Source: Sideroxydans sp.
GTDB lineage: Bacteria; Pseudomonadota; Gammaproteobacteria; Burkholderiales; Gallionellaceae
Reading direction: 5' to 3'
Assembly (NCBI GenBank): GCA_024636935.1
Contig: JAGXGC010000004.1
Location: forward strand, 81,287-145,286
Length of the DNA stretch: 64,000 nt
Of the stretch, positions 1 to 64,000 are shown one piece after another. Each line of letters opens with the position of its first letter. Position 1 is the first letter of the stretch. A program made the translations under genes and the position numbers. The notes beneath the pieces are model-generated. The model worked only from the letters and a program-made list of their open reading frames with translations, did no database searches and was not told where the DNA came from.

Positions 1-66
1 TTGTTGTTCGAGTTGGGAATTCGCCTTGGGGTGATGCATGGCAATGAAGGGATGCAGGAAAAATAA
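1..66 (+). CDS. C-terminal end of an unidentified protein (partial)
   Basis: Frame 1 is open from the window edge to a TAA at 64-66 and encodes 21 residues ending in GNEGMQEK. The other two forward frames hit stops earlier (TGA near base 32 and base 42). Only the tail is visible, so no family can be named. A palindromic terminator at 79-100 follows directly, which fits the end of a gene. The reading frame could also be chance because it is so short. Confidence 0.4.
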   Translation: MLFELGIRLGVMHGNEGMQEK

Positions 67-78
67 CTAGGCGTGAAA

Positions 79-100
79 AAGGCCGTCTCGCGACGGCCTT
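79..100 (-). terminator. Rho-independent terminator of the DUF3494 lipoprotein gene
   Basis: A perfect GC-rich palindrome (AAGGCCGTC, short loop, GACGGCCTT) is followed on the minus strand by a T-run (TTTTTC). It lies 34 bases past the stop of the minus-strand gene at 134-1561. On the plus strand the T content is weaker, although it could also serve the partial gene at the window edge. The same hairpin with one loop difference ends the next minus-strand gene (1716-1740). Confidence 0.8.
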
Positions 101-133
101 CTATTCACTTTTTTACGATTAAGTCACCAAGAC

Positions 134-1561
134 TTACGGTTGAGTGACTGTGTTTTGATCAAGGGTGACTGCGGTCTGTGCCAGCAATCTGCCGTTCATC
201 GTTGCACCCGTCCGCAGACTGATATTGGTTGCTGTCAATATCACTCCCTGCATCAGCGCAGTGGTACCAATATCTACAGCACCAGTGACCACCCAGAATA
301 CGTTCTGAGCCAGCGCACCACCGGTCAAGTTCACCTGAGTGGCAGCAGACTGAGTAAGATTTTGTGCAAACTTGAAGACCCAGACATCCGTTGCCGAACC
401 ATTGAGCGTGATGCTCGTCGGGATGCTCACTGCATTAGCACAGCTGTAGACACCCGCCACAATGGTTAGCCCGCTCATGATGCCTGCTCCGGGACAGGCA
501 GTAACCAGTCCGCCACCTGCTAGCGCCCTTCCTGTTCCGGCGGTATATGCAGTCTCCATGTCTCCTATAGCTGTAGTCAAATTAGCCGGGACTGGAACAG
601 CGTTGTCGGATGCATACAGTTTTCCAGGGGCTACAACTTGACCGGAAGTCGCATAAGTATCCGTGACTTCATATGTTTGCGACCAGCCAGTCAAGTAAGT
701 CCTGGCGACTGGACTCACTCCGATGTTCCCAGTGACCAAGGAACTTGGGACGGTCGAGACACCCGCTTTTGACAAAATCACATAATTGCCGGCTGTGCCC
801 AAGTCAAGCGGCGCTATACCTGTCAATAATGCACCGCCCGGATCAGCTGTGAAGTTCCATGAGTGAATGGCCGACATCGTGTTGCCAACCAAGTCTTTGA
901 CACCGGTGGTGATCTTGGCCGTATAGACGGCACCGGCAGTAAGATTGCTGTTCGGATTGAAGGTCGCCGTCGTTGTGCTGGATGATGTCACCACACCTGC
1001 AACAGGCGCGCCTGCCAGATCCAAGGTGAAGGTCGTGGTGCTGACCGTCAACGGATCCATCGCCTTGCTGAAGTTGACAGTGATGTTCGCGTTGAGAGGT
1101 ATCAAAGTGGCACCGCTCGCAGGGTCAGTGCTACTCACGGAAGGCGGCGTGGCATCTGCGGTGAGAAAACTCCATGTCTTGGTGATAGCCATCGCATTGC
1201 CGGACAAGTCCTTGACCCCAGTGGTGATCGTGGCCACATAACTGAGTCCGGCTACCAGATTGCTGGTTGGATCGAATGTCACTGTGTTACCCGTATAGGA
1301 CACGGCACCCGCAACGGAGGTCGATCCGTGTGCCAGAGTAACCGTGGTCGTGGTGAGCGTCGTGGCATCTATCGCTTCGCTGAAGGTCGCCGTGATGTTT
1401 GCACTGACGGCAACACCGCTGGCCGCATTAGCAGGTGCCGTTGAGCTCACGCTTGGTGCGGTGGTGTCTGCGCTACCGCTACCACATCCCGCAATCATTG
1501 CGACCAGTACTAGTGCCATGAACCATGACAGTAAGTTTTTAATACGTTCGCTGTTTTTCAT
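134..1561 (-). CDS. Surface lipoprotein with two Ig-like (Big_5) domains and a DUF3494 ice-binding-like domain
   Basis: The protein has 475 residues. It opens with a lipoprotein signal peptide (hydrophobic LVLVAMIAGC, lipidated Cys near residue 26). Two tandem SbsA-type Ig-like domains follow (about 33-133 and 137-240), each with the pattern 'P..SST.PA..A..V..N....FS.A.D..T......TL' and a C-terminal 'GVKDL.GN.M'. Residues about 248-475 match DUF3494 (LGTAGNYVILSKAGVST, VTGNIGVSP, GSATDVWVFKFAQ, FWVVTGAVDIGT). That beta-helical fold is known from ice-binding proteins but is also common in mesophiles, where its role is unsettled. Localisation to the outer membrane is inferred from the lipobox. 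Ice binding cannot be claimed from sequence alone. Confidence 0.85.
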   Translation of the reverse strand: MKNSERIKNLLSWFMALVLVAMIAGCGSGSADTTAPSVSSTAPANAASGVAVSANITATFSEAIDATTLTTTTVTLAHGSTSVAGAVSYTGNTVTFDPTSNLVAGLSYVATITTGVKDLSGNAMAITKTWSFLTADATPPSVSSTDPASGATLIPLNANITVNFSKAMDPLTVSTTTFTLDLAGAPVAGVVTSSSTTTATFNPNSNLTAGAVYTAKITTGVKDLVGNTMSAIHSWNFTADPGGALLTGIAPLDLGTAGNYVILSKAGVSTVPSSLVTGNIGVSPVARTYLTGWSQTYEVTDTYATSGQVVAPGKLYASDNAVPVPANLTTAIGDMETAYTAGTGRALAGGGLVTACPGAGIMSGLTIVAGVYSCANAVSIPTSITLNGSATDVWVFKFAQNLTQSAATQVNLTGGALAQNVFWVVTGAVDIGTTALMQGVILTATNISLRTGATMNGRLLAQTAVTLDQNTVTQP

Positions 1562-1715
1562 TTTTCCACCTCTTTGTTTTATCTGTTATTCATCGCTACA
1601 AGCAACTGTGCAAAAGCACTAGCCACGATCACATTCTTTATGTTCCTTTCCTCAGAAAAGCTCGGTGCGCTGTCGCACATACTTTCCTATCTTGGTAATC
1701 GTCCTCAACAAAGAA

Positions 1716-1740
1716 AAAGGCCGTCTTGCGACGGCCTTTT
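1716..1740 (-). terminator. Rho-independent terminator of the RTX-like lipoprotein gene
   Basis: Inverted repeat AAAAGGCCGTC / GACGGCCTTTT with a 3-base loop, T-rich on the minus strand, 31 bases past the stop of the gene at 1771-3567. The core is identical to the terminator at 79-100 except for one loop base. Confidence 0.8.
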
Positions 1741-1770
1741 AATTACTGCTTACATCCTTACTTGCTTGCC

Positions 1771-3567
1771 TTACGGAACGATATTCGCAAAAGCGATGCT
1801 GGCATTAGTAATACCAACCAGCACAACAACCTCGTCAGCGGTACCGTCTGCATTCGTGTCCTTGAACAGATACCCGTTAGTAGCATCGAACTCAAACGCG
1901 TACAGCACAGTAGTATCCAAGGCAACGTTGGCCGCAGTGAGCGCAGCTGCAAAGTCGGCAACCGCTGCACCGGCCTCGACATAGTTGGGAGCGGAACCAG
2001 CCAGCCCCATCTTCAGGGTGTCATCAGCGGCAGTAAAGCCAGTGATGCTATCCGCTGTGGCAACAGTAATGCCAGTATCGCCATCAGCAATCACGATAGT
2101 GTCTTTCGAAGTATTGCCCGTAAGGATAATGGCATCTGCACCCAAACCACCGGTAATGGTGTTACCGGAAGTCGACGCAGTAGTAGCAGAAGCATCAATG
2201 GTATCGTTGCCTGCACCCGTGGTAATTACATTGCCCGAGGTGTCTCCTGTCGTCAGGGTGACAGAATCCGCACCTGCACCCGTTGTCACCGTAACGGCAC
2301 CAGAGGTCGTTGTTGCTGTCACTGTGGCAACAACTGCAGCGGCACTGTTAATAGTCATCGCACCGGAAGTGGATGTTGCTGTCACTGTGGTAACACCTGC
2401 GCCCATGGTAATAAAATTCCCCGCAACACTTGCATCGGATATTGAGGTGAGCGTTGCAGGCCCAGTTACCGCACTCATGTTAATGGTCTGCGCACCGGAG
2501 GTGGATGTTGTCTGCAGGTCTGCACCAGCCGCATCGAATGCGGCGTTAAACAAAGTACCAGTGGTAATGGTTTGTGCGCCAGTCCCTGACGTGAGAATCA
2601 CAATCTTGTCGATACCGCTAACGTTAGTGAAAATGGCGTCATCCAGTGTATATGCGACATTACTGGTGGGTGTGATACTCAGCGTATCGAAGCCAGCACC
2701 AGTAGCGATAGTGTCGGCACTAGTAAGTTGGGTAGGTCCATTAGTGTTGACTGTGTCGTCATTAGCGGTACTGAATGCACCGAAACTGCTCACGGTAGGA
2801 GTAAAGTTATCCAGACCAGCAGTGAGCACGACAGTGTTGCCAGTAGTATCGTTTGCCAGAATCGTACCCGTGCCCGTCACACTGGCCACCAGATCGGCGC
2901 CAGAGAACAGCACTTTAACCGTCTCATCGGGCTCGGCATCGGCGTCGTTGTTAACCAAGATGGACTTGGTTGCAACCGTTTTCCCTGCGGCAAAATTGAC
3001 CGTTCCTGTGGCGGCTACGAAGTCAGCACCGGATGTGGCAGTACCCGTGATCTGCGTCGCATAATTGAGCGTAACCGCTGTGGCCGGCGCGCTAGCAAGC
3101 GTCAGCACGAAGGTCATCGCTTTTGTGCCGGTAGCAGGTTCGGTAACAATCGGCGCATTAGCAGAGAGCGTGAGCGTCCCTGCTCCACCTCCACCGGCGC
3201 TCACAGTCAATGTGGCAGTCGCGGATTTGCCACCGTAACTGCCCGTAATGACCGACGTGCCGGCGGCAACGCCAGTCGCGAGGCCTGATGTGCTATTGAC
3301 AGTGGCAACACCGGTAGAGGCTGAAGTCCAGCTTGTGGATGTTGTAACAACACCAGTGGGCGTCCCATCGTTATAAGTCGCAGTCGCTACAAACTGCTGC
3401 GTTCCACCGATCGCTACCGTGGCAGTTGCGGGGGTCACTGCGATGGAAGCCAAGTTCGCCAAAGTGGCGCTCGAATCAGCCACTCCTCCGCAACCTGCTA
3501 TAAAAGTGGCAAGCACCAACGCCACACTCCACCTCAGTATCTTTGAAATAAATTGGATTCTGTTCAT
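1771..3567 (-). CDS. Large lipoprotein with Big_2, Calx-beta and RTX-like C-terminal repeats
   Basis: The chosen start (ATG at 3567) has a strong AAGGAGAAG site five bases upstream; a longer reading to 3678 would place 37 residues before the signal peptide. The 598-residue product has a lipobox (LATFIAGC, Cys 26). It continues with a Big_2 Ig-like domain (about 39-120), a Calx-beta domain (about 125-235; SGADFVAATGTVNFAAG, DADAEPDET) and a long Thr/Ala/Gly-rich beta region. Near the C-terminus are glycine-aspartate repeats (TGAGNDTIDAS, GGLGADAIIL) and a closing YLFKDTNADGTADEVVVLVG segment, both typical of RTX/type I-secreted surface proteins. A lipobox and a type I-like C-terminus on one chain is unusual. 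No type I exporter genes lie nearby. Confidence 0.8.
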   Translation of the reverse strand: MNRIQFISKILRWSVALVLATFIAGCGGVADSSATLANLASIAVTPATATVAIGGTQQFVATATYNDGTPTGVVTTSTSWTSASTGVATVNSTSGLATGVAAGTSVITGSYGGKSATATLTVSAGGGGAGTLTLSANAPIVTEPATGTKAMTFVLTLASAPATAVTLNYATQITGTATSGADFVAATGTVNFAAGKTVATKSILVNNDADAEPDETVKVLFSGADLVASVTGTGTILANDTTGNTVVLTAGLDNFTPTVSSFGAFSTANDDTVNTNGPTQLTSADTIATGAGFDTLSITPTSNVAYTLDDAIFTNVSGIDKIVILTSGTGAQTITTGTLFNAAFDAAGADLQTTSTSGAQTINMSAVTGPATLTSISDASVAGNFITMGAGVTTVTATSTSGAMTINSAAAVVATVTATTTSGAVTVTTGAGADSVTLTTGDTSGNVITTGAGNDTIDASATTASTSGNTITGGLGADAIILTGNTSKDTIVIADGDTGITVATADSITGFTAADDTLKMGLAGSAPNYVEAGAAVADFAAALTAANVALDTTVLYAFEFDATNGYLFKDTNADGTADEVVVLVGITNASIAFANIVP

Positions 3568-3808
3568 TTGCTTCTCCTTAATAGTGACCGACCGGGAGTG
3601 AGTCTGGAATTTCGACTGGAATTCATTGGTATCTATAAATAGATCCACGATGGTGGACTCACACAACCTTCTTATCACCGCTTTGGCAGTTCCTCACCGT
3701 GCGCTGCCGCACTCAACCCTTTAAAGAAAATATTTCGTCTTTATGTGCGTGAACGCACAGTTTGATTTCATGGCTTGGCATCAGATGACGACTCCCTGAA
3801 CTCATTGG

Positions 3809-4210
3809 ATGAAGAAAATGAATATCCCAACGAATTACAAGACAAAGTCTTTGATGTCCAAGGTCGGCATCGCAATTGGTAGCGCTGTGATGTTGGCTGC
3901 CTGTGCAGGCGCACAGCCTCCGCTTGATCAGATGGCAACCTCCAAAGCGGCAGTGAATACCGCGATCAGTACAGGTGCCAATGAATATGCCCCGATACAA
4001 ATCAAATCGGCCATGGAAAAGATGACAAATGCTGAAAAGGCAATGTCCGAGAAAAACTACGAGACTGCAAAGCAGCAGGCGGAACAAGCGCAGGTGGATG
4101 CCCAACTCGCCACAGCGATTGCACGCACTGCAAAAGCCAAGCAGGCAGCCGATGCTTTGCAGGAAGACAGTCGCATCCTGCACCAAGAACTTAACCGTAA
4201 GACTAATTAA
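3809..4210 (+). CDS. DUF4398-type small lipoprotein
   Basis: The 133-residue protein starts with a lipoprotein signal (GSAVMLAAC). The mature part is an Ala/Gln/Lys-rich helical segment (SAMEKMTNAEKAMSEKNYE, then AKQQAEQAQVDAQLA) of the DUF4398 type. These are predicted envelope lipoproteins with helical-hairpin repeats and no established biochemical role. The gene sits 17 bases upstream of a DUF4398-OmpA lipoprotein gene and is almost certainly co-transcribed with it. The start is uncertain: the ATG at 3818 is also possible, and neither has a strong ribosome binding site. Confidence 0.8.
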   Translation: MKKMNIPTNYKTKSLMSKVGIAIGSAVMLAACAGAQPPLDQMATSKAAVNTAISTGANEYAPIQIKSAMEKMTNAEKAMSEKNYETAKQQAEQAQVDAQLATAIARTAKAKQAADALQEDSRILHQELNRKTN

Positions 4211-4227
4211 TCATAACGGAGCATCCC

Positions 4228-5115
4228 ATGAAAAAATTTCACTATGTACCTTTGACGCTCATCGCTGTGGCGGTCCTTTCAGGCTGCAACACACCTACAC
4301 AAAATGCATTGCTGAGTGACGCACACGAAAGCTACAAAGCTGCGCAAGCCAACCCTCAAGTCGTCTCGCTTGCCTCTGCTGAGCTTAATGAAGCCGGCGA
4401 CTCTTTGAGCAAGGCGGATAGCGCTTTGAGCAAAGGAAAAAGTGAAGCCACCGTTGATCAGTTGGCATACATCGCCAAGCAACAAGTGGCTATCGCTCAG
4501 GAAACTGCACAGCGTAAAAATGCCGAATTGGCTGTGACCAATGCGAGTGCGAATCGCACACAGATACGCTTGGATGCGAGGACGGCTGAAGCCGATGCAG
4601 CGAAACGCCAAGTCGCTATTGCAAATAAGACACTCGCTCGGCAAGCCGAAGATCTCTCCGCGGCTGATGCGAACGCACAAAATGACCAAGCGGTCATCGT
4701 CATTCAAGAGATGAAGATTCGCGAACTGAATGCAAAACAGACAGAACGCGGCGTTGTCGTGACCTTGGGGGACGTTTTGTTCAGCACCAACAAATCTGAA
4801 CTCAAGTCCAGCGGCAAGCGAAGTGTGCAAAAAGTAGCCGACTTCCTTATGCAATACCCGCTACGCGTGGTGTTGATCGAAGGATTCACTGACAGTGTCG
4901 GTAGCGCAAGCTACAACCAGTTGTTGTCCGAACGGCGCGCTGAATCGGTACGCACTGAGTTGATCAATCTGGGTGTACGCAGTGAGCGCATCTCGACTCA
5001 GGGCTATGGCGAACAACGCCCGGTCGCTAAGAATGACACTGCTGCGCATCGCCAATCCAATCGCCGCATTGAGATCATCTTCCCAGATACTATCCAACCA
5101 GTTTCGGCAATGTGA
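4228..5115 (+). CDS. DUF4398/OmpA-domain lipoprotein
   Basis: A 295-residue outer-membrane lipoprotein with lipobox AVLSGC (Cys 20). It has a long helical DUF4398 stretch (about 25-165) and a C-terminal OmpA peptidoglycan-binding domain (about 170-290). The OmpA signature is clear: LGDVLFSTNKSELK, IEGFTDSVGSASYNQLLSERRAESV, and HRQSNRRIEI. The likely role is tethering the outer membrane to peptidoglycan. A GGAG site precedes the ATG. The next genes (DUF883, YqjE, YqjK) follow with short gaps, so this looks like one envelope operon from 3809 to 6145. Confidence 0.88.
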   Translation: MKKFHYVPLTLIAVAVLSGCNTPTQNALLSDAHESYKAAQANPQVVSLASAELNEAGDSLSKADSALSKGKSEATVDQLAYIAKQQVAIAQETAQRKNAELAVTNASANRTQIRLDARTAEADAAKRQVAIANKTLARQAEDLSAADANAQNDQAVIVIQEMKIRELNAKQTERGVVVTLGDVLFSTNKSELKSSGKRSVQKVADFLMQYPLRVVLIEGFTDSVGSASYNQLLSERRAESVRTELINLGVRSERISTQGYGEQRPVAKNDTAAHRQSNRRIEIIFPDTIQPVSAM

Positions 5116-5163
5116 TTGAAACAATACTTTCAACCAAAACCATTTCAACAAAGGAATTAAGCA

Positions 5164-5493
5164 ATGTTTAACAATACAATTGATATGAAGAGCATCACTG
5201 CTTCAAAAGACAAAGTGATGGATGAGATGCGTTCAGTCGTTGCGGATGCCGAAGCACTACTGGATTCAACGGCTGGGCAAGTCGGTGAAGGCGCAATCAA
5301 GGCACGTGCTCGAATCGAAAAGAGTCTGCATAACGCAAAAGGGCATTTGATCGATGCGGAAGAAGCTGTGCTTCAGCGCACCAAGCAAGCGGCTAAAGCG
5401 ACAGATCAATATGTTCACAACGACCCTTGGAAGGCGATCGGCATCACTGCGTGTGCGGGCATCATCGTAGGCATGCTCATCGCCAGGCGCTAA
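5164..5493 (+). CDS. DUF883 family protein (ElaB/YqjD-like)
   Basis: A 109-residue protein with a long amphipathic helical body (VMDEMRSVVADAEALLDSTAGQ; AKATDQYVHNDPWKAIGI) and one C-terminal membrane helix (ITACAGIIVGMLIARR). This is the layout of ElaB/YqjD inner-membrane tail-anchored proteins, some of which associate with ribosomes in E. coli. A paralogue of exactly the same length lies at 40070-40399 with the same downstream partners. The gene is directly followed by the YqjE-like gene (2-base gap). Confidence 0.88.
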   Translation: MFNNTIDMKSITASKDKVMDEMRSVVADAEALLDSTAGQVGEGAIKARARIEKSLHNAKGHLIDAEEAVLQRTKQAAKATDQYVHNDPWKAIGITACAGIIVGMLIARR

Positions 5494-5495
5494 AA

Positions 5496-5873
5496 ATGTC
5501 AAACTCGACAGGGCTTGCAGAGTCGCTAAAACGGATGACGGATACGTTGTTGTCCATCGTTCAGACGCGTCTTGAATTGCTATCAAACGAGCTGGAGGAA
5601 GAGCGTGTTCACATCGGCCTACTTTTGTTTTACGGGGCCATTGCGTTCTTCTTCTTCGGCATGTCCATCTTGCTACTCACCATTCTTGTTGTGGCAGCAT
5701 TTGGGGATGACCATCTCCTTCTGGTATTAGGTGGACTGATTGTTCTGTTCGTCATTGCGGGGGGGCTCTCATGGTGGGCATTCCGACAAGTCGCCCAAAA
5801 AAGATCCGGATTGTTTTCGAGCAGTTTGGACGAGTTTGCACAAGACCGCGACTTGCTATCTCCCAGATCATGA
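5496..5873 (+). CDS. Phage-holin-family / YqjE-like membrane protein
   Basis: The ATG at 5496 follows two bases after the DUF883 stop; an upstream extension to 5427 would overlap DUF883 and is rejected. The 125-residue product has an N-terminal amphipathic segment (LLSIVQTRLELLSNELEEER) and two membrane helices (LLLFYGAIAFFFFGMSILLL; LLLVLGGLIVLFVIAGGLSW). This matches the holin-superfamily III / YqjE family (DUF1469). The function is not established and a lysis role is unlikely here. The stop overlaps the next start (ATGA). Confidence 0.85.
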   Translation: MSNSTGLAESLKRMTDTLLSIVQTRLELLSNELEEERVHIGLLLFYGAIAFFFFGMSILLLTILVVAAFGDDHLLLVLGGLIVLFVIAGGLSWWAFRQVAQKRSGLFSSSLDEFAQDRDLLSPRS

Positions 5874-6145
5874 ATCAGCAATTGATAGCGCTGGCTTATC
5901 GCCGCAACCAAATACTTCTGAAGATAAGTGAGCAGCGAACGAACATATCCGGCTTGATGCAGCAATTGCAACACCCGTTATCTATGGCCGACGCGGGTCT
6001 CAAGGCAGTTCATATGATGCGCAACCATCCTGCATGGGTAGCAGGTGCTGTGACTGCCCTGCTGGCCTGGCGCCTGAAGGGAATCGCAGTATTGGCAAAG
6101 TATGGATGGAAACAAGGTGGTGAAGAAATTGAGCACCGAAAATAA
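5870..6145 (+). CDS. YqjK-like small protein
   Basis: A 91-residue protein starting at an ATGA overlap with the YqjE-like gene. It has an N-terminal helix with Gln/Arg (LIALAYRRNQILLKISEQR) and one hydrophobic segment (WVAGAVTALLAWRL). By position and composition it belongs to the YqjK-like family that completes the DUF883-YqjE-YqjK triplet. The homologue at 39379-39696 stands in the same order on the opposite strand. The function is unknown. Confidence 0.75.
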   Translation: MNQQLIALAYRRNQILLKISEQRTNISGLMQQLQHPLSMADAGLKAVHMMRNHPAWVAGAVTALLAWRLKGIAVLAKYGWKQGGEEIEHRK

Positions 6146-6160
6146 TCGCTAGTATCCTGT

Positions 6161-6201
6161 AAATTAAAAGACCTCCGGCAAAGTCGGAGGTCTTTTAATT
6201 T
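6161..6201. terminator. Bidirectional terminator between the envelope operon and the TRAP operon
   Basis: Perfect 17-base inverted repeat (AAATTAAAAGACCTCCG, 7-base loop, then the complement). The A-rich outer arm becomes a T-run on both strands. It lies between convergent genes (yqjK-like ending 6145, dctM ending 6238). Confidence 0.92.
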
Positions 6202-6237
6202 AGGCTTGGATTCCCGTCATCGCAACGACACTCCATC

Positions 6238-7518
6238 CTAATTGAACAACAGATCAGGCAAGAACAAACTGATCTCTGGGATATAAGTCACCAGCCCGAG
6301 GAAGACCAACAACACCAATAGCCACGGCAAGGCAGCATGTGTGACTTCCATGATGCTCATGTTGGTAATACCGCTGGTGACGAACAGATTCAGCCCGACC
6401 GGTGGGGTGACCATGCCGATCTCCATATTCACCACCATGATGATGCCCAGATGGATGGGGTCGATACCTAGCTGGGTGGCGATGGGAAAGAAGATGGGAG
6501 CAAGAATCAGGATGATGCCGGTCGGCTCCATGAAGTTTCCGGCAATCAGCAGGATGACGTTGACCACCAGCAGGAACATCCAAGGGGTCATTCCATAAGC
6601 GACGATGTGCTCGGCGATGGTCTGCGGAATGCGTTCGGTGGTGAGTACATGTGCGAACAGCATGGCATTGGCGACAATGAACATCAGCATGACCGTGGTG
6701 CGACTGGCATCTACGAATACTTGCGGCAGGTCCTTGAACTTCAAGTCACGGTAGATGAAAACAGCCACGATCAGAGCATAGACCGCAGAAACGGCAGCGG
6801 CCTCGGTCGGCGTGAAGATACCGCCATAGATACCACCCATGATGATGACCAGCAAAGCCAGCCCCCACAAGGATTCACGAAACTTCCCAAACACTTCCCG
6901 CAGCGGCGCACGGGGGGTGGGAGCGATATTCAGTTTGCGCACGCGCCAATGTACGGCGAGGGCCAACATCAATCCGAGCAGTAGGCCGGGAATCACACCG
7001 GCCATGAACATGCGCCCGACCGAGACTTCCGTCACTGCGGCATACACCACCATCACGATCGAAGGCGGAATCAGAATACCCAAAGTGCCTGAATTGCAGA
7101 TCACGCCTGCCGCAAACGGCTGCGGATAGCCGTTGCGCACCATGCCCGCGATGACGATAGAGCCGACCGCCACTACGGTGGCCGGACTCGAGCCCGAGAC
7201 TGCGGCAAACAACATGCAGGCAAGGATGGACGCGATCGCCAAGCCACCGCGCAAGTGACCGACTGCCGCGATGGCAAAATCGACCATGCGCCTTGCCACC
7301 CCACCGGTGGACATCAAGGCCCCAGCAAGGATGAAGAACGGGATCGCCAGCAGGGTGTAGTGCTCGCTGGTCTCGTACAGTTTGATGGACAGCGAAGCCA
7401 ATGAGTCATTGGCGAAGAAGGCGATGGTGAGCAGGCTGGAAAGGCCCAGACAGATAGCGACCGGCATGCCGATGGCCATGAAGAAGAACAGACAGGAGAA
7501 CAGGAAAAGGGTATTCAT
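6238..7518 (-). CDS. dctM: TRAP transporter large permease (DctM)
   Basis: The 426-residue protein is the expected DctM length, with about 12 hydrophobic segments. Family landmarks are IPFFILAGALMSTGG, SGSSPATVVAVGSI, GYPQPFAAGVICNSGTLGILIPPS, GIFTPTEAAAVSA and GMVTPPVGLNLFV. It is the ion-driven membrane subunit that takes up a substrate handed over by DctP. The start overlaps the dctQ stop by four bases, so translation is coupled. The operon order is dctP-dctQ-dctM on the minus strand. Confidence 0.95.
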   Translation of the reverse strand: MNTLFLFSCLFFFMAIGMPVAICLGLSSLLTIAFFANDSLASLSIKLYETSEHYTLLAIPFFILAGALMSTGGVARRMVDFAIAAVGHLRGGLAIASILACMLFAAVSGSSPATVVAVGSIVIAGMVRNGYPQPFAAGVICNSGTLGILIPPSIVMVVYAAVTEVSVGRMFMAGVIPGLLLGLMLALAVHWRVRKLNIAPTPRAPLREVFGKFRESLWGLALLVIIMGGIYGGIFTPTEAAAVSAVYALIVAVFIYRDLKFKDLPQVFVDASRTTVMLMFIVANAMLFAHVLTTERIPQTIAEHIVAYGMTPWMFLLVVNVILLIAGNFMEPTGIILILAPIFFPIATQLGIDPIHLGIIMVVNMEIGMVTPPVGLNLFVTSGITNMSIMEVTHAALPWLLVLLVFLGLVTYIPEISLFLPDLLFN

Positions 7519-8042
7519 TTCGTGCCCTCCTCCACTTTCAGCTTGAGCGCCTCTTCCACCTCGTTGGCAAGCCGCAGATGATCTGACTTGCCGCGGATCA
7601 GGTTAATCAATACCGGCAGGAAGCGCAGCACCAGCAGAGTGAAACCGATAGGCAGGATGGCACGTACCACCCATATCTGAATCGGCAAGTCTTCCAGCTC
7701 GATACCCACTTTGCGCATCTTCATCACATACTGGAAAGAACCGTAGATCACCATGCCTGCATAGAGCATGCAGAACAACACGGCCACGATGGATACGATG
7801 CGCCGCACTTTAGGCGTGAACAATTTGATTAAGGCATCCACCCCGATATGAGCACCGACGCGCACACCGTATGAGATACCGATGAAGATCATGCAAGCGA
7901 ACAGGATAGAGGTGAGTTCCTGCGCCCAAGTAAAGCCGGAATTGAACACGTAACGTAATACCACCTGAGCAAAGGTGATCAGCGTCATCGACGCCAGCAG
8001 AATGGCGATCAGCCATTCGTCCAGTCGCTTCAATAACTTCAT
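7515..8042 (-). CDS. dctQ: TRAP transporter small permease (DctQ)
   Basis: The start is placed at the ATG at 8042 (MKLLKRLDEWLI), which has GGGGAGG five bases upstream. A GTG at 8096 would add 18 residues but lacks a site and touches dctP. The 175-residue product has four hydrophobic segments and the DctQ signature FAQVVLRYVFNSGFTWAQEL. It forms the membrane complex with DctM. It ends in a charged cytoplasmic tail (RLANEVEEALKLKVEEG). Confidence 0.92.
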   Translation of the reverse strand: MKLLKRLDEWLIAILLASMTLITFAQVVLRYVFNSGFTWAQELTSILFACMIFIGISYGVRVGAHIGVDALIKLFTPKVRRIVSIVAVLFCMLYAGMVIYGSFQYVMKMRKVGIELEDLPIQIWVVRAILPIGFTLLVLRFLPVLINLIRGKSDHLRLANEVEEALKLKVEEGTK

Positions 8043-8095
8043 GCGGCCTCCCCGTGGCGCCCCCGTGCATGGCGGGGACGCGATTTCACTATGCA

Positions 8096-9157
<1,062 letters not shown>

Positions 9158-9211
9158 TTAACTGAAACGGTTACGGCTTGCATCTGTCAGCGCATCATAT
9201 GCCAATCCAGC

Positions 9212-10534
9212 TTACACCACCATTACAGATTGCTCATCTGCCTCAGCTTGAAATTCAGCGGCGACTGCCACACCCACCACACACACCAATTCATCACCAC
9301 AATACAACAAGGGTAAACGTGCACGCTGCCAGGGCGGCACTCCATGCTCCTGCAAGAGATTCTTCATGCTGCGTCGTGCGGCGAGGAGATGCGGGCGCAG
9401 TGTCTCGCCACCATTGCGCAATCTCAGACTGACCTGCCCTTGTGACAATCTTTCTCGACTGATACCTTGGCCAACGGCCTGAGTGAAGTGCAGTTCACGT
9501 TGCAATGGTGACCAGTGCACAACTGGCTCTCCCTGCCATTCCAAACACAACATAGGATCAACTGTCGGCAGTGCTCGCATCACATGGATGAGTCCGCGAT
9601 ACCTGCGCACCTGCCACTCACCGAAATTCACGCAGACATCCGCATTGTCACGCGCACCATGCAGTTGGCGCAGCATGTCATCTAATTGCGCTTCCTGCGG
9701 CATCGGTGCACCCTGCTCGTGTAGAAAATGACGCAGCAGGTTTTTGCCGCGCGGCAAAGACAAGGCTTTCAGCTTCTCCACCGCTAGCAACTGTTCGCCT
9801 GCTCCATCTGCCAGCGCCACCTCATCCAAAATCTCGGCGGCTTCTGCGAAGTGGTTCGCGCTACGTCCCAGCGTATCGCGCCAAGCTGGGAAGCGTTCCT
9901 CCAACACTGGGAACAAGCGATGGCGCAAAAAGTTACGCGGATAGCTATCATCCGCATTGCTTTCGTCTTCTATCCATTCCAAAGCATGCTGTTGCGCATA
10001 GGTGAGTAGTTCCGTCCGGCTGCATTCCAGCAAGGGCCGCAACAACAGCTGACTCGCCTGCTCACGCACAAAAGGCATGGCGGAGACACCGCGCAGTCCG
10101 GCACCACGCAACAACTGAAGCATCAAAGTCTCGGCCTGATCGTCCGCATGGTGGGCAAGTGCGACGAAAGGAATGTCGCTTTCGGCGAACGCCGCATGGC
10201 GCAGTTTGCGTGCCGACGCCTCGATGCCGTGCGCTTCTTTCAGAGGTGCGATATCGACATGCTTTATCTCAAGCGAAATATCGTAGCAAGCACAAAGTCC
10301 CGAGCAGAACTGTGCCCAAGCATCGGCATTGGGACTGATGCCATGATGGACATGCATGGCGGAAAGTGTGAACCCCAGTTCGGGTGCAAGACTATTGAGA
10401 ACGTGAAGCAATACGACCGAATCCATGCCGCCGCTCAATCCGAGCAGCAGCTTGCTGCCCGCAGGCAACCGCGGCGCTAGCTGCGCCGCGATCCGGTCAT
10501 GAAATAGATTCGAGTGAGAAGGTGTGTGCGACAT
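9212..10534 (-). CDS. tilS: tRNA(Ile)-lysidine synthase
   Basis: A 440-residue PP-loop ATPase. The ATP-binding motif SGGMDS is at about residues 34-39, followed by HVHHGISPNADAWAQFC and ALAHHADDQAETLMLQLLRGAGLRG. A central TilS substrate-binding region (SYPRNFLRHRLFPVLEERFP) and the C-terminal domain (LRLRNGGETLRP; MKNLLQEHGVPPWQRARLPLLY) complete the family. The enzyme converts C34 of tRNA-Ile(CAU) to lysidine so that AUA is read as Ile. It is transcribed after accA, an arrangement common in betaproteobacteria. Confidence 0.95.
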   Translation of the reverse strand: MSHTPSHSNLFHDRIAAQLAPRLPAGSKLLLGLSGGMDSVVLLHVLNSLAPELGFTLSAMHVHHGISPNADAWAQFCSGLCACYDISLEIKHVDIAPLKEAHGIEASARKLRHAAFAESDIPFVALAHHADDQAETLMLQLLRGAGLRGVSAMPFVREQASQLLLRPLLECSRTELLTYAQQHALEWIEDESNADDSYPRNFLRHRLFPVLEERFPAWRDTLGRSANHFAEAAEILDEVALADGAGEQLLAVEKLKALSLPRGKNLLRHFLHEQGAPMPQEAQLDDMLRQLHGARDNADVCVNFGEWQVRRYRGLIHVMRALPTVDPMLCLEWQGEPVVHWSPLQRELHFTQAVGQGISRERLSQGQVSLRLRNGGETLRPHLLAARRSMKNLLQEHGVPPWQRARLPLLYCGDELVCVVGVAVAAEFQAEADEQSVMVV

Positions 10535-10571
10535 CGACGAGCGTCGCGTCAGAGCAGATGAGCCTCCGTGA

Positions 10572-11540
10572 CTACTGGAGCTCGATCTCCTTGAACTTAC
10601 CGTAGCCCATCAGACGCGTGAATCGTGTCTGCAACAGATCGTTGGTGGACTTGCCTTGGGCCTGCTTGAGTGCCTCGGCCAAAGCCTTTTTCACACTGCC
10701 CATGGTCGCTTCGTAATCACGGTGCGCACCACCCAATGGCTCGCTCACGATCTTGTCGACCAAGCCGAGGGTCTTCAAGCGAGTAGCCGTGATCGCCAAT
10801 GTCTCGGCAGCTTCTTCTGCTTTACTTGCGCTCTTCCACAGGATGGAAGCACAGCCTTCAGGAGAAATCACCGAATAGGTCGCGTATTGCAGCATCAGCA
10901 TTGCATCGCCGACTGCCACTGCCAGCGCACCGCCCGAACCACCTTCGCCGATGATGGTGCAGATGATGGGCACACGCAGTTCAGCCATCACATACAGGTT
11001 GCGACCGATGGCCTCGGACTGACCGCGCTCCTCCGCGCCAACGCCGGGATAAGCGCCCGGTGTGTCGATGAAGGTCATGATGGGGATGCCGAACTTCTCA
11101 GCCAGACGCATCAGGCGCATCGCTTTGCGATAGCCCTCGGGGCGAGGCATGCCGAAGTTGCGGTATTGGCGTTCTTTGGTGTCGCGGCCTTTCTGGTGAC
11201 CAATGACCATCACACTCTGCCCGTTGAAACGCGCCAAGCCACCCACGATGGCAGGATCGTCCGCATACACGCGGTCGCCGTGCAGCTCTTCGAAATCGGT
11301 GAACAGGTGCTCGATGTAGTCCAGCGTGTAAGGACGCTGCGGATGACGCGAAACCTGCGAGATCTGCCAAGGAGTGAGCTTGGCGTAGATGTCCTTGGTA
11401 AGGCTCTGGCTCTTCTTTTGCAAGCGGCCGATCTCATCTGAGATATCCAGTGCGGAATCGTCCTGCACATAGCGCAGTTGTTCGATCTTGTTCTCCAGAT
11501 CGGAGACCGGTTGTTCGAAATCCAGGAAGGTCAGTTTCAT
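10572..11540 (-). CDS. accA: Acetyl-CoA carboxylase carboxyltransferase subunit alpha
   Basis: The 322-residue protein has the full family length and hallmark segments: [16 protein letters not shown] at the N-terminus, [67 protein letters not shown] and [11 protein letters not shown]. It supplies half of the carboxyltransferase that makes malonyl-CoA for fatty acid synthesis. The partner accD is not in the window. It lies immediately upstream of tilS on the same strand. Confidence 0.97.
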
Positions 11541-11647
11541 GTTTGCTATCTCAAAGGATCATTCACGGGCGGCATGATACAACATGCCGTGCGGCAAACC
11601 GAATGGGTTTACATGCTGTAACAAAGGAAATTCTATTTATCAATACC

Positions 11648-13189
11648 TTACTTGCCGAGCGAAAAGAAGCGACGGATGGTTGCCAATATCTCGCCGGTGC
11701 TTTGTGTGAGATCGGGACGATTCGAAACTGCATCGATGTCCTGCTTCGCATCATTGAGCTCTGCCGTTCGGACGGCCAGCATATGCGACACTTCTTCCGC
11801 GATAGAGGGCCGTGCGCGCAATATCTCTTCGAATGCGTCTTTGTCCAAGCGATAGCTTTCGACATCTGTAAGTGCCAAGACTGAAGCGCGCCGCGGTGCG
11901 CCGGTCAGCAAGGCCATCTCACCAAAGAAGTCGCCCTTGCGCAAAATATTAAGTGTGCGCCGCTCACCGCTCTCAGCCTCGATGAACACTTCGGCTTCAC
12001 CGCGAATGAGGATATAAAGACCGTGTGACTGCTGCTCGCCCTGCCGAGTGATCAGATTTCCTTTGGCAAATGGTGCAAAACGCAGATGTTCGGCCAGCCA
12101 CTTCAGCTCTTCCTCGGTCATCGAGGAGAACAAATCTATACGGTGCAGCGTCTTCAGGCGCAGTAATACCTCATGCTGATGCTGCGCATCTTCGTATTTG
12201 TCGTTTTCTTTGGTGAGATGGATGTGGCGCTCATCCACTGCCAACTTCAGACCTGCGCGTTGCAATGAAGTCATGATGTGCCAGCGGATCATGGCGTCGG
12301 TCGGATCATCCGGCATCAGATCGGTCAGCCAATAACGCATGGCATAACGCGCATAACCTTTGTCGTCCATATCCATCAGCACACAATTTGGAAGCGGATC
12401 GCTGGCCACATTGGGGATACGGGCCTGGCGAATAGCATCTTCAACCACGCGTATCACTCTGGGTGCCGGTGCCTCCAACGACACGTTGAACCATACCCAG
12501 CGTCGCCATTGCACAGGCTGATCGGTACGACGCCCCAACACCAAGAACTTGTTCTTCATCAACTGCGAATTGGGGAATACCACTGTTTCCCAATTGCGTG
12601 TCTCGACCAGCGTGGAGCGCCAGCGGATATCGACTACTCGACCGGAAAGATCATCCACCTTGATCCAGTCACCTACTTCGATGGAATTATCGAGCTGCAG
12701 AGCCAAACCGCCCAGAATGTTGCCCAAGGTATCCTGCATCGCGAACGCGATCACCGCCGTGATCACCGCCGATGTCGCGACGATGCTGCCCAAGTCCAAC
12801 CCAGCATAGCGCAGTCGCACCATGAACCATGCGACATAAGCGATGATGACGAAAATATCTTCTGTGATGCGCGGCGGATTGAGTTTGATCTTCGGCAGGA
12901 TCAGGCGAAACACCATCAATCCCCACAAGCGGATCAATGCCACACCGGCACCAATCACCGAAACTTCGTGCAGGATGTCTGCACCCCGCTCGATTCCGAG
13001 CGCATGCAATACACCCGAGATGAACATCCCCAAGACACAGACGAAATAGAAAACGGTTGTGTTAAAAATGCTGGGGCGCTCTTCACGCAGGAAATGACGT
13101 AGCAAGAAGAACAGGCCTGACACCATCGCCAGCAGTGGGAAAGATTCAGGGCCCCAAAAGAAGCTCATCACATCGCGCCAAAAATTCAT
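11648..13189 (-). CDS. MscS-family mechanosensitive channel with C-terminal cyclic-nucleotide-binding domain
   Basis: The start is the ATG at 13189 (MNFWRDVMSFFW), with AAGGTG upstream; the longer reading to 13258 overlaps the next gene. The 513-residue protein has about four N-terminal membrane helices. An MscS pore and beta domain follow (AMQDTLGNILGGLALQLDNS; GDWIKVDDLSGRVVDIRWRST; VFPNSQLMKN). A cNMP-binding cassette spans about 370-490 (GEAEVFIEAESGERRTL; GDFFGEMALLTGAPRRASV). This is the architecture of bacterial cyclic-nucleotide-gated MscS-like channels (bCNG). Whether it gates on cAMP or tension is not known from sequence. Confidence 0.92.
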   Translation of the reverse strand: MNFWRDVMSFFWGPESFPLLAMVSGLFFLLRHFLREERPSIFNTTVFYFVCVLGMFISGVLHALGIERGADILHEVSVIGAGVALIRLWGLMVFRLILPKIKLNPPRITEDIFVIIAYVAWFMVRLRYAGLDLGSIVATSAVITAVIAFAMQDTLGNILGGLALQLDNSIEVGDWIKVDDLSGRVVDIRWRSTLVETRNWETVVFPNSQLMKNKFLVLGRRTDQPVQWRRWVWFNVSLEAPAPRVIRVVEDAIRQARIPNVASDPLPNCVLMDMDDKGYARYAMRYWLTDLMPDDPTDAMIRWHIMTSLQRAGLKLAVDERHIHLTKENDKYEDAQHQHEVLLRLKTLHRIDLFSSMTEEELKWLAEHLRFAPFAKGNLITRQGEQQSHGLYILIRGEAEVFIEAESGERRTLNILRKGDFFGEMALLTGAPRRASVLALTDVESYRLDKDAFEEILRARPSIAEEVSHMLAVRTAELNDAKQDIDAVSNRPDLTQSTGEILATIRRFFSLGK

Positions 13190-13218
13190 GCTTGCACCTT
13201 TATTGTTTTGTGATGATT

Positions 13219-14202
13219 TTACACAGAATAGGCAGCCAATGGCTGACGGCGGTGCCATACTTTCCAGCGGTCGCAGGACTTCAGCTCAAAACGATGTAAA
13301 GCCTCCGCTGTAGGCACCTCAAGCGTGAGCGAACGGAGATTTCCTGTCCCAAATGCCTGCCAGATGACTTGCATCAGATCATGCTGCATCACGAGCAGAT
13401 TCTCGCGCCATTGGTAAAGGTCGTGCTGCCGCAATGGCGGCAATAGATCGGTCGCCAGCCAAGCGCCGTGACTGGCTTCACTGCCCAGCATGTCTGACAA
13501 ACTATCGAACCGGCGAAAACCGGCAGCGCGCGCGAAAGCGCCCAGCGGCTCATCACCGCCAGCCGCATCGAGCATTGTGCTTACCTCGCCGGCAAACCCT
13601 GCGCCCCACAACCATAGACTGCTGATAGGAGGCAATCCTGCTACCAGACGTTTCTGATTTAGGGCGTGTCCGTGCAATAGCATCTGCACCTCATTGCCCA
13701 GCGCACGCCAACGCACAGCATCTCTACCCTGTGGCATCATCTCGCGCGCATCGCCCCAAGCCGCACTGCTCAGCGTGGGCATCGTTACTTCACCGACTTC
13801 GACCACCCGCAGATACCAACGCTGCGGGTGTGGTGCGTAGAAGCTGATACCGTCAGCGGCGAAATGTGCATTCAATACCTCGCAGAATGCGACGGCCTCT
13901 TCAGGATCACATGACACATCCGGTCGCACCATCACTTGCGCAGGTTGTCGTTGCAACTCGACCGGATCAGCGCACATCCAGTCAAACCCTTTTACCTCCA
14001 GACCGTCGCCCGCTGCACGCAGCGGGGCAGGATGGATGACGCCGAATAATTCGCACAAACGAACTTCGATCTCCAACGGTGGCAGCATTTGATGAATGGC
14101 TCGCGCCAGCATCTTTTCCAGCAAGGAGAGTTCCGGTTGCCTACCGGGGGCGATCTCACGCGGCAGGATGAGGTCGGGGATAATCAAATGAAGGTGATCC
14201 AT
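13219..14202 (-). CDS. RpfE-type regulatory protein / phosphoglycerate-mutase-related protein
   Basis: A 327-residue protein recognised as a betaproteobacterial family annotated variously as 'regulatory protein RpfE type' or 'phosphoglycerate mutase'. Visible landmarks are LHLIIPDLILPRE at the start, FDWMCADPVELQ, FYAPHPQRWYLR, WRALGNEVQMLLHGHALNQ and LWLWGAGFAGE. No canonical mutase active-site histidine motif (RHG) is present, so enzymatic activity is not supported. It lies upstream of and on the same strand as the MscS-like gene, with a 29-base gap. Confidence 0.65.
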   Translation of the reverse strand: MDHLHLIIPDLILPREIAPGRQPELSLLEKMLARAIHQMLPPLEIEVRLCELFGVIHPAPLRAAGDGLEVKGFDWMCADPVELQRQPAQVMVRPDVSCDPEEAVAFCEVLNAHFAADGISFYAPHPQRWYLRVVEVGEVTMPTLSSAAWGDAREMMPQGRDAVRWRALGNEVQMLLHGHALNQKRLVAGLPPISSLWLWGAGFAGEVSTMLDAAGGDEPLGAFARAAGFRRFDSLSDMLGSEASHGAWLATDLLPPLRQHDLYQWRENLLVMQHDLMQVIWQAFGTGNLRSLTLEVPTAEALHRFELKSCDRWKVWHRRQPLAAYSV

Positions 14203-14274
14203 AGCTGCGAGTTTAGCACTCGCCCCCCTACTGCTTGTGGCACACTAACGCCCGTCAAAAAACAGGGAATCGCC

Positions 14275-15508
14275 TTGCAACCTTTCGAACTGTTCGTCGG
14301 TCTGCGCTACACCCGCGCCAAGCGCCGCAACCACTTCATCTCCTTCATCTCGCTGATCTCCATGCTGGGCATCGGTCTCGGTGTGATGGCGCTGATCGTG
14401 GTGTTATCGGTGATGAATGGTTTCCAGAAAGAGATACGGGCGCGCATCCTCGGCATCACACCGCACCTGCAAGTGCTGGGCAGTGAAGGGATAGCAGATT
14501 GGCAGCGTACGCTGGGAACCGTTGCCACACATCCCGGCATCCGTGCCGCTGCGCCTTATGTCACTGGCCAAGGCATGTTATCGCAAGGTGAGCGTGTGCA
14601 AGGCGTGATGGTGCGCGGCATCCTACCTGCATCCGAACAGCAATTGATCGCGCTCGGCGACAAGATGAAGCACGGCCAACTGGATAGTCTGCAACCCGGC
14701 GAATATAACATCGTGCTGGGCGTCGACCTGGCCCGCGCGCTGGGCGCGCGCGTCGGCGACCCACTCCTACTGATCACCCCGCAAGGGCAATTCACCCCCG
14801 CCGGCATGTTGCCGCGTCTGAAGCAATTCAAGGTGAGTGGCATCTTCGAGATCGGCATGTCGCCCTACGACAACGCTCTGGCGCTGATTCACTTAAAGGA
14901 TGCACAAAAACTCTATCGCATGGGCGAATCGGTGAGTGGCATCAGCGGCAGCGTCAACGACCTCGACCAAGCCCCTCAGATCGCACGTGCACTGGAAGGC
15001 AAGATTCCGGGGGACCTGTGGACCAGCGATTGGACACGACAGAACGCCAGCTATTTCGCAGTGGTAGCGATGGAAAAGAAGATGATGTTCATCATCCTGT
15101 CGCTGATCGTACTGGTCGCCGCGTTCAATATCGTCTCCACGCTGGTGATGGCTGTCACCGACAAGCAGGCCGATATCGCCATCTTGCGCACACTGGGTGC
15201 CTCGCCGCGCAGCATCATGCAGATATTCATGGTGCAAGGGGTATTGATCGGCCTTATCGGCCTGGTAATTGGCGTCCTAGGCGGCGTATTGCTGGCAGTC
15301 AATATCGGCACCCTCGTGCCGTTCATCGAAAATCTTTTTGGCGTGCAGTTTTTAGCTAAGGAGTTCTATTACATCAGCGAACTGCCTTCCGATCTGCGTC
15401 AGAGCGATGTGCTGGTGGTCGCTGGCATGTCGTTCCTGATCAGCGTGCTTGCTACTCTATATCCAAGCTGGCGTGCTTCCAAGGTGCAACCGGCGGAGGC
15501 ATTGAGAT

Positions 15509-15516
<8 letters not shown>
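14275..15516 (+). CDS. lolC: Lipoprotein-releasing ABC transporter permease (LolC/LolE family)
   Basis: The TTG at 14275 is taken as start because the family begins at this point ([20 protein letters not shown]) and AGGGAA lies upstream. The longer reading from 14089 runs antisense through the RpfE-like gene. The 413-residue product has the LolC/E layout: an N-terminal helix ([22 protein letters not shown]), a large periplasmic domain and three C-terminal helices. It extracts mature lipoproteins from the inner membrane for LolA. Only one permease gene is adjacent to lolD, so it may act as a homodimer or pair with a distant gene. Confidence 0.93.
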
Positions 15517-16201
<685 letters not shown>

Positions 16202-16219
16202 GAAGGCCATTCCGATTCG

Positions 16220-16750
16220 TTAGCTGCGATCAGTGCGATGACGCCATTTCCAGATCACAGCCAAGCGCCATGCGACCCGCACGGAAAAATATCCAAGCAG
16301 AGCCAGACCCACTGCCAAAATCGGCAAACCTATAAGCAGTGGCTCGCCTAACGTCATCAGCCACTTCCACAGTTGTTCGAATCCGTCATTCCAATGCAAT
16401 TCGGGAAACTGAGCCACCGGCGTCTTGACAGAGACCCCGGTAACCAACAAGCCGATTTGGTGTGCCAATAGATAGAGTGGAACAATAGTGAAAGGATTGG
16501 TGTAAAGCGTGGCCGCGAGAGACACCGGCAGATTGACGCGCAGCCACATCGCCAAAAAAGCCGCACCCAGCATTTGAAAAGGGCCGGGAATCAAACCGCA
16601 GAACAGACCGATCGCGACCCCTCCCGCCACCGATCGTCTATTCAGATGCCATAGGTTGGGATGTTGGAGCCAATGACGTATCGGTTGCAGCCAGCGATTC
16701 TGCAACACACCCTCACGCCCCGGCAGTCTTGTACTGAAAAATTTGCGCAT
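16220..16750 (-). CDS. DUF2062 membrane protein
   Basis: A 176-residue protein with the DUF2062 pattern: GGVAIGLFCGLIPGPFQMLGAAF, LPVSLAATLYTNPFTIVPLYLLAHQIG, and a closing hydrophobic segment (LLIGLPILAVGLALLGYFSV). It is an inner-membrane protein of unknown function. In betaproteobacteria it commonly sits beside lolCD and comEC, as here. It is transcribed divergently from comEC and convergently with lolD. Confidence 0.88.
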   Translation of the reverse strand: MRKFFSTRLPGREGVLQNRWLQPIRHWLQHPNLWHLNRRSVAGGVAIGLFCGLIPGPFQMLGAAFLAMWLRVNLPVSLAATLYTNPFTIVPLYLLAHQIGLLVTGVSVKTPVAQFPELHWNDGFEQLWKWLMTLGEPLLIGLPILAVGLALLGYFSVRVAWRLAVIWKWRHRTDRS

Positions 16751-16783
16751 GACGGGATTCTAATGCTCGGTTAGGCTAGCCGT

Positions 16784-19111
16784 ATGGTTTCCTTTGCACT
16801 CAGTTTCGCGCTCGGCGTCTGGTACCTGCAACAGCTTGAGACGCTACCGTCGCTGCCGAGCTACTGGCCGCTGGCCATAGCGTGCCTGCTGTTGCCACGC
16901 ACTGTGCCGCTTCTATTGCGACAGGGCTTGCTGCTGTCATGTGCCGCCCTGCTCGGTTTCTGCCATGCGGCCTATATCGCACAAGTCCGTTTGGCTGACA
17001 GCCTGCCGAATGACTGGCAGGGTCAGAACATCACACTGAGCGGTGTTGTGGCAGAGATGCCGCGTGTACATGAGCGCGGCCTGCGTTTCATATTCGATGT
17101 TGAGCATGTCGAAACTGCCGATGCCACGGTTCCGGCACGCATTCTCCTTGCCAGCTACGACACAAAATCCATGCCTCCGCTAGACATCCATGCCGGAGAA
17201 CGATGGCGCTTCACCGTGCGCCTAAAGCAACCCCATTCGACTCGAAATCCCTACACCTCGGATTTCGAGGTATGGGCACTGGAACGCAACATTCGCGCCA
17301 CCGGCTATATATACAACAGATCCGAACCACAGATGCTGGATGCCAGTGTCATCCGTCCCGCATATCTGATCGAGCTATTACGCGAATCGTTGCGCACACG
17401 TTTCCATCAATCACTTGGGGATGCGCCATATGCTGGGATACTGGTTGCGCTTGCGATCGGCGATCAGGCGAGCATCTCCCAAGAAGAATGGCGCTTATTC
17501 ACCCGCACTGGGGTGAATCACCTGATGTCGATCTCCGGTCTACACATCACCTTGCTGTCCAGCTTATTCTTTGGGATGACTTATTGGTTATGGCGGCGCA
17601 GCACGAGACTGACGTTACGACTACCGGCTCGCAAGGCGGCGGCATTGGTCGGTGTCATCGTGGCCTTGGCATACAGCCTGATCTCCGGCTTTGAGATTCC
17701 AGCCCAACGCACTTTCTACATGTTGACCACCTTCGCCGGCATGTTGCTCCTGTCGCGCAATGTCGCGCCCAGCCAGATGCTGGCGGCTGCACTCATGGTC
17801 GTACTGATCCTCGATCCTTGGGCGGTAATGGCCCCCGGTTTTTGGCTGTCATTCGGCGCGGTCGCGCTCATCTTCTATGTATCGGCCAATCGACTGGCTC
17901 GGCCACACTGGCTGGTGGAATACGGCAAGGTTCAGTGGGCGATGACCATCGGCCTGATCCCGCCATTACTAGCCCTATTCCAGCAGCTTTCGCTGGTATC
18001 ACCGCTGGCCAATGCCTTTGCCATTCCGCTGGTCAGCTTGCTGGTAGTACCGTTCACCTTATTAGGCGCCCTGCCCGGTTTCGAGTGGACTCTGCATCTT
18101 GCCCACTATGTACTCGCGTTCTGCATGACCTTGTTGCGCCTGCTCGATGATCTGCCGGTGAGCGTGTGGACGCAGCATGCCCCACCGGCATGGGCTATAG
18201 GTGCAGGCGTATTGGGGGCACTATGGATATTGGCACCGCGTGGCTTCCCGTTGCGTGCGTTCGGCTTCATCCTGTTGCTGCCTATGTTCCTCATAGAACC
18301 TGAAACACCAGTCCGCGATACGGCACGTATCTGGGTGTTCGATGTCGGTCAGGGATTGGCCGTTGCGGTGCAGACCCAACACCATGCCTTGCTGTTCGAT
18401 ACCGGCCCTGACTATGCGGGCGAAGCGGACAGCGGCAACCGCATCCTCGTGCCAGCCTTGCGTGGCTTGGGCGTGAATCAATTGGACACCCTGATTCTGA
18501 GCCATGGGGATATCGACCATATCGGCGGTACGGACTCGGTGGTGCAGAGCATTCCGACCCGTCGCGTACTCACTTCGCTGGATTTGGAAGACCGTCGGCT
18601 GGCTGGCATGCAGACTATTGTGTCATGTCAGGAAAGCATGCAATGGGATTGGGACGGCGTGCATTTCGAGATTCTGCATCCACCGCTATCGGCTGCCGAC
18701 AAACGGCACGACAACGACCAAAGTTGCGTGTTACGCATCAGTATCGGCGACCAGCATGTCCTGCTCACAGGCGATATTGAAAAAGCTAGCGAAGCTCGAT
18801 TGCTCGACAAACACTCAGACAAACTACCAACCACCCTGTTGGTGGCACCACACCACGGCAGCAGGAGTTCATCCGGCGCAGCATTCGTCAAGGCAGTCGC
18901 TCCCAAGTACGTCATATTCACCTCGGGCTACCGCAACCGCTTCCGCCACCCCCATCCCGAGGTCGTCCGGCGCTATCAGGCACAGGGCACCCATATCCTG
19001 CGCTCAGACCTTGACGGAGCCATCACCATCGATCTGGACGCCTCGACAATCAGGCTGGATGTCTACCGCCATAGCCACCGTCGCTACTGGTCACGATTCC
19101 CGGAAAATTAA
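16784..19111 (+). CDS. comEC: DNA internalisation protein ComEC/Rec2
   Basis: The 775-residue protein has the full ComEC architecture. An N-terminal membrane and OB-like region (about 1-200) is followed by the multi-helix Competence domain (about 205-480; ISGLHITLLSSLFFG, YSLISGFEIPAQRTFYM, FWLSFGAVALIFY). A C-terminal metallo-beta-lactamase domain (about 510-760) carries VFDVGQGLAVAVQT, SHGDIDHIGG and LVAPHHGSRSSS. It is the inner-membrane channel for single-stranded DNA uptake. Its intact state suggests that natural transformation may be possible. Confidence 0.95.
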   Translation: MVSFALSFALGVWYLQQLETLPSLPSYWPLAIACLLLPRTVPLLLRQGLLLSCAALLGFCHAAYIAQVRLADSLPNDWQGQNITLSGVVAEMPRVHERGLRFIFDVEHVETADATVPARILLASYDTKSMPPLDIHAGERWRFTVRLKQPHSTRNPYTSDFEVWALERNIRATGYIYNRSEPQMLDASVIRPAYLIELLRESLRTRFHQSLGDAPYAGILVALAIGDQASISQEEWRLFTRTGVNHLMSISGLHITLLSSLFFGMTYWLWRRSTRLTLRLPARKAAALVGVIVALAYSLISGFEIPAQRTFYMLTTFAGMLLLSRNVAPSQMLAAALMVVLILDPWAVMAPGFWLSFGAVALIFYVSANRLARPHWLVEYGKVQWAMTIGLIPPLLALFQQLSLVSPLANAFAIPLVSLLVVPFTLLGALPGFEWTLHLAHYVLAFCMTLLRLLDDLPVSVWTQHAPPAWAIGAGVLGALWILAPRGFPLRAFGFILLLPMFLIEPETPVRDTARIWVFDVGQGLAVAVQTQHHALLFDTGPDYAGEADSGNRILVPALRGLGVNQLDTLILSHGDIDHIGGTDSVVQSIPTRRVLTSLDLEDRRLAGMQTIVSCQESMQWDWDGVHFEILHPPLSAADKRHDNDQSCVLRISIGDQHVLLTGDIEKASEARLLDKHSDKLPTTLLVAPHHGSRSSSGAAFVKAVAPKYVIFTSGYRNRFRHPHPEVVRRYQAQGTHILRSDLDGAITIDLDASTIRLDVYRHSHRRYWSRFPEN

Positions 19112-19184
19112 GTCGCCAAGTCATACACCGCCCCAATCGGCGGGCGTATAATTGGCAGCATTGTCCACCCCCCAAGGAAACATC

Positions 19185-20378
19185 GTGCCTCTCTCAACGC
19201 GCGTTCAAGCCATCAAGCCCTCGCCAACCCTTGCCGTAACCGCCCGTGCAGCAAAACTGAAAGCAGAAGGAAAAGACATCATCGGACTGGGTGCAGGAGA
19301 ACCCGATTTCGATACGCCGCAACATATCAAGGACGCTGCCATCGCAGCGATCAACAAGGGCTTTACCAAGTACACACCGGTCGGCGGAACAGCCACGCTG
19401 AAACAGGCCATCATCGCCAAATTTAAGCGCGACAATGGACTCGACTACACCGCGAAGCAGATCTTGGTCTCATGCGGTGGCAAGCAGAGTTTCTTTAACC
19501 TCGTGCTGGCGACCATCAATTCTGGCGACGAAGTCATCATCCCCGCGCCTTACTGGGTGTCCTATCCCGATATCGTGATCATTGCTGAAGGAAAGCCGGT
19601 AATCGTACAGGCCGGAATCGAGCAGGGTTTCAAGATGACCCCTGCGCAGCTCGAAGCAGCGATCACCGAAAAGACCAGAATGGTCGTCATCAACAGCCCA
19701 AGCAATCCGTCCGGCGCCGTCTATTCACTGGATGATCTGAAGGCACTGGGTGATGTGCTTCGCAAGCATCCAAACATCCTCATCGCTACCGATGACATGT
19801 ACGAACACATCGCGCTGACCGACGAAAAGTTCTGCAACATCCTCAATGCCTGTCCCGATCTGTATCCTCGCACCATGGTGCTTAACGGCGTATCCAAAGC
19901 CTATGCGATGACAGGCTGGCGCATCGGTTATGCGGCTGGTCCTGAAAACATCATCACTGCTATGGAGAATGTACAGTCGCAAAGCACGTCCAACCCAACT
20001 TCCATCTCGCAGGTCGCTGCAGAAGCTGCGTTGAACGGCGATCAGGGGTGCATCACCCCCATGCTGAAAGCATTCCGCGAGCGGCATGAATTCGTGGTGA
20101 ACGAACTGAACAAGATTGCCGGACTGAGTTGCATCAAGGCAGGCGGTGCTTTCTACGCGTTCCCGGATGCACGTGGTGCCATCGCGACACTGCACCAAAA
20201 AGGCACCATCAAGGAAGCGACCGATATCGCCTTCTCTGAATTTCTGCTGGTGGAAGCGGGTGTGGCCGTCGTACCCGGCTCTGCTTTCGGCAGCGAGGGA
20301 TATATGCGACTCTCGTTCGCAACCTCGATGGATAATCTGAAAAAGGCGCTTGAACGTATCGCAAAAGCACTGTCTTAA
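19185..20378 (+). CDS. Pyridoxal-phosphate aspartate-type aminotransferase
   Basis: The start is placed at GTG 19185 (VPLSTRVQAIKPSPTLAVT), preceded by AAGGAA; an in-frame TTG at 19152 would add 11 residues without support. The 397-residue class I aminotransferase shows IGLGAGEPDFDTPQHI, INSPSNPSGAVY and the PLP-lysine motif NGVSKAYAMTGWRIGYAAGP. Such AspC/AatA-type enzymes transfer amino groups between aspartate and 2-oxoglutarate; aromatic or prephenate specificity is possible and cannot be settled here. Confidence 0.93.
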   Translation: MPLSTRVQAIKPSPTLAVTARAAKLKAEGKDIIGLGAGEPDFDTPQHIKDAAIAAINKGFTKYTPVGGTATLKQAIIAKFKRDNGLDYTAKQILVSCGGKQSFFNLVLATINSGDEVIIPAPYWVSYPDIVIIAEGKPVIVQAGIEQGFKMTPAQLEAAITEKTRMVVINSPSNPSGAVYSLDDLKALGDVLRKHPNILIATDDMYEHIALTDEKFCNILNACPDLYPRTMVLNGVSKAYAMTGWRIGYAAGPENIITAMENVQSQSTSNPTSISQVAAEAALNGDQGCITPMLKAFRERHEFVVNELNKIAGLSCIKAGGAFYAFPDARGAIATLHQKGTIKEATDIAFSEFLLVEAGVAVVPGSAFGSEGYMRLSFATSMDNLKKALERIAKALS

Positions 20379-20380
20379 CT

Positions 20381-20843
20381 ATGGTAACTGCGTAACTCGA
20401 AGCGATTGCCGCGGAGGTGGATGAAGCTCTCAACTCAGGCCTGTTCGATTTGCCTACGTTTCCCGGCATCGCTTTAAAAATTAGAGACCTGATAGACGAC
20501 CCGAACGTATCCGCAGATCAACTGGTGATCCACTGACAGCCGATCCGGTGATAAGCGCCCACATCATCAAGGCAGGTGTAGGCATCAAATTACTTGGAAA
20601 CTCGCATTTCTCACAATAATTGGTAGATGTTCTACGGACAAATGCTTCAGTTTCAGCGAAGACCATGCTGCTCAACTGAATATCGCTTATGAAATGTTAG
20701 GGCTTCCGGCTAAGACAGCCGCCAACACACCGGGCCCAATACCAAGTCAGACGCCGGCAACACCAACAAATACAGCACCGATAAAGCAACAAGCTAAGGA
20801 GCCTACTGGCATCTTAAGCTCCTTGCGCAAGCTCTTCCGGTAA
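20381..20843 (+). pseudogene. Decayed HDOD-domain protein gene
   Basis: Translated fragments in successive frames form the ends of an HDOD signalling protein. From ATG 20381 one reads MVTA, a stop (TAA 20393), then LEAIAAEVDEALNSGLFDLP and GIALKIRDLIDDPNVSADQLV before another stop. After a frameshift comes TADPVISAHIIKA, which is the expected continuation. The C-terminal tail (AAQLNIAYEMLGLPAKTAAN to KEPTGILSSLRKLFR and a TAA at 20841-20843) is in yet another position. The central HDOD core of roughly 150-200 residues is missing. The gene therefore carries a nonsense codon, a frameshift and a large internal deletion. Confidence 0.8.
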
Positions 20844-20849
20844 AACTTC

Positions 20850-23666
20850 CTAGCGAGCCTGCAATCTTGGCTCAGACAGGTTGCCGGAAAGCGACAGCGG
20901 GTTGTTACCTGCTCGTATCTTGATCTCAGAATTGAAAGCTCCTGACAGCTGACCATCCGCAGCGGCCTCAAAAGTACCCGAAGCCTTCAACATGCCCGAA
21001 GTGATGCGCACACTGCGGAAACGCACTCTTCCGTCTTCAGCTACGAATGATCCATTCAACTCGTCAAAATTGGTGCGCCCTCCAACCAGATGCTCACGAG
21101 TCGCTAAGCGCGCTGTCTCCACCATGTCGATGCCATTGATAACACCCCGCTTGGCCTCGAACGAAGCATCGATACGCAGTGTCTTGGCTAAACTAGAGAG
21201 CGTAGCGGCGTTAGCCATCAATTCCCCATCGACGAATACATCTCCCGATAAGCCATACTGTGGGAACAGTTCAGCCAACTCCATTGTCTTGGCCTGAATG
21301 CTCGCATCGAATTTCCAGCCTCTACTCCAGTTCAATTTGCCTTTTCCAGACCATATCCCTGCGTAAGCATGGGCATCGAGATCGGAGATATTAATCTCGT
21401 TCTCGTTGATCTCGCCCCGCGCATTGAATGAACTGAACATTGCTGAAGGCAACAACGGCAGCACACTATCGCGAATACCAAATGCTATCTGAGTACGATT
21501 TGCCACTACTTTGAGTTCCACATTGAGCTTTTCATCTTCACTGTGCAACACCAAACGTGAAAACTCACCAAGTTCGAAATCTGCCCCACCCTGCAACAAT
21601 GGCACTGCCATAACATCCGTAACAACTTTCAGGTTTCGCAAAGTCACATGCTCAAGCGGAAATTGGGCATCATCTCCCATTCCCTTTAGCCATACTGAGA
21701 CTATGCCAAGGTGCTTTCCGTCCAGCGCCATATCTTGCAACTCAAGATCTTTGATCGTCTTACTGTCAGACAGCAGGGACAACAAATCAAAATTCAGCGT
21801 AGCACTTGAAACGGTCAACTCCCCTGCCGCCCCGATTTTGACATCCCCCAACTCTATCTTAGGCATCGGCAGCAATGCGGCACTCATATTGCCAACCTTC
21901 ACCGGCTGTTTGAATCTTTCTGTCAGTCGCTGTTCGAGCGGCGCCAAATAATCCTGCATAGGCCAGACCAGTGGCAGAACGAAAATAGAGGCGATTCCCA
22001 ACGCAAACATCCCAGCTGCGATCTTGCCTAGCGGAAGTGGATTGCGGCGCCGAACGGCGGTAGATTTTTGTTTGGACTTGGCTTGTTCCAGCGCTGCTTC
22101 CTTAGCAGCTTGTGCAGCATCCAACTTGCTTTGTTGCTCCGCACGTTGCTCTGCTTCTGCCCAAGCACTCTCTTGCTCAGCAGCCAAAGCCTGCTCTTCT
22201 TCCTGAGCTTGAGCCTCTTGTTTGGCACGCAATATTTCCGCTTCTTGCTCAGCCTTCAAGCGGGCCATTTCGGCAGCGATATCCTGTTTCGCTTCGACAT
22301 CTTTATGCTTGCTCGTTGTTTCAACAGCAGGTGATTTTTGGGGCACCTCAGATGGGGCCGGTCGTGCTAGCTCATCAGCAGCAGTATTTGAATCCATAGA
22401 GCTCAGCGCAGCCAAATCAATCTGGAATCCGACAGGAGCGGCTTCCTCTTTAGATTCTTCCTCCTTGAGATCTGCTTCTGCTTCTGCTTCCGCCTTTGCC
22501 TTCTCTGCAGCTTCTTGCGCTGCCTTGATACGTGCTGCCTCGGCTTCAGCTTTCAGTCGAGCCTCTTCCTCAGCTTTGGCGCGTTCTGCGGCCTCTTGCT
22601 CTGCTTTAATACGCGCTTCCTCAGCTTTGGCGCGTTCTGCGGCTTCTTGTTCTGCTTTAATGCGCGCTGCCTCTGCCTTGGCTTTCTCGACTGCTTCCTG
22701 CTCTGCTTTCAAGCGTACGGCTTCTGCTTCCGCCTTTGCCTTCTCTGCGGCCTCTTGCTCTGCTTTAATACGCGCTGCCTCCGCCTTGGCTTTCTCGGCT
22801 GCTTCCTGCTCAGCTTTCAAGCGTGTGGCTTCTGCTTCCGCCTTTGCCTTCTCTGCAGCCTCTTGTTCTTCCTTGATACGCGCTGCTTCGGCTTCAGCTT
22901 TCAGTCGAGCCGCTTCCTCAGCTTTGGCGCGTTCTGCGGCCTCTTGCTCTGCTTTAATACGCGCTGCCTCCGCCTTGGCTTTCTCGGCTGCTTCCTGCTC
23001 AGCTTTCAAGCGCGCGGCGTCCTCTTCTTTTGCTCGCGCTTCAGCTTCAGCCTTGGCGCTTGCAGCCGCTTCCTGCTCAGCTTTGATACGTGCCGCCTCT
23101 GCTTCCTGCTTTGCACGCTCCTCTGCCAGCGCCTTGGCTTTAGCGGCTTCCAGCTCCGCCTTGATGCGTGCGGCTTCTTGTTCAGCCTTTAATTTTGCAG
23201 CCTCAGCTTCAGCCTTTGCTTTTGCCTCCGCTTCAGCTTTCAGCTTTGCGGCTTCCTGACTTGCTTTGAGTTTTTCTGCTTCCTGTGCAGCTTTCGCATT
23301 TGCGGCTTCCGCTGCTAATGCAGCCGGATCAGGTGCAACAAACATACTTGTGAAATCCAACTCCTCGCCAGCCGGCTCAGTATTAGGAGTCACGACCTTA
23401 GGCGCAGCGACCTTTGGCGCCACGATCTTGGGACCCGCATGTACAACTTTTGATTTATCGCGTATCAGTTCCGAATCAAGCAGGCGCTGAATAATCTCTG
23501 GCAGATCACCACGCAAACTTGGAGGCGCGCGTTTGATAACTTCATCAAAAGTTGATTTTCCATCTATCAGCAATAGGACGCGCTTCATATCCCCGGACAT
23601 GCCGGAAACTTCGCTTTCACCCTTATTGGTTTTAATTAATATTGTTTTCTTATCCATGTCGCCCAT
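20850..23666 (-). CDS. Membrane protein with N-terminal small domain, long Ala/Lys/Glu coiled coil and AsmA-like C-terminal domain
   Basis: The start is either ATG 23666 or ATG 23657; neither has a strong binding site, and an ORF to 23711 is longer than needed. The product has about 938 residues in four parts. A soluble N-terminal domain (about 1-75; SGDMKRVLLLIDGKSTFDEV) comes first, then a proline/valine linker. A very long charged helix of imperfect KAEQEAAEKAKAEAARI repeats spans roughly 120-410. A single membrane helix lies near 546-568 (GMFALGIASIFVLPLVWP). A periplasmic AsmA-like region follows (LEQRLTERFKQPVKVGN; ARGEINENEINISDLDA; GLSGDVFVDGELMA). AsmA-type proteins are linked to envelope lipid transport; this fusion has no obvious named counterpart. 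Confidence 0.8.
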   Translation of the reverse strand: MGDMDKKTILIKTNKGESEVSGMSGDMKRVLLLIDGKSTFDEVIKRAPPSLRGDLPEIIQRLLDSELIRDKSKVVHAGPKIVAPKVAAPKVVTPNTEPAGEELDFTSMFVAPDPAALAAEAANAKAAQEAEKLKASQEAAKLKAEAEAKAKAEAEAAKLKAEQEAARIKAELEAAKAKALAEERAKQEAEAARIKAEQEAAASAKAEAEARAKEEDAARLKAEQEAAEKAKAEAARIKAEQEAAERAKAEEAARLKAEAEAARIKEEQEAAEKAKAEAEATRLKAEQEAAEKAKAEAARIKAEQEAAEKAKAEAEAVRLKAEQEAVEKAKAEAARIKAEQEAAERAKAEEARIKAEQEAAERAKAEEEARLKAEAEAARIKAAQEAAEKAKAEAEAEADLKEEESKEEAAPVGFQIDLAALSSMDSNTAADELARPAPSEVPQKSPAVETTSKHKDVEAKQDIAAEMARLKAEQEAEILRAKQEAQAQEEEQALAAEQESAWAEAEQRAEQQSKLDAAQAAKEAALEQAKSKQKSTAVRRRNPLPLGKIAAGMFALGIASIFVLPLVWPMQDYLAPLEQRLTERFKQPVKVGNMSAALLPMPKIELGDVKIGAAGELTVSSATLNFDLLSLLSDSKTIKDLELQDMALDGKHLGIVSVWLKGMGDDAQFPLEHVTLRNLKVVTDVMAVPLLQGGADFELGEFSRLVLHSEDEKLNVELKVVANRTQIAFGIRDSVLPLLPSAMFSSFNARGEINENEINISDLDAHAYAGIWSGKGKLNWSRGWKFDASIQAKTMELAELFPQYGLSGDVFVDGELMANAATLSSLAKTLRIDASFEAKRGVINGIDMVETARLATREHLVGGRTNFDELNGSFVAEDGRVRFRSVRITSGMLKASGTFEAAADGQLSGAFNSEIKIRAGNNPLSLSGNLSEPRLQAR
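22485..23300 (-). repeat. Imperfect in-frame repeats encoding an Ala/Lys/Glu coiled coil
   Basis: Blocks such as GCTTTCTCGGCTGCTTCCTG and GCGCGTTCTGCGGCCTCTTG recur many times inside the gene at 20850-23666. They encode variants of KAEQEAAEKAKAEAARI. The opposite strand is also open across most of this region because of the biased codons, producing long spurious frames. Confidence 0.85.
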
Positions 23667-23737
23667 TGTAATTGGATTAGATTGGATACACACAGCCAAG
23701 TCAGACGCCAATAATACTTAATATTTCACCATCAATG

Positions 23738-23766
23738 TTGACCGAACGCCCGTCTGTCGCTACTAT
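23738..23766 (+). promoter_or_regulatory. Sigma70-type promoter of tRNA-Asn
   Basis: TTGACC at 23738-23743, a 17-base spacer and TACTAT at 23761-23766, followed by a GC-rich discriminator (GCGCCCGC) typical of growth-rate-controlled stable RNA promoters. The tRNA begins 16 bases further on. Confidence 0.8.
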
Positions 23767-23781
23767 AGCGCCCGCATCAAA

Positions 23782-23857
23782 TCCCTGATAGCTCAGTTGG
23801 TAGAGCGACGGACTGTTAATCCGCAGGTCCCTGGTTCGAGTCCAGGTCGGGGAGCCA
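23782..23857 (+). tRNA. tRNA-Asn (anticodon GUU)
   Basis: A 76-base cloverleaf with encoded CCA. The acceptor stem TCCCTGA pairs with TCGGGGA (one G-U). The D arm contains AGCTCAGTTGGTAGAGC, the anticodon loop is CTGTTAA (GTT), and the T arm reads CTGGTTCGAGTCCAG. It is preceded by a good promoter and followed by a terminator hairpin. Confidence 0.97.
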
Positions 23858-23865
23858 GAATATTG

Positions 23866-23893
23866 AAGGCCATCTTTCGGGGTGGCCTTTTTA
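23866..23893 (+). terminator. Terminator of tRNA-Asn
   Basis: Inverted repeat AAGGCCATC / GGTGGCCTT (with a G-U pair) and a following T-run (TTTTTATTTTT) start nine bases after the tRNA CCA end. Confidence 0.8.
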
Positions 23894-23974
23894 TTTTTCG
23901 ATCACAGTTTGATCGATCCGCAGCTCGTAATCAAAGCTGCCACATCGCAACAAGACACAAATGGAGCAATACCA

Positions 23975-24511
23975 GTGACCAACGCACAGCGCAAAGCACT
24001 CAGCCGCATGGCTGAAATGAATTCATCAAGTAACAACAGCAAGCCCGAACCTACGCTCAGCAGTGGGTTTTGTCCGCATGAGGCCGGCGCGTATTTCCTC
24101 GCGACAGTAGGGACTGTGGGCAAGGTCATCAATCTATTCGCCAAGGATATCGAGCCGCCAGAATTCACCTACGCCATCACCACCGTTCATTTTGAGCAGG
24201 ATGCTGAGACCGGAAAATGGATCTGGTTCGATGGTAAGGAAAAGCTATCCCCACGCAAAAACCAAGATGGTTGGCGTCTTGGCAGCAAGAAGTTATATGA
24301 CTCACGCGAAGGTGCAGAGGCTGAACTTCAGCGCGTGATGATCAAAAACGGAGACCGGGTGACCAAGGTGCATGACCTGCCAGACTGCATGACTCAACTG
24401 AGAAAGATCCGTAGTGCCCATCATCCAGACCGCAATAATCCCGATTCAGATCATGATCTCTATCAGGCTGCTATCGAGAAAATTGACAGGATGCGTGCGG
24501 TGAGTGTGTGA
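23975..24511 (+). CDS. Orphan protein with C-terminal J-domain-like HPD segment
   Basis: The start is set at GTG 23975 (VTNAQRKALSRMAEMN), with GGAG eight bases upstream. The upstream reading to 23882 would run into the tRNA terminator. The 178-residue protein has a central region of unknown fold (EFTYAITTVHFEQDAETGKW). It ends in a segment resembling J-domain helices II-III (MTQLRKIRSAHHPDRNNPDS, then LYQAAIEKIDRM). The HPD triplet that stimulates Hsp70 is intact, but helix I of a normal J domain is not evident. A DnaK-partner role is a hypothesis. It lies just after tRNA-Asn, a common insertion hotspot, but no tRNA repeat was found. Confidence 0.65.
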   Translation: MTNAQRKALSRMAEMNSSSNNSKPEPTLSSGFCPHEAGAYFLATVGTVGKVINLFAKDIEPPEFTYAITTVHFEQDAETGKWIWFDGKEKLSPRKNQDGWRLGSKKLYDSREGAEAELQRVMIKNGDRVTKVHDLPDCMTQLRKIRSAHHPDRNNPDSDHDLYQAAIEKIDRMRAVSV

Positions 24512-24548
24512 AACGCTGAGAGTGTAAGCTCAAGGCGGAGTTGCACGT

Positions 24549-24575
24549 AGGTCACCTTTCGGGGTGGCCTTTTTG
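24549..24575 (+). terminator. Terminator of the J-domain-like gene
   Basis: Inverted repeat AGGTCACC / GGTGGCCT (one G-U) with loop TTTCGG, then TTTTT, 38 bases after the stop codon. It resembles the tRNA-Asn terminator (shared TTTCGGGGTGGCCTTTTT). The stretch 24576-24741 shows no gene or clear signal. Confidence 0.75.
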
Positions 24576-24741
24576 CATTCTGGGAGTGGGGAAAATTCTA
24601 AGATTCTTTGCTCGGTATAAAATCAGTGTGGGCTGTTGGTGTCATACCGTTAGTCAGGCATACTAAAATCCTGCATACCTCTACGAACTACAAGCACAGG
24701 AAGCTAGCGACAGCCAAGAGAGTCCGGACGACCAAAACAAC

Positions 24742-24924
24742 CTAATATCCAAGCAAGGCAAGCGCTTGTAATCCAAAAACCACCAGGAACCATGCCCCCC
24801 AACGCGATCCTTCCTTAAAAGCTTCACTGACGGTTTGATCAGGATTACGGTCAATGATGATGCCCGAAATAAGAATCAGTATTCCTAGGCTGATACCACT
24901 CATTACAATCCAGAATTCACTCAT
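24742..24924 (-). CDS. Small two-helix membrane protein, function unknown
   Basis: The ATG at 24924 (MSEFWIVMSGIS) has a strong AGGAGGAG site. The 60-residue product has two hydrophobic segments (FWIVMSGISLGILILISGII; WGAWFLVVFGLQALALLGY) joined by a charged loop (DRNPDQTVSEAFKEGSR). No family is recognised. It lies outside the tRNA-Lys element, 239 bases left of the displaced att copy. Confidence 0.6.
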   Translation of the reverse strand: MSEFWIVMSGISLGILILISGIIIDRNPDQTVSEAFKEGSRWGAWFLVVFGLQALALLGY

Positions 24925-25133
24925 ACGCTCCTCCTGCACAATGGTCGTGTGACAAGCCCATTAATCAACGAATACAGAATTACCATTGAATCTAAATCTA
25001 GACTGGTGATCCGATAAGTCTGTTGCGACGGAGGAAATATCACTCAAGTGAACTGGCAAGTCCATATGCCGTTTGGCCTATATACATACATATATACAGG
25101 CATATATATAAAGCATCTGAATGAAGAAGCAAA

Positions 25134-25157
25134 AAGGCCCGCATTTCTGCGGGCCTT
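25134..25157 (-). terminator. Original tRNA-Lys terminator, displaced by the integrated element
   Basis: Perfect inverted repeat AAGGCCCGC / GCGGGCCTT with a 6-base loop. On the minus strand it is followed by TTTTT and preceded, six bases upstream, by the orphaned 3' end of tRNA-Lys (25163-25210). This is where the terminator of an intact minus-strand tRNA-Lys would lie. The intact tRNA is now 8.6 kb away. Confidence 0.75.
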
Positions 25158-25162
25158 AATTT

Positions 25163-25210
25163 TTTGGTGGGTCGTGCGGGGATCGAACCTGCGACAAACG
25201 GATTAAGAGT
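25163..25210. repeat. Left attachment-site repeat (displaced 3' half of tRNA-Lys)
   Basis: These 48 bases are identical to 33747-33794. They cover the tRNA-Lys sequence from the anticodon loop to the CCA end, on the minus strand. The identity stops sharply after AGAGT, where this copy continues TCTTTTCC. The usual att of tyrosine integrases using tRNA genes is the anticodon-loop-to-3'-end block. Confidence 0.93.
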
Positions 25211-25245
25211 TCTTTTCCTATAGCATTTATCTAGCTTTACCTACT

Positions 25246-25351
25246 CCATGTAAGCACTATAAAGCTTGATTTTACTAGCCTTGCGAGTATCATTTAATCC
25301 GCTTGTCCTGTATTTGGTTTTATTTAATCTGCTTACATGGTGCTTACATGG
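25246..25351. promoter_or_regulatory. Candidate integrase arm-type sites (TGCTTACATGG repeats)
   Basis: TGCTTACATGG occurs twice in tandem at 25330-25340 and 25341-25351, and once inverted at 25246-25256. A 10/11 match (CGCTTACATGG) lies near the other end at 33693-33703. Positions between the att repeat and the integrase gene suggest arm sites for integrase or excisionase; this is inference. No gene is seen between 24925 and 25378 apart from these sites, the att copy and the terminator. Confidence 0.5.
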
Positions 25352-25378
25352 CACTTACGCGATGCGAAAGGGTTGGCT

Positions 25379-26659
25379 ATGAAACTGACAAAGACAGCCG
25401 TTGAAAAACTGGAAATCCCGGCAACTGGCCAAGCCCTGTATTGGGACGATGAATTGCCCGGCTACGGCGTGCGCGTGACCGCATCGGGCGTGCGCTCATA
25501 TATCGTGCAAGGCCGAGCCAATGGCAAAGAGCGGCGCGTCACCATCGGGCAGCATGGCAAACCTATCAGCGCGACAGAAACGCTGACCGCCGACAAAGCG
25601 CGCAAGCTGGCCATGGGGTTGATTGCATCACTCAGCGGAGGGGTTGATCCAGTCGTTGAAAAGGAACGCGCTCAATCGCTTGCAGTGACGCTGCAAGACG
25701 TTTGCGATGTGTACCTGAAAGAGCGCCGCACCGCGAAAGGCGGCGAACTGACACCGCGCACCAAGGCAGACATTAAGCGGCATATCGAAAAAAGTTTTTC
25801 GGACTGGAAGGACAAGCCAGTCGCGAACATCACTCGCGATAAGTGTTCGGTGAAATTCACAGAACTATCAGCCAAGGGCGCAACGCAAGCGAATCAGGCC
25901 TTTCGTATCTTGCGCGCGCTGCTGAACTACGCCCGCGAAGCATATCGACCTGGCGGCATGCCGATCCTGTTGGAAAATCCTGTTTCGGTTGTGTCAGGCA
26001 AGAAGATGTGGAACCCGAACAACGCCAAGAACGGGCGCATACCACTCGACAAGGTTGGCGCAGTGTGGAATCTGCTGCAACATAAGCGCACCGATGATGC
26101 ACTGCTGCAAAGCACGCGCACGGGCGCGGATATAGTGCTGTTCCTGATGCTGACCGGTTGCCGCTGGAGTGAGGCCGCACAACTGACTTGGGATCGAGTA
26201 AATCTAACCGATGGGACGTGGCATATACCAGATCCAAAGAATCACAACGAAGTGACCTTCCCTATTCCTGCACCACTGCGCGAAATGCTGGAAGCTAGGC
26301 CACGCATCGAAAAGAATCCCTATGTGTTCCCGTCACGCTTAAAGGATGCAGGCGGATACCTGAACAACGCGCTGCCGACCATGAAGCAAGTTTCCACTGT
26401 TGCCGGGATGCACCTGACCCCGCATGACCTGCGCCGTACCTTCGTTGCAATCGGAATAAAGAACAATCTCGAAATGTGGAAGCTCAAGCTACTCACGAAC
26501 CACGTCATACAGGACGATGTGACCATCACGAACTACACCGAGACAAACGACCTGCGCTATCTATCCGGCGAGGCTGAAACGATTGCAGCGTGGATCGTGG
26601 AGCAAGGGAAAATCGCTGCCGGTGCGAACGTTGTTCAACTCCGCGAGGTGGCGGCATGA
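25379..26659 (+). CDS. int: Tyrosine recombinase / P4-type integrase
   Basis: The start is ATG 25379 (MKLTKTAVEKLEIPATGQ). The 426-residue protein has the P4-integrase layout. An N-terminal DUF4102-like arm-binding domain (about 1-95; YWDDELPGYGVRV) precedes a core-binding domain (about 100-205) and a catalytic domain. Visible catalytic elements are the first Arg (LTGCRWSEAAQLTW), HDLRR (LTPHDLRRTF) and the closing Tyr in TITNY. It lies next to the displaced att copy, at the end opposite intact tRNA-Lys. It overlaps the next gene (ATGA). Confidence 0.93.
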   Translation: MKLTKTAVEKLEIPATGQALYWDDELPGYGVRVTASGVRSYIVQGRANGKERRVTIGQHGKPISATETLTADKARKLAMGLIASLSGGVDPVVEKERAQSLAVTLQDVCDVYLKERRTAKGGELTPRTKADIKRHIEKSFSDWKDKPVANITRDKCSVKFTELSAKGATQANQAFRILRALLNYAREAYRPGGMPILLENPVSVVSGKKMWNPNNAKNGRIPLDKVGAVWNLLQHKRTDDALLQSTRTGADIVLFLMLTGCRWSEAAQLTWDRVNLTDGTWHIPDPKNHNEVTFPIPAPLREMLEARPRIEKNPYVFPSRLKDAGGYLNNALPTMKQVSTVAGMHLTPHDLRRTFVAIGIKNNLEMWKLKLLTNHVIQDDVTITNYTETNDLRYLSGEAETIAAWIVEQGKIAAGANVVQLREVAA

Positions 26660-27234
26660 GTAAAGACATGACACACATTGAAACTGACGGGGTGCTTGCG
26701 TGGGAAGTAAAACAACACACCAAGAATGAGCCGGATTTTATAGAAGCACTCAAGCAAGAAATTTTCAATCGTTCGCCAGAAGGGCGAATATGCAGTCTGA
26801 AAAGTTTTCTCGCATCAATCGAATCAATTGACGAGCGTTTCACAGTTAGGCGCGATGAGTTATCTGAGCAGATAACGAAAGCAGAAAAAGCCATAGCAAG
26901 CGAAGACATTACAGAATGCCACATGGATAAAACTTATCTTTTAGAACTGGCAGAAAGGAAGATGGATGAAATTATCGCATTGCCGCTCGCATTATCTGGC
27001 GTGGGATCAGCTAATGGCGGCAAACTTGGTCGAGAGAACCGCGACAAAAACATCGAACCAACAAAAGAAGCATGGCGCAACGCAGCAAAAACTATACTAG
27101 CCACCCGCAAGCGCCCGCCTACAGCGCGTAATCTTGCGCGTTTAGTGGCATCTAAATTGCACCCACAAGCTAACGAGGGGGAAATCAATAAACTTGCAGA
27201 CAGTCGCAGAAAATGGATTGCTGACATGCTCTAA
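26656..27234 (+). CDS. Hypothetical protein coupled to the integrase
   Basis: The start is the ATG at 26656, overlapping the integrase stop by four bases. The 192-residue, highly charged, mostly helical product (RDELSEQITKAEKAIASEDI) ends in a region rich in basic residues (ATRKRPPTARNLARLVASKL; DSRRKWIADML) that could bind DNA. No family is recognised. Translational coupling suggests a role with the integrase or in control of the element. Confidence 0.7.
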   Translation: MSKDMTHIETDGVLAWEVKQHTKNEPDFIEALKQEIFNRSPEGRICSLKSFLASIESIDERFTVRRDELSEQITKAEKAIASEDITECHMDKTYLLELAERKMDEIIALPLALSGVGSANGGKLGRENRDKNIEPTKEAWRNAAKTILATRKRPPTARNLARLVASKLHPQANEGEINKLADSRRKWIADML

Positions 27235-27327
27235 CTGCATATCGTGGGAATCTAGCCGCATCAATCCCAAACTGCTGTTTTAATAAGGTTTTACAGTGCA
27301 TGCCTCAACTCAAGGAGGCATCGCAAA

Positions 27328-27528
27328 ATGAAACACACCCTAGTAGCAACTCCCGAAGCCGCAAAATATATCGGCGGCATCAAGCCCACAACGATGGAAA
27401 TATGGCGAGTCCAAGGTGTCGGGCCGCGTTACATAAAATGTGGCCGCCTTGTCCGTTACCGCATTGATGACCTAGACGCATACCTCGAAGCACAAACACG
27501 CACCTCGACCAGTCAAGCGAGGTGCTGA
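27328..27528 (+). CDS. AlpA-like helix-turn-helix regulator / excisionase
   Basis: A 66-residue protein with a MerR/AlpA-like winged helix: VATPEAAKYIGGIKPTTMEIW, GPRYIKCGRLVRYRIDDLDAYL. AlpA proteins activate integrase or act as excisionases in P4-like satellites and PICIs. An AAGGAGG site lies upstream. The gene is two bases from the next. Confidence 0.88.
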   Translation: MKHTLVATPEAAKYIGGIKPTTMEIWRVQGVGPRYIKCGRLVRYRIDDLDAYLEAQTRTSTSQARC

Positions 27529-27529
27529 T

Positions 27530-27967
27530 ATGAACGATCCAAAACAAAACGCCGCTGGGGGCAGCGGCGCGAAGTCGAATTTACTGAGCGCAAAATCAAC
27601 TGCCGAGCATTATAGCCCCAAGGGCTATAAGTTCAACCATACGGCCTTCCTGTGCCAATCCGCTGGCGATATTGCCCTGCTGTATCTATCCGCCGCACAA
27701 GTGGCGAACGGACAGACATGCGGCGATCCTGCCGAGATATTGCGTGCAGTGCGGCGCATTGTTTCATCACTTGCACAGCACGAACCGAAATATGCGCACG
27801 GCCAATTGTTTGCGCCGATAGGCTACCCGTGCGGATGGCGCACCGGGACATATCGGCCTGGCACATGCAAGGCGCACTGGTGTCCTACTTTCGAGCTGAT
27901 GGACGGCGAAGAGGTGCTGGGCGACTGCCGCTTGGCTTACTCAAGCAAGGCGGTGCGCCATGGATAG
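27530..27967 (+). CDS. Hypothetical protein of the satellite element
   Basis: A 145-residue protein with six Cys residues, two of them in CKAHWC. Its C-terminal half (LFAPIGYPCGWRTGTYRPGT) has no match I recognise. It follows the AlpA-like gene by one base and overlaps the primase-helicase start by eight bases, so it belongs to the replication operon. The spaced Cys and His residues could bind a metal; that is conjecture. Confidence 0.7.
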   Translation: MNDPKQNAAGGSGAKSNLLSAKSTAEHYSPKGYKFNHTAFLCQSAGDIALLYLSAAQVANGQTCGDPAEILRAVRRIVSSLAQHEPKYAHGQLFAPIGYPCGWRTGTYRPGTCKAHWCPTFELMDGEEVLGDCRLAYSSKAVRHG

Positions 27968-30266
27968 CCCGCAACCCTCCCTTGCTGTTGTGCCTGATGT
28001 CGCTAATTTGCATGAAGCGCTGCGCTTCCTAGATGCGCTCGCACCTGACGGGCATGTAACTTTCCAGACGTTCGATGACAGCAAGGACAAAGACCCTTCG
28101 TTAGCGCGAATCCTACATGGCACGCTTGAGCAACACGCCCCCGAACTTACTCGACTGAACCAAAAAGGCGCAGGGGTGTTCGTCATGGTTAATCGTGGCG
28201 ATGGGCGAGGTCGCAAGGCTGGGAATGTTTGCGCCGTTCGTGCGCTGTTCGCCGATGCTGACGGCGCACCACTCGAACCGCTTATGAATTACGCGCCATT
28301 CCTGACAGTCGAATCGAGTCCGGGGCGCTATCACGCATATTTTAAAGTGATCGACTGCCCGATTGACCAATTCACCGCAATGCAAACATCCATTGCAAGT
28401 AAGTTTGGCAGCGATCCGAATGTGAAAGACTTGCCTCGCGTAATGCGGCTGCCTGGTTTCCTTCACCGAAAGTGTGCGCCATTTATGACCCGCATTCTGA
28501 CTGTGCAGGATGCGTCACCTATCGCACTAAAGGATTTTGAATCCTTGATGGGATTCGATCCCGCGCTGACTGTGCAGGATTCAACACCTCGCCCGCTACT
28601 GAATGTCGATTCCCAGCCATACACGCCGAACGATATGAAAGAAGAGGCGCGCAGGCGCATAACTCAAATCATGACAAATGCGAAACCGGGCGAGCGTCAT
28701 GCAGCGCGTTTAAGAGCAGGCAAGCTGGCTGGCGGATTCATTGCGGGGGGCATACTTGAGCACGATGCAACGATGCAACTTTTGCACGCGGTATCGGATG
28801 ACATTTGTGATGAAAGCGAGACCGATACACCGTACACGGAATGGCAGGCAGTGCTGGATGGCGTTACGTCCGGCTTGAACGATCCGCTACCCAACATTCG
28901 AAAATCACTAGACACCAGTTCCATAGGCTTCGGGCAAGTTCCACTGCCTGCAGGTGTGCTTGCTGTGCCACCGCCGCCACCGCCGCCCTATGCTGCATTC
29001 CCTACGCCAGATCCGATAATGCTGGCCGAGTGGGTAAGCGCTAAATCGACACCGCCATGCATCGTGCAGGATTATCTGTTCGCTGATGTGGCCGTGTTCA
29101 TCGCACCGGGCGGCATGGGCAAGACTACCCTCAAGCTATTCGAGGCGATTCACATTTCACTAGGCTTTCCGCTATACGGATTGACGGTACATAAGCCCGG
29201 CACGGTGCTGATTATTACATCAGAAGATAGCCGCGAGATGCTTGTCGCCCGCCTCCGCGCAATCACGATTGCCATGCAGCTCCCCCCTGCTGATGTTGCT
29301 ACTGTGATGCAGCGCGTTCGCATTGCCGATGTATCAGGCAACGGATTCAAACTGACCGAGGTGCGCGGCGATGTTGTGATGCCGAGCATCGGAATAGAGC
29401 AAATCATTGCGGCTTGCCAAACACTCCGGCCGGTGCTGATTGTCATTGATCCAGCCGTTTCATTCGGCGTGGGCGAGTCTCGCGTCAATGATGCAGAACA
29501 AGGGCTGGTGGAAGCCGCCAGAAAGCTCCGCAAAGCGTTAGATTGCTGCGTCCAGTACATCCATCACAGTGGCAAACAGAACGCCCGTGATAAGGCTGTA
29601 GACCAATATGCAGGCCGTGGCGGTAGTGCCTTCGCTGATGGCGCGCGCATGGTTCATGTCCTACAAAGTCTTACCCCAGACGAGTGGCACAACGAAACCG
29701 GCACAGAATTGCACCCCGGCGAGACTGGCTTACGCCTAGCACGCCCGAAAATGTCCTACTGCGCGCCAGTGGGCGACATATTGATCCGGCGCAAAGGGCA
29801 TCACTTCGAGCATGTTGTGCGCGTCACGACGAGCACACAGTCAAAGGTCGAAGCTGCTGCAAATCAGGTTTGGCAATTCCTGACCGCTGAATTGAGCCAA
29901 GGCCGCTATCACTCGAAGAACACACTTGAATCACAGATGCCGGGATTGAAGCGCAACGAATTGCGCGCTGCGCTCGACCTGTTGACGGTATCCCTTCGGA
30001 TTGAATCTCGTGATGTGCCGAATGCCGGAAAGGGAGGAAAGCGTTCCTATTTGCACCCGATTGCCTCGCCAAACGGGGCGGCGAACCAAAGCGAAAAAAC
30101 GCTCGAAAATGCAAAAACGCTCGCCAGCGAAAATTCAGTTTTTGGTTCGCCGCCGCCTATAGGGAATTCAACGGCGGCGAACCTACCGCCACCGTTTGAA
30201 CCCTCCTTTTCCTACGGTTCGCCAAATATGCACGGCGAACCAATGGCGAACCTTGCGAGGCAATAA
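27960..30266 (+). CDS. Primase-helicase (RepB-type PrimPol plus RecA-like AAA ATPase)
   Basis: A 768-residue replication protein. Residues about 60-200 form a RepB-like primase: ALFADADG with the metal-binding Asp pair, VESSPGRYHAYFKV, and DPNVKDLPRVMRLPGFLHRK. A proline-rich linker (AVPPPPPPPYAAFP) leads to a RecA/AAA_25 helicase domain (about 360-600) with Walker A GGMGKTT, IITSEDSREM, and Walker B LIVIDPAVSF. A winged-helix-like segment follows (VWQFLTAELSQGRYHSKNTL). This pairing is the pri-rep of phage satellites and some plasmids and implies self-directed replication after excision. The replication origin was not located. Confidence 0.88.
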   Translation: MDSPQPSLAVVPDVANLHEALRFLDALAPDGHVTFQTFDDSKDKDPSLARILHGTLEQHAPELTRLNQKGAGVFVMVNRGDGRGRKAGNVCAVRALFADADGAPLEPLMNYAPFLTVESSPGRYHAYFKVIDCPIDQFTAMQTSIASKFGSDPNVKDLPRVMRLPGFLHRKCAPFMTRILTVQDASPIALKDFESLMGFDPALTVQDSTPRPLLNVDSQPYTPNDMKEEARRRITQIMTNAKPGERHAARLRAGKLAGGFIAGGILEHDATMQLLHAVSDDICDESETDTPYTEWQAVLDGVTSGLNDPLPNIRKSLDTSSIGFGQVPLPAGVLAVPPPPPPPYAAFPTPDPIMLAEWVSAKSTPPCIVQDYLFADVAVFIAPGGMGKTTLKLFEAIHISLGFPLYGLTVHKPGTVLIITSEDSREMLVARLRAITIAMQLPPADVATVMQRVRIADVSGNGFKLTEVRGDVVMPSIGIEQIIAACQTLRPVLIVIDPAVSFGVGESRVNDAEQGLVEAARKLRKALDCCVQYIHHSGKQNARDKAVDQYAGRGGSAFADGARMVHVLQSLTPDEWHNETGTELHPGETGLRLARPKMSYCAPVGDILIRRKGHHFEHVVRVTTSTQSKVEAAANQVWQFLTAELSQGRYHSKNTLESQMPGLKRNELRAALDLLTVSLRIESRDVPNAGKGGKRSYLHPIASPNGAANQSEKTLENAKTLASENSVFGSPPPIGNSTAANLPPPFEPSFSYGSPNMHGEPMANLARQ

Positions 30267-30330
30267 ATAACACCGAGCGTTTTAGCGCTGCCAGTCGCAT
30301 TACTGGTAATCACTGAGAAAGGATCAGCAC

Positions 30331-30522
30331 ATGGAAAGAGCAACAGTACGGCGATCATCACGCACAAGACCGGCCACCGAGAATCCCGAATTCTTGGAGT
30401 ACCTGCACCGAGAAAACATATCACTCGAAGAATGGCAAAAGCGGCAACGTGCAAACGCTGGCGATGCTGATACTCAAGCGCTTCGCCTCGCACGTCGAAA
30501 ACTGCAACAGCCGAAACGATAG
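30331..30522 (+). CDS. Small basic hypothetical protein
   Basis: A 63-residue Arg-rich product (RATVRRSSRTRPATENPEFL; LARRKLQQPKR) with an AAAGGA site eight bases upstream. Its middle (EYLHRENISLEEWQKRQRAN) is predicted helical. It lies between the primase-helicase and a 223-residue unknown gene, all in the same direction. No family is recognised. Confidence 0.6.
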   Translation: MERATVRRSSRTRPATENPEFLEYLHRENISLEEWQKRQRANAGDADTQALRLARRKLQQPKR

Positions 30523-30578
30523 AACAACGGGGGAGCCGCAGCCCGTTCACTTGCGGCGACACTATGAAGGAATACACC

Positions 30579-31250
30579 ATGGAACAATCAATAATTAGCC
30601 TCGACCGCGATCCTCGATATGTTGCGGCGCGCACCAGATACACAGACTTGCAGTATGAATTGTCCGGTCTCGACAGCCAGTTAAATGCCGCATATGGCGG
30701 CCTTTGCTCACTGACAGATCATCGCGACATTATTAGAGATGAGGCGTCGGCGCTTTTATCAGGCGCTACACCCGCCCCCGCTTCGGATCGAGCAGCGGTA
30801 ATCAAGACCATTGATGACCTGACGCATCGGATTGCTGTGCTGAGGCAAGCCGTTGAAATGCAGCGCGGTATCGTGGGCAAGCTGCATGCAGAAGTGGGCA
30901 ACGCTATCGCCTCGGAATTTCTGCCCCAACACACAGCCAATGTTGCAGCAATCGTTGAAGCTGCAATCACTTTATCGACGGCGCTACAGGCAGAACAGGA
31001 GCTACGCGACACTCTCACGGAAAACGATGTGTCATTCTCTTCGATTTTGCGCGCGATGCCGCTGCCAGGTTTCTCGCTCAAGGACGATCAGAGCCGCCTG
31101 AGCCGCTACCTGTTGGAGTGCCACGAGTTCGGCTTCATCAAAGCATCGGCGCTGCCGGACGTGGTGCGCGAACGCCTACCACGTAAAGCAAAGCCGACGC
31201 CGACACCCGGCACACAGGCCGCCAACGGTGAAGGCTGGCTGGCAGCGTGA
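30579..31250 (+). CDS. Hypothetical coiled-coil protein
   Basis: The ATG at 30579 (MEQSIISLDRDP) has AAGGA seven bases upstream and is preferred over the ATG at 30564. The 223-residue product has two helical stretches with heptad character (YTDLQYELSGLDSQLNAAYG; DDLTHRIAVLRQAVEMQRGI). It ends in a basic Pro-rich tail (LPRKAKPTPTPGT). No family is recognised. It is the last gene before the terS region. Confidence 0.7.
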   Translation: MEQSIISLDRDPRYVAARTRYTDLQYELSGLDSQLNAAYGGLCSLTDHRDIIRDEASALLSGATPAPASDRAAVIKTIDDLTHRIAVLRQAVEMQRGIVGKLHAEVGNAIASEFLPQHTANVAAIVEAAITLSTALQAEQELRDTLTENDVSFSSILRAMPLPGFSLKDDQSRLSRYLLECHEFGFIKASALPDVVRERLPRKAKPTPTPGTQAANGEGWLAA

Positions 31251-31328
31251 CCATGTTCGCAGCCGCAACGATCCGATGTACCAAGCGACAGGACACCCCT
31301 TCGCAGATTGAGGCGGCTGCACCTATAG

Positions 31329-31382
31329 GGGTGGGGGTACAAATTCTTCACAACTTTCGTATTGAAAAGACCGCCCTTAGCC
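31329..31382 (+). repeat. Repeat copy 1 upstream of the P27-type terS
   Basis: This 54-base segment aligns with 31987-32041 with a few substitutions and small gaps; GGGGTACAAATTC is identical in both. It lies about 50 bases before the P27-type terS gene. Its partner lies about 40 bases before the second terS gene. It may be a packaging (cos/pac) site, an operator, or both. Confidence 0.75.
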
Positions 31383-31434
31383 TTTCAGTTAACGCAATGA
31401 AGGATTCGCTTACAAAAATTTGGGAGCATGACCG

Positions 31435-31761
31435 ATGAAAAAATTACACAACGCACCACCCAGCTTGTCCGCTGCTGCAAAAACATGGTGGAAAAAATTG
31501 ATTGATGAATACGCTATCGAGGACGCAGCAGGATTGTTACTTCTCGAAACGGCGCTTCAAGCGTTCGACCGTATGCACGATGCACGCGCCCTGATAAAAA
31601 AGCATGGAGCCGTGACTTTAGACCGCTTCGATCAATTGCGCCCCAATCCTGCCACCACTATCGAAAGAGACAGCCGCGCCGCCATGTGCGCCGCGCTCAA
31701 GGCGCTGAATCTTGACCTTGAACCATTGCGTGACGGCGTAGGCCGACCGGCGGGAGGATGA
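31435..31761 (+). CDS. terS: P27-family phage terminase small subunit
   Basis: A 108-residue protein matching the Terminase_4/P27 family: PPSLSAAAKTWWKKLIDEY, LLLETALQAFDRMHDARALI, and the closing RPNPATTIERDSRAAMCAAL, LNLDLEPL. It recognises phage DNA and directs it to the large terminase. It is shorter than typical phage P27 proteins because the basic N-terminal region is missing. No large subunit is present in the element, so it would need to act with a helper phage's enzyme. Confidence 0.85.
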   Translation: MKKLHNAPPSLSAAAKTWWKKLIDEYAIEDAAGLLLLETALQAFDRMHDARALIKKHGAVTLDRFDQLRPNPATTIERDSRAAMCAALKALNLDLEPLRDGVGRPAGG

Positions 31762-31765
31762 CACC

Positions 31766-31969
31766 ATGCCAACTAATCGCAAACGCACACGCCGTGGCCG
31801 CAACCTTGACGAAGGAATGTATCCGGCACAGGTGATGCACGCCACACAGGGCGATTGCTGCCTTGCCGGTGAGTGGCTAGGCTGCGCCTGTGGGCTTCGC
31901 GGCGCGGACGGTAAAGAGCGCGAAGACCTGATTCGCCAGATCAAGGCGCGCGCATCGGAAGGTGAATAG
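31766..31969 (+). CDS. Small Cys-containing hypothetical protein between the two terS genes
   Basis: A 67-residue protein with a GGAGGA site upstream and a 4-base gap after the first terS. It has four Cys residues (QGDCCLAGEWLGCACGLRG) in a compact cluster and a basic N-terminus (NRKRTRRGRNLDEG). The cluster suggests a small zinc-binding domain, but no family is recognised. Confidence 0.65.
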   Translation: MPTNRKRTRRGRNLDEGMYPAQVMHATQGDCCLAGEWLGCACGLRGADGKEREDLIRQIKARASEGE

Positions 31970-31986
31970 TCACGCTCAAGCCATAC

Positions 31987-32041
31987 GGGTAGGGGTACAA
32001 ATTCCTCACAGCTTTTCATATTGCTAGACCGCTCTCCAGCC
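31987..32041 (+). repeat. Repeat copy 2 upstream of the Terminase_2-type terS
   Basis: Partner of 31329-31382. Conserved blocks in order are GGGGTACAAATTC, TCACA, CTTT, TATTG, AGACCGC and AGCC. The spacing to the downstream terS start is about 40 bases. Confidence 0.75.
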
Positions 32042-32080
32042 CATCCGTAGAGAAAATTCCATCTTGAGAGGTTGCTAATT

Positions 32081-32515
32081 ATGATTATTTTGACCACCAA
32101 ACAAACCGACTTTATCAAAGCCTACCTTATTGGAAATGACGGGAAGCAGGCGGCAATCGCGGCTGGCTATAGCGCTGCAAGTGCTGGGGTGGAATGTTGC
32201 CGCCTGCTAAAGAATCCGCGCATCGTTGCTGAACTTGCCCGAATAAAAGCACTGCCGCCCGCCTCACCGGGCAAGCCGCTGGACACTGCCGATCAATCGC
32301 CAATGGGTTACCTGCTAGGAATAATGCGGGACGAACGAGCCGAACCAGCCTTGCGTATGCTGGCCGCTGCCAAACTGTTGCCATTCATGCACTCGAAGGC
32401 TGGCGAGAAGGGAAAAAAGGAAGAACGCCAAGCGGCTGGCGAGAAAGCTGCATCAGGCAAGTTTGCAGTGCCAAGCGCGCCACGGCTTGCTGTAGTCACG
32501 CAGTTACACGACTAA
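32081..32515 (+). CDS. terS: Terminase_2-family phage terminase small subunit
   Basis: The start is ATG 32081 (MIILTTKQTDFIKAYL), with GAGAGG upstream. The 144-residue protein has the N-terminal helix-turn-helix fold of Terminase_2: TKQTDFIKAYLIGNDGKQAA, AAGYSAASAGVECCRLLKNP, VAELARIKA. The C-terminal half is a Lys/Ala/Glu-rich oligomerisation-like region (KAGEKGKKEERQAAGEKAA). It is unrelated in sequence to the P27-type protein 320 bases upstream. Two terS families in one small element is unusual. Confidence 0.87.
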   Translation: MIILTTKQTDFIKAYLIGNDGKQAAIAAGYSAASAGVECCRLLKNPRIVAELARIKALPPASPGKPLDTADQSPMGYLLGIMRDERAEPALRMLAAAKLLPFMHSKAGEKGKKEERQAAGEKAASGKFAVPSAPRLAVVTQLHD

Positions 32516-32572
32516 CCCGCACACATCGTTACCGAGCGGCACAAACCGACGACCAAAGACGAGAACTGGAGT

Positions 32573-32677
32573 TTATTTTTTTAAATATATCAAGTGCAGC
32601 GGGATTGTGATTAACAGCAGCCAGAAGCCCAAGAAGCATGCAACGATGTGCAGCGCGATGAATATTTTGCTTTCCAT
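32573..32677 (-). CDS. 34-residue membrane protein
   Basis: The minus strand encodes 34 residues beginning MESKIFIALHIVACFLGFW and ending PLHLIYLKK, stopping at TAA (32573-32575). AAAGGG lies seven bases before the ATG, and the product is one clean membrane helix with charged ends. It is too short for most gene finders. It lies between terS and the secreted protein gene, on the strand opposite to the core genes, like a cargo gene. No family is recognised. Confidence 0.55.
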   Translation of the reverse strand: MESKIFIALHIVACFLGFWLLLITIPLHLIYLKK

Positions 32678-32796
32678 GCTAGAACCCTTTTTTGTTGAAG
32701 TGGATTGCTTCCATATTTCCTGATATGTCTAAAAGGTTACTTGACAGTGACTACCATTCTCCCGCCTTTGTCTTCAATCTCGTACTCATACTTGAA

Positions 32797-33372
32797 TCAC
32801 CAATTGTCACTTGCTGTTTTCATAACGCACTGACTGATGTTATCACTCAATTTTTCTAGCTCGTCACGAGCGTCTTCCCATCCAGTGCCCCATGATTTTC
32901 GAGCCTTCATATACCCAGAATTACTGCCTGACCCTGTGCTTTTTTGAAGGTATTCGATGTTGGAGTGTTTGATTTTAAATCTACCATCCTTGGCTTGAAA
33001 TAGCACTGTGCTCTTTACGTTTTTAGCCAAAAAACTGCTTCTATAGTCCACCCTGCTGTTCGCTGTGACCGTGCCACCATCAAGGTCGAAATCAACAATA
33101 ACAGATCCACCTGTTATCCCATCAGACTTTCCTTCGCTACTCATAGAAGCGAACGTCGGTATAAATCCAGTAGAAGACGATCCTTCGATTCTTACTTCAT
33201 CATTCTTAAGTATTTGAGCCATGCAAGTCTTAGCTCGTTTTGTGATCTCTGTTGTAGTGCCTGTGGCTTGAACAACATCGGACTCCACAATATCAAGGTA
33301 CTCCGTCTCAGCAAGCGAGATTGCAGGGATGCTGACTGCAATAGCAAATATCAGGAAGGTGGTTTTTTTCAT
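32797..33372 (-). CDS. Secreted hypothetical protein, possibly DUF4468-like
   Basis: A 191-residue protein with a cleavable signal peptide (LIFAIAVSIPAISLAE) and a GGAG site upstream. The mature part (VVQATGTTTEITKRAKTCMA; ITGGSVIVDFDLDGGTVTAN; RVDYRSSFLAKNVKSTVLFQ) recalls periplasmic DUF4468 TBP-fold proteins, but the match is by eye only. It is encoded on the minus strand at the right end of the element, where satellites usually carry accessory genes. The 375 bases upstream hold its presumed promoter, a doubtful 44-codon ORF and the tRNA-Lys terminator. Confidence 0.65.
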   Translation of the reverse strand: MKKTTFLIFAIAVSIPAISLAETEYLDIVESDVVQATGTTTEITKRAKTCMAQILKNDEVRIEGSSSTGFIPTFASMSSEGKSDGITGGSVIVDFDLDGGTVTANSRVDYRSSFLAKNVKSTVLFQAKDGRFKIKHSNIEYLQKSTGSGSNSGYMKARKSWGTGWEDARDELEKLSDNISQCVMKTASDNW

Positions 33373-33579
33373 TGAAATTATCTCCGTTACTGGCCAATTG
33401 TAGCCAGTGGTAATGAATCTATCAGCAATAGCTTCGTTTGAACATATGCCAAAAGATATAGGTCCGGCCTATATATATCTGAGCGTCTGCTTTGGAGAGT
33501 GAGTGAGAATGTCTGTTACTAGGGACTGCGTAATCAGCAATCCACCAGAGTCCGCTATGGCCGAAGAATAGGATATCCA

Positions 33580-33714
33580 TGTCATCTGAAAAATACGCCG
33601 AGGGTGATGCGGTTGTTCGATTACCTAAAGCATTTGAATCAGATTCAAGACCTTGCTATGTGAGCAAAGCTTCACTCAGACTGCTTACTTATCGCTTACA
33701 TGGCCAGAAATGAA
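33580..33714 (+). CDS. Doubtful 44-residue ORF
   Basis: ATG 33580 has AGGA five bases upstream and opens 44 codons (MSSEKYAEGDAVVRLPKAFE) to a TGA at 33712. It overlaps the arm-like site at 33693 and the terminator hairpin, which argues against a real gene. It is listed because the region otherwise holds little. Confidence 0.25.
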
Positions 33715-33740
33715 AAATGGCCTGCATCGCTACAAGCCAT
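33713..33740 (-). terminator. Element-borne replacement terminator for tRNA-Lys
   Basis: Inverted repeat ATGGCCTG / CAAGCCAT (8 pairs including one G-U) with an 8-base loop. On the minus strand it ends in TTTTT, nine bases after the CCA of intact tRNA-Lys. It lies inside the element, so the element supplies a terminator in place of the one it displaced to 25134-25157. Confidence 0.7.
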
Positions 33741-33746
33741 ATTCTA

Positions 33747-33794
33747 TTTGGTGGGTCGTGCGGGGATCGAACCTGCGACAAACGGATTAAGAGT
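33747..33794. repeat. Right attachment-site repeat within intact tRNA-Lys
   Basis: Identical over 48 bases to 25163-25210. This copy continues into the 5' half of the tRNA (CCGCTGCTC on the plus strand) and therefore lies in the functional gene. Confidence 0.93.
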
Positions 33795-33824
33795 CCGCTG
33801 CTCTACCAGCTGAGCTAACGACCC
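33749..33824 (-). tRNA. tRNA-Lys (anticodon CUU)
   Basis: A 76-base cloverleaf on the minus strand with encoded CCA. It has GGGTCGT / ACGACCC as acceptor stem, AGCTCAGCTGGTAGAGC in the D arm, anticodon loop CTCTTAA (CTT) and T arm GCAGGTTCGATCCCCGC (mismatches absent in the stem core). It serves as the integration site of the 8.6-kb element, which restored its 3' half. Confidence 0.97.
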
Positions 33825-33837
33825 AGAAGAGCCGCGC

Positions 33838-33865
33838 ATTCTATGGGCGCATCCAAATTTGTCAA
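33838..33865 (-). promoter_or_regulatory. Sigma70-type promoter of tRNA-Lys
   Basis: Read on the minus strand: TTGACA (33865-33860), a 16-base spacer, TAGAAT (33843-33838), then a GC-rich discriminator (GCGCGGC). The tRNA starts 14 bases downstream of the -10 box. Confidence 0.8.
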
Positions 33866-33910
33866 GAATATTCCAAGAAGATCATCGATAAAATTTCAGC
33901 AAAGCAGGTC

Positions 33911-34363
33911 AATTTATTCTTCACGAGCGAGGGAACTATTCCATCGAATAAACGTATTGCCGGACTGTATGTCTCCATCCCGCTTGGTTATAGCGCACGT
34001 TCGGCAAATACCAACAGTGCAGAGGCTCAGGCCCGCATCGCCGCCGATCAAGCTCAGGCATTACAACGCAAGGAGGAAGGCGACATTTTCAACGCGTATA
34101 CCCATGCAGTCAGCAGCTATGAGATATGGCAACAAGCCAGCACAGCAGCCAACTCTTTGCGCCATAACGCCGATCTGGTTGCTCGTGCCTATAGCTTGTG
34201 TGAAAGCAGCCTTGATACGACGCTGATCTCTCGACGTCAGGCGCTGGAAGCCACACTAGCCGAGACGCTGGCGCGGCTGGATGCCAACGAATCGCGCTAT
34301 CGATTATTGCTCGATGCCCATCAATTATGGCAAAGCGACAATGATGAACACAATACTCACTGA
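33911..34363 (+). pseudogene. 5'-truncated TolC-family outer-membrane efflux protein remnant
   Basis: An open frame without a plausible start encodes the C-terminal half of a TolC-like protein. The visible pattern is IAGLYVSIPLGYSARSANTN, AQARIAADQAQALQRKEEGD, NAYTHAVSSYEIWQQAST, ARAYSLCESSLDTTLISRRQ, then SRYRLLLDAHQLW before TGA 34361. The N-terminal half and signal peptide are absent; the sequence upstream is the tRNA-Lys promoter. No other efflux genes are nearby. The remnant therefore probably marks an old deletion beside the tRNA. Confidence 0.75.
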
Positions 34364-34460
34364 CTCGGTGCTCGCATCCCTTCCTGATGAATGAGTACCA
34401 ACGCGCGCAGTAAGGTAGAATTGCTTTGAGAATAACCAAGCGAATTAACTGAACTCAGAA

Positions 34461-35675
34461 ATGCGCAAAAAAATACCGGTTCAAAACATCAAGATCGGCA
34501 TGTTTATCCACGAACTGTGTGGAAGTTGGATGGATCACCCGTTCTGGCGAAAATCCTTCCTACTGGATAGCGAGGCAGACCTAAAAACCATTCGCACCTG
34601 TGGTATTCAGGAAGTTTGGATAGATCCAACCCGAGGTCTGGATGTGGAGGGCGACGTTGTCGCCGTATCCGATGAAGAAGCCGAACTGGAGATTGCAGCC
34701 GAACTGGATCGAATAACCAAGGCAAAGCCCAAAAGCGAAGCGCGGGTTTCACTGCATGATGAGCTGGCAAGGGCACGCCAGCTACAGGCTAAAAGCAAAG
34801 CCGCCGTCACTTCGATGTTCCAGGAAGCACGCATGGGCAATGCCATCAAGGTCAGCGAAGCGGCACCGCTGGTGGAAGAGATCAGCAAATCCATCACCCG
34901 CAATCCAGAAGCCTTCCTCAATCTATCCCGACTCAAGACTAAAGACGATTACACCTACATGCATTCGGTCGCGGTCTGCGCACTGATGATCGCGCTTGGA
35001 AAACAACTCGGGCTGGAAGAGGATGACCTCAAAGAAGCTGGGCTGGCGGGATTGCTGCATGACGTCGGTAAGATGATGGTGGATCAGGACGTACTGAACA
35101 AACCAGGTAAGTTGACCGACGAAGAGTTCGAGCTGATCAAGGATCACCCTCGCAAAGGCTGGGAGATACTACAAGGATCCAGCGACATTACTGCCACAGC
35201 TCTGGATGTATGCCTGCACCATCATGAACGCATGGACGGAAAAGGTTATCCAGATAAATTGGCCGGTGAGCAATTATCATTGTTCGCGCGCATGGGTGCA
35301 GTGTGCGATGTATACGATGCCCTTACATCCAATCGTTGCTACAAGAACGGCTGGGAGCCGGCCGAGACCATCCGCAAGATGGCGGAATGGCGCAACGGCC
35401 ATTTTGACGAGCGCGTATTCCAAGCCTTTGTTAAAACCATCGGCATCTATCCATCGGGCACCCTAGTAAGGCTCAAGTCAGGAAGACTCGCTATAGTCAT
35501 GGAGCAAACAGAAAAAAGCCTGCTTTCACCTATCGTTAAAGTCTTTTTTTCGACCAAGTCCAACGAACCGATCATGCCTGAAATGCTAGACTTGGGACGT
35601 TCGCAGGAAAGTATTGTCAGCGCTGAAGATCCAAGCAATTGGGGCTTTGACCTGAAGCAAATCACCGGCATATAG
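34461..35675 (+). CDS. HD-GYP domain cyclic-di-GMP phosphodiesterase with DUF3391
   Basis: A 404-residue protein. The N-terminal DUF3391 domain (about 1-130; VQNIKIGMFIHELCGSWMDH, DPTRGLDV) is followed by a helical linker and an HD-GYP domain (about 165-330). Catalytic motifs are HDVGKMMVDQDVLNKPGKL and HHERMDGKGYPDKL. Such enzymes hydrolyse c-di-GMP to pGpG or GMP, opposing the GGDEF protein at 59954. It is followed at 25 bases by acs. Confidence 0.92.
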   Translation: MRKKIPVQNIKIGMFIHELCGSWMDHPFWRKSFLLDSEADLKTIRTCGIQEVWIDPTRGLDVEGDVVAVSDEEAELEIAAELDRITKAKPKSEARVSLHDELARARQLQAKSKAAVTSMFQEARMGNAIKVSEAAPLVEEISKSITRNPEAFLNLSRLKTKDDYTYMHSVAVCALMIALGKQLGLEEDDLKEAGLAGLLHDVGKMMVDQDVLNKPGKLTDEEFELIKDHPRKGWEILQGSSDITATALDVCLHHHERMDGKGYPDKLAGEQLSLFARMGAVCDVYDALTSNRCYKNGWEPAETIRKMAEWRNGHFDERVFQAFVKTIGIYPSGTLVRLKSGRLAIVMEQTEKSLLSPIVKVFFSTKSNEPIMPEMLDLGRSQESIVSAEDPSNWGFDLKQITGI

Positions 35676-35699
35676 CAATCAATATCAAGGGAGAAACAA

Positions 35700-37667
35700 A
35701 TGTCCAACATCCAATCCGTGTTGCATGAGAACCGTGTATTCAAGCCGTCTGACGATTTTGTCAAACAGGCCAACGTTTCTGGCATGGATGCTTACAAGGC
35801 GATGTGCGCCGAAGCCGAAAAAGACTACGCAGGTTTCTGGGCCAATCTGGCACGCAACACCCTCCTCTGGCACAAGCCGTTCACCAAAACGCTGGATGAT
35901 AGCAATGCGCCGTTCTACAAATGGTTCGAGGACGGCGAACTGAACGTCTCTTACAACTGTTTGGACAAGCACCTCACTACCCAGCCCAACAAGACTGCCA
36001 TCATCTTCGAAGCGGACGATGGCAAGGTCACCAACGTCAGTTATAAAGAACTGCATGGCCGCGTCAGCCAGTTCGCCAACGGCCTAAAGTCGCGCGGCAT
36101 CAAGAAAGGTGACCGCGTCATCATCTATATGCCGATGAGCGTGGAAGCTGTAGTTGCCATGCAAGCTTGTGCACGAATTGGCGCCATTCACTCTGTGGTG
36201 TTCGGTGGTTTCTCTTCCAAGAGCCTGCACGAGCGCATCACCGATGCGCAGGCTGTTGCGGTCATCACCGCCGACGGCCAGTATCGTGGCGGCAAAGCAA
36301 TGGCATTGAAGCCGGCCGTAGATGAAGCCCTAACGCTTGGTGGTTGCGAAGGTGTGCACACCGTGATCGTATATCGCCGTACAGGTGCCGACATCGATCT
36401 GGATGAAGACCGCGAAGTCTGGTGGCACGATCTGTTCAACAGCCAATCCTCCATATGCGAACCGGAATGGGTAGGTGCCGAACATCCACTGTTCCTGCTC
36501 TACACCTCCGGCTCGACCGGCAAGCCAAAAGGCGTGCAACATTCCTCCGGCGGTTATCTGCTGGGCGCGATGGCATCACTAAAATGGGTGTTCGACTATA
36601 AAGACTCCGACATCTTCTGGTGCACGGCCGACGTGGGCTGGATCACCGGTCATAGCTATGTTGCTTACGGCCCACTGGCAATGGGTGCGACACAGCTCAT
36701 CTTTGAAGGTGTACCCACCTATCCGGATGCCGGACGTTTCTGGAAAATGATCCAAGACCATAAAGTCACTACCTTCTACACAGCGCCGACCGCGATCCGT
36801 TCGTTGATCAAGCTGGGGGGCGACCTTCCCAAGCAATACGACTTGTCCAGTCTGCGTCTGCTTGGCACCGTGGGCGAGCCGATCAATCCAGAAGCATGGA
36901 TGTGGTACTACGAGACTGTTGGCCAGAGCCGCTGCCCTATCGTGGATACTTGGTGGCAGACTGAGACTGGTTGCCACATGATCGCTCCTCTGCCCGGCGC
37001 GATGCCGATCAAGCCCGGCACCTGCACGTTGCCTCTTCCCGGCATCATGGCGACCATCGTCAATGAAGCTGGTGATGAAGTTCACGACGAACACGGCGGT
37101 TTCCTGGTTATCAAGAAACCCTTCCCTTCTCAGATCCGCACCATCTGGGGTGACCCAGATCGCTACATTAAGAGCTACTTCCCTGAAGAGATGAAGGGTG
37201 CCTATCTGGCGGGTGATTCTGCGCACCGTGATGGAGACGGCTATTTCTGGATCATGGGCCGTATCGACGATGTGCTGAACGTATCCGGCCACCGTCTCGG
37301 CACCATGGAGATCGAGTCTGCACTGGTCTCTAACCCACTGGTTGCTGAAGCTGCTGTGGTTGGCAAGCCCCATGAAGTCAAAGGTGAATCCGTAGTTGCC
37401 TTCGTGGTGCTCAAAGGTTCGCGTCCGACTGATGCCGCCTCGGCCAAAAAACTGGTGGACGAGCTACGCAACTGGGTCGGCAAAGAGATCGGTCCCATTG
37501 CCAAGCCGGATGAGATCCGTTTCGGTGAGAACTTGCCCAAGACCCGCTCCGGCAAGATCATGCGTCGTCTACTTCGCGCCATCGCCAAGGGTGAAGAGAT
37601 CACTCAGGACGTATCTACACTGGAGAACCCAGCCATTCTGGAGCAGCTCAAAGAAGTCATAAAATAA
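35700..37667 (+). CDS. acs: Acetyl-CoA synthetase
   Basis: The 655-residue protein has the usual Acs length. Motifs are the ATP loop [19 protein letters not shown], the acyl-adenylate site [30 protein letters not shown] and the C-terminal [11 protein letters not shown], whose Lys is the known acetylation site. It activates acetate via acetyl-AMP to acetyl-CoA. AGGGAG lies upstream of the ATG. Confidence 0.97.
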
Positions 37668-37694
37668 CCGTCAAGAAGTCACCACGTCACGAGG

Positions 37695-37724
37695 AAATGG
37701 CCGGAATTCAATCCGGCCATTTTT
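37695..37724 (+). terminator. Terminator of acs
   Basis: An 11-base inverted repeat AAATGGCCGGA / TCCGGCCATTT with a T-run, 27 bases after the acs stop. Confidence 0.9.
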
Positions 37725-37843
37725 ACAACCAAGTGAAGACACAAAAGCCCGAATTGATGTTGTATTGTTGCCCTATTCCGCATTGACGCACCCCATGCCC
37801 TCCGCTACCATCAGCGCACTTGAAAATTCAAAGAAAGACGCGC

Positions 37844-39388
37844 GTGCGACTTAGCAAGCTGTCCTTATCGTTACTGCTTATTCCCCTCTCTTTCGCTCAT
37901 GCGGCGGAAGACACAAATGTCCCTACAGATTCATCTGTCCAGCTGGCGCTTGTTGAAGAAACCACACTCCCCTTGCCGCCATCGGCAATCGACCTGACCC
38001 AGCCCCCAGCACCAATACGTGAAGCGCTGATCGTTGCACCGGAATTCATCCTTGAGGGCATTGATCAAACCGCGATATCAGCTAAAGAATCAAGCTATCC
38101 AGCACTTTCCGCATTGCCAGATGAAGATGTCTGGCAACGCATCCGCAGCGGTTTCGCCATGAAACCTCTGAACAGTCGACTCATCGCGCGCCATGAAAAG
38201 TGGTATGCCAGCCATCCAGAATATGTACAGCGCATGAGCGAGCGCGCCAACCGTTATCTGTTCTACATCGTGGAAGAAGTAGAGCGACGCGGCATGCCGA
38301 CCGAAATCGCCCTGTTGCCTATCATCGAGAGTGCATTCAACCCTGGCGCAAATTCAGTCGCTAGCGCTTCAGGCATCTGGCAGTTTATTCCCTCCACCGG
38401 CAAGCACTTCGGCATGGAGCAGAACTGGTGGTACGACGGGCGTCGCGACATCATCGGCGCAACCAACGGTGCACTTGATTATCTGGAAAAACTGCACAAG
38501 CAGTTTGGAGATTGGGAGCTGGCGCTGGCTGCTTATAACTGGGGCGAGAATGCGGTTGCACGCGCTCAAGCCCGCAACCGCCGAAGCGGCAAGCCGACAG
38601 ACTATTCACATCTCAAGATGCCGCGAGAGACGCAGAACTACGTACCCAAACTACTCGCCATCAAGAACATCGTGAGCGATCCGGCACGCTACAAACTCAG
38701 TCTGCAGACGATCCCCAACCGCCCCTATTTTGAAGCTGTAACACCACCACAGCCTATGGATGTGCAAATCGCAGCCGAATTGGCAGAAGTGTCAATTGAA
38801 GAATTTCTAGCCTTAAATCCAGGGCACAACCGCCCGGTGATCTTGCATGACCAAGCTGAAGTGTTGTTGTTGCCGATCGACAAAGTCGCCGTATTCCGCG
38901 CCAATCTAGAAAACAACGATCAGCGCCTCGTCTCTTGGCGTGCTTACGAATCGAATAAAGGCGAAGCATTTTCTGACATAGCCAACCAGTTCGACATGAC
39001 GCTGGATCAGCTGCGCAAAGCGAATGGACTTTCCAAATATGCCACGCTGAGTAATGGTCAGACTCTGCTGGTATCAGCCAAAGAAAAAGAAATCGAGAGC
39101 GAGTTCACTCCCTTCAACATGCATGCCACTGCCGTGCAGGAAATGTCAGGATTCCGCTATGTGGTACGCAAAGGCGACACGATCTCAGGTATTGCACGCA
39201 AGTTCGGCATCAGCCAACGCAGCCTGATCGCCATGAACAATGGTCGAACTTTCCTGAGCATTGGGCAGAAGTTCACCATACTGCCAGGCAGTTCTCGCAA
39301 AGTCTCTTCTTACAAGGGCAATAAAGTGAGAAAGGCAGTAAGTAGAAAAAGTGCTAAACGGAAGCTACCCGCCAGCTATCAACGCTGA
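37844..39388 (+). CDS. mltD: Membrane-bound lytic murein transglycosylase D with LysM domains
   Basis: The start is placed at GTG 37844 (VRLSKLSLSLLLIPLSFAHA), giving a clean signal peptide. An in-frame TTG at 37820 is possible. The product has about 514 residues. The SLT domain (about 125-280) carries the catalytic Glu in LPIIESAFNPGANS, then ASGIWQFIPSTGKHFGM and LALAAYNWGENAV. Two LysM domains follow (about 370-425, 445-490; YVVRKGDTISGIARKFGIS), then a basic tail. It cleaves peptidoglycan glycan strands from the periplasm. Its 3' end overlaps the convergent yqjK-like gene by 10 bases. Confidence 0.9.
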   Translation: MRLSKLSLSLLLIPLSFAHAAEDTNVPTDSSVQLALVEETTLPLPPSAIDLTQPPAPIREALIVAPEFILEGIDQTAISAKESSYPALSALPDEDVWQRIRSGFAMKPLNSRLIARHEKWYASHPEYVQRMSERANRYLFYIVEEVERRGMPTEIALLPIIESAFNPGANSVASASGIWQFIPSTGKHFGMEQNWWYDGRRDIIGATNGALDYLEKLHKQFGDWELALAAYNWGENAVARAQARNRRSGKPTDYSHLKMPRETQNYVPKLLAIKNIVSDPARYKLSLQTIPNRPYFEAVTPPQPMDVQIAAELAEVSIEEFLALNPGHNRPVILHDQAEVLLLPIDKVAVFRANLENNDQRLVSWRAYESNKGEAFSDIANQFDMTLDQLRKANGLSKYATLSNGQTLLVSAKEKEIESEFTPFNMHATAVQEMSGFRYVVRKGDTISGIARKFGISQRSLIAMNNGRTFLSIGQKFTILPGSSRKVSSYKGNKVRKAVSRKSAKRKLPASYQR

Positions 39389-39696
39389 GTGTTGTCAACT
39401 GCCGTAATAAACCTGTTCGTCAGGTTGCGAAACAAGCCATAACCTTTCCATAGCCCCAAGGTCATACTTGCCCAACGCCTTACCTCGCGCCTACGGGCAA
39501 CGAGCAAGGCCACCAAGCCACCAGTAAGCAAAGGCTGACGACGCAGGTATCTCAATACCGAGTATCCCCTGTCGGCCAAACCAAAAGCTCCCTGCCAGTG
39601 TTCGCTGAGATTTGATATTGCATCTCGCTGATCGGCGATACGGTTTTGCAATTCGGCACGTCGCAAGCGAATCTCCAACAAACGACTATTCATCAC
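39379..39696 (-). CDS. YqjK-like small protein (second cassette)
   Basis: A 105-residue protein with an N-terminal Arg/Gln-rich helix (LLEIRLRRAELQNRIADQRD) and a short hydrophobic segment (PLLTGGLVALLVARR). It occupies the third position of the DUF883-YqjE-YqjK cassette and overlaps the YqjE-like gene by 11 bases. It resembles the 5870-6145 product in layout. Confidence 0.75.
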   Translation of the reverse strand: MMNSRLLEIRLRRAELQNRIADQRDAISNLSEHWQGAFGLADRGYSVLRYLRRQPLLTGGLVALLVARRREVRRWASMTLGLWKGYGLFRNLTNRFITAVDNTQR

Positions 39697-40066
39697 CTAC
39701 CCCTAAAGCCTGCCTGTCTTTGTGCAACTCAGCCAGACTGGCTGAAAAAAGCACTGGTCTTTGCCGTAACAAACGTTGCAACGACAACGCACAAAACACG
39801 GACACCGCAAAGAACGTCAACGCGAGGGCGGAAATTGCCAGCAACGGATTGTCATGCCAAAACACCACAACAACGAAGATAGCCAGTAGCACTGCTCCCA
39901 TACAAACGAAGAACACGGTAAGCAATGCCAAAACAAACATACGCATCAAACGCAGTCGTTCTTCTTGCCATTCGTTCGCCAGCAACTCCACGCGGGTTGA
40001 AACGATGCCGAGCATAGTGCCCAACATACGTTTCAACGAAGCAAACAACCCGCCGGTTTCCGACAT
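39686..40066 (-). CDS. YqjE-like phage-holin-family membrane protein (second cassette)
   Basis: A 126-residue protein with an amphipathic N-terminus (RMLGTMLGIVSTRVELLANE) and two membrane helices (FVLALLTVFFVCMGAVLLAI; LLAISALALTFFAVSVFCAL). It is the paralogue of 5496-5873 (shared TRVELL.NE..EER pattern). It follows the DUF883 gene by three bases. Confidence 0.85.
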   Translation of the reverse strand: MSETGGLFASLKRMLGTMLGIVSTRVELLANEWQEERLRLMRMFVLALLTVFFVCMGAVLLAIFVVVVFWHDNPLLAISALALTFFAVSVFCALSLQRLLRQRPVLFSASLAELHKDRQALGVGDE

Positions 40067-40069
40067 CGA

Positions 40070-40399
40070 CTAGCGACCACGTCCGATCAACATTCCCAGC
40101 AGCAATCCCACGCCAGCGGCGACACCCACAGCTTGCCAGGGATTTTCATGCACATACTCATCAGTAACTTTAGCAGCCACTTTGGTGCGCTCCAACATGG
40201 CATGTTCGGCTTCTTCCAACCGAGCCTTGGCTACTGCAAGATTGACTTTCGCGCGCTCACGCAAGGAGGCCGCTTTCTCACCAGCTTGATCGGCTGTCGC
40301 TCTAAGTAATTCTTCCGCATCAGCCACAACTGCGCGCATGTCATTTGCCAGTTTGTCTTTACTGACTTCGTAGGCTGAATTTACCGCTTTCGTGCTCAT
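40070..40399 (-). CDS. DUF883 family protein (ElaB/YqjD-like, second cassette)
   Basis: A 109-residue protein with KLANDMRAVVADAEELLRAT and a C-terminal membrane anchor (AAGVGLLLGMLIGRG) preceded by YVHENPWQAVGV. It is the same length as its paralogue at 5164-5493. It starts the second DUF883-YqjE-YqjK cassette, here not linked to DUF4398/OmpA genes. Confidence 0.88.
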   Translation of the reverse strand: MSTKAVNSAYEVSKDKLANDMRAVVADAEELLRATADQAGEKAASLRERAKVNLAVAKARLEEAEHAMLERTKVAAKVTDEYVHENPWQAVGVAAGVGLLLGMLIGRGR

Positions 40400-40502
40400 G
40401 ATTGACTCCTCAAGATTGATTGAAAGGGAAACTACTCAATGCCAGATGCCCCTTTACCACCATGACATCACAACTACTTTTTATGCCTGCATGGCGCAAT
40501 TG

Positions 40503-42506
40503 TCAATCCAAATCGGGAATAAAGTCCGTAGGATACAGATGACAGCACACAGTATGAGATCGAGTTTCGACTGCGTTCATTTCGGGAAAAATCTTGACAC
40601 AAACCGGCATGACATTCTGACAGCGCGGCGCAAAATGGCAACCTTGCGGCGGATTGGCTGGCGAAGGCAATTCCCCTTCCAGTCGCACATACTCCCTACC
40701 AGCTCCGTCAATACGCGGCACCGCAGACAACAGCGCCTGCGTGTACGGATGTTTGGGCGAACGCATCACCTCTTGGGTTGTGCCGCGCTCGACGATTCGT
40801 CCCAGATACATCACACACACCTCGTGTGCGAGATATTCCACCACCGCTAAATTGTGGGTGATGAAGAGATAGCTCAGCCCCAGCTCTTCCTGCAAAGATT
40901 TCAACAGATTCAGAATCTGCGCCTGCACAGACACATCCAGTGCAGAAGTCGGCTCATCACAGATCAACAACTGGGGTGATACAGCCAAGGCTCGCGCGAT
41001 GGCGATGCGCTGGCGCTGCCCGCCCGAAAATTCGTGCGGATAACGCCACTTGCTGTCACGCTCCAAACCCACCTTATCCAACAATTCGTCGAGCAGCGCC
41101 TGCCGTGCAGCGCTGTCGCTGCCGATCTTCAGCGCACTCATACCCTCTTCCAGAATCTCCGCCACCCTCATCTTCGGATTGAGTGATGCAAAAGGATCCT
41201 GAAACACCATCTGCATCGAGGCGCGCTCTTCACTAGCACCGATCAACTCACGATCAGCGAATCTTGCGCTGCCTGAAGTCGCCTGCACCAATCGCAACAG
41301 CGCCTTGCCCAGTGTCGTCTTACCGCAGCCTGACTCTCCCACCAAGGCAAGCGTGCGTCCTTGCGCAATAGCAAGCGAAACCCCATCCACCGCTTTCACC
41401 TGCCCCACCACGCGCTGCAACAAGCCTTTGCGAATCGGGAAGTGCACGCGCAAATCATCTACCTGAAGCAATGGACTCAGGATACGGGTTTCGAGATTCA
41501 GCTTTTTATCTGGAGAATGCATGTATGGAATATCTGCCTCCAGAATCTGGTATCCAGCATCCTGATAAAGGTGACACCTCACCCCGCAATCCTCCACCAC
41601 ATGCCACTCAGGCGTCTTCTCATGGCACATATCCCAAGCACGATCACAGCGAGGTGCGAAGCGGCAACCTGTGGAGATGCTACCCAACATCGGAACACTG
41701 CCGGGAATCGCCGCCAAGGGGTGCCCACTGCGTCGTGCATCCGGCAAAGCAGAAAAAAGTTTTTGCGTGTATGGATGCAGAGGCTTGGAAAATAATTTCT
41801 CGCGAGTCGCCTGCTCCACTATCTGTCCGGCGTACATCACGCCGACACGGTGTGCATTCTCCGCCACCACACCCAAGTCATGCGTGATGAGCAGCATCGC
41901 CATGCCACTCTGCTGTTGCGTCTCCCGAAGCAACTGCAATACCTGTGCTTGTATCGTCACATCCAGCGCGGTGGTCGGCTCATCTGCGATCAACAGCTTA
42001 GGCCCACCGGCCAGTGACATTGCGATCATCACGCGTTGTTTGATACCACCGGAAAGCTGGAACGGATATTCATTCACACGGCGTACTGCATCAGAAATCC
42101 CGACCTGCGTCAGCAATTCAATGCTGCGAGCAGTGGCGGCCTCTCCTTTCAAGTTCTTATGTAATGACAGCACCTCAGCGATCTGCTCACCCACTGTCAT
42201 CACCGGATTCAGGCTCAAACCCGGCTCTTGAAAAATCATTGCCATCCGTCCACCGCGCACCTCCTGCATCTCGCGCTCGGCCAGTGCGTGCAGTGCTGTT
42301 TCACCCAAGACCATAGTGCCGCTACTGTTCTCCACGCCATCCGGCAACAAACGCAATAACGACAGCGCCGTCATAGACTTGCCGCAACCCGATTCACCCA
42401 ACAGCGCAAACGTCTCTCCCGCCGAAATCTGGAAAGAGATGTCATCCACAATGGCCGCGCCACCGCGCAACCTCGTTACCAGTCCATCAACCTTGAGCAG
42501 TGTCAT
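40503..42506 (-). CDS. yejF: Peptide ABC transporter ATP-binding protein with two fused ATPase domains (YejF type)
   Basis: A 667-residue fusion of two oligopeptide-type ATPase domains. Domain 1 (about 1-330) has Walker A GESGCGKSM, signature LSGGIKQRVMIAMSL and LLIADEPTTALD. Domain 2 (about 345-660) has GESGCGKTT, FSGGQRQRIAIARAL and LLICDEPTSALD. Both carry the Cys-rich oligopeptide C-terminal motif (CRFAPRCDRAWDMC; CHFAPRCQNVMPVC). It powers the YejBE permeases. The start overlaps the yejE-like stop. Confidence 0.93.
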   Translation of the reverse strand: MTLLKVDGLVTRLRGGAAIVDDISFQISAGETFALLGESGCGKSMTALSLLRLLPDGVENSSGTMVLGETALHALAEREMQEVRGGRMAMIFQEPGLSLNPVMTVGEQIAEVLSLHKNLKGEAATARSIELLTQVGISDAVRRVNEYPFQLSGGIKQRVMIAMSLAGGPKLLIADEPTTALDVTIQAQVLQLLRETQQQSGMAMLLITHDLGVVAENAHRVGVMYAGQIVEQATREKLFSKPLHPYTQKLFSALPDARRSGHPLAAIPGSVPMLGSISTGCRFAPRCDRAWDMCHEKTPEWHVVEDCGVRCHLYQDAGYQILEADIPYMHSPDKKLNLETRILSPLLQVDDLRVHFPIRKGLLQRVVGQVKAVDGVSLAIAQGRTLALVGESGCGKTTLGKALLRLVQATSGSARFADRELIGASEERASMQMVFQDPFASLNPKMRVAEILEEGMSALKIGSDSAARQALLDELLDKVGLERDSKWRYPHEFSGGQRQRIAIARALAVSPQLLICDEPTSALDVSVQAQILNLLKSLQEELGLSYLFITHNLAVVEYLAHEVCVMYLGRIVERGTTQEVMRSPKHPYTQALLSAVPRIDGAGREYVRLEGELPSPANPPQGCHFAPRCQNVMPVCVKIFPEMNAVETRSHTVCCHLYPTDFIPDLD

Positions 42507-43855
42507 ACACTACCCTCCGTCCGATTCAGGCGTGGATCGAAAGCATCACGCACCGCATCGGCGAACAGATTTGCCGCCAGAACCAGCACCAGCATGAACA
42601 CAAAAGCAGAGGCCAACGACCACCACACCACGGGCTCTCGCCCCATTTCTAGTCGCGCACCATTGATCATAGTGCCGAAAGAAATCATGGAAGGATCGAC
42701 ACCGACGCCCACATAGGACAGTACCGCCTCTGCCAGCACCAAGGCGGAAAAATCCATCACCAGCGCAATGAGTATGATGTGCATCACGTTGGGCATGATG
42801 TGTCGCGAAAGGATGCGCATGGATGACACACCGAAAGCCTGCGCCGCCTGGATGTACTCCATCTCGCGCAGCTTCAATGTTTCGCCGCGAAGTAAGCGGC
42901 ATAGACCAGTCCAGCTGGTCAGACCGAGGATCAGACACAACGCAACCAAGCGCATATCAGCTCGCGCTGCTGAGGTATCGAACCATTCCGGATGCGTATC
43001 GATGGTGACCTGCATCATCAATACCGCCGCCGCGATCAGCAGCACACTGGGGATGGAACTCAACACGGTGTAGATGTACTGAATGACATCATCCACCCAG
43101 CCTCGGAAATAACCTGCCGCCACACCTAGGAACAATGCAAGCGGCAATGTCACCAGCGTGGTCAACGTGCCGATGATGAGTCCGGTGCGTATGCTTTTGA
43201 GCGAGAGGTAGAGTACATCCTGCCCCACCTTGTCAGTCCCCAGCACATGATAGACAGCGGACAGATTTATGATTGCGCCGATCAGTGCGGCAAGTACGAC
43301 CAGCGTGACCGTGAGCGCAGGCTGCTTATAACGACGGCGCAACAACCAAGCCAGCATCACTCCGACCAGACTTCCTGCCAGCATTCCGACCAGCGCCCGC
43401 TTCAATACATCGGCATCTCGCCCCGACTCGTCAGCCAGATGTGCGCCGCCGTATTGCAGCCTTGGATATTCGCGCACAACATTACCCTGTGCATCGGTCA
43501 TGCTTTCCTTGGCATACAGGTGCAAAGCAAACGGCGCAGAATAAGTCTTTTCAGTATGCGTGCGTAGTGGCCCGACCAGTTTGTCGAACGCACTCAGAAC
43601 TTCGGGTGAATACACTTTTTCGCCATTACTGCTTTGCGGCAAGGCAACACGATAGTGCAAGGTATCCAGCAGCCCGACGATGAGAAATACAGACAACACC
43701 AACATTGACACCAGTGCCACGCTGCTCCGTGCCACACGTTTCCAGGGCAACAACAGGTGCTCGCGTTTGCGCACGTAGAATGCTCCCGTGCTGATTGCGC
43801 TGATCAGCAGAAACACCAGCGCATCGCTCCACAGAATGACGGGCATGAAACTCAT
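42503..43855 (-). CDS. yejE: Peptide ABC transporter permease (YejE type)
   Basis: A 450-residue permease, longer than DppC because of an N-terminal helix pair and a periplasmic insert (about 70-130), as in YejE. The core BPD_transp_1 region has LGTDKVGQDVLYLSLKSIRTG, LFLGVAAGYFRGWVDDVIQY and the ATPase-contacting loop AAQAFGVSSMRILSRHIMPN. It forms the channel with YejB. Its start overlaps the yejB-like stop by four bases. Confidence 0.93.
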   Translation of the reverse strand: MSFMPVILWSDALVFLLISAISTGAFYVRKREHLLLPWKRVARSSVALVSMLVLSVFLIVGLLDTLHYRVALPQSSNGEKVYSPEVLSAFDKLVGPLRTHTEKTYSAPFALHLYAKESMTDAQGNVVREYPRLQYGGAHLADESGRDADVLKRALVGMLAGSLVGVMLAWLLRRRYKQPALTVTLVVLAALIGAIINLSAVYHVLGTDKVGQDVLYLSLKSIRTGLIIGTLTTLVTLPLALFLGVAAGYFRGWVDDVIQYIYTVLSSIPSVLLIAAAVLMMQVTIDTHPEWFDTSAARADMRLVALCLILGLTSWTGLCRLLRGETLKLREMEYIQAAQAFGVSSMRILSRHIMPNVMHIILIALVMDFSALVLAEAVLSYVGVGVDPSMISFGTMINGARLEMGREPVVWWSLASAFVFMLVLVLAANLFADAVRDAFDPRLNRTEGSV

Positions 43856-44829
43856 TGCAACCTCACCCGAGGATCAACGACCGTATAGGAGATGTCGGTC
43901 AATATCAGTCCCGTGATGTACAGCACGGAACCCAAGAACACCATCGCACGCACCACACTAAAATCCTGCGCATTGATGGCATCGATGGTGTAGCTACCCA
44001 GACCGGGGATACCAAAGAACGATTCGGTCAACAGGCTGCCCATGAACAGCAAAGGAATCACCACCACCACACCCGTAAGAATCGGAATCATCGCGTTCTT
44101 CAGCACATGGGTGAACAGCACGCGCAGTTCGGACAGTCCTTTAGCGCGTGCCGTACGCACATAGTCCTTTCCGATCTCGTCGAGGAAGATAGTGCGATAC
44201 CAGCGACTGCTGGAACCGATGCCCCCGACTACGCCGATGATGATAGGCAGCACTACGAACTTAAAACTATCCGCTCCCCCCGCATAGCCGGAAATAGGCA
44301 CCAGATGCCACAACTTGCTCACCAAGAACTGACCTCCGATGATGTAGAACAAGCCAGAGACAGACATCAGGAACACACACAACGCCACCCCCGCCATGTC
44401 CAATGCAGTCGCACGGAACAAAGTCATCATCAAAGCGAAGCTGACATACACCACCAATCCAACGAGGAAGGTCGGTATTGCGATAGCCAAACTGGGCCCC
44501 ATGCGGGTGGCAATCTCACGACTGATGCTGCGTCCATCATCTGAATATCCGAAATCGAAAGCGAACATACTCGCGGACTTCTGCCAGAAGATGGTGTCGG
44601 TGAAAGTCCCTGCGCCATCGGCAGTGCTATTCACGAACAAGGGCTTATCGTAACCGCGCTGTTGCTTCCACTTATCGATAGCTTCCGGCGTCACACGCTT
44701 GATGCCGAGCTGCATGCGCGCCATATCGTCCGGCGTGTTGACCACGAAGAACAGCGCGAAGGTGAGCAGATTCACCCCGATAAGAATAGGGATGGCGTAT
44801 AGGATGCGGCGAATGAGATAAGCGATCAT
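43852..44829 (-). CDS. yejB: Peptide ABC transporter permease (YejB type)
   Basis: A 325-residue permease beginning MIAYLIRRILYAIPILIGVN, the standard DppB/YejB N-terminus. The EAA loop is visible in YVRTARAKGLSELRVLFTHV, and ESFFGIPGLGSYTIDAI and DPRVRLQ are family landmarks. It heads the yejB-yejE-yejF run. The binding-protein gene lies 1.5 kb further upstream, separated by two plus-strand genes. Confidence 0.93.
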   Translation of the reverse strand: MIAYLIRRILYAIPILIGVNLLTFALFFVVNTPDDMARMQLGIKRVTPEAIDKWKQQRGYDKPLFVNSTADGAGTFTDTIFWQKSASMFAFDFGYSDDGRSISREIATRMGPSLAIAIPTFLVGLVVYVSFALMMTLFRATALDMAGVALCVFLMSVSGLFYIIGGQFLVSKLWHLVPISGYAGGADSFKFVVLPIIIGVVGGIGSSSRWYRTIFLDEIGKDYVRTARAKGLSELRVLFTHVLKNAMIPILTGVVVVIPLLFMGSLLTESFFGIPGLGSYTIDAINAQDFSVVRAMVFLGSVLYITGLILTDISYTVVDPRVRLQ

Positions 44830-44917
44830 GGCAGGTCGCTATTGTACGGGAAACAGTTGGTTGCCAAACGTCTGCACAGGGCAGAAAATGCATTCACCAC
44901 GCAATGAGGAGAACGTC

Positions 44918-45553
44918 ATGCAAATCGAAGTCTGGTCGGACGTGATCTGCCCCTGGTGTTATATCGGCAAACGCAAGTTGGAGATGGCACTGGCAAGATT
45001 TCCGCATTGGGAAAGTGTGCAAGTCGTGTGGCGCAGCTTCGAGCTGAATCCCAATTCACCGCGCAACCCGACTGGTACGCTTAACGAGATGCTGGCAGAG
45101 AAATACCAGGTCACGCTGCAAGAAGCTGAATCCATGAATGACCGAGTGAGTCAGGCCGCTAAAGAAGTCGGCCTTATCTACCATCTAGAAAGCGCACGCC
45201 CCGGCAACACCTTCGACGCCCATCGCCTGCTGCACTTCGCTGCCTCACGCCAATTGGACGATGTCGCATCCGAACGTCTGATGCAGGGCTACTTTTCGGA
45301 ATCTCTGGCTGTCGGCGATATCCATGCACTGGCGCGACTCGCACCCGAATTCGGCATCACTGAACAAGAAGCACTTTCCGTGCTGGAAAGCGATGCTTAT
45401 GCCAACGCTGTACGCGCAGATGAAGCGAGGGCTACAGATTTCGGCATCACCGGCGTGCCCTGCTTCGTCATCGATGAAAACATCGTCATTGCCGGTGCGC
45501 AGCCTGTCGAAGTGTTCGCCGACACGCTGCGACAAGCATGGGCTGAGAAATAG
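44918..45553 (+). CDS. DsbA-family oxidoreductase (FrnE-like)
   Basis: The start is ATG 44918 (MQIEVWSDVICPWCYIGKRK), with GAGGAG upstream; a longer reading to 44828 overlaps yejB antisense and is rejected. The 211-residue product has the thioredoxin-fold CPWC active site at residues 11-14, a helical insert, and the cis-Pro loop FGITGVPCFVIDENIVIAGA. With no signal peptide it acts in the cytoplasm. FrnE-like enzymes are polyketide- or stress-linked disulfide isomerases; its substrate here is unknown. Confidence 0.92.
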   Translation: MQIEVWSDVICPWCYIGKRKLEMALARFPHWESVQVVWRSFELNPNSPRNPTGTLNEMLAEKYQVTLQEAESMNDRVSQAAKEVGLIYHLESARPGNTFDAHRLLHFAASRQLDDVASERLMQGYFSESLAVGDIHALARLAPEFGITEQEALSVLESDAYANAVRADEARATDFGITGVPCFVIDENIVIAGAQPVEVFADTLRQAWAEK

Positions 45554-45778
45554 TTACACCTCGTGACAGCACCCGCCGCCGATTCACAATTTTTCATGCA
45601 ACCGTCACTAAACGGCGGCTAACAAGTCTACGCAGCGCTGCTGCGCGAAGCCATTCGCCTATAGGCCTATGAACATACATTGCGCTTGAAAATGATGCTT
45701 CAACGCCCTTCATGAAAGTCCAAGACAAGACGTACAATACCCTCATCCCTAATGTTTTATTTATTAACTGGAATCGCT

Positions 45779-46321
45779 ATGTCCATCAAAGAAGTTGACT
45801 CATTATTGCTACGTTTGGTTGGTGGCGTTGAGCTTTTCAAGAATATCGAATTGAATGATGTCATCTCTTTATTGCAACAAGCTTCACGCATCAACTTCGA
45901 AGCCGACGATATGGTGTTTGAAGAGGGCGCTGAAGGGCACTCGATGTATATCGTAACGAAAGGCGCCTTTGAAGTATTCCGCCAGACTGGAAGCAACCGC
46001 GTCCATATAGCGCAGGTAACACCCGGAGAACATTTTGGTGAGATCGCATTACTTTCGAACCGCCCGCGAAGTGCATCTGTGCGTGCGAGCGAATCAAGTA
46101 TCGCGATCAGGCTTTCTAAGCGAGCTGTACTGGCTGAACAAAAAGCTGCAGTTCAACTCTTTCGAAATATGGCCCAGCTCATGGCCAAGCGCTTGATCAG
46201 CATAGATGAGGAAGTGATTCTGCATAGAACCGGGCAGCATCCAGCTCTCTCACCCTCACTGCAAAAAGAAGAAGAACCAATAACCACAAACGCCAGCAAC
46301 TACAGTGTAGTTAGAAGATGA
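45779..46321 (+). CDS. Stand-alone cyclic-nucleotide-binding domain protein
   Basis: The start is ATG 45779 (MSIKEVDSLLLRLVGGVELF); an upstream ATG at 45752 adds nine residues. The 180-residue product is a single cNMP-binding domain (FEEGAEGHSMYIVTKGAFEV; GEHFGEIALLSNRPRSASVR). A short helix and a polar tail follow. There is no DNA-binding domain, so it is not a CRP-type regulator. It lies between the separated parts of the peptide transporter locus. The 225 bases upstream show no gene. Confidence 0.85.
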   Translation: MSIKEVDSLLLRLVGGVELFKNIELNDVISLLQQASRINFEADDMVFEEGAEGHSMYIVTKGAFEVFRQTGSNRVHIAQVTPGEHFGEIALLSNRPRSASVRASESSIAIRLSKRAVLAEQKAAVQLFRNMAQLMAKRLISIDEEVILHRTGQHPALSPSLQKEEEPITTNASNYSVVRR

Positions 46322-46328
46322 TCGCCCC

Positions 46329-48449
46329 TTAATGCCCGCCCTCACGTTTGCGCAAATATCTTCTCATCCACGCTACAAATCCAACAAATCCAAGAGCCAG
46401 AATTTCTAACGGCCAATACACAGGCTTGTTCCATTCATGTCGTTTCTGCTCGCGTTGCGCCGTATCCACGCGCCAATACTTGAGCTTGTTGTTGGCCATG
46501 ATGTTGGGTTTGATGTTGTGCAACCAACTGTGTTGCAGCACGTAGTTCTTGGGGTGGTAACCCCATAGCCATGGCGAATCGCGGCGCAGCACTTCCTGCA
46601 TGCGATCGATGATGGCTTGTCGATCGGGGCCGTTCTCCATGTTCTTCATGCGCTCGAACAATCGGTCATATTCAGCATTGCTGTAGTTGCTGGCGTTCTC
46701 GCCGCCGAATTTCACTTTGCCTTGCGGGCCGTGAAGCAGGAAGAAGAAGTTCTCCGGATCAGGATAATCTGCATTCCAACCGAAATAGAACATCTGCGTA
46801 TCACCGCGCCGTATCTTGTCTTGGAAACGGTTGTAATCGGTGCTGCGCACGTCGAGTTGCACGCCGATCTTGTCGAACTGTTTGCGTATCCAATCAAGGC
46901 GAGATTTGTTGCCAACGCCGTTGGCCGTTGTGTCCAGATGGATAACCAAGGGCTGCTTGGTCACGGCATCGACGCCGTCTGGATAGCCCGCTTGCGCTAG
47001 CAGTTTTTTCGCTTCTTCGATCGATTTGCGTTTTGCTTGCCCATTCGCGCAGTCGTACACGTAATGATTGATACCCTCACAGCCCGCACGATAGCCAAAG
47101 ATGCCGGGCGGGATGGGCGACTGCGCGGCGATGCCGCGGCCATTGGCGAAGATGGAGATGAACTCTTCGAAATCGACTGCTATAGCGATGGCACGACGTA
47201 GCTTGGTGGCGCGTACCGAATCGTCGCCCACTACCGGATCAAGGCCGTTGAAGCCGGTGTACATGGTGGAAGTGGCGACAGAAGTAGAAAGCTTGATGCC
47301 TTGCTTCTGCATCGCTTCGCTGACATTGGCTTCGCCGCCTACGCTGACCTGCACTGCTTGGTCGAAGCTATCGGAACTGATACCCGAGGCATCGTAATAG
47401 CCTTGCAGGAATTTATTCCAATAAGGGATAGTCTCTTTTTCAAGTGAGAACACGATCTGATCGATCAGCGGCAATTTCTTGCCCGCATCCTTCAACAATC
47501 CTACCGCCCCATCGCCCATCTCGCCTTCGCTCGGATAACGTTCACTGTCGTAATACGGATTCTTGCTGAGCACCATGCGCTTGTTTGGGTCGTTCTCGGA
47601 AAGGTAATACGGCCCGCTGCCGATGGGCCACCAATCCAGCGTGAGGTTACGTTCCTTCATGCCGGGTTGGGCATAGAAGCGTACTGCCTCCTCCGGCATG
47701 GGTGCGAAGAAGGGCATCGCCAGCCAGTAGGCGAACTGGGGATATTTACCTTTGATGGTGATGCGATAGGTGGTGCTGTTTACTACTTCCACACCCGGTA
47801 ATGGATACTCATTCAGATCTAGGAACTCATCTGGTTTCGCCTTGTTCGCCACCTGCAATGCGGCTGCATAGTCCTTGAGGCCGACGATGTATTCCATCAT
47901 CACGCCCGCGATCGGTGTATGCAGCTGTGGGTGGACGAGGCGCTTGATCTGGTAGACATAATCAGCAGCGGTGACTGTGCGCGTACCCTTTTCCGCAAAA
48001 TCACTCAGGCTATAGATGTCATCCAGATCACTCTCTTTAAGATAAAGATTATTAGGAACCAATGCCGGATGCGGCTGGTAGCGCATATAAGGTTTGATAC
48101 GGATCTCATAGACACTGTATGCGACCCACGCATCACGTGCTGTCAGCGGCAATTGTTTGTGATTTGCATCGAAATAGCTCACGCGCGGCATATCACTGCC
48201 AGCCAGCGGCACCAGCTGATAAGGACGTTTCAAATAGTGGTATTGCAAAGGCGGCGAATAGATGTTCGCCAAGAACTGGTATTCGTTCTCGCTATAAGCC
48301 TGTGCCGGATCCAGATGCTTAGGCCGCTCGGTAAAAGCGGTATAGAGGATGGATTCACCAGCATCATCAGTAGAGTAAGGAGAGTTCCACAGCGCGCCGT
48401 CACAGGCGGTGAGCAACAACAAAGACAGGACTAGCCACAAGGATTTCAT
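46329..48449 (-). CDS. yejA: Peptide ABC transporter substrate-binding lipoprotein (SBP family 5, YejA-like)
   Basis: A 706-residue family-5 binding protein with a lipobox (LLLLTAC, Cys 16) and a C-terminal membrane helix (YWPLEILALGFVGFVAWMRR) that is unusual for this family. Family landmarks are ERPKHLDPAQAYSENEYQFL, WPIGSGPYYLSENDPNKRMV and FYFGWNADYPDPENFFFLL. It would deliver oligopeptides to YejBEF, encoded downstream on the same strand but after two opposing genes. Confidence 0.9.
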   Translation of the reverse strand: MKSLWLVLSLLLLTACDGALWNSPYSTDDAGESILYTAFTERPKHLDPAQAYSENEYQFLANIYSPPLQYHYLKRPYQLVPLAGSDMPRVSYFDANHKQLPLTARDAWVAYSVYEIRIKPYMRYQPHPALVPNNLYLKESDLDDIYSLSDFAEKGTRTVTAADYVYQIKRLVHPQLHTPIAGVMMEYIVGLKDYAAALQVANKAKPDEFLDLNEYPLPGVEVVNSTTYRITIKGKYPQFAYWLAMPFFAPMPEEAVRFYAQPGMKERNLTLDWWPIGSGPYYLSENDPNKRMVLSKNPYYDSERYPSEGEMGDGAVGLLKDAGKKLPLIDQIVFSLEKETIPYWNKFLQGYYDASGISSDSFDQAVQVSVGGEANVSEAMQKQGIKLSTSVATSTMYTGFNGLDPVVGDDSVRATKLRRAIAIAVDFEEFISIFANGRGIAAQSPIPPGIFGYRAGCEGINHYVYDCANGQAKRKSIEEAKKLLAQAGYPDGVDAVTKQPLVIHLDTTANGVGNKSRLDWIRKQFDKIGVQLDVRSTDYNRFQDKIRRGDTQMFYFGWNADYPDPENFFFLLHGPQGKVKFGGENASNYSNAEYDRLFERMKNMENGPDRQAIIDRMQEVLRRDSPWLWGYHPKNYVLQHSWLHNIKPNIMANNKLKYWRVDTAQREQKRHEWNKPVYWPLEILALGFVGFVAWMRRYLRKREGGH

Positions 48450-48516
48450 GGCGCGAGAGTTTAGCCGAAAGGTGCTGCTTCACGGTAACATAACGAAACA
48501 AATTCCAAGGTAGACG

Positions 48517-49551
48517 ATGATGAACACAGAATGGCAAAGTTTCTTAGCAAGCAATAGAGCAAAACTCAGCGAAGGTGTGGTGCATGATTTTGGTGATGCT
48601 GCGGCAGAACGCGTTGCAGCTGAGACGGCGAACATCATGTGCGACCTGTCGCAGTTCGGCTTGATCCAAGTGAGCGGAGATGACGCTCAAAGCTTCCTAC
48701 AGAACCTGCTCTCGAACGACATCCGTGATACTGACAGCGGACGAGTACAACTCTCCAGCTTCAACAATGCCAAGGGCCGCATGCTAGCCAGCATGTTGAT
48801 TTGGAAGCAAGGGAACGACTATCTATTGCAGATGCCGCGCGGACTGTGCGAAGCGATGCGCAAGAAGCTGTCGATGTATGTGCTGCGTTCGAAGGTTAAG
48901 GTCGCTGACATAAGCGATGAAATGGTTTGCATCGGACTCAGCGGCGACAAAGCCCTGTCTGCCTTGCAAGGGCTTTACGGGGACTTGCCTACAGAGAGTA
49001 TGACTGTACTGCAAGCTGCCGATGCCACTTTGATCCGCCGTGATGCATCTCGGATGCAGATCGTCACCGACACCGCGCGTGCGACAACGCTCTGGCAGGC
49101 CTTGTGTGCAGCTGCCACACCGGCCGGCTCTCCCTGCTGGGACTGGCTGGATATCCGTGCCAGCGTGCCTTTCATCCTGCCACAAACACAGGAGGCTTTC
49201 GTACCGCAGATGATCAACTTCGAACTCATCGGCGGCATCAATTTCAAGAAAGGCTGTTATCCGGGACAAGAAATCGTCGCTCGCATGCACTACCTCGGCA
49301 AGGCGAAACGGCGCATGTATCTGGCGCGCGTGATGACCGATGCCGCACCGATGGCCGGCGACAAGGTGTTCAGCGCGGCCGATCCTGCTCAGCATTGTGG
49401 TGAAGTCGTAAACGCAGCACAAGCCGCGCATGGTGGTTACGAGATGTTGGTCGTAGTGCAAACTGAAACAGCGGATGCTTTCCCTGTGCATCTCGGTGCA
49501 TTGACCGGCCCCCGCCTTGAATTCGAAGCGCTGCCCTACGAGTTACCGTGA
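48517..49551 (+). CDS. ygfZ: Folate-binding protein YgfZ
   Basis: A 344-residue GcvT-like protein with the YgfZ signature KGCYPGQEIVARMHYLGKAK, whose Cys is essential in the family. Other landmarks are DDAQSFLQNLLSNDI and SSFNNAKGRMLASMLI. It supports folate-dependent repair or assembly of Fe-S enzymes such as MiaB. AAGG precedes the ATG. Its stop overlaps the next start (GTGA). Confidence 0.95.
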   Translation: MMNTEWQSFLASNRAKLSEGVVHDFGDAAAERVAAETANIMCDLSQFGLIQVSGDDAQSFLQNLLSNDIRDTDSGRVQLSSFNNAKGRMLASMLIWKQGNDYLLQMPRGLCEAMRKKLSMYVLRSKVKVADISDEMVCIGLSGDKALSALQGLYGDLPTESMTVLQAADATLIRRDASRMQIVTDTARATTLWQALCAAATPAGSPCWDWLDIRASVPFILPQTQEAFVPQMINFELIGGINFKKGCYPGQEIVARMHYLGKAKRRMYLARVMTDAAPMAGDKVFSAADPAQHCGEVVNAAQAAHGGYEMLVVVQTETADAFPVHLGALTGPRLEFEALPYELP

Positions 49552-50216
49552 ACCTGCCAGCCACCCTGTTCGGTAGTAACTGGCTGTGGCTGTTCGACCT
49601 GCTGTTCGCAACATTCATCTATCTCGCGCTGAGTAAGGCTGACTGGCGCAAGTTGCTAGACAACCAGACCATGACAAATGCGCTGGTCGGCTTGGCAATC
49701 GGTGCGTTCGTGTTCTGGCAGTTCAATGCAGGCATTCGCCCAGGATTCAATTTTCACATCCTCGGTGCGACGCTGTTTGTGCTGATGTTCGGCTGGCGGA
49801 TCGCCAGCGCCATACTCACCCTGATCATGTTGATTTCATTCTTCGAGGACGGTGCAGATTTTGTCGCGCTTGGCATCAACGGTTTACTGATGATCGCCAT
49901 CCCGGTGCTGTTCACGGAATGGCTGTTGCGCTTCAGTCAACGCAATCTGCCGAAGAATCTTTTCTTCTATGTGTTGTGGAATGGATTTCTCTGCGCAGGA
50001 CTGGCTATCGTACTCAATGTGACGGCGACGACTTTGCTATTGCTGCTGCTCAGCCACTACACATGGCCGGAGGTCCAACATCACTATCTGATTGCTGCGC
50101 CGATCATCATGCTGACCGAGGCCTTCATGACCGGCATGCTGATCACTGCCTTCACGGTATTTCAACCGGAAGCCGTGGAGAGTTTCAGTGATGCGGAGTA
50201 TCTGGACGGGAAGTAA
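49548..50216 (+). CDS. CbiM-like energy-coupling factor permease
   Basis: A 222-residue membrane protein starting at GTG 49548, overlapping ygfZ by four bases. About six or seven hydrophobic segments and the CbiM-type features (NFHILGATLFVLMFGWRIA; ALGINGLLMIAIPVLF; LPKNLFFYVLWNGFLCAG) place it in that family, the substrate component for cobalt or nickel ECF transporters. No cbiN, cbiQ or cbiO gene is near. It may act alone or with distant partners; its metal is unknown. Confidence 0.8.
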   Translation: MNLPATLFGSNWLWLFDLLFATFIYLALSKADWRKLLDNQTMTNALVGLAIGAFVFWQFNAGIRPGFNFHILGATLFVLMFGWRIASAILTLIMLISFFEDGADFVALGINGLLMIAIPVLFTEWLLRFSQRNLPKNLFFYVLWNGFLCAGLAIVLNVTATTLLLLLLSHYTWPEVQHHYLIAAPIIMLTEAFMTGMLITAFTVFQPEAVESFSDAEYLDGK

Positions 50217-50217
50217 T

Positions 50218-50358
50218 GGGCGCTTCTATAAATTCTAAATTCTAAGCAAGACAAGGCGAGAATGAAAAATTGCGACGCGGCATATAGTTGATATGTAAGG
50301 AGCGATTTTTCGTGAACAACGCAGTATTGCGACGAAGTTTGGATTTATTGAAGTGCCC
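50218..50358. repeat. MITE-like intergenic repeat with imperfect terminal inverted repeats
   Basis: A 141-base non-coding segment bounded by GGGCGCTTCTATAAATTC and GGATTTATTGAAGTGCCC, which are imperfect inverted repeats (about 14 of 18 positions). The interior has GCAAGACAAGGCGAGAATG and ATTGCGACG twice. It fills almost the whole gap between the CbiM-like and GNAT genes. Similar elements are dispersed in many betaproteobacterial genomes. No second copy occurs in this window. Confidence 0.6.
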
Positions 50359-50366
50359 TAAAGGCT

Positions 50367-50804
50367 TTAGCGCGGTTTAAGTTCGAGTGTCATTTTGATA
50401 TGCGGTAATCCAGCATCCAGAAATTCCTCACCTTCAGTAGAAAAACCCAAACTCTGATAGAACGGCACCGCGTGCACCTGTGCATCGACATCCACGAACT
50501 GGTATTTTCGTGAGCGGGCCTCGTTCAGCAATGCCTCCATGAGTGCAGTACCGACCTTCTGCTTGCGCCATGGCTGCATCACGGCGATGCGGCCGATATG
50601 GCCGTTGGTCAGAATGCGTCCGCAGCCGACTGCATCCCCAGTCAGACTTAGTGCCAAAGCATGCCGGCAAGTCTCGTCGAACTCATCCCATTCCAACTCT
50701 TCAGGAACATCTTGCTCGCGGATGAAGACCGTTTCGCGAATCGCGCGCAGCAAAGGTTCGCCGTCGTGCCATGAAACCAGACTGACTGTGAAAGGATTGC
50801 TCAC
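50367..50804 (-). CDS. GNAT-family N-acetyltransferase (ElaA-like)
   Basis: A 145-residue protein with the GNAT acetyl-CoA-binding motif A (IGRIAVMQPWRKQKVGTALM) and FVDVDAQVHAVPFYQSLGFS. The N-terminal IRETVFIREQDVPEELEWDE and CRHALAL segments are typical of ElaA-like enzymes. The acceptor substrate is unknown. It is followed on the same strand by no gene until the repeat at 50218. Confidence 0.9.
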   Translation of the reverse strand: MSNPFTVSLVSWHDGEPLLRAIRETVFIREQDVPEELEWDEFDETCRHALALSLTGDAVGCGRILTNGHIGRIAVMQPWRKQKVGTALMEALLNEARSRKYQFVDVDAQVHAVPFYQSLGFSTEGEEFLDAGLPHIKMTLELKPR

Positions 50805-50821
50805 CCTTGCCTCCTCAGTGT

Positions 50822-52334
<1,513 letters not shown>

Positions 52335-52342
52335 GGAAAAAC

Positions 52343-53755
52343 ATGAACGCCCGTAAAACTTCGTCAGACAAGACCACCAAGTTGTTCGTGCTGGACACCA
52401 ACGTGCTGATGCACGACCCCACCAGCCTGTTCCGTTTCGAGGAACATGATGTCTACCTGCCGATGTTCGTGCTGGAAGAGTTGGACAACAACAAGAAGGG
52501 CATGACCGAAGTCGCACGTAACGCGCGCCAGGCCAGCCGCTTCTTGGACAATCTGGTCAGCGAATCTGAAGACGACATCGACAAGGGTGTGGCACTGGAT
52601 GCCTTGGGCAACAAGAACGCCACCGGCCGCCTTTATCTGCAGACCGAGTTCATCACGCACGAATTGCCGGAGAATCTTGCCAACGGCAAAGCCGACAATG
52701 CCATCCTGGCCGTGGTCGCCCACATGCATAAGCATCAGGCACAACGTCAAGTCACACTGGTCTCTAAAGACATCAACATGCGCATCAAAGCGCGTGCCTT
52801 GGGCCTTTCAGCACAGGACTATTTCAACGACAAGGTGCTGGAAGACACCGACCTGTTGTATGCCGGCACACGCGAGTTGCCCGCCGATTTTTGGGAGACG
52901 CACGGCAAGGACATGAAGTCCGGCACACAAGGCACTCAGACTTTCTACAGCATCAAAGGTCCGATGTGCCGCGACATGCTGGTGAACGAGTTCGTCTATC
53001 AAGACAGCGCAGACAGCCCATTCTATGCCGTGGTCGCTGCTCAACAAGACGATACGGCCACCCTGCTCACGCTGACCGACTACACCCACAGCAAGAACGC
53101 CATCTGGGGCATCACCGCACGCAACCGCGAGCAGAACTTCGTATTGAACCTGCTGATGAATCCGGAGATCGACTTTGTCACCCTGCTCGGCCAGGCCGGC
53201 ACCGGCAAGACACTGCTCACATTGGCAGCAGGCTTGATGCAGGTGCTGGAACAGAAGATCTATTCCGAGATCATCATGACCCGCGTCACTGTTTCCGTGG
53301 GAGAGGACATCGGCTTCCTGCCGGGCACCGAAGAAGAGAAGATGTCCCCTTGGATGGGCGCACTGGACGACAACCTGGACGTACTCAACCAGTCCAGTGA
53401 AGAAGGCGGCGAATGGGGACGTGCCGCGACACGCGACCTGATCCGCTCACGCATCAAGATCAAGTCGCTCAACTTCATGCGCGGCCGCACCTTCCTCAAC
53501 AAGTTCCTCATCATCGACGAAGCGCAGAACCTGACGCCCAAGCAGATGAAGACATTGATCACCCGCGCCGGTCCCGGCACCAAGGTGGTGTGCATGGGCA
53601 ACATCGCGCAGATCGATACGCCCTACCTGACCGAAGGCAGTTCCGGCCTGACCTATGTGGTGGACCGCTTCAAGGGTTGGGCACACAGTGGTCATGTCAC
53701 GCTACAGCGCGGCGAGCGTTCGCGTCTGGCAGACCATGCAGGTGAAGTCCTTTGA
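52343..53755 (+). CDS. PhoH-family protein with PIN domain
   Basis: The start is ATG 52343 (MNARKTSSDKTTKLFVLDTN), with AAGGA upstream; a frame to 52001 overlaps bcp. The 470-residue product has an N-terminal PIN ribonuclease-like domain (about 13-150; FVLDTNVLMHDPTSLFRFEE, TLVSKDINMRIKARALG). A C-terminal PhoH ATPase domain (about 250-465) carries Walker A GQAGTGKTLL and Walker B FLIIDEAQNLTPKQMKTLIT. PIN-PhoH proteins are RNA helicase/nuclease-like and often part of toxin-antitoxin-derived RNA processing. Confidence 0.92.
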   Translation: MNARKTSSDKTTKLFVLDTNVLMHDPTSLFRFEEHDVYLPMFVLEELDNNKKGMTEVARNARQASRFLDNLVSESEDDIDKGVALDALGNKNATGRLYLQTEFITHELPENLANGKADNAILAVVAHMHKHQAQRQVTLVSKDINMRIKARALGLSAQDYFNDKVLEDTDLLYAGTRELPADFWETHGKDMKSGTQGTQTFYSIKGPMCRDMLVNEFVYQDSADSPFYAVVAAQQDDTATLLTLTDYTHSKNAIWGITARNREQNFVLNLLMNPEIDFVTLLGQAGTGKTLLTLAAGLMQVLEQKIYSEIIMTRVTVSVGEDIGFLPGTEEEKMSPWMGALDDNLDVLNQSSEEGGEWGRAATRDLIRSRIKIKSLNFMRGRTFLNKFLIIDEAQNLTPKQMKTLITRAGPGTKVVCMGNIAQIDTPYLTEGSSGLTYVVDRFKGWAHSGHVTLQRGERSRLADHAGEVL

Positions 53756-54366
53756 GACTAATTGGCTCCAACACTAGCCCTTACGTGCGTAAAGCACGTT
53801 TGGTGCTATTGGAGAAGAACCTACCGCATGATTACGTGGTCGATCCTCCCAGCGATCCGAACAGCGAGGTATATCGCGTCAATCCGCTTGGTCGTATCCC
53901 AGCTCTGATCCTCGATGACGGAGAGTGCATCTTTGATTCCGTGGTGATAGCAGAATATGCAGACACGCTGAACGATAGCCCCATCCTCATTCCGCGCAAC
54001 GACGCCTTGGCTCGCATGCGGGTACGTCGCTGGGAAGCATTGGCCGACGGCATCATGGATTCCGCAGTCGTGGTGCGCAACGAAGTATCGCGGCCACAAG
54101 TAACACAACTTGCCGCTACGTTGAACTTGCATAGCAAAGCCATCACCCATACCCTGCAGCACATCGCTGAAGTGCTCGGCGCCCGCGATTGGTGCGAAGG
54201 TGATTCGCTCTCGCTGGCCGATCTAGCACTGGTGAGCGCGTTGGCCTATCTAGACCTGCGCCAACCCGAACGTGACTGGCGTGGCACGCATCCCAACCTT
54301 GCCGCATGTTTCGAGCGCATGAGCGCACGACCTTGTGTAAAACTTTCATTGGCAGACAATAAATGA
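53752..54366 (+). CDS. Glutathione S-transferase family protein
   Basis: A 204-residue protein starting at TTG 53752, overlapping the phoH stop. The N-terminal thioredoxin-like domain has [20 protein letters not shown] and [20 protein letters not shown], including the cis-Pro. A helical C-terminal domain (about 90-200) follows. GSH-binding residues are conserved, but the substrate is unknown. The unusual TTG start rests on the family N-terminus and the coupled spacing. Confidence 0.9.
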
Positions 54367-54755
54367 ACGACATAGATAAATCTGAAGAAGAGTGGCGTGA
54401 AGAACTGACGCCCGAGCAATATGAGGTCTGCCGCAAAGGCGGCACGGAAGTCGCCTTCACCGGCGAATATTGGGATTGCCACGACATCGGCATCTACCGC
54501 TGTGTGTGTTGCGGCGTGCCACTGTTCGATTCGGAGACTAAGTACGAATCCGGCACCGGCTGGCCCAGCTTCAGTCAACCACTGGAAGAAGAGGCCGTCG
54601 AATACAGCGACGAAGACCCGTTGGGGATGGACCGTATCGAAGTCATCTGTGCAAATTGCGGCTCGCATCTGGGCCATGTGTTCGAAGACGGCCCCGAACC
54701 GACCGGTCTGCGTTACTGCCTCAATTCCGCCTCACTGGCATTGGATCGCACATGA
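54363..54755 (+). CDS. msrB: Peptide-methionine (R)-S-oxide reductase
   Basis: A 130-residue MsrB with zinc-binding pairs CVCCG and [18 protein letters not shown] and the catalytic Cys in RYCLNSASL. It repairs methionine-R-sulfoxide in proteins with thioredoxin. The start overlaps the gst stop by four bases and its stop overlaps yciB by four. Confidence 0.96.
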
Positions 54756-55294
54756 AGATCCTATTCGATCTTTTCCCGGTCATCCTGTTCTTCGCCGTTT
54801 TCAAAGTTGCCGGCGTGTTCGCTGCCACCGCAGCAGCCATCGCCGCCACCTTCATGCAAGTCGCTTGGGTCAAGTATCACCACGGTAAGGTCGACACCAT
54901 GCTGTGGGTAAGTCTGGGCATTATCACTGTGTTCGGTGGTGCGACCTTGCTGCTGCATGACGAGACTTTCATCAAGTGGAAGCCCACTATCCTTTACTGG
55001 TTCTTCACGGCAACACTGCTGTTCTCTGCCCTCGTGCTGAAAAAGAACCTGATGCGCGCACTACTGCACGAGAAGATGACTTTGCCCGATTTCGTTTGGC
55101 ATCGTCTCAATCTGGCTTGGAGTGGATTCTTCGCTCTGCTGGGCATCATCAATCTGTACGTTGCCTTCACCTTCAGCACTGATGCATGGGTGAATTTCAA
55201 GCTATTCGGCGCCACCGGGATCATGCTGGTGTTCATCCTCGCGCAAGCGGCGATACTGTCCAAATACGTAGAAGAAGATCACAAGGAATCCTGA
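54752..55294 (+). CDS. yciB: Septation protein A / YciB inner-membrane protein
   Basis: The start is ATG 54752 ([20 protein letters not shown]) at an ATGA overlap with msrB. The 180-residue product has five or six hydrophobic segments and YciB landmarks ([53 protein letters not shown]). It is implicated in cell-envelope integrity and division in enterics. Confidence 0.95.
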
Positions 55295-55295
55295 C

Positions 55296-55598
55296 ATGCT
55301 GTATGCCATCTTCGGTCAAGACGTAGTAAACAGTCTGCCGCTCCGCCAAGCTGCCCGCCCTGCCCATCTGGAACGTCTGGACAAACTGCAGGTTGAAGGC
55401 CGTTTACTACTGGCCGGCCCATTCCCCGCCGTGGATGCCATCGATCCGGGTGCGGCGGGTTTCACCGGCAGTCTGATCGTTGCCAAATTCGACACCCTGC
55501 AAGCCGCAGAAGCTTGGGCCGCAGCGGATCCTTATGTTGCCGCAGGGGTCTATGCCCAGGTCGCTGTGCGGCCTTTCAAACAGGTGTTCCCCCGCTGA
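55296..55598 (+). CDS. YciI family protein
   Basis: A 100-residue protein with the YciI/ferredoxin-like fold features: [10 protein letters not shown] at the start, [20 protein letters not shown] with the conserved His, [11 protein letters not shown], and [17 protein letters not shown]. The family is of uncertain function, with weak links to hydrolase activity. It begins one base after the yciB stop. Confidence 0.9.
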
Positions 55599-55678
55599 AA
55601 CACACTTAACGGCCTATGCTATATTGCGCGCCGGACTTTTCCGTTCATCCTGTCAACCAACGTTCAAAGGAAAGAAAT

Positions 55679-56461
55679 ATGCTGAACACTTCCAAATTCA
55701 CCCTGCTCACCGGATTGCTGCTGGTCACTATCGGCGCACAGGCTGCCGATAAGCCGGTCGCACTAGTGAATGGTGTGGCGATCCCTCAATCGCGCGTTGA
55801 TCTGCGCGTCGCAGTTGCTGCGACTCAAGGCGGACAAACGGATTCAGAGGAATTGCGCAAAGCCATCCGCGAAGACCTGATAAATCTGGAAGTTCTATCC
55901 CAAGCAGCTGCCAAGCAAGATCTCGAAAAGCAGGATGACACCAAGCAGCAACTGGAACTGGCACGCCAGTCCGTGCTCGCCAGTGCCTTCGTGCAGGACT
56001 ACGTCAAGAACAATCCAGTCGATGAAGCCGTCCTGAAGCAGGATTACGAAACCATGAAGTCGCGCGTAGGCGACAAAGAATACAAGGTATCCCACATCCT
56101 TGTTGCTACCGAAGACGAAGCCAAAGCCATCGCTAAGCGCGTGAAAAAGGAATCATTCTCCAAGGTCGCGAAGCAGAAATCGAACGACCCCGGCTCCAAA
56201 GACAAAGGCGGTGATCTAGGCTTCACCGTTCCGAGCAATTTCGTACAGCCATTCGGTGAAGCCATCCTCACACTGAAGAAAGGTGAGATCAGCGCACCCG
56301 TGCAGACACAGTACGGCTGGCACATCATCAAGCTGGAAGACACCCGCGAACTGAAGGTGCCGACCTTTGAAGAGATGAAGCCGCGCTTGGAACAACGCCG
56401 CAAACAAGAAGCAGTACAGAAGGCTATCTCCGATCTGCGTAGCAAGGCGCGCATCGAATAA
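55679..56461 (+). CDS. Periplasmic PpiC-type peptidyl-prolyl isomerase
   Basis: The start is ATG 55679, with AAAGGAAAG upstream; the longer frame to 55616 is unlikely. The 260-residue product has a signal peptide (LLTGLLLVTIGAQAAD) and an N-terminal chaperone-like helical region. The parvulin domain (about 133-225) carries KVSHILVATEDEAKAIAKRV, DPGSKDKGGDLGF and QTQYGWHIIKLE. It assists folding of exported proteins. Confidence 0.94.
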   Translation: MLNTSKFTLLTGLLLVTIGAQAADKPVALVNGVAIPQSRVDLRVAVAATQGGQTDSEELRKAIREDLINLEVLSQAAAKQDLEKQDDTKQQLELARQSVLASAFVQDYVKNNPVDEAVLKQDYETMKSRVGDKEYKVSHILVATEDEAKAIAKRVKKESFSKVAKQKSNDPGSKDKGGDLGFTVPSNFVQPFGEAILTLKKGEISAPVQTQYGWHIIKLEDTRELKVPTFEEMKPRLEQRRKQEAVQKAISDLRSKARIE

Positions 56462-56482
56462 CGAAGCTAGCCTCGGCAAGTA

Positions 56483-56509
56483 AAAAGGACATCCTCGTGA
56501 TGTCCTTTT
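56483..56509 (+). terminator. Terminator of the bcp-ppiC run
   Basis: Perfect 11-base inverted repeat AAAAGGACATC / GATGTCCTTTT with a 5-base loop and following T-rich tract, 21 bases after the ppiC stop. Confidence 0.92.
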
Positions 56510-56616
56510 CATTTTTTGAATCAACAATGCAAGTCCAACTCTTGATTCTGCGTTGACAGCTTGAACGCACTCGCCCTAAAGTTCGGTCATAGTCACTTAC
56601 TGCAAGGAATGTACAC

Positions 56617-57414
56617 ATGTCTCAAAGCTTATCCTCTCTAGTCCTCGCTGCCGCTATGATGCTCTGGAACGGCGTTGCCTTCGCCTCGTCATGCGACCCG
56701 AGCGAAGCGGACGTCACCGATAGCAGCATCATGCATTACCGAGAATCCAAGTGTGCCAACAAGGTGATGGAGCAAGCAGAGCAGACGTTCAAGGAAGGCG
56801 TGACACTGGAAAAGCGTGGCGAGATGTCGCGCATGTGCAGCAACTTCAACGCAGCATTGATGAACTTGGACAAATACCGGCGCGGTGATTGGCGTGAGCG
56901 TTATGCCCGTATCGCAAAGCAAGTCGATGAAGACTTCGCTGATCGTCTGGCGCGCTTTGAAAAGACCATATGCCCGCAAAAGATCCAACTCTACCAACAT
57001 CTCGCCAGCAAGGGCGACGCATGGTCCATGTTCCGTCTGGGCACCAGCTATGCCAAAGGCATCGGCGTGCGCCAGAACGACACCGAAGCACTAGCTTGGT
57101 TACAGCAGGCCGCAGACCGTGACTATCCTGATGCCTACATGTCGCTCGGCATCATGTATAGCGATGGCATGGCTTTCGCCCCAGACTACCGCATCGCCTT
57201 CAATTGGTTCTCCAAGTCAGCCGAGTTGAACAATGCAGAAGCACAGTTCCAGTTGGGTGGTCTGTATCGCAAAGGCATGGGCGTAGAGAAAAGCCCCATC
57301 CAGGCAGTCGAGTGGTATCGCAAGGCGGCAGAACAAGGCCATGAGGGCGCCAAGGCCCGCCTGAAAGAGATGTATCGCGCCAAAGAAGCCAAAGAACCAC
57401 TGTTCGGCTACTGA
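56617..57414 (+). CDS. Sel1-repeat periplasmic protein
   Basis: A 265-residue protein with a signal peptide (LVLAAAMMLWNGVAFASS), a helical N-terminal half with three Cys, and about three Sel1-like repeats in 130-250 (AWSMFRLGTSYAKGIGVRQN; DAYMSLGIMYSDGMAFAPDY; AEAQFQLGGLYRKGMGVEKS). Sel1 repeats mediate protein-protein contacts; the partner is unknown. AAGGA lies upstream of the ATG. Confidence 0.9.
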   Translation: MSQSLSSLVLAAAMMLWNGVAFASSCDPSEADVTDSSIMHYRESKCANKVMEQAEQTFKEGVTLEKRGEMSRMCSNFNAALMNLDKYRRGDWRERYARIAKQVDEDFADRLARFEKTICPQKIQLYQHLASKGDAWSMFRLGTSYAKGIGVRQNDTEALAWLQQAADRDYPDAYMSLGIMYSDGMAFAPDYRIAFNWFSKSAELNNAEAQFQLGGLYRKGMGVEKSPIQAVEWYRKAAEQGHEGAKARLKEMYRAKEAKEPLFGY

Positions 57415-57509
57415 CGACAGCTTGCGTTCCTCCTTCCGGATCAAATACTTGAACATATCCTCTACGAGGCGTATGCTTTCAATCGTAGATTCTCGCAGGG
57501 AGTAATGCC

Positions 57510-57899
57510 ATGCCTACCGCATCTTCTCTATCCCTGAGCACCAGCGGCTACGTACAGCAATTCAGGCAACAGCAAGCTCAACGTTCCGCTGATCAGGCTC
57601 GCCAGACCGCACAATCGTTGCAAAGCCAAGCGCAAACCGCTCGCTCTGAGGCCGCACGTGCACAACAGAATGCACGCGATATCGAAATAAAGGCTGGGCA
57701 AGCACAGTCAGAAGCCAACCGAGTAAGCGTGAACGTAAAAGCCGCCTCAAATATTGAGACTGCACAGGCAAATCTGCAGACATCCTATGACCGGCTTCCA
57801 GACCAGATCGTAGCTGCCAAGACCGACACTTACACGGCACCAAGCACGACCGGCTCATCAACTGCCAACGTCGGCACAGTCATTAATACAACAGCCTGA
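57510..57899 (+). CDS. Coiled-coil hypothetical protein
   Basis: A 129-residue Gln/Ala-rich protein. Residues about 15-75 form a continuous helix (VQQFRQQQAQRSADQARQTA; SEAARAQQNARDIEIKAGQA). The C-terminus is low-complexity Thr/Ser (YTAPSTTGSSTANVGTVIN). It has no signal peptide. No family is recognised. GGGAG lies upstream and a strong terminator follows. Confidence 0.75.
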   Translation: MPTASSLSLSTSGYVQQFRQQQAQRSADQARQTAQSLQSQAQTARSEAARAQQNARDIEIKAGQAQSEANRVSVNVKAASNIETAQANLQTSYDRLPDQIVAAKTDTYTAPSTTGSSTANVGTVINTTA

Positions 57900-57909
57900 A
57901 AACAAAAAC

Positions 57910-57938
57910 GCCGCACAACGCTTCATGCGTTGTGCGGC
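57910..57938. terminator. Bidirectional terminator between the coiled-coil gene and djlA
   Basis: An 11-base inverted repeat GCCGCACAACG / CGTTGTGCGGC with a 7-base loop and flanking A and T runs on each side, between convergent genes. Confidence 0.92.
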
Positions 57939-57953
57939 TTTTATTCTTACTGC

Positions 57954-58733
57954 TTACATCCCGCGTTGCTTGCTCACCAGATCGTAAGCCAACTGAATAT
58001 CCTTGGCCTGCTCGGTCGCCACTTTGATCATATCTTCCGGCAAACCCTGCCCCATCAGCTTATCTGGGTGATATTTGCTCATCAGCTTGCGGTAAGCGCG
58101 CTTCACTTCTGCATCACTATTATCCTTGTTCACGCCGAGTGCCTTGTAGGCATCTTCCAGCGCAGTTTCACTGTTCACTTGACCGCCTGCAAAGTGGGTC
58201 TGGTTCACCACCATATCCAGCAAACGCTTGAACGCCTCCGGTCCATAGCCGAGATGGCCCGCGATCTCGGTCAGCAGCTTCTCTTCCTCAGGATGGTATT
58301 CACCGTCAGCCATCGCCATCACGATCAGATAGACCAACAACATCTCTTTCAAGTGATGGGTATGACCGCATACCGACATGAACTTCTTGCATGTCGCATA
58401 CATATCACCGTCACCCGCCGCCCCCTGCTTGAACAATCCAATAGCCTGCTGGCGGTGCTCTGCTGTCATGCCCAGTTTTTGCATCAATACCTCGGCATGG
58501 GCGACCTCAGCTTCCGAAACACGTCCATCTGCCTTGGCTAGCTTGCCCATGGCAATGAACACTGTCTCCAGAAACACAGTCTGCCGCAATGCGGCATGCA
58601 AAGGATTCAGCGCGCCCTGCCCGAACGCACGGATACGGTCGATGACAGCTCCCAGGATAAGCCCTAGGAAAGCGCCTACCCAACCCAACAATAAATAACC
58701 AACTACGACACAGATAAGCTTAAACACGATCAC
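57954..58733 (-). CDS. djlA: Co-chaperone DjlA (TerB plus J domain)
   Basis: A 259-residue protein with an N-terminal membrane anchor of glycine-rich helix (VVVGYLLLGWVGAFLGLILG). A TerB-like helical domain follows (about 50-160; FIAMGKLAKADGRVSEAEVA). The C-terminal J domain (about 188-255) has YKALGVNKDNSDAEVKRAYR and HPD in SKYHPDKLMGQGLP. It presents substrates to DnaK at the inner membrane. Confidence 0.94.
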   Translation of the reverse strand: MIVFKLICVVVGYLLLGWVGAFLGLILGAVIDRIRAFGQGALNPLHAALRQTVFLETVFIAMGKLAKADGRVSEAEVAHAEVLMQKLGMTAEHRQQAIGLFKQGAAGDGDMYATCKKFMSVCGHTHHLKEMLLVYLIVMAMADGEYHPEEEKLLTEIAGHLGYGPEAFKRLLDMVVNQTHFAGGQVNSETALEDAYKALGVNKDNSDAEVKRAYRKLMSKYHPDKLMGQGLPEDMIKVATEQAKDIQLAYDLVSKQRGM

Positions 58734-58875
58734 TCCTGAAACAAAATGAACAAAACAATGTGCGCATTATAACGGCGGCGCCCACCAAAAAAGCCCCACT
58801 TCAGCTACAAATCGCCCCTTTCGGAATGCATGAAGTTGCGTAGAATGCCCGCCGCCTCGTACCGACTTGCATACC

Positions 58876-59175
58876 ATGACGACTGAACTCAGCAGCCTGT
58901 TCGGCTATCCCGCAGCCTTCCTGACCACTATCGCCTTCGTACCGCAAGCATGGCAATCTTGGCGCACACGCGACCTCTCAGGCATCTCGCTACCGATGTA
59001 CACACTCTTTACATTGGGTGTGGCTTTCTGGCTGGGTTACGGAATCGTCATCGGCAGTTTGCCCGTGATCGCCGCCAATACCATCACCTTGTTGCTCGCT
59101 TCAGTGGTGCTTTGCCTGAAGATTATCGAGACACGTCGCCGCTACCTGTTGCGCAAAATCGAGCCTCCGACCTAA
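58876..59175 (+). CDS. SemiSWEET-family transporter
   Basis: The start is ATG 58876 (MTTELSSLFGYPAAFLTTIA); an in-frame TTG at 58867 is less likely. The 99-residue protein has three hydrophobic segments and the PQ-loop motif TTIAFVPQAWQSWRTRDLSG, the SemiSWEET layout. Such proteins dimerise to move small sugars or metabolites. Its stop overlaps the convergent phosphatase gene by four bases. Confidence 0.92.
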   Translation: MTTELSSLFGYPAAFLTTIAFVPQAWQSWRTRDLSGISLPMYTLFTLGVAFWLGYGIVIGSLPVIAANTITLLLASVVLCLKIIETRRRYLLRKIEPPT

Positions 59176-59705
59176 GGCCAGACCAGTTCCACCGATTCGC
59201 AGTTATCCAGTTTTTGCAGGCATGCTTTTTCAGGCGTTACGCTCCTCAGCGTGAGCGCCGCGATGATCGGATTCTCATGCGACACCACCAACAAGATGCC
59301 ATCAGGATGGCGCTGTGCAACCTCGTCAAAAAAACTGCGCACGCGCACCATCTGTTCGATGAATGACTCACCCTTGGGCGGCTTGGTATGCAGATAATCC
59401 GCGCTCACTAAATCATTGAACAGATCCACATGCTGCCCATCCATACCTGAGATGCGCTCGTTCAATCGCGCATCTATCGATGCTGTCAAAGCATGATGTT
59501 GTAATAAAATGCTGGCCGTTTGCTGTGCCCGATGGAACTGCGATACATAAGCGTGCGTGAACGACACATTTCGTATTCTCTCGGCAGCTACACTTGCTTG
59601 CGCTCTTCCTCGTGCCGTCAATGCAACGATGCGCTGCGGATCATCATTGATCTCATGCTTCACATTTCCTTTGCTTTCGCCATGACGAAACAGAATCAAT
59701 CTCAT
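59172..59705 (-). CDS. Histidine phosphatase family protein
   Basis: A 177-residue member of the phosphoglycerate-mutase-like superfamily. The catalytic RHGES is at residues 7-11 in LILFRHGESKGNV. YVSQFHRAQQTASILLQ and VVSHENPIIAALTL complete the active site. Small-molecule phosphatase activity is likely; the substrate is unknown. Confidence 0.92.
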   Translation of the reverse strand: MRLILFRHGESKGNVKHEINDDPQRIVALTARGRAQASVAAERIRNVSFTHAYVSQFHRAQQTASILLQHHALTASIDARLNERISGMDGQHVDLFNDLVSADYLHTKPPKGESFIEQMVRVRSFFDEVAQRHPDGILLVVSHENPIIAALTLRSVTPEKACLQKLDNCESVELVWP

Positions 59706-59749
59706 AATAAGCCTCTTTTCATTGTGGCTTTAATGCTCCTTCTGCGTCA

Positions 59750-59778
59750 TTGACACACTGTCATTCAGCGCCTAGAGT
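59750..59778 (+). promoter_or_regulatory. Sigma70-type promoter of the CHASE-PAS-GGDEF gene
   Basis: TTGACA at 59750-59755, a 17-base spacer, and TAGAGT at 59773-59778. The conserved leader begins (GACTTGCAG) eight bases after the -10 box, at the expected transcription start. The promoter at 62320-62348 is arranged identically. Confidence 0.75.
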
Positions 59779-59785
59779 CACAAAA

Positions 59786-59899
59786 GACTTGCAGATTCGC
59801 TGACCTGATATTGCTCCGCATGCACGGCGCAAGAAGCTCAGCGAAATCCCCGGACAGGAGGCTGGCGTAAGTATGTATCCCCCAATAGGGATTAGCCAG
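59786..59899 (+). ncRNA. Candidate structured leader RNA, copy A
   Basis: This segment aligns with 62356-62473. Conserved blocks in order are GACTTGCAG, CCGCATG, GAAATCCCCGG, ACAGGAGGCTGGCG, AAG, then GGGA and CCAG. CTTGC (59788-59792) can pair with GTAAG (59867-59871), closing an 84-nt domain; copy B has CTTGC/GCAAG. Downstream, GGGATT can pair with a local ATCCC or with AATCCC inside the domain, two mutually exclusive options. It does not match the class I or II c-di-GMP riboswitch consensus that I know. Class and ligand are unknown. Confidence 0.6.
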
Positions 59900-59953
59900 T
59901 TGTTGTCGCATCAGGGGAATCAATTGTTAGTCAAACATCTAGACAAGGCCGCC

Positions 59954-62293
59954 ATGTCACACATGGTAGATCGGCAACAGTTCTGTATCTATGCCTTCCT
60001 GACTATGGTCGTCGGCTTGCTATCGACCCTATATTTCAGCTACGACGCCAAGATCGATGCAGACCTGCTCGAACATGACCGCTTCGCCGCCGCCAGCGAA
60101 GACATACGCTCGCATCTACTCTCCACACTTTCTTCCCACGAACAGCTGCTGCTCGGCGCGGCGGCATTATTCGACGCATCTGCTGAAGTCTCGAGAGACG
60201 AATGGAAGTCATACGTCAGTCGTCTGCAGCTAAACAATCATTTCAAATGCGCCCAAGGGGTCGGCTACGCGGAATGGCTTCCCCCGCAGAAGTTGAACAG
60301 CCATATAACCTCCGTGCGCCGCTCAGGTTTCAGCGACTATGTGGTCTGGCCTCGGCATCCGCGCGATGCCTATAGTGCGATTGTCTATGTCGAACCCTTC
60401 GACGTGCGTAACCAGCGTTCATTCGGCTATGACATGTTCTCCGAACCAATTCGTCGCAGCGCCATGGAACGCGCACGCGACACAGGCATGATGACGCTCT
60501 CTGGCAAGGTCAAGTTAGTGCAGGAGACAACAGAAGATGTCCAGTCTGGCACCCTGATGTATGTCCCGCTCTATCGCAGCGGCATGATTCACGAAACTTT
60601 GGAGCAGCGCAAAGCCAGTCTGTATGGCTGGGTATATAGTCCGTTTCGCATGCACGACATGGTCGAGAACATCCTAAAAGATGCCAACATCGACCTAAAG
60701 TCTCGCAACATCCACCTGCACATCTACGACGGCAAGAACATCAATAGCGACACGCTACTCTACTCGAACACCCCCCGCCCTGCCGATTACAGCAAATCAC
60801 CGACAATCCAGCAGACACTTGCGTTCGGTGGCAGCGAGTGGACCATGCAGTTCGAGAACATCGCTCCCCACGCAAACGGACTCGACTACAGTAAGGTTAA
60901 GACCATCTTCTTCAGTGGCACACTCACCAGCATCCTGATGTTCTTCCTGATTAACGCCCTTTCAAAATCACGCAGTGCCTTGCTTAAAGCCGAGGCAGCA
61001 ACCTCCCAACTGCGCAAGAGCGAAGAAAATCTGCGTGTGTTGGCGAAGAACGAGTCCGTGCTGATCTGGACAGCCGGAACAGACAAGAGATGCACCTACT
61101 TCAACCAGGTCTGGCTTGACTTCACCGGACGCGCACTGGAACAGGAACTGGGCGATGGATGGCTAGAAAGCGTACACCCTGATGACCACGAAGAATGTCT
61201 GCTCGGATTCCTTACGGCATTTGATGCACGCAAAGCTTTCACACTGGAATATCGCCTACGCCATCACAGCGGTGAATATCATTGGATCGTTGACCACGGC
61301 GTGCCACGGTTCAATAGCCAAGGCGAGTTCCTCGGTTACATCGGCAGCGGAGTCGACATCAATGACAAAAAGGAGACTGAGGTACAACTCAAACTCGCCA
61401 CGTTCGCCATGGAAAATGCTTTCGACGAGATCTACTGGTTGGATACTCAAGGCAACATCCGTTATGTCAATAACAAGGCCTGCCAGACACTGGGTTATAC
61501 CCGTGAAGAATTGATACAGCTTTCCATACCCGACCTAGACCCCGACTTCCCGATGGAGCATTGGCAGTCGAATTGGGAAGCGCTCAAGCGAGATAAATCA
61601 CAGCTTTTTGAGACAAGACACCGACGCAAAGATGGCAGCATCATTCCGGTTGAAGTCTCAGCCAACCATGTCAAACTGGGTGAGCTCGAATACGACGTCG
61701 CTTTCTGTCGTGACATCACCAAGCGCAAACAGGCCGAGCAAGAGATTTACACGCTCGCCTACTTCGACGCACTGACCCATCTACCCAACCGGCGCAAGCT
61801 GAGCGACCGACTTTCGAGCTCTCTCGCCAATAGCAAACGCAACAACACTTTAGGCGCATTGCTGTTTCTTGACCTGGACAATTTCAAACCGATCAACGAC
61901 AAATGGGGCCACGAAGTCGGCGATCAATTGCTGATTGAAGTCGCACGGAGACTCACAACCACTGTGCGCGAGATCGACACAGTTGCACGTTATGGTGGCG
62001 ATGAATTCGTAATCGTGCTCGGCGACCTGTCCAGCAGTGCTGAAGAAATGACGACACAAGCTAAAATCGTTGCAAATAAAATCTCTGCATCGCTATACGA
62101 GCCCTACCATTTGATCAAACATGATACTGAACAGACCACCTCGGTCACACATAGATGCACCTGTAGCATCGGCATCACTTTGTTCGACGGAAAATCCGAC
62201 ACACAGTACGACATCCTCAGTCGTGGCGACAGCGCCATGTACCGCGCAAAAGAATCAGGGGAAAACCAGATACACATACATACATCCACGTAA
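59954..62293 (+). CDS. CHASE-PAS-PAS-GGDEF diguanylate cyclase
   Basis: The start is set at ATG 59954 (MSHMVDRQQFCIYAFLTMVV), with AAGG upstream. A TTG at 59924 with GGGGA upstream is possible; the ATG at 59873 would lie inside the leader RNA. The 779-residue protein has a membrane helix (about 11-30), a periplasmic CHASE domain (about 60-285), a second helix near 325-340, two PAS/PAC domains (about 365-600) and a GGDEF domain (about 615-775). The catalytic YGGDEF is intact, and RxxD (REID) sits five residues before it, so product inhibition is expected. Expression is probably set by the leader RNA. Confidence 0.9.
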   Translation: MSHMVDRQQFCIYAFLTMVVGLLSTLYFSYDAKIDADLLEHDRFAAASEDIRSHLLSTLSSHEQLLLGAAALFDASAEVSRDEWKSYVSRLQLNNHFKCAQGVGYAEWLPPQKLNSHITSVRRSGFSDYVVWPRHPRDAYSAIVYVEPFDVRNQRSFGYDMFSEPIRRSAMERARDTGMMTLSGKVKLVQETTEDVQSGTLMYVPLYRSGMIHETLEQRKASLYGWVYSPFRMHDMVENILKDANIDLKSRNIHLHIYDGKNINSDTLLYSNTPRPADYSKSPTIQQTLAFGGSEWTMQFENIAPHANGLDYSKVKTIFFSGTLTSILMFFLINALSKSRSALLKAEAATSQLRKSEENLRVLAKNESVLIWTAGTDKRCTYFNQVWLDFTGRALEQELGDGWLESVHPDDHEECLLGFLTAFDARKAFTLEYRLRHHSGEYHWIVDHGVPRFNSQGEFLGYIGSGVDINDKKETEVQLKLATFAMENAFDEIYWLDTQGNIRYVNNKACQTLGYTREELIQLSIPDLDPDFPMEHWQSNWEALKRDKSQLFETRHRRKDGSIIPVEVSANHVKLGELEYDVAFCRDITKRKQAEQEIYTLAYFDALTHLPNRRKLSDRLSSSLANSKRNNTLGALLFLDLDNFKPINDKWGHEVGDQLLIEVARRLTTTVREIDTVARYGGDEFVIVLGDLSSSAEEMTTQAKIVANKISASLYEPYHLIKHDTEQTTSVTHRCTCSIGITLFDGKSDTQYDILSRGDSAMYRAKESGENQIHIHTST

Positions 62294-62319
62294 CCACCCA
62301 AGCACACCAGCCCCCCCCA

Positions 62320-62348
62320 TTGACTTCGCCCGAACTTCACCCTACATT
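62320..62348 (+). promoter_or_regulatory. Sigma70-type promoter of the 62503 gene
   Basis: TTGACT at 62320-62325, a 17-base spacer, and TACATT at 62343-62348. The conserved leader begins (GACTTGCAG) eight bases after the -10 box, exactly as at the first copy. Confidence 0.75.
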
Positions 62349-62355
62349 CATACCC

Positions 62356-62473
62356 GACTTGCAGTTCGCTCAAGGCACATCGCACCGCATGTACGGTGTG
62401 GGGCCAAAGACGAAATCCCCGGAACAGGAGGCTGGCGCAAGATGAAATTCCCGCATCGACGGGGACTAACCAG
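62356..62473 (+). ncRNA. Candidate structured leader RNA, copy B
   Basis: Partner of 59786-59899. CTTGC (62358-62362) pairs with GCAAG (62437-62441), giving the same 84-nt domain as copy A, where the middle pair is G-U. An internal hairpin CACCG / CGGTG (62392-62396 and following) is strong here and weaker in copy A. Downstream, CCCG / CGGG forms a local hairpin before the GGGGAGGG ribosome site of the 62503 gene. Confidence 0.6.
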
Positions 62474-62502
62474 CACCAAATTGTTCGACAAAGGGGAGGG
62501 CA

Positions 62503-63396
62503 ATGAAGCACCTGTTCGCAGTCATCACACTGCTCGGCTTGATATTTCAAGCAAGCGCGCTAGATCAGTCTGATAGCGGCAACTACGCCGCAGTCCATCG
62601 TGATGGACATTTCACCGACTTCACCTTCTTCGTCACGCACAACGCTGGCCAATGGAATGTCGAACAACGGCAACCGGATGGCACATGGGCCAGTGCCACC
62701 TGTTCCAACAACTGCATGTTGCAAAAATCACATGCAAGTGATCTTGCTCGTTTCTTTTCCACAAACGAATTAAACGAGACCCATCCTTCATGCGTACATA
62801 ACAATGCATTCGCATTCTGTCGCCAAGATTCCATCCTCCGACCTGGCGAAAAGGAATACTCCCTCGTCGCGCTGATGATGATGGAGCGCCCCATCCAGAT
62901 TCAACTCAAGAGACTCGACTCAGGATGGAAAGACCCGCAAGGCCGGATGCACCCCGACTCAGAATCCAGAAAAGCTCAGAACGGTTTTGGTGGATGGTTA
63001 CTCGTCACCTCAGATGATGACTGGGAAGCGAAATGGAAAACGGAACCAGCAGCCACCCCGCACATCAGCATGGCCACCTCCATAACCAAGGGGAAGCCTG
63101 TTTATGCACTCACCTTCTTCAGCAACCCCAAGCTCAATGAATACGGTGACGCCGACATCAGTTGTGACATAGACCTGCGCAAACCGGATGGCAGCGCCTC
63201 CTTCCAGCAGACTGATGCGACTTGCTTCAAAGGGACATTAAAAGGCCAGCCAAACTACCTCTACCTTTCGGCCCCAGTCATCAAGTTCATAGGAGAGCAG
63301 AACGACCCCTACGGCGAATGGAAAATCAGCATCACGCTCAAAGACAATGTCGGGCATACCAACCTGCCGCTAAAGACTTCGTTTATTCTTCAGTGA
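62503..63396 (+). CDS. Secreted hypothetical protein under leader RNA copy B
   Basis: A 297-residue protein with a signal peptide (VITLLGLIFQASALD) and GGGGAGGG upstream of the ATG. Cys residues occur at about 72, 76, 101 and 111 (ATCSNNCMLQ; SCVHNNAFAFC) and again near the C-terminus (ISCDIDLRK; ATCFKGTL), which suggests disulfides in the periplasm. The C-terminal part (YLSAPVIKFIGEQNDPYGEW) recalls beta-sandwich domains. I do not recognise a family. Sharing a leader with a diguanylate cyclase suggests an envelope or attachment role; that is inference. Confidence 0.75.
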   Translation: MKHLFAVITLLGLIFQASALDQSDSGNYAAVHRDGHFTDFTFFVTHNAGQWNVEQRQPDGTWASATCSNNCMLQKSHASDLARFFSTNELNETHPSCVHNNAFAFCRQDSILRPGEKEYSLVALMMMERPIQIQLKRLDSGWKDPQGRMHPDSESRKAQNGFGGWLLVTSDDDWEAKWKTEPAATPHISMATSITKGKPVYALTFFSNPKLNEYGDADISCDIDLRKPDGSASFQQTDATCFKGTLKGQPNYLYLSAPVIKFIGEQNDPYGEWKISITLKDNVGHTNLPLKTSFILQ

Positions 63397-63417
63397 CAAA
63401 CTGAAGGGAGTAGCCGC

Positions 63418-63684
63418 ATGGAAATGAAGAAGATCAACTCGGGAAAACTGCGCGCCATCGGCTACGATGCACAGGCACGCATCCTGCAGGTGCAACTAGA
63501 CAACGGCGACACATTGCAATACCTTGGCGTCGGAGTAGAGCTCTGGCGCAGACTCAGCAGTTCAGGGGCTGCATGGAGCTTTTTCCGCGACAACATAGAA
63601 GAAGAGTTCACCGTGAAGAAAGTCTCGGCCTATGCACCGACAGGCAAGAACCCGCTAGATGATCTGTTCGGGCCAAGCGAATAA
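63418..63684 (+). CDS. KTSC-domain protein
   Basis: An 88-residue protein matching the KTSC domain: KKINSGKLRAIGYDAQARIL, VQLDNGDTLQYLGVGVELW. A C-terminal extension follows (KKVSAYAPTGKNPLDDLFG). The family is short and of unknown function, sometimes found with RNA-binding or lysyl-tRNA synthetase-like proteins. It lies 21 bases after the 62503 gene and is probably co-transcribed. Confidence 0.85.
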   Translation: MEMKKINSGKLRAIGYDAQARILQVQLDNGDTLQYLGVGVELWRRLSSSGAAWSFFRDNIEEEFTVKKVSAYAPTGKNPLDDLFGPSE

Positions 63685-63732
63685 TACCGAATGCATCGTT
63701 CCATACCCTTTCACTAACATGAGGAGGAAACA

Positions 63733-63891
63733 ATGAGCCAACCCGAAGACGACTCCATCATCATCAGCGAAGAAGGCGAACACGATGGAAAGACAGTCAT
63801 CCTGCAGCGCTGCCCCAAGCACAATATCGTTTTCCTACCGAGCGAAGGTTGTCCGGAATGTGCCAAAGAGAATGGAGCTACCGGTAGCTGA
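63733..63891 (+). CDS. 52-residue Cys-containing protein
   Basis: ATG 63733 has a perfect GAGGAGGAAACA site and opens 52 codons to TGA 63889-63891. The product is acidic at the N-terminus (MSQPEDDSIIISEEGEHDGK) and ends with RCPKHNIVFLPSEGCPECA, a CPxH...CPxC pair that could bind zinc. It is too short for most gene finders. No family is recognised. Confidence 0.65.
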   Translation: MSQPEDDSIIISEEGEHDGKTVILQRCPKHNIVFLPSEGCPECAKENGATGS

Positions 63892-63919
63892 GCAGAGAAG
63901 GTCTCATCAGCTCTCGACC

Positions 63920-64000
63920 TCAATCCTCCGCCACCAATCCCCCATCCATACTGGCGGCCCGTTCGGTCTGCTCGTTCATCACGATGATGCTGATGCGTCG
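63920..64000 (-). CDS. C-terminus of a MotB/OmpA-family protein (partial)
   Basis: The minus strand encodes, from the window edge, RRISIIVMNEQTERAASMDG and a short tail before TGA (63922-63920). NRRISI-V-N is the closing strand of the MotB/OmpA peptidoglycan-binding domain, and the following EQTE resembles MotB stator proteins. Only 26 residues are visible; the rest of the gene is outside the window. Confidence 0.6.
   Translation of the reverse strand, partial: RRISIIVMNEQTERAASMDGGLVAED

Follow-up and report, generated by a model that had tools for sequence, protein, structure and literature searches.

A satellite-like element in tRNA-Lys of a Sideroxydans genome with two cos-like sites, each 5′ of its own small-terminase gene

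Phage satellites and their packaging signals

Phage-inducible chromosomal islands (PICIs) are described as having an integrase at one end, an AlpA or MerR regulator in Gram-negative hosts and a primase/Rep module, and the Gram-positive members typically, not obligatorily, measure about 15 kb (PMC6092414). Further marks of the class are an att site that prophages never occupy, induction by a helper phage with packaging in its particles, and genes that interfere with the helper or have orthologues in known PICIs. EcCICFT073, a Gram-negative PICI, carries int, alpA and a primase, has no capsid genes, and holds two cos sites in which cosQ/cosN is phage-like and cosB differs from that of the helper; one satellite protein, the adaptor RppA, steers the terminase, needs the TerS of the helper and belongs to a lambda-type cos system in which a TerS homologue of the satellite's own is absent (PMC6092414, PMC6739421, PMC9026076). 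The cos SaPIs, SaPIbov4 and SaPIbov5, are likewise satellites with a phage cos that are packed by cos phages; they are Gram-positive, use small capsids and retain only the 3′ part of terS, a pair of complete terS genes not being described in the available sections of that report (PMC5052747). Capsid-forming PICIs (cf-PICIs) bring their own capsid, portal and large terminase (TerL) (PMC10690885, PMC11389934). As for the phages themselves, a G at position 21 and an A-tract are described for HK97 as the features that its TerS reads, and the ends as 10-nt 3′ overhangs (PMC11331095, PMC9410871), the overhang being given as 12 nt in the discussion of PMC9410871. In a narrow search of partly accessible literature, no paired terS or cos modules were found in print.

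We analysed a 64-kb stretch of DNA (hereafter the window) from an uncultured bacterium, in which an element of approximately 8.6 kb is integrated in tRNA-Lys. It had been called a PICI-like satellite in a first-pass annotation, and from its genes a phage satellite working like a PICI is still the best reading, with class membership tentative. An integrase, an AlpA-type regulator and a primase/Rep module are present, as are candidate genes for redirecting packaging. On the other hand, the 8,584 bp between the att copies fall below the size stated for Gram-positive PICIs, and the divergent regulatory gene pair of that group is missing, all genes from the integrase to TerS2 lying on the plus strand. 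No gene for interference against a helper was recognised in the element. Like EcCICFT073, it combines int, alpA and primase with two cos-like sites, lacks recognisable capsid genes and would steer a terminase through satellite proteins; it differs in coding for a pair of TerS proteins, each of which has an HK97/D3-like cos of its own next to it.

Integration and gene content

The perfect 48-bp att repeats claimed by the first-pass annotation were confirmed. The left copy (25163–25210), which is the displaced native 3′ end of tRNA-Lys, is identical in 48/48 positions to the right copy (33747–33794), located by repeat comparison and tRNA prediction within a tRNA-Lys (CTT) that the element has left whole (33749–33824, minus strand; ARAGORN and Rfam). 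From 34 searched genomes of the host genus, four loci were taken for comparison at this tRNA, as the same annotation had proposed. In three of them (L049, L050, L052) homology to the left flank reaches an intact tRNA-Lys, which represents the site without the element, and in two of these (L050, L052) the tRNA end and flank align with positions 25131–25210; the fourth (L051) has the tRNA and right flank, with no alignment to the left flank. Proteins of the element had no match at any of the four. The same tRNA end is used by another integrase element in genome G056 (L041), and the same att sequence by another one in G136 (L046), where it adjoins an integrase 76% identical to that of the window.

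The predicted gene set agrees with the earlier description. On the plus strand, a tyrosine integrase (25379–26659; Phage_integrase 8.5e-13, Arm-DNA-bind_3 8.8e-10) is followed by orf2 (26659–27234; no family above cut-off), an AlpA-type excisionase/regulator (27328–27528; HTH_17 9.4e-7, phrog_66 5e-6) and orf4 (27530–27967), which matched no family and has a weak match (8e-6) next to alpA at a related locus (L313). Replication is assigned to a RepB-type primase/AAA ATPase fusion (27960–30266; RepB_primase 1.7e-10, AAA_25 1.1e-22), relatives of which were absent from the genome and viral contigs searched. Then come orf6 (30331–30522; no family match) and orf7 (30564–31250), a homologue of which lies at another satellite-like locus of the genus (L291, 6994–7674; phmmer 3e-62). 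Between the two terS genes, orf9 (31766–31969) is conserved in L045 (66%; dN 0.26, dS 0.90). On the minus strand, orf11 (32797–33372), possibly an accessory gene, matched phrog_29243 alone, a family with no assigned function, and no Pfam or PADLOC family.

Structural and lysis genes had been reported as absent, and this held: the two TerS aside, no such family matched in the 10 plus-strand ORFs scanned with Pfam and PHROGs, nothing in the window matched the TerL and portal profiles at E≤1e-3, and neither capsid, portal, TerL nor HNH was recognised in the element. It thus differs from cf-PICIs, compared here by their partly accessible descriptions. The same absences bear on whether the locus is a decayed prophage that retained its genes for integration, replication and the start of packaging, since the large terminase and other late genes or their remains, expected of a prophage, went unrecognised, the att repeats are perfect and the core genes are open. 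Its TerS genes and cos sites are phage-like, and a helper prophage with a matching terminase, for which the first-pass annotation had proposed to look, was not found in the same genome (no phrog_2 TerL; assembly approximately 95% complete), both of which would suit such decay; we nevertheless regard it as barely credible, the more so as, in the flanks retrieved, TerL or portal matches were lacking at all 16 of the strong family cos sites described below.

Two TerS proteins and two cos-like sites

From their profile matches, the two TerS proteins are members of unrelated families. TerS1 (31435–31761, plus strand; 108 aa) is a P27-type small terminase (Terminase_4 2e-5, phrog_83), scoring 25.3 bits against a cut-off of 24.7. 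Its AF2 model has a pLDDT of 81.6 and its viral structure matches are small terminases where named; a PDB fold search gave weak results led by HK97 TerS (E=0.36), and its profile found no PDB chain at E≤0.1. TerS1 had no match among phage records, and a search with its alignment found no relatives in the genome contigs searched. Because no Pfam family is matched by HK97 TerS and the match of D3 TerS to Terminase_4 falls below the cut-off, TerS1 is filed with neither. TerS2 (32081–32515, plus strand; start codon picked by eye) is of the Terminase_2 type (Terminase_2 3.8e-12, phrog_641 4.9e-33) and 40% identical to the TerS of Bcep176. Over the parts of the genes available for comparison with a relative in another genus (G119), dN/dS is 0.069/0.731 for TerS1 (55 codons) and 0.261/1.533 for TerS2 (47 codons).

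An imperfect 42-nt repeat (81%), absent from the first-pass annotation, has one copy 5′ of each terS and forms a pair of cos-like sites on the plus strand. In cos1 (31326–31433), the left half (31326–31371) is followed by a predicted 10-nt cohesive end (31372–31381) and by a right half up to TerS1; cos2 (31984–32080) has the same layout, with a left half at 31984–32029, a predicted 10-nt cohesive end at 32030–32039 and a right half up to TerS2. The cos regions of HK97, D3, fEg-Aba01 and Bcep176 share a G-run, an A-rich stretch, GACC or ACACC and the cohesive end, then terS; unlike in the window element, TerL stands after or near terS in these phages. A profile built from phage sites only had cos2 as its sole significant match in the 64 kb (31992–32066, E=0.0011). 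As controls it recovered fEg-Aba01 (3.9e-14), the record of which carries an annotated 3′ cohesive end, as well as D3 (1.2e-6); HK97 was matched weakly (0.011), and this poor score means that the profile is not sharp. The signature 5′ of terS at cos2 indicates packaging of the cos type, of the HK97/D3 kind.

No phage-only profile taken alone makes cos1 significant. It is the top window match of the phage-only left-half profile (59 sequences; E=1.1, not significant by itself), in which cos2 does not appear; with 67 sequences in the left-half profile, cos1 comes first (E=1.1) and cos2 second (E=2.4), and the right-half phage profile places cos2 third (E=1.8), with cos1 not appearing. We tentatively assign cos1 by its likeness to cos2, the local alignment of the two scoring 54 when none of 20,000 random pairs exceeded 35, and by its position 5′ of terS1. 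The motif TTAACGC, common to the cos1 right half and the HK97 cos, was dropped, as 398 of 20,000 random stretches of the element equal it. The weak profile scores of cos1, together with the location of both repeats upstream of genes, would also fit regulatory sites before two transcription units in place of cos. We judge this highly improbable, given that the records of HK97, D3 and fEg-Aba01 have the same signature at their ends and that it lies 5′ of terS in the 59 viral contigs used to build the profile. The exact pattern of the two repeats was absent from the viral contigs searched.

Mosaic cos sites and a possible division of labour

Two elements with the cos–terS pair are known, that of the window and a broken relative in G119, whose two sites are linked by inference since it is split over two contigs; its cos1 is not significant by the phage-only profile (E=0.42). 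When the four sites are compared over the left 46 nt, pairs from one element score 27 and 19.5, and orthologous pairs 10 and 5.5. Over the right halves (+11 to +62) the orthologous pairs score 13 and 28.5, as opposed to −9.5 and −2 for pairs from one element. When the best single break was sought and its position left free, it fell no more than 6 nt from where the cohesive end is predicted to start; to its left 23/26 informative columns are of the within-element kind and 3/26 orthologous, and to its right all 26 are orthologous, joining same-TerS sites across elements, and none within-element. When phage left halves were compared with one another (1,711 pairs), a score of 27 was reached by 6 pairs and one of 19.5 by 30. 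By these alignments, the cos sites in both elements are mosaics joined near the predicted cohesive end.

Our preferred interpretation, which we hold to be probable, is that of an integrated cos-type phage satellite redirecting packaging through two self-coded modules in series, cos1–TerS1 and cos2–TerS2. An infecting phage with an HK97/D3-like cos would trigger the element, Int and AlpA would excise it, the primase/AAA protein would copy it, and the TerL of the helper, with an HNH nuclease, would pack it into helper particles. The sequence itself shows the integration, the gene content, a cos-like site 5′ of each terS and the mosaic of the halves; the function, the helper type and the use of both modules we infer. 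As to the mosaic, two satellite-coded adaptors would on this reading serve one helper cutting machine: the left halves would be alike because this machine reads them, and the right halves would differ because each is bound by the TerS next to it. A more tentative extension is that the left halves change together, to suit the TerL/HNH machine of whichever helper is current, and that the right halves stay locked to their own TerS. A cos site would then be a lock in two parts, separately inherited and joined at the cohesive end. Packaging that begins at one cos and ends at the other might be what joins a left half to a foreign right half. The left-half likeness could also be gene conversion without function.

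Two other accounts of the pair need to be weighed. The modules might extend the helper range to two lineages, with cos1–TerS1 for one cos-phage TerL and cos2–TerS2 for phages with Terminase_2-type TerS. The unrelated TerS families point in this direction, as does D3, the top-scoring match to the cos1 left half among 61 phage sites; moreover, the TerL of D3/HK97 and Bcep176/Alize are 21–24% identical over long alignments, which makes it unlikely that a single TerS would fit the two. However, the left halves resemble each other within each element and not each a separate phage lineage, and we rate this extension as rather unlikely. It is also doubtful, and in our estimate improbable, that cos2–TerS2 was gained by recombination at cos and that one module works while the other is a leftover or, as with Rpp, a decoy interfering with the helper. 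EcCICFT073 offers a precedent, its transfer requiring cos1 and not cos2, though both are reported functional, but here both TerS genes are open and, compared with G119, have a dS clearly exceeding dN, and the left halves are still alike in two lineages. If one cutter does serve two adaptors, the presence of two different cos sites in some satellites would have a general explanation; with an adaptor for each cos, the question of two packaging signals can be put to the test using a pair of proteins and a pair of short DNA sites.

Cos-bearing, TerL-free elements appear to recur in one bacterial family, and the cos signature may be a means to find them where gene content alone is silent. A family-wide search with model R1 listed 16 strong cos sites in 11 of 158 genomes of the host's family, the window's cos1 not being among them. 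The first-pass annotation had named large terminase and capsid genes in a relative as the mark of a decayed prophage. Such genes were looked for: in the flanks retrieved no TerL or portal match was found at any of them, and a capsid gene, without a TerL match, adjoins related cos/TerS modules at L274, L147, L303, L017 and L313. At the satellite-like L017, L147 and L303 these capsid genes stand next to relatives of TerS1, a likeness to cf-PICIs as available reports describe them, and judged by gene content all five loci look like capsid-carrying satellites, not prophages.

Insertion and gene content

The element occupies 25163–33794 and is bounded by identical 48-nt repeats (25163–25210 and 33747–33794) spaced 8,584 nt apart, the right one being the 3′ part of a tRNA-Lys(CTT) gene (33749–33824, minus strand). 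ORFs between the repeats encode an integrase, an AlpA-type HTH_17 protein, a RepB-primase/AAA_25 fusion and two small terminases, of the Terminase_4 and Terminase_2 families. Repeat comparison and family scans thereby confirmed the perfect att repeats, integrase, regulator, primase fusion and terS genes of the first-pass annotation. The absence of structural and lysis genes, which it had also claimed, was borne out in the 10 plus-strand ORFs scanned, where no such family was matched save by the two TerS; a minus-strand ORF near the right end (191 aa) has as its sole match a PHROG of unknown function. The primase gene contains two 48-nt stretches, 73% identical and 69 nt apart (28497–28613).

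Four of the same-genus loci located by a flank search of 34 genomes were compared. Left-flank homology continues to an intact tRNA-Lys in L049, L050 and L052, and L051 has the tRNA and right flank, its left flank being without alignment; no element protein was matched in any of the four. Judged from these comparisons, the element is a real insertion. Since 25131–25162 aligns with the sequence adjoining the tRNA of relatives, the left repeat is the displaced native end. In another genus (G136, locus L046; contig cut off), an integrase of 76% identity adjoins this att sequence.

A different integrase/AlpA/primase element adjoins tRNA-Lys(CTT) in genome G056 (L041, 7322–18077); part of the tRNA end is repeated at 18027–18077, and searches for cos and TerS gave no match. 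About 5.5 kb separating tRNA-Lys from the gene at 34461–35675, which we take to be HD-GYP-like, is present in L049–L051 and missing from the window genome (33824–34461). A long protein at 20850–23711 carries a Lys/Glu/Ala-rich repeat region, with many partial repeat matches to relatives.

Two cos-like sites and two small terminases

An imperfect 42-nt repeat, detected by a repeat finder at 31316 and 31974, places one copy ahead of each terS and resembles the region 5′ of terS in phages as well as the ends of the HK97, D3 and fEg-Aba01 records. The resulting order is cos1 (31326–31433), TerS1 (31435–31761, plus strand), orf9, cos2 (31984–32080) and TerS2 (32081–32515, plus strand). A cos profile containing no window sequence was derived from 80 viral-contig TerS2 relatives, among the matches listed, of 421 confirmed. 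Sequences whose upstream stretch was missing or unsuitable were dropped (L086, L091, L097, L114, L115, L119, L123 and L133); the anchor word occurred in 71 of the remaining 72 (not in L075), and 59 were kept at <80% mutual identity. In the window this phage-only profile gave a single significant match, 31992–32066, 5′ of TerS2 (E=0.0011; next best E=1.5). With E calculated for 0.13 Mb, it also recovered fEg-Aba01 (3.9e-14), D3 (1.2e-6) and HK97 (0.011), as well as L042, L043 and L045.

The first site, cos1, is absent from the full profile's window results; with a left-half-only phage profile it is the best window match, but not significantly so (E=1.1). The case for it lies in its position and its likeness to cos2: the two align locally with a score of 54, against at most 35 for random element pairs (0 of 20,000 above, known repeats excluded). 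A further model, R1, was built with both window sites and three satellite sites, so its window scores (cos2 2.8e-7, cos1 0.017) are partly self-matches; under the stricter filters of a genome-wide R1 search, cos2 was listed and window cos1 was not.

TerS1 and TerS2, the two putative adaptors, are unrelated in sequence, with no mutual match at E<=1. TerS1 lies barely above the Pfam Terminase_4 cut-off, belongs to phrog_83, and has an AF2 model (pLDDT 81.6) with 14 viral matches at E<=0.001, small terminases wherever named. TerS2 (Terminase_2; phrog_641) is 40% identical to Bcep176 TerS, and its profile matches solved small terminases over the N-terminal part.

A probable second dual element and the mosaic of the cos halves

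Genome G119, of another genus, carries a broken counterpart. On contig C144 (L045), terS1 is represented by its C-terminal half; orf9, cos2 and the beginning of terS2 are also there, the last interrupted by a transposase gene. The N-terminal half of terS1 is on contig C132 (L313), along with an integrase, alpA, a primase, a Phage_capsid gene and cos1. Neither contig has a TerL or portal match. The terS1 halves stop at the same codon, each adjoining a fragment of a primase gene in antisense orientation, so terS1 is broken; we infer that both contigs belong to one element. The phage-only profile detects its cos2 significantly (5.5e-6) and its cos1 without significance (E=0.42). Between window and G119, dN and dS are 0.069 and 0.731 for TerS1 (55 codons), 0.260 and 0.897 for orf9 (62 codons), and 0.261 and 1.533 for TerS2 (47 codons).

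The four sites were aligned over the 46 nt that precede the predicted 10-nt cohesive end (31372–31381 in cos1, 32030–32039 in cos2) and over +11 to +62. Left halves score 27.0 and 19.5 within an element, 10.0 and 5.5 between orthologues, and 7.5 and 7.0 in cross pairs. For the right stretch the corresponding scores are -9.5 and -2.0, 13.0 and 28.5, and -5.5 and -4.0; adding the cohesive end changes them to -5.5 and 1.5, 19.0 and 35.0, and 0.0 and -1.0. Because the 46-nt split was our own choice, break points were scanned: the best single break in the four-way alignment falls between bases 40 and 52 of the cos1 stretch, where the cohesive end is predicted to start after base 46. To the left of the break, 23 columns group the sites within elements and 3 by orthology; to its right, 0 and 26. 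Among 1,711 phage left-half pairs, 6 reach 27, 30 reach 19.5, 293 reach 10 and 722 reach 5.5, so orthologous left halves are no closer than many phage pairs and those of the same element are closer.

For HK97, recognition by the small terminase is described as involving a G at position 21 and an A-tract; gp74 (HNH) stimulates cleavage, and the overhang is 10 nt 3′, although 12 in one discussion passage (PMC11331095, PMC9410871). We infer that the cutting machine of the helper would act through the left half, and the satellite's own TerS through the right. The likeness of left halves within an element could alternatively be caused by concerted evolution through recombination, which may act together with selection. 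What the sequence itself shows is the insertion, the gene set, the two cos-like sites with their two TerS genes, and the mosaic. Beyond that, Int/AlpA would excise the element, the primase/AAA protein would replicate it, helper TerL/HNH would package it, and both cos-TerS modules would be in use. Given its 8.6 kb, in which no capsid-resizing gene was recognised, the element is likely packed as multimers into full-size heads.

Standing among satellites and related loci

EcCICFT073 is reported to carry two cos sites, in which cosQ/cosN are lambda-like and cosB differs from that of the phage, and a single adaptor, Rpp (PMC6092414, PMC6739421, PMC9026076). It is also argued to enter capsids of full size, the terminase moving past successive cos sites (PMC6092414). 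The architecture is parallel, whereas the window element has another cos type and one TerS per site. Searches of a largely open-access literature for paired terS/cos in satellites showed no other TerS-per-cos case. It is the paired cos-TerS modules that set the element apart as a variant. The first-pass reading of a PICI-like satellite holds in part, for a satellite working like a PICI; membership of the PICIs themselves is not established. On balance we favour, with some reserve, an integrated cos-type satellite that would redirect packaging through two serial self-coded modules, cos1-TerS1 and cos2-TerS2; the reserve reflects in part the non-significant G119 cos1 and the R1 genome search without window cos1.

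Among 158 family genomes, 5 have a TerS2 match and 2 a TerS1 match; TerS1 was also matched in 3 of 399 order and 2 of 369 class genomes, own genome counted each time. R1 matches at E<=0.05 occur in 35 of the 158 family genomes, many being weak or partial; at 1e-5 there are 16 sites in 11 genomes, 4 of them themselves in R1. Ten of these 16 sites are accompanied by a recognised integrase. A fuller relative with TerL and capsid genes, expected if the element were a decayed prophage, was looked for without success: none of the 16 sites has a TerL or portal match within the stretches examined (one flank is short at four owing to contig ends, three in G049 and G119), and the G119 capsid gene is without a TerL match on its contig. 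As a control, the TerL profile detected TerL in 11 of 11 phage loci, D3 and HK97 among them; TerL and portal were detected in 4 of 8 further loci, prophage-like in appearance. The proposed helper prophage with a matching terminase did not emerge in the own genome, one of 10 among 15 in which a phrog_2 search found no TerL; best matches in the other five ranged from 1.1e-23 to 0.006.

Four integrase elements (L274, L147, L303 and L313) combine a Phage_capsid-like gene with cos-like sites, which were detected by profile in L274 and by visual inspection in L147 and L303, and are weak in L313. The four elements have no TerL match and are possible capsid-carrying satellites. Outside the window, the own genome has a second satellite-like stretch (C18:214162–222005; L310 10162–18005) with tRNA-Arg(CCT), an integrase, a DUF927 primase-like protein and a cos-like site (phage-only profile E=1e-3), in which no TerS match or att repeat was found. 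In G040, L043 (4374–17728) has a tRNA-Met with an integrase, primase, cos and short TerS next to it; the type I restriction-modification genes that follow are possibly defence cargo. In G178, two oppositely oriented cos-like sites lie ~200 nt apart (L277, 9955–10276).
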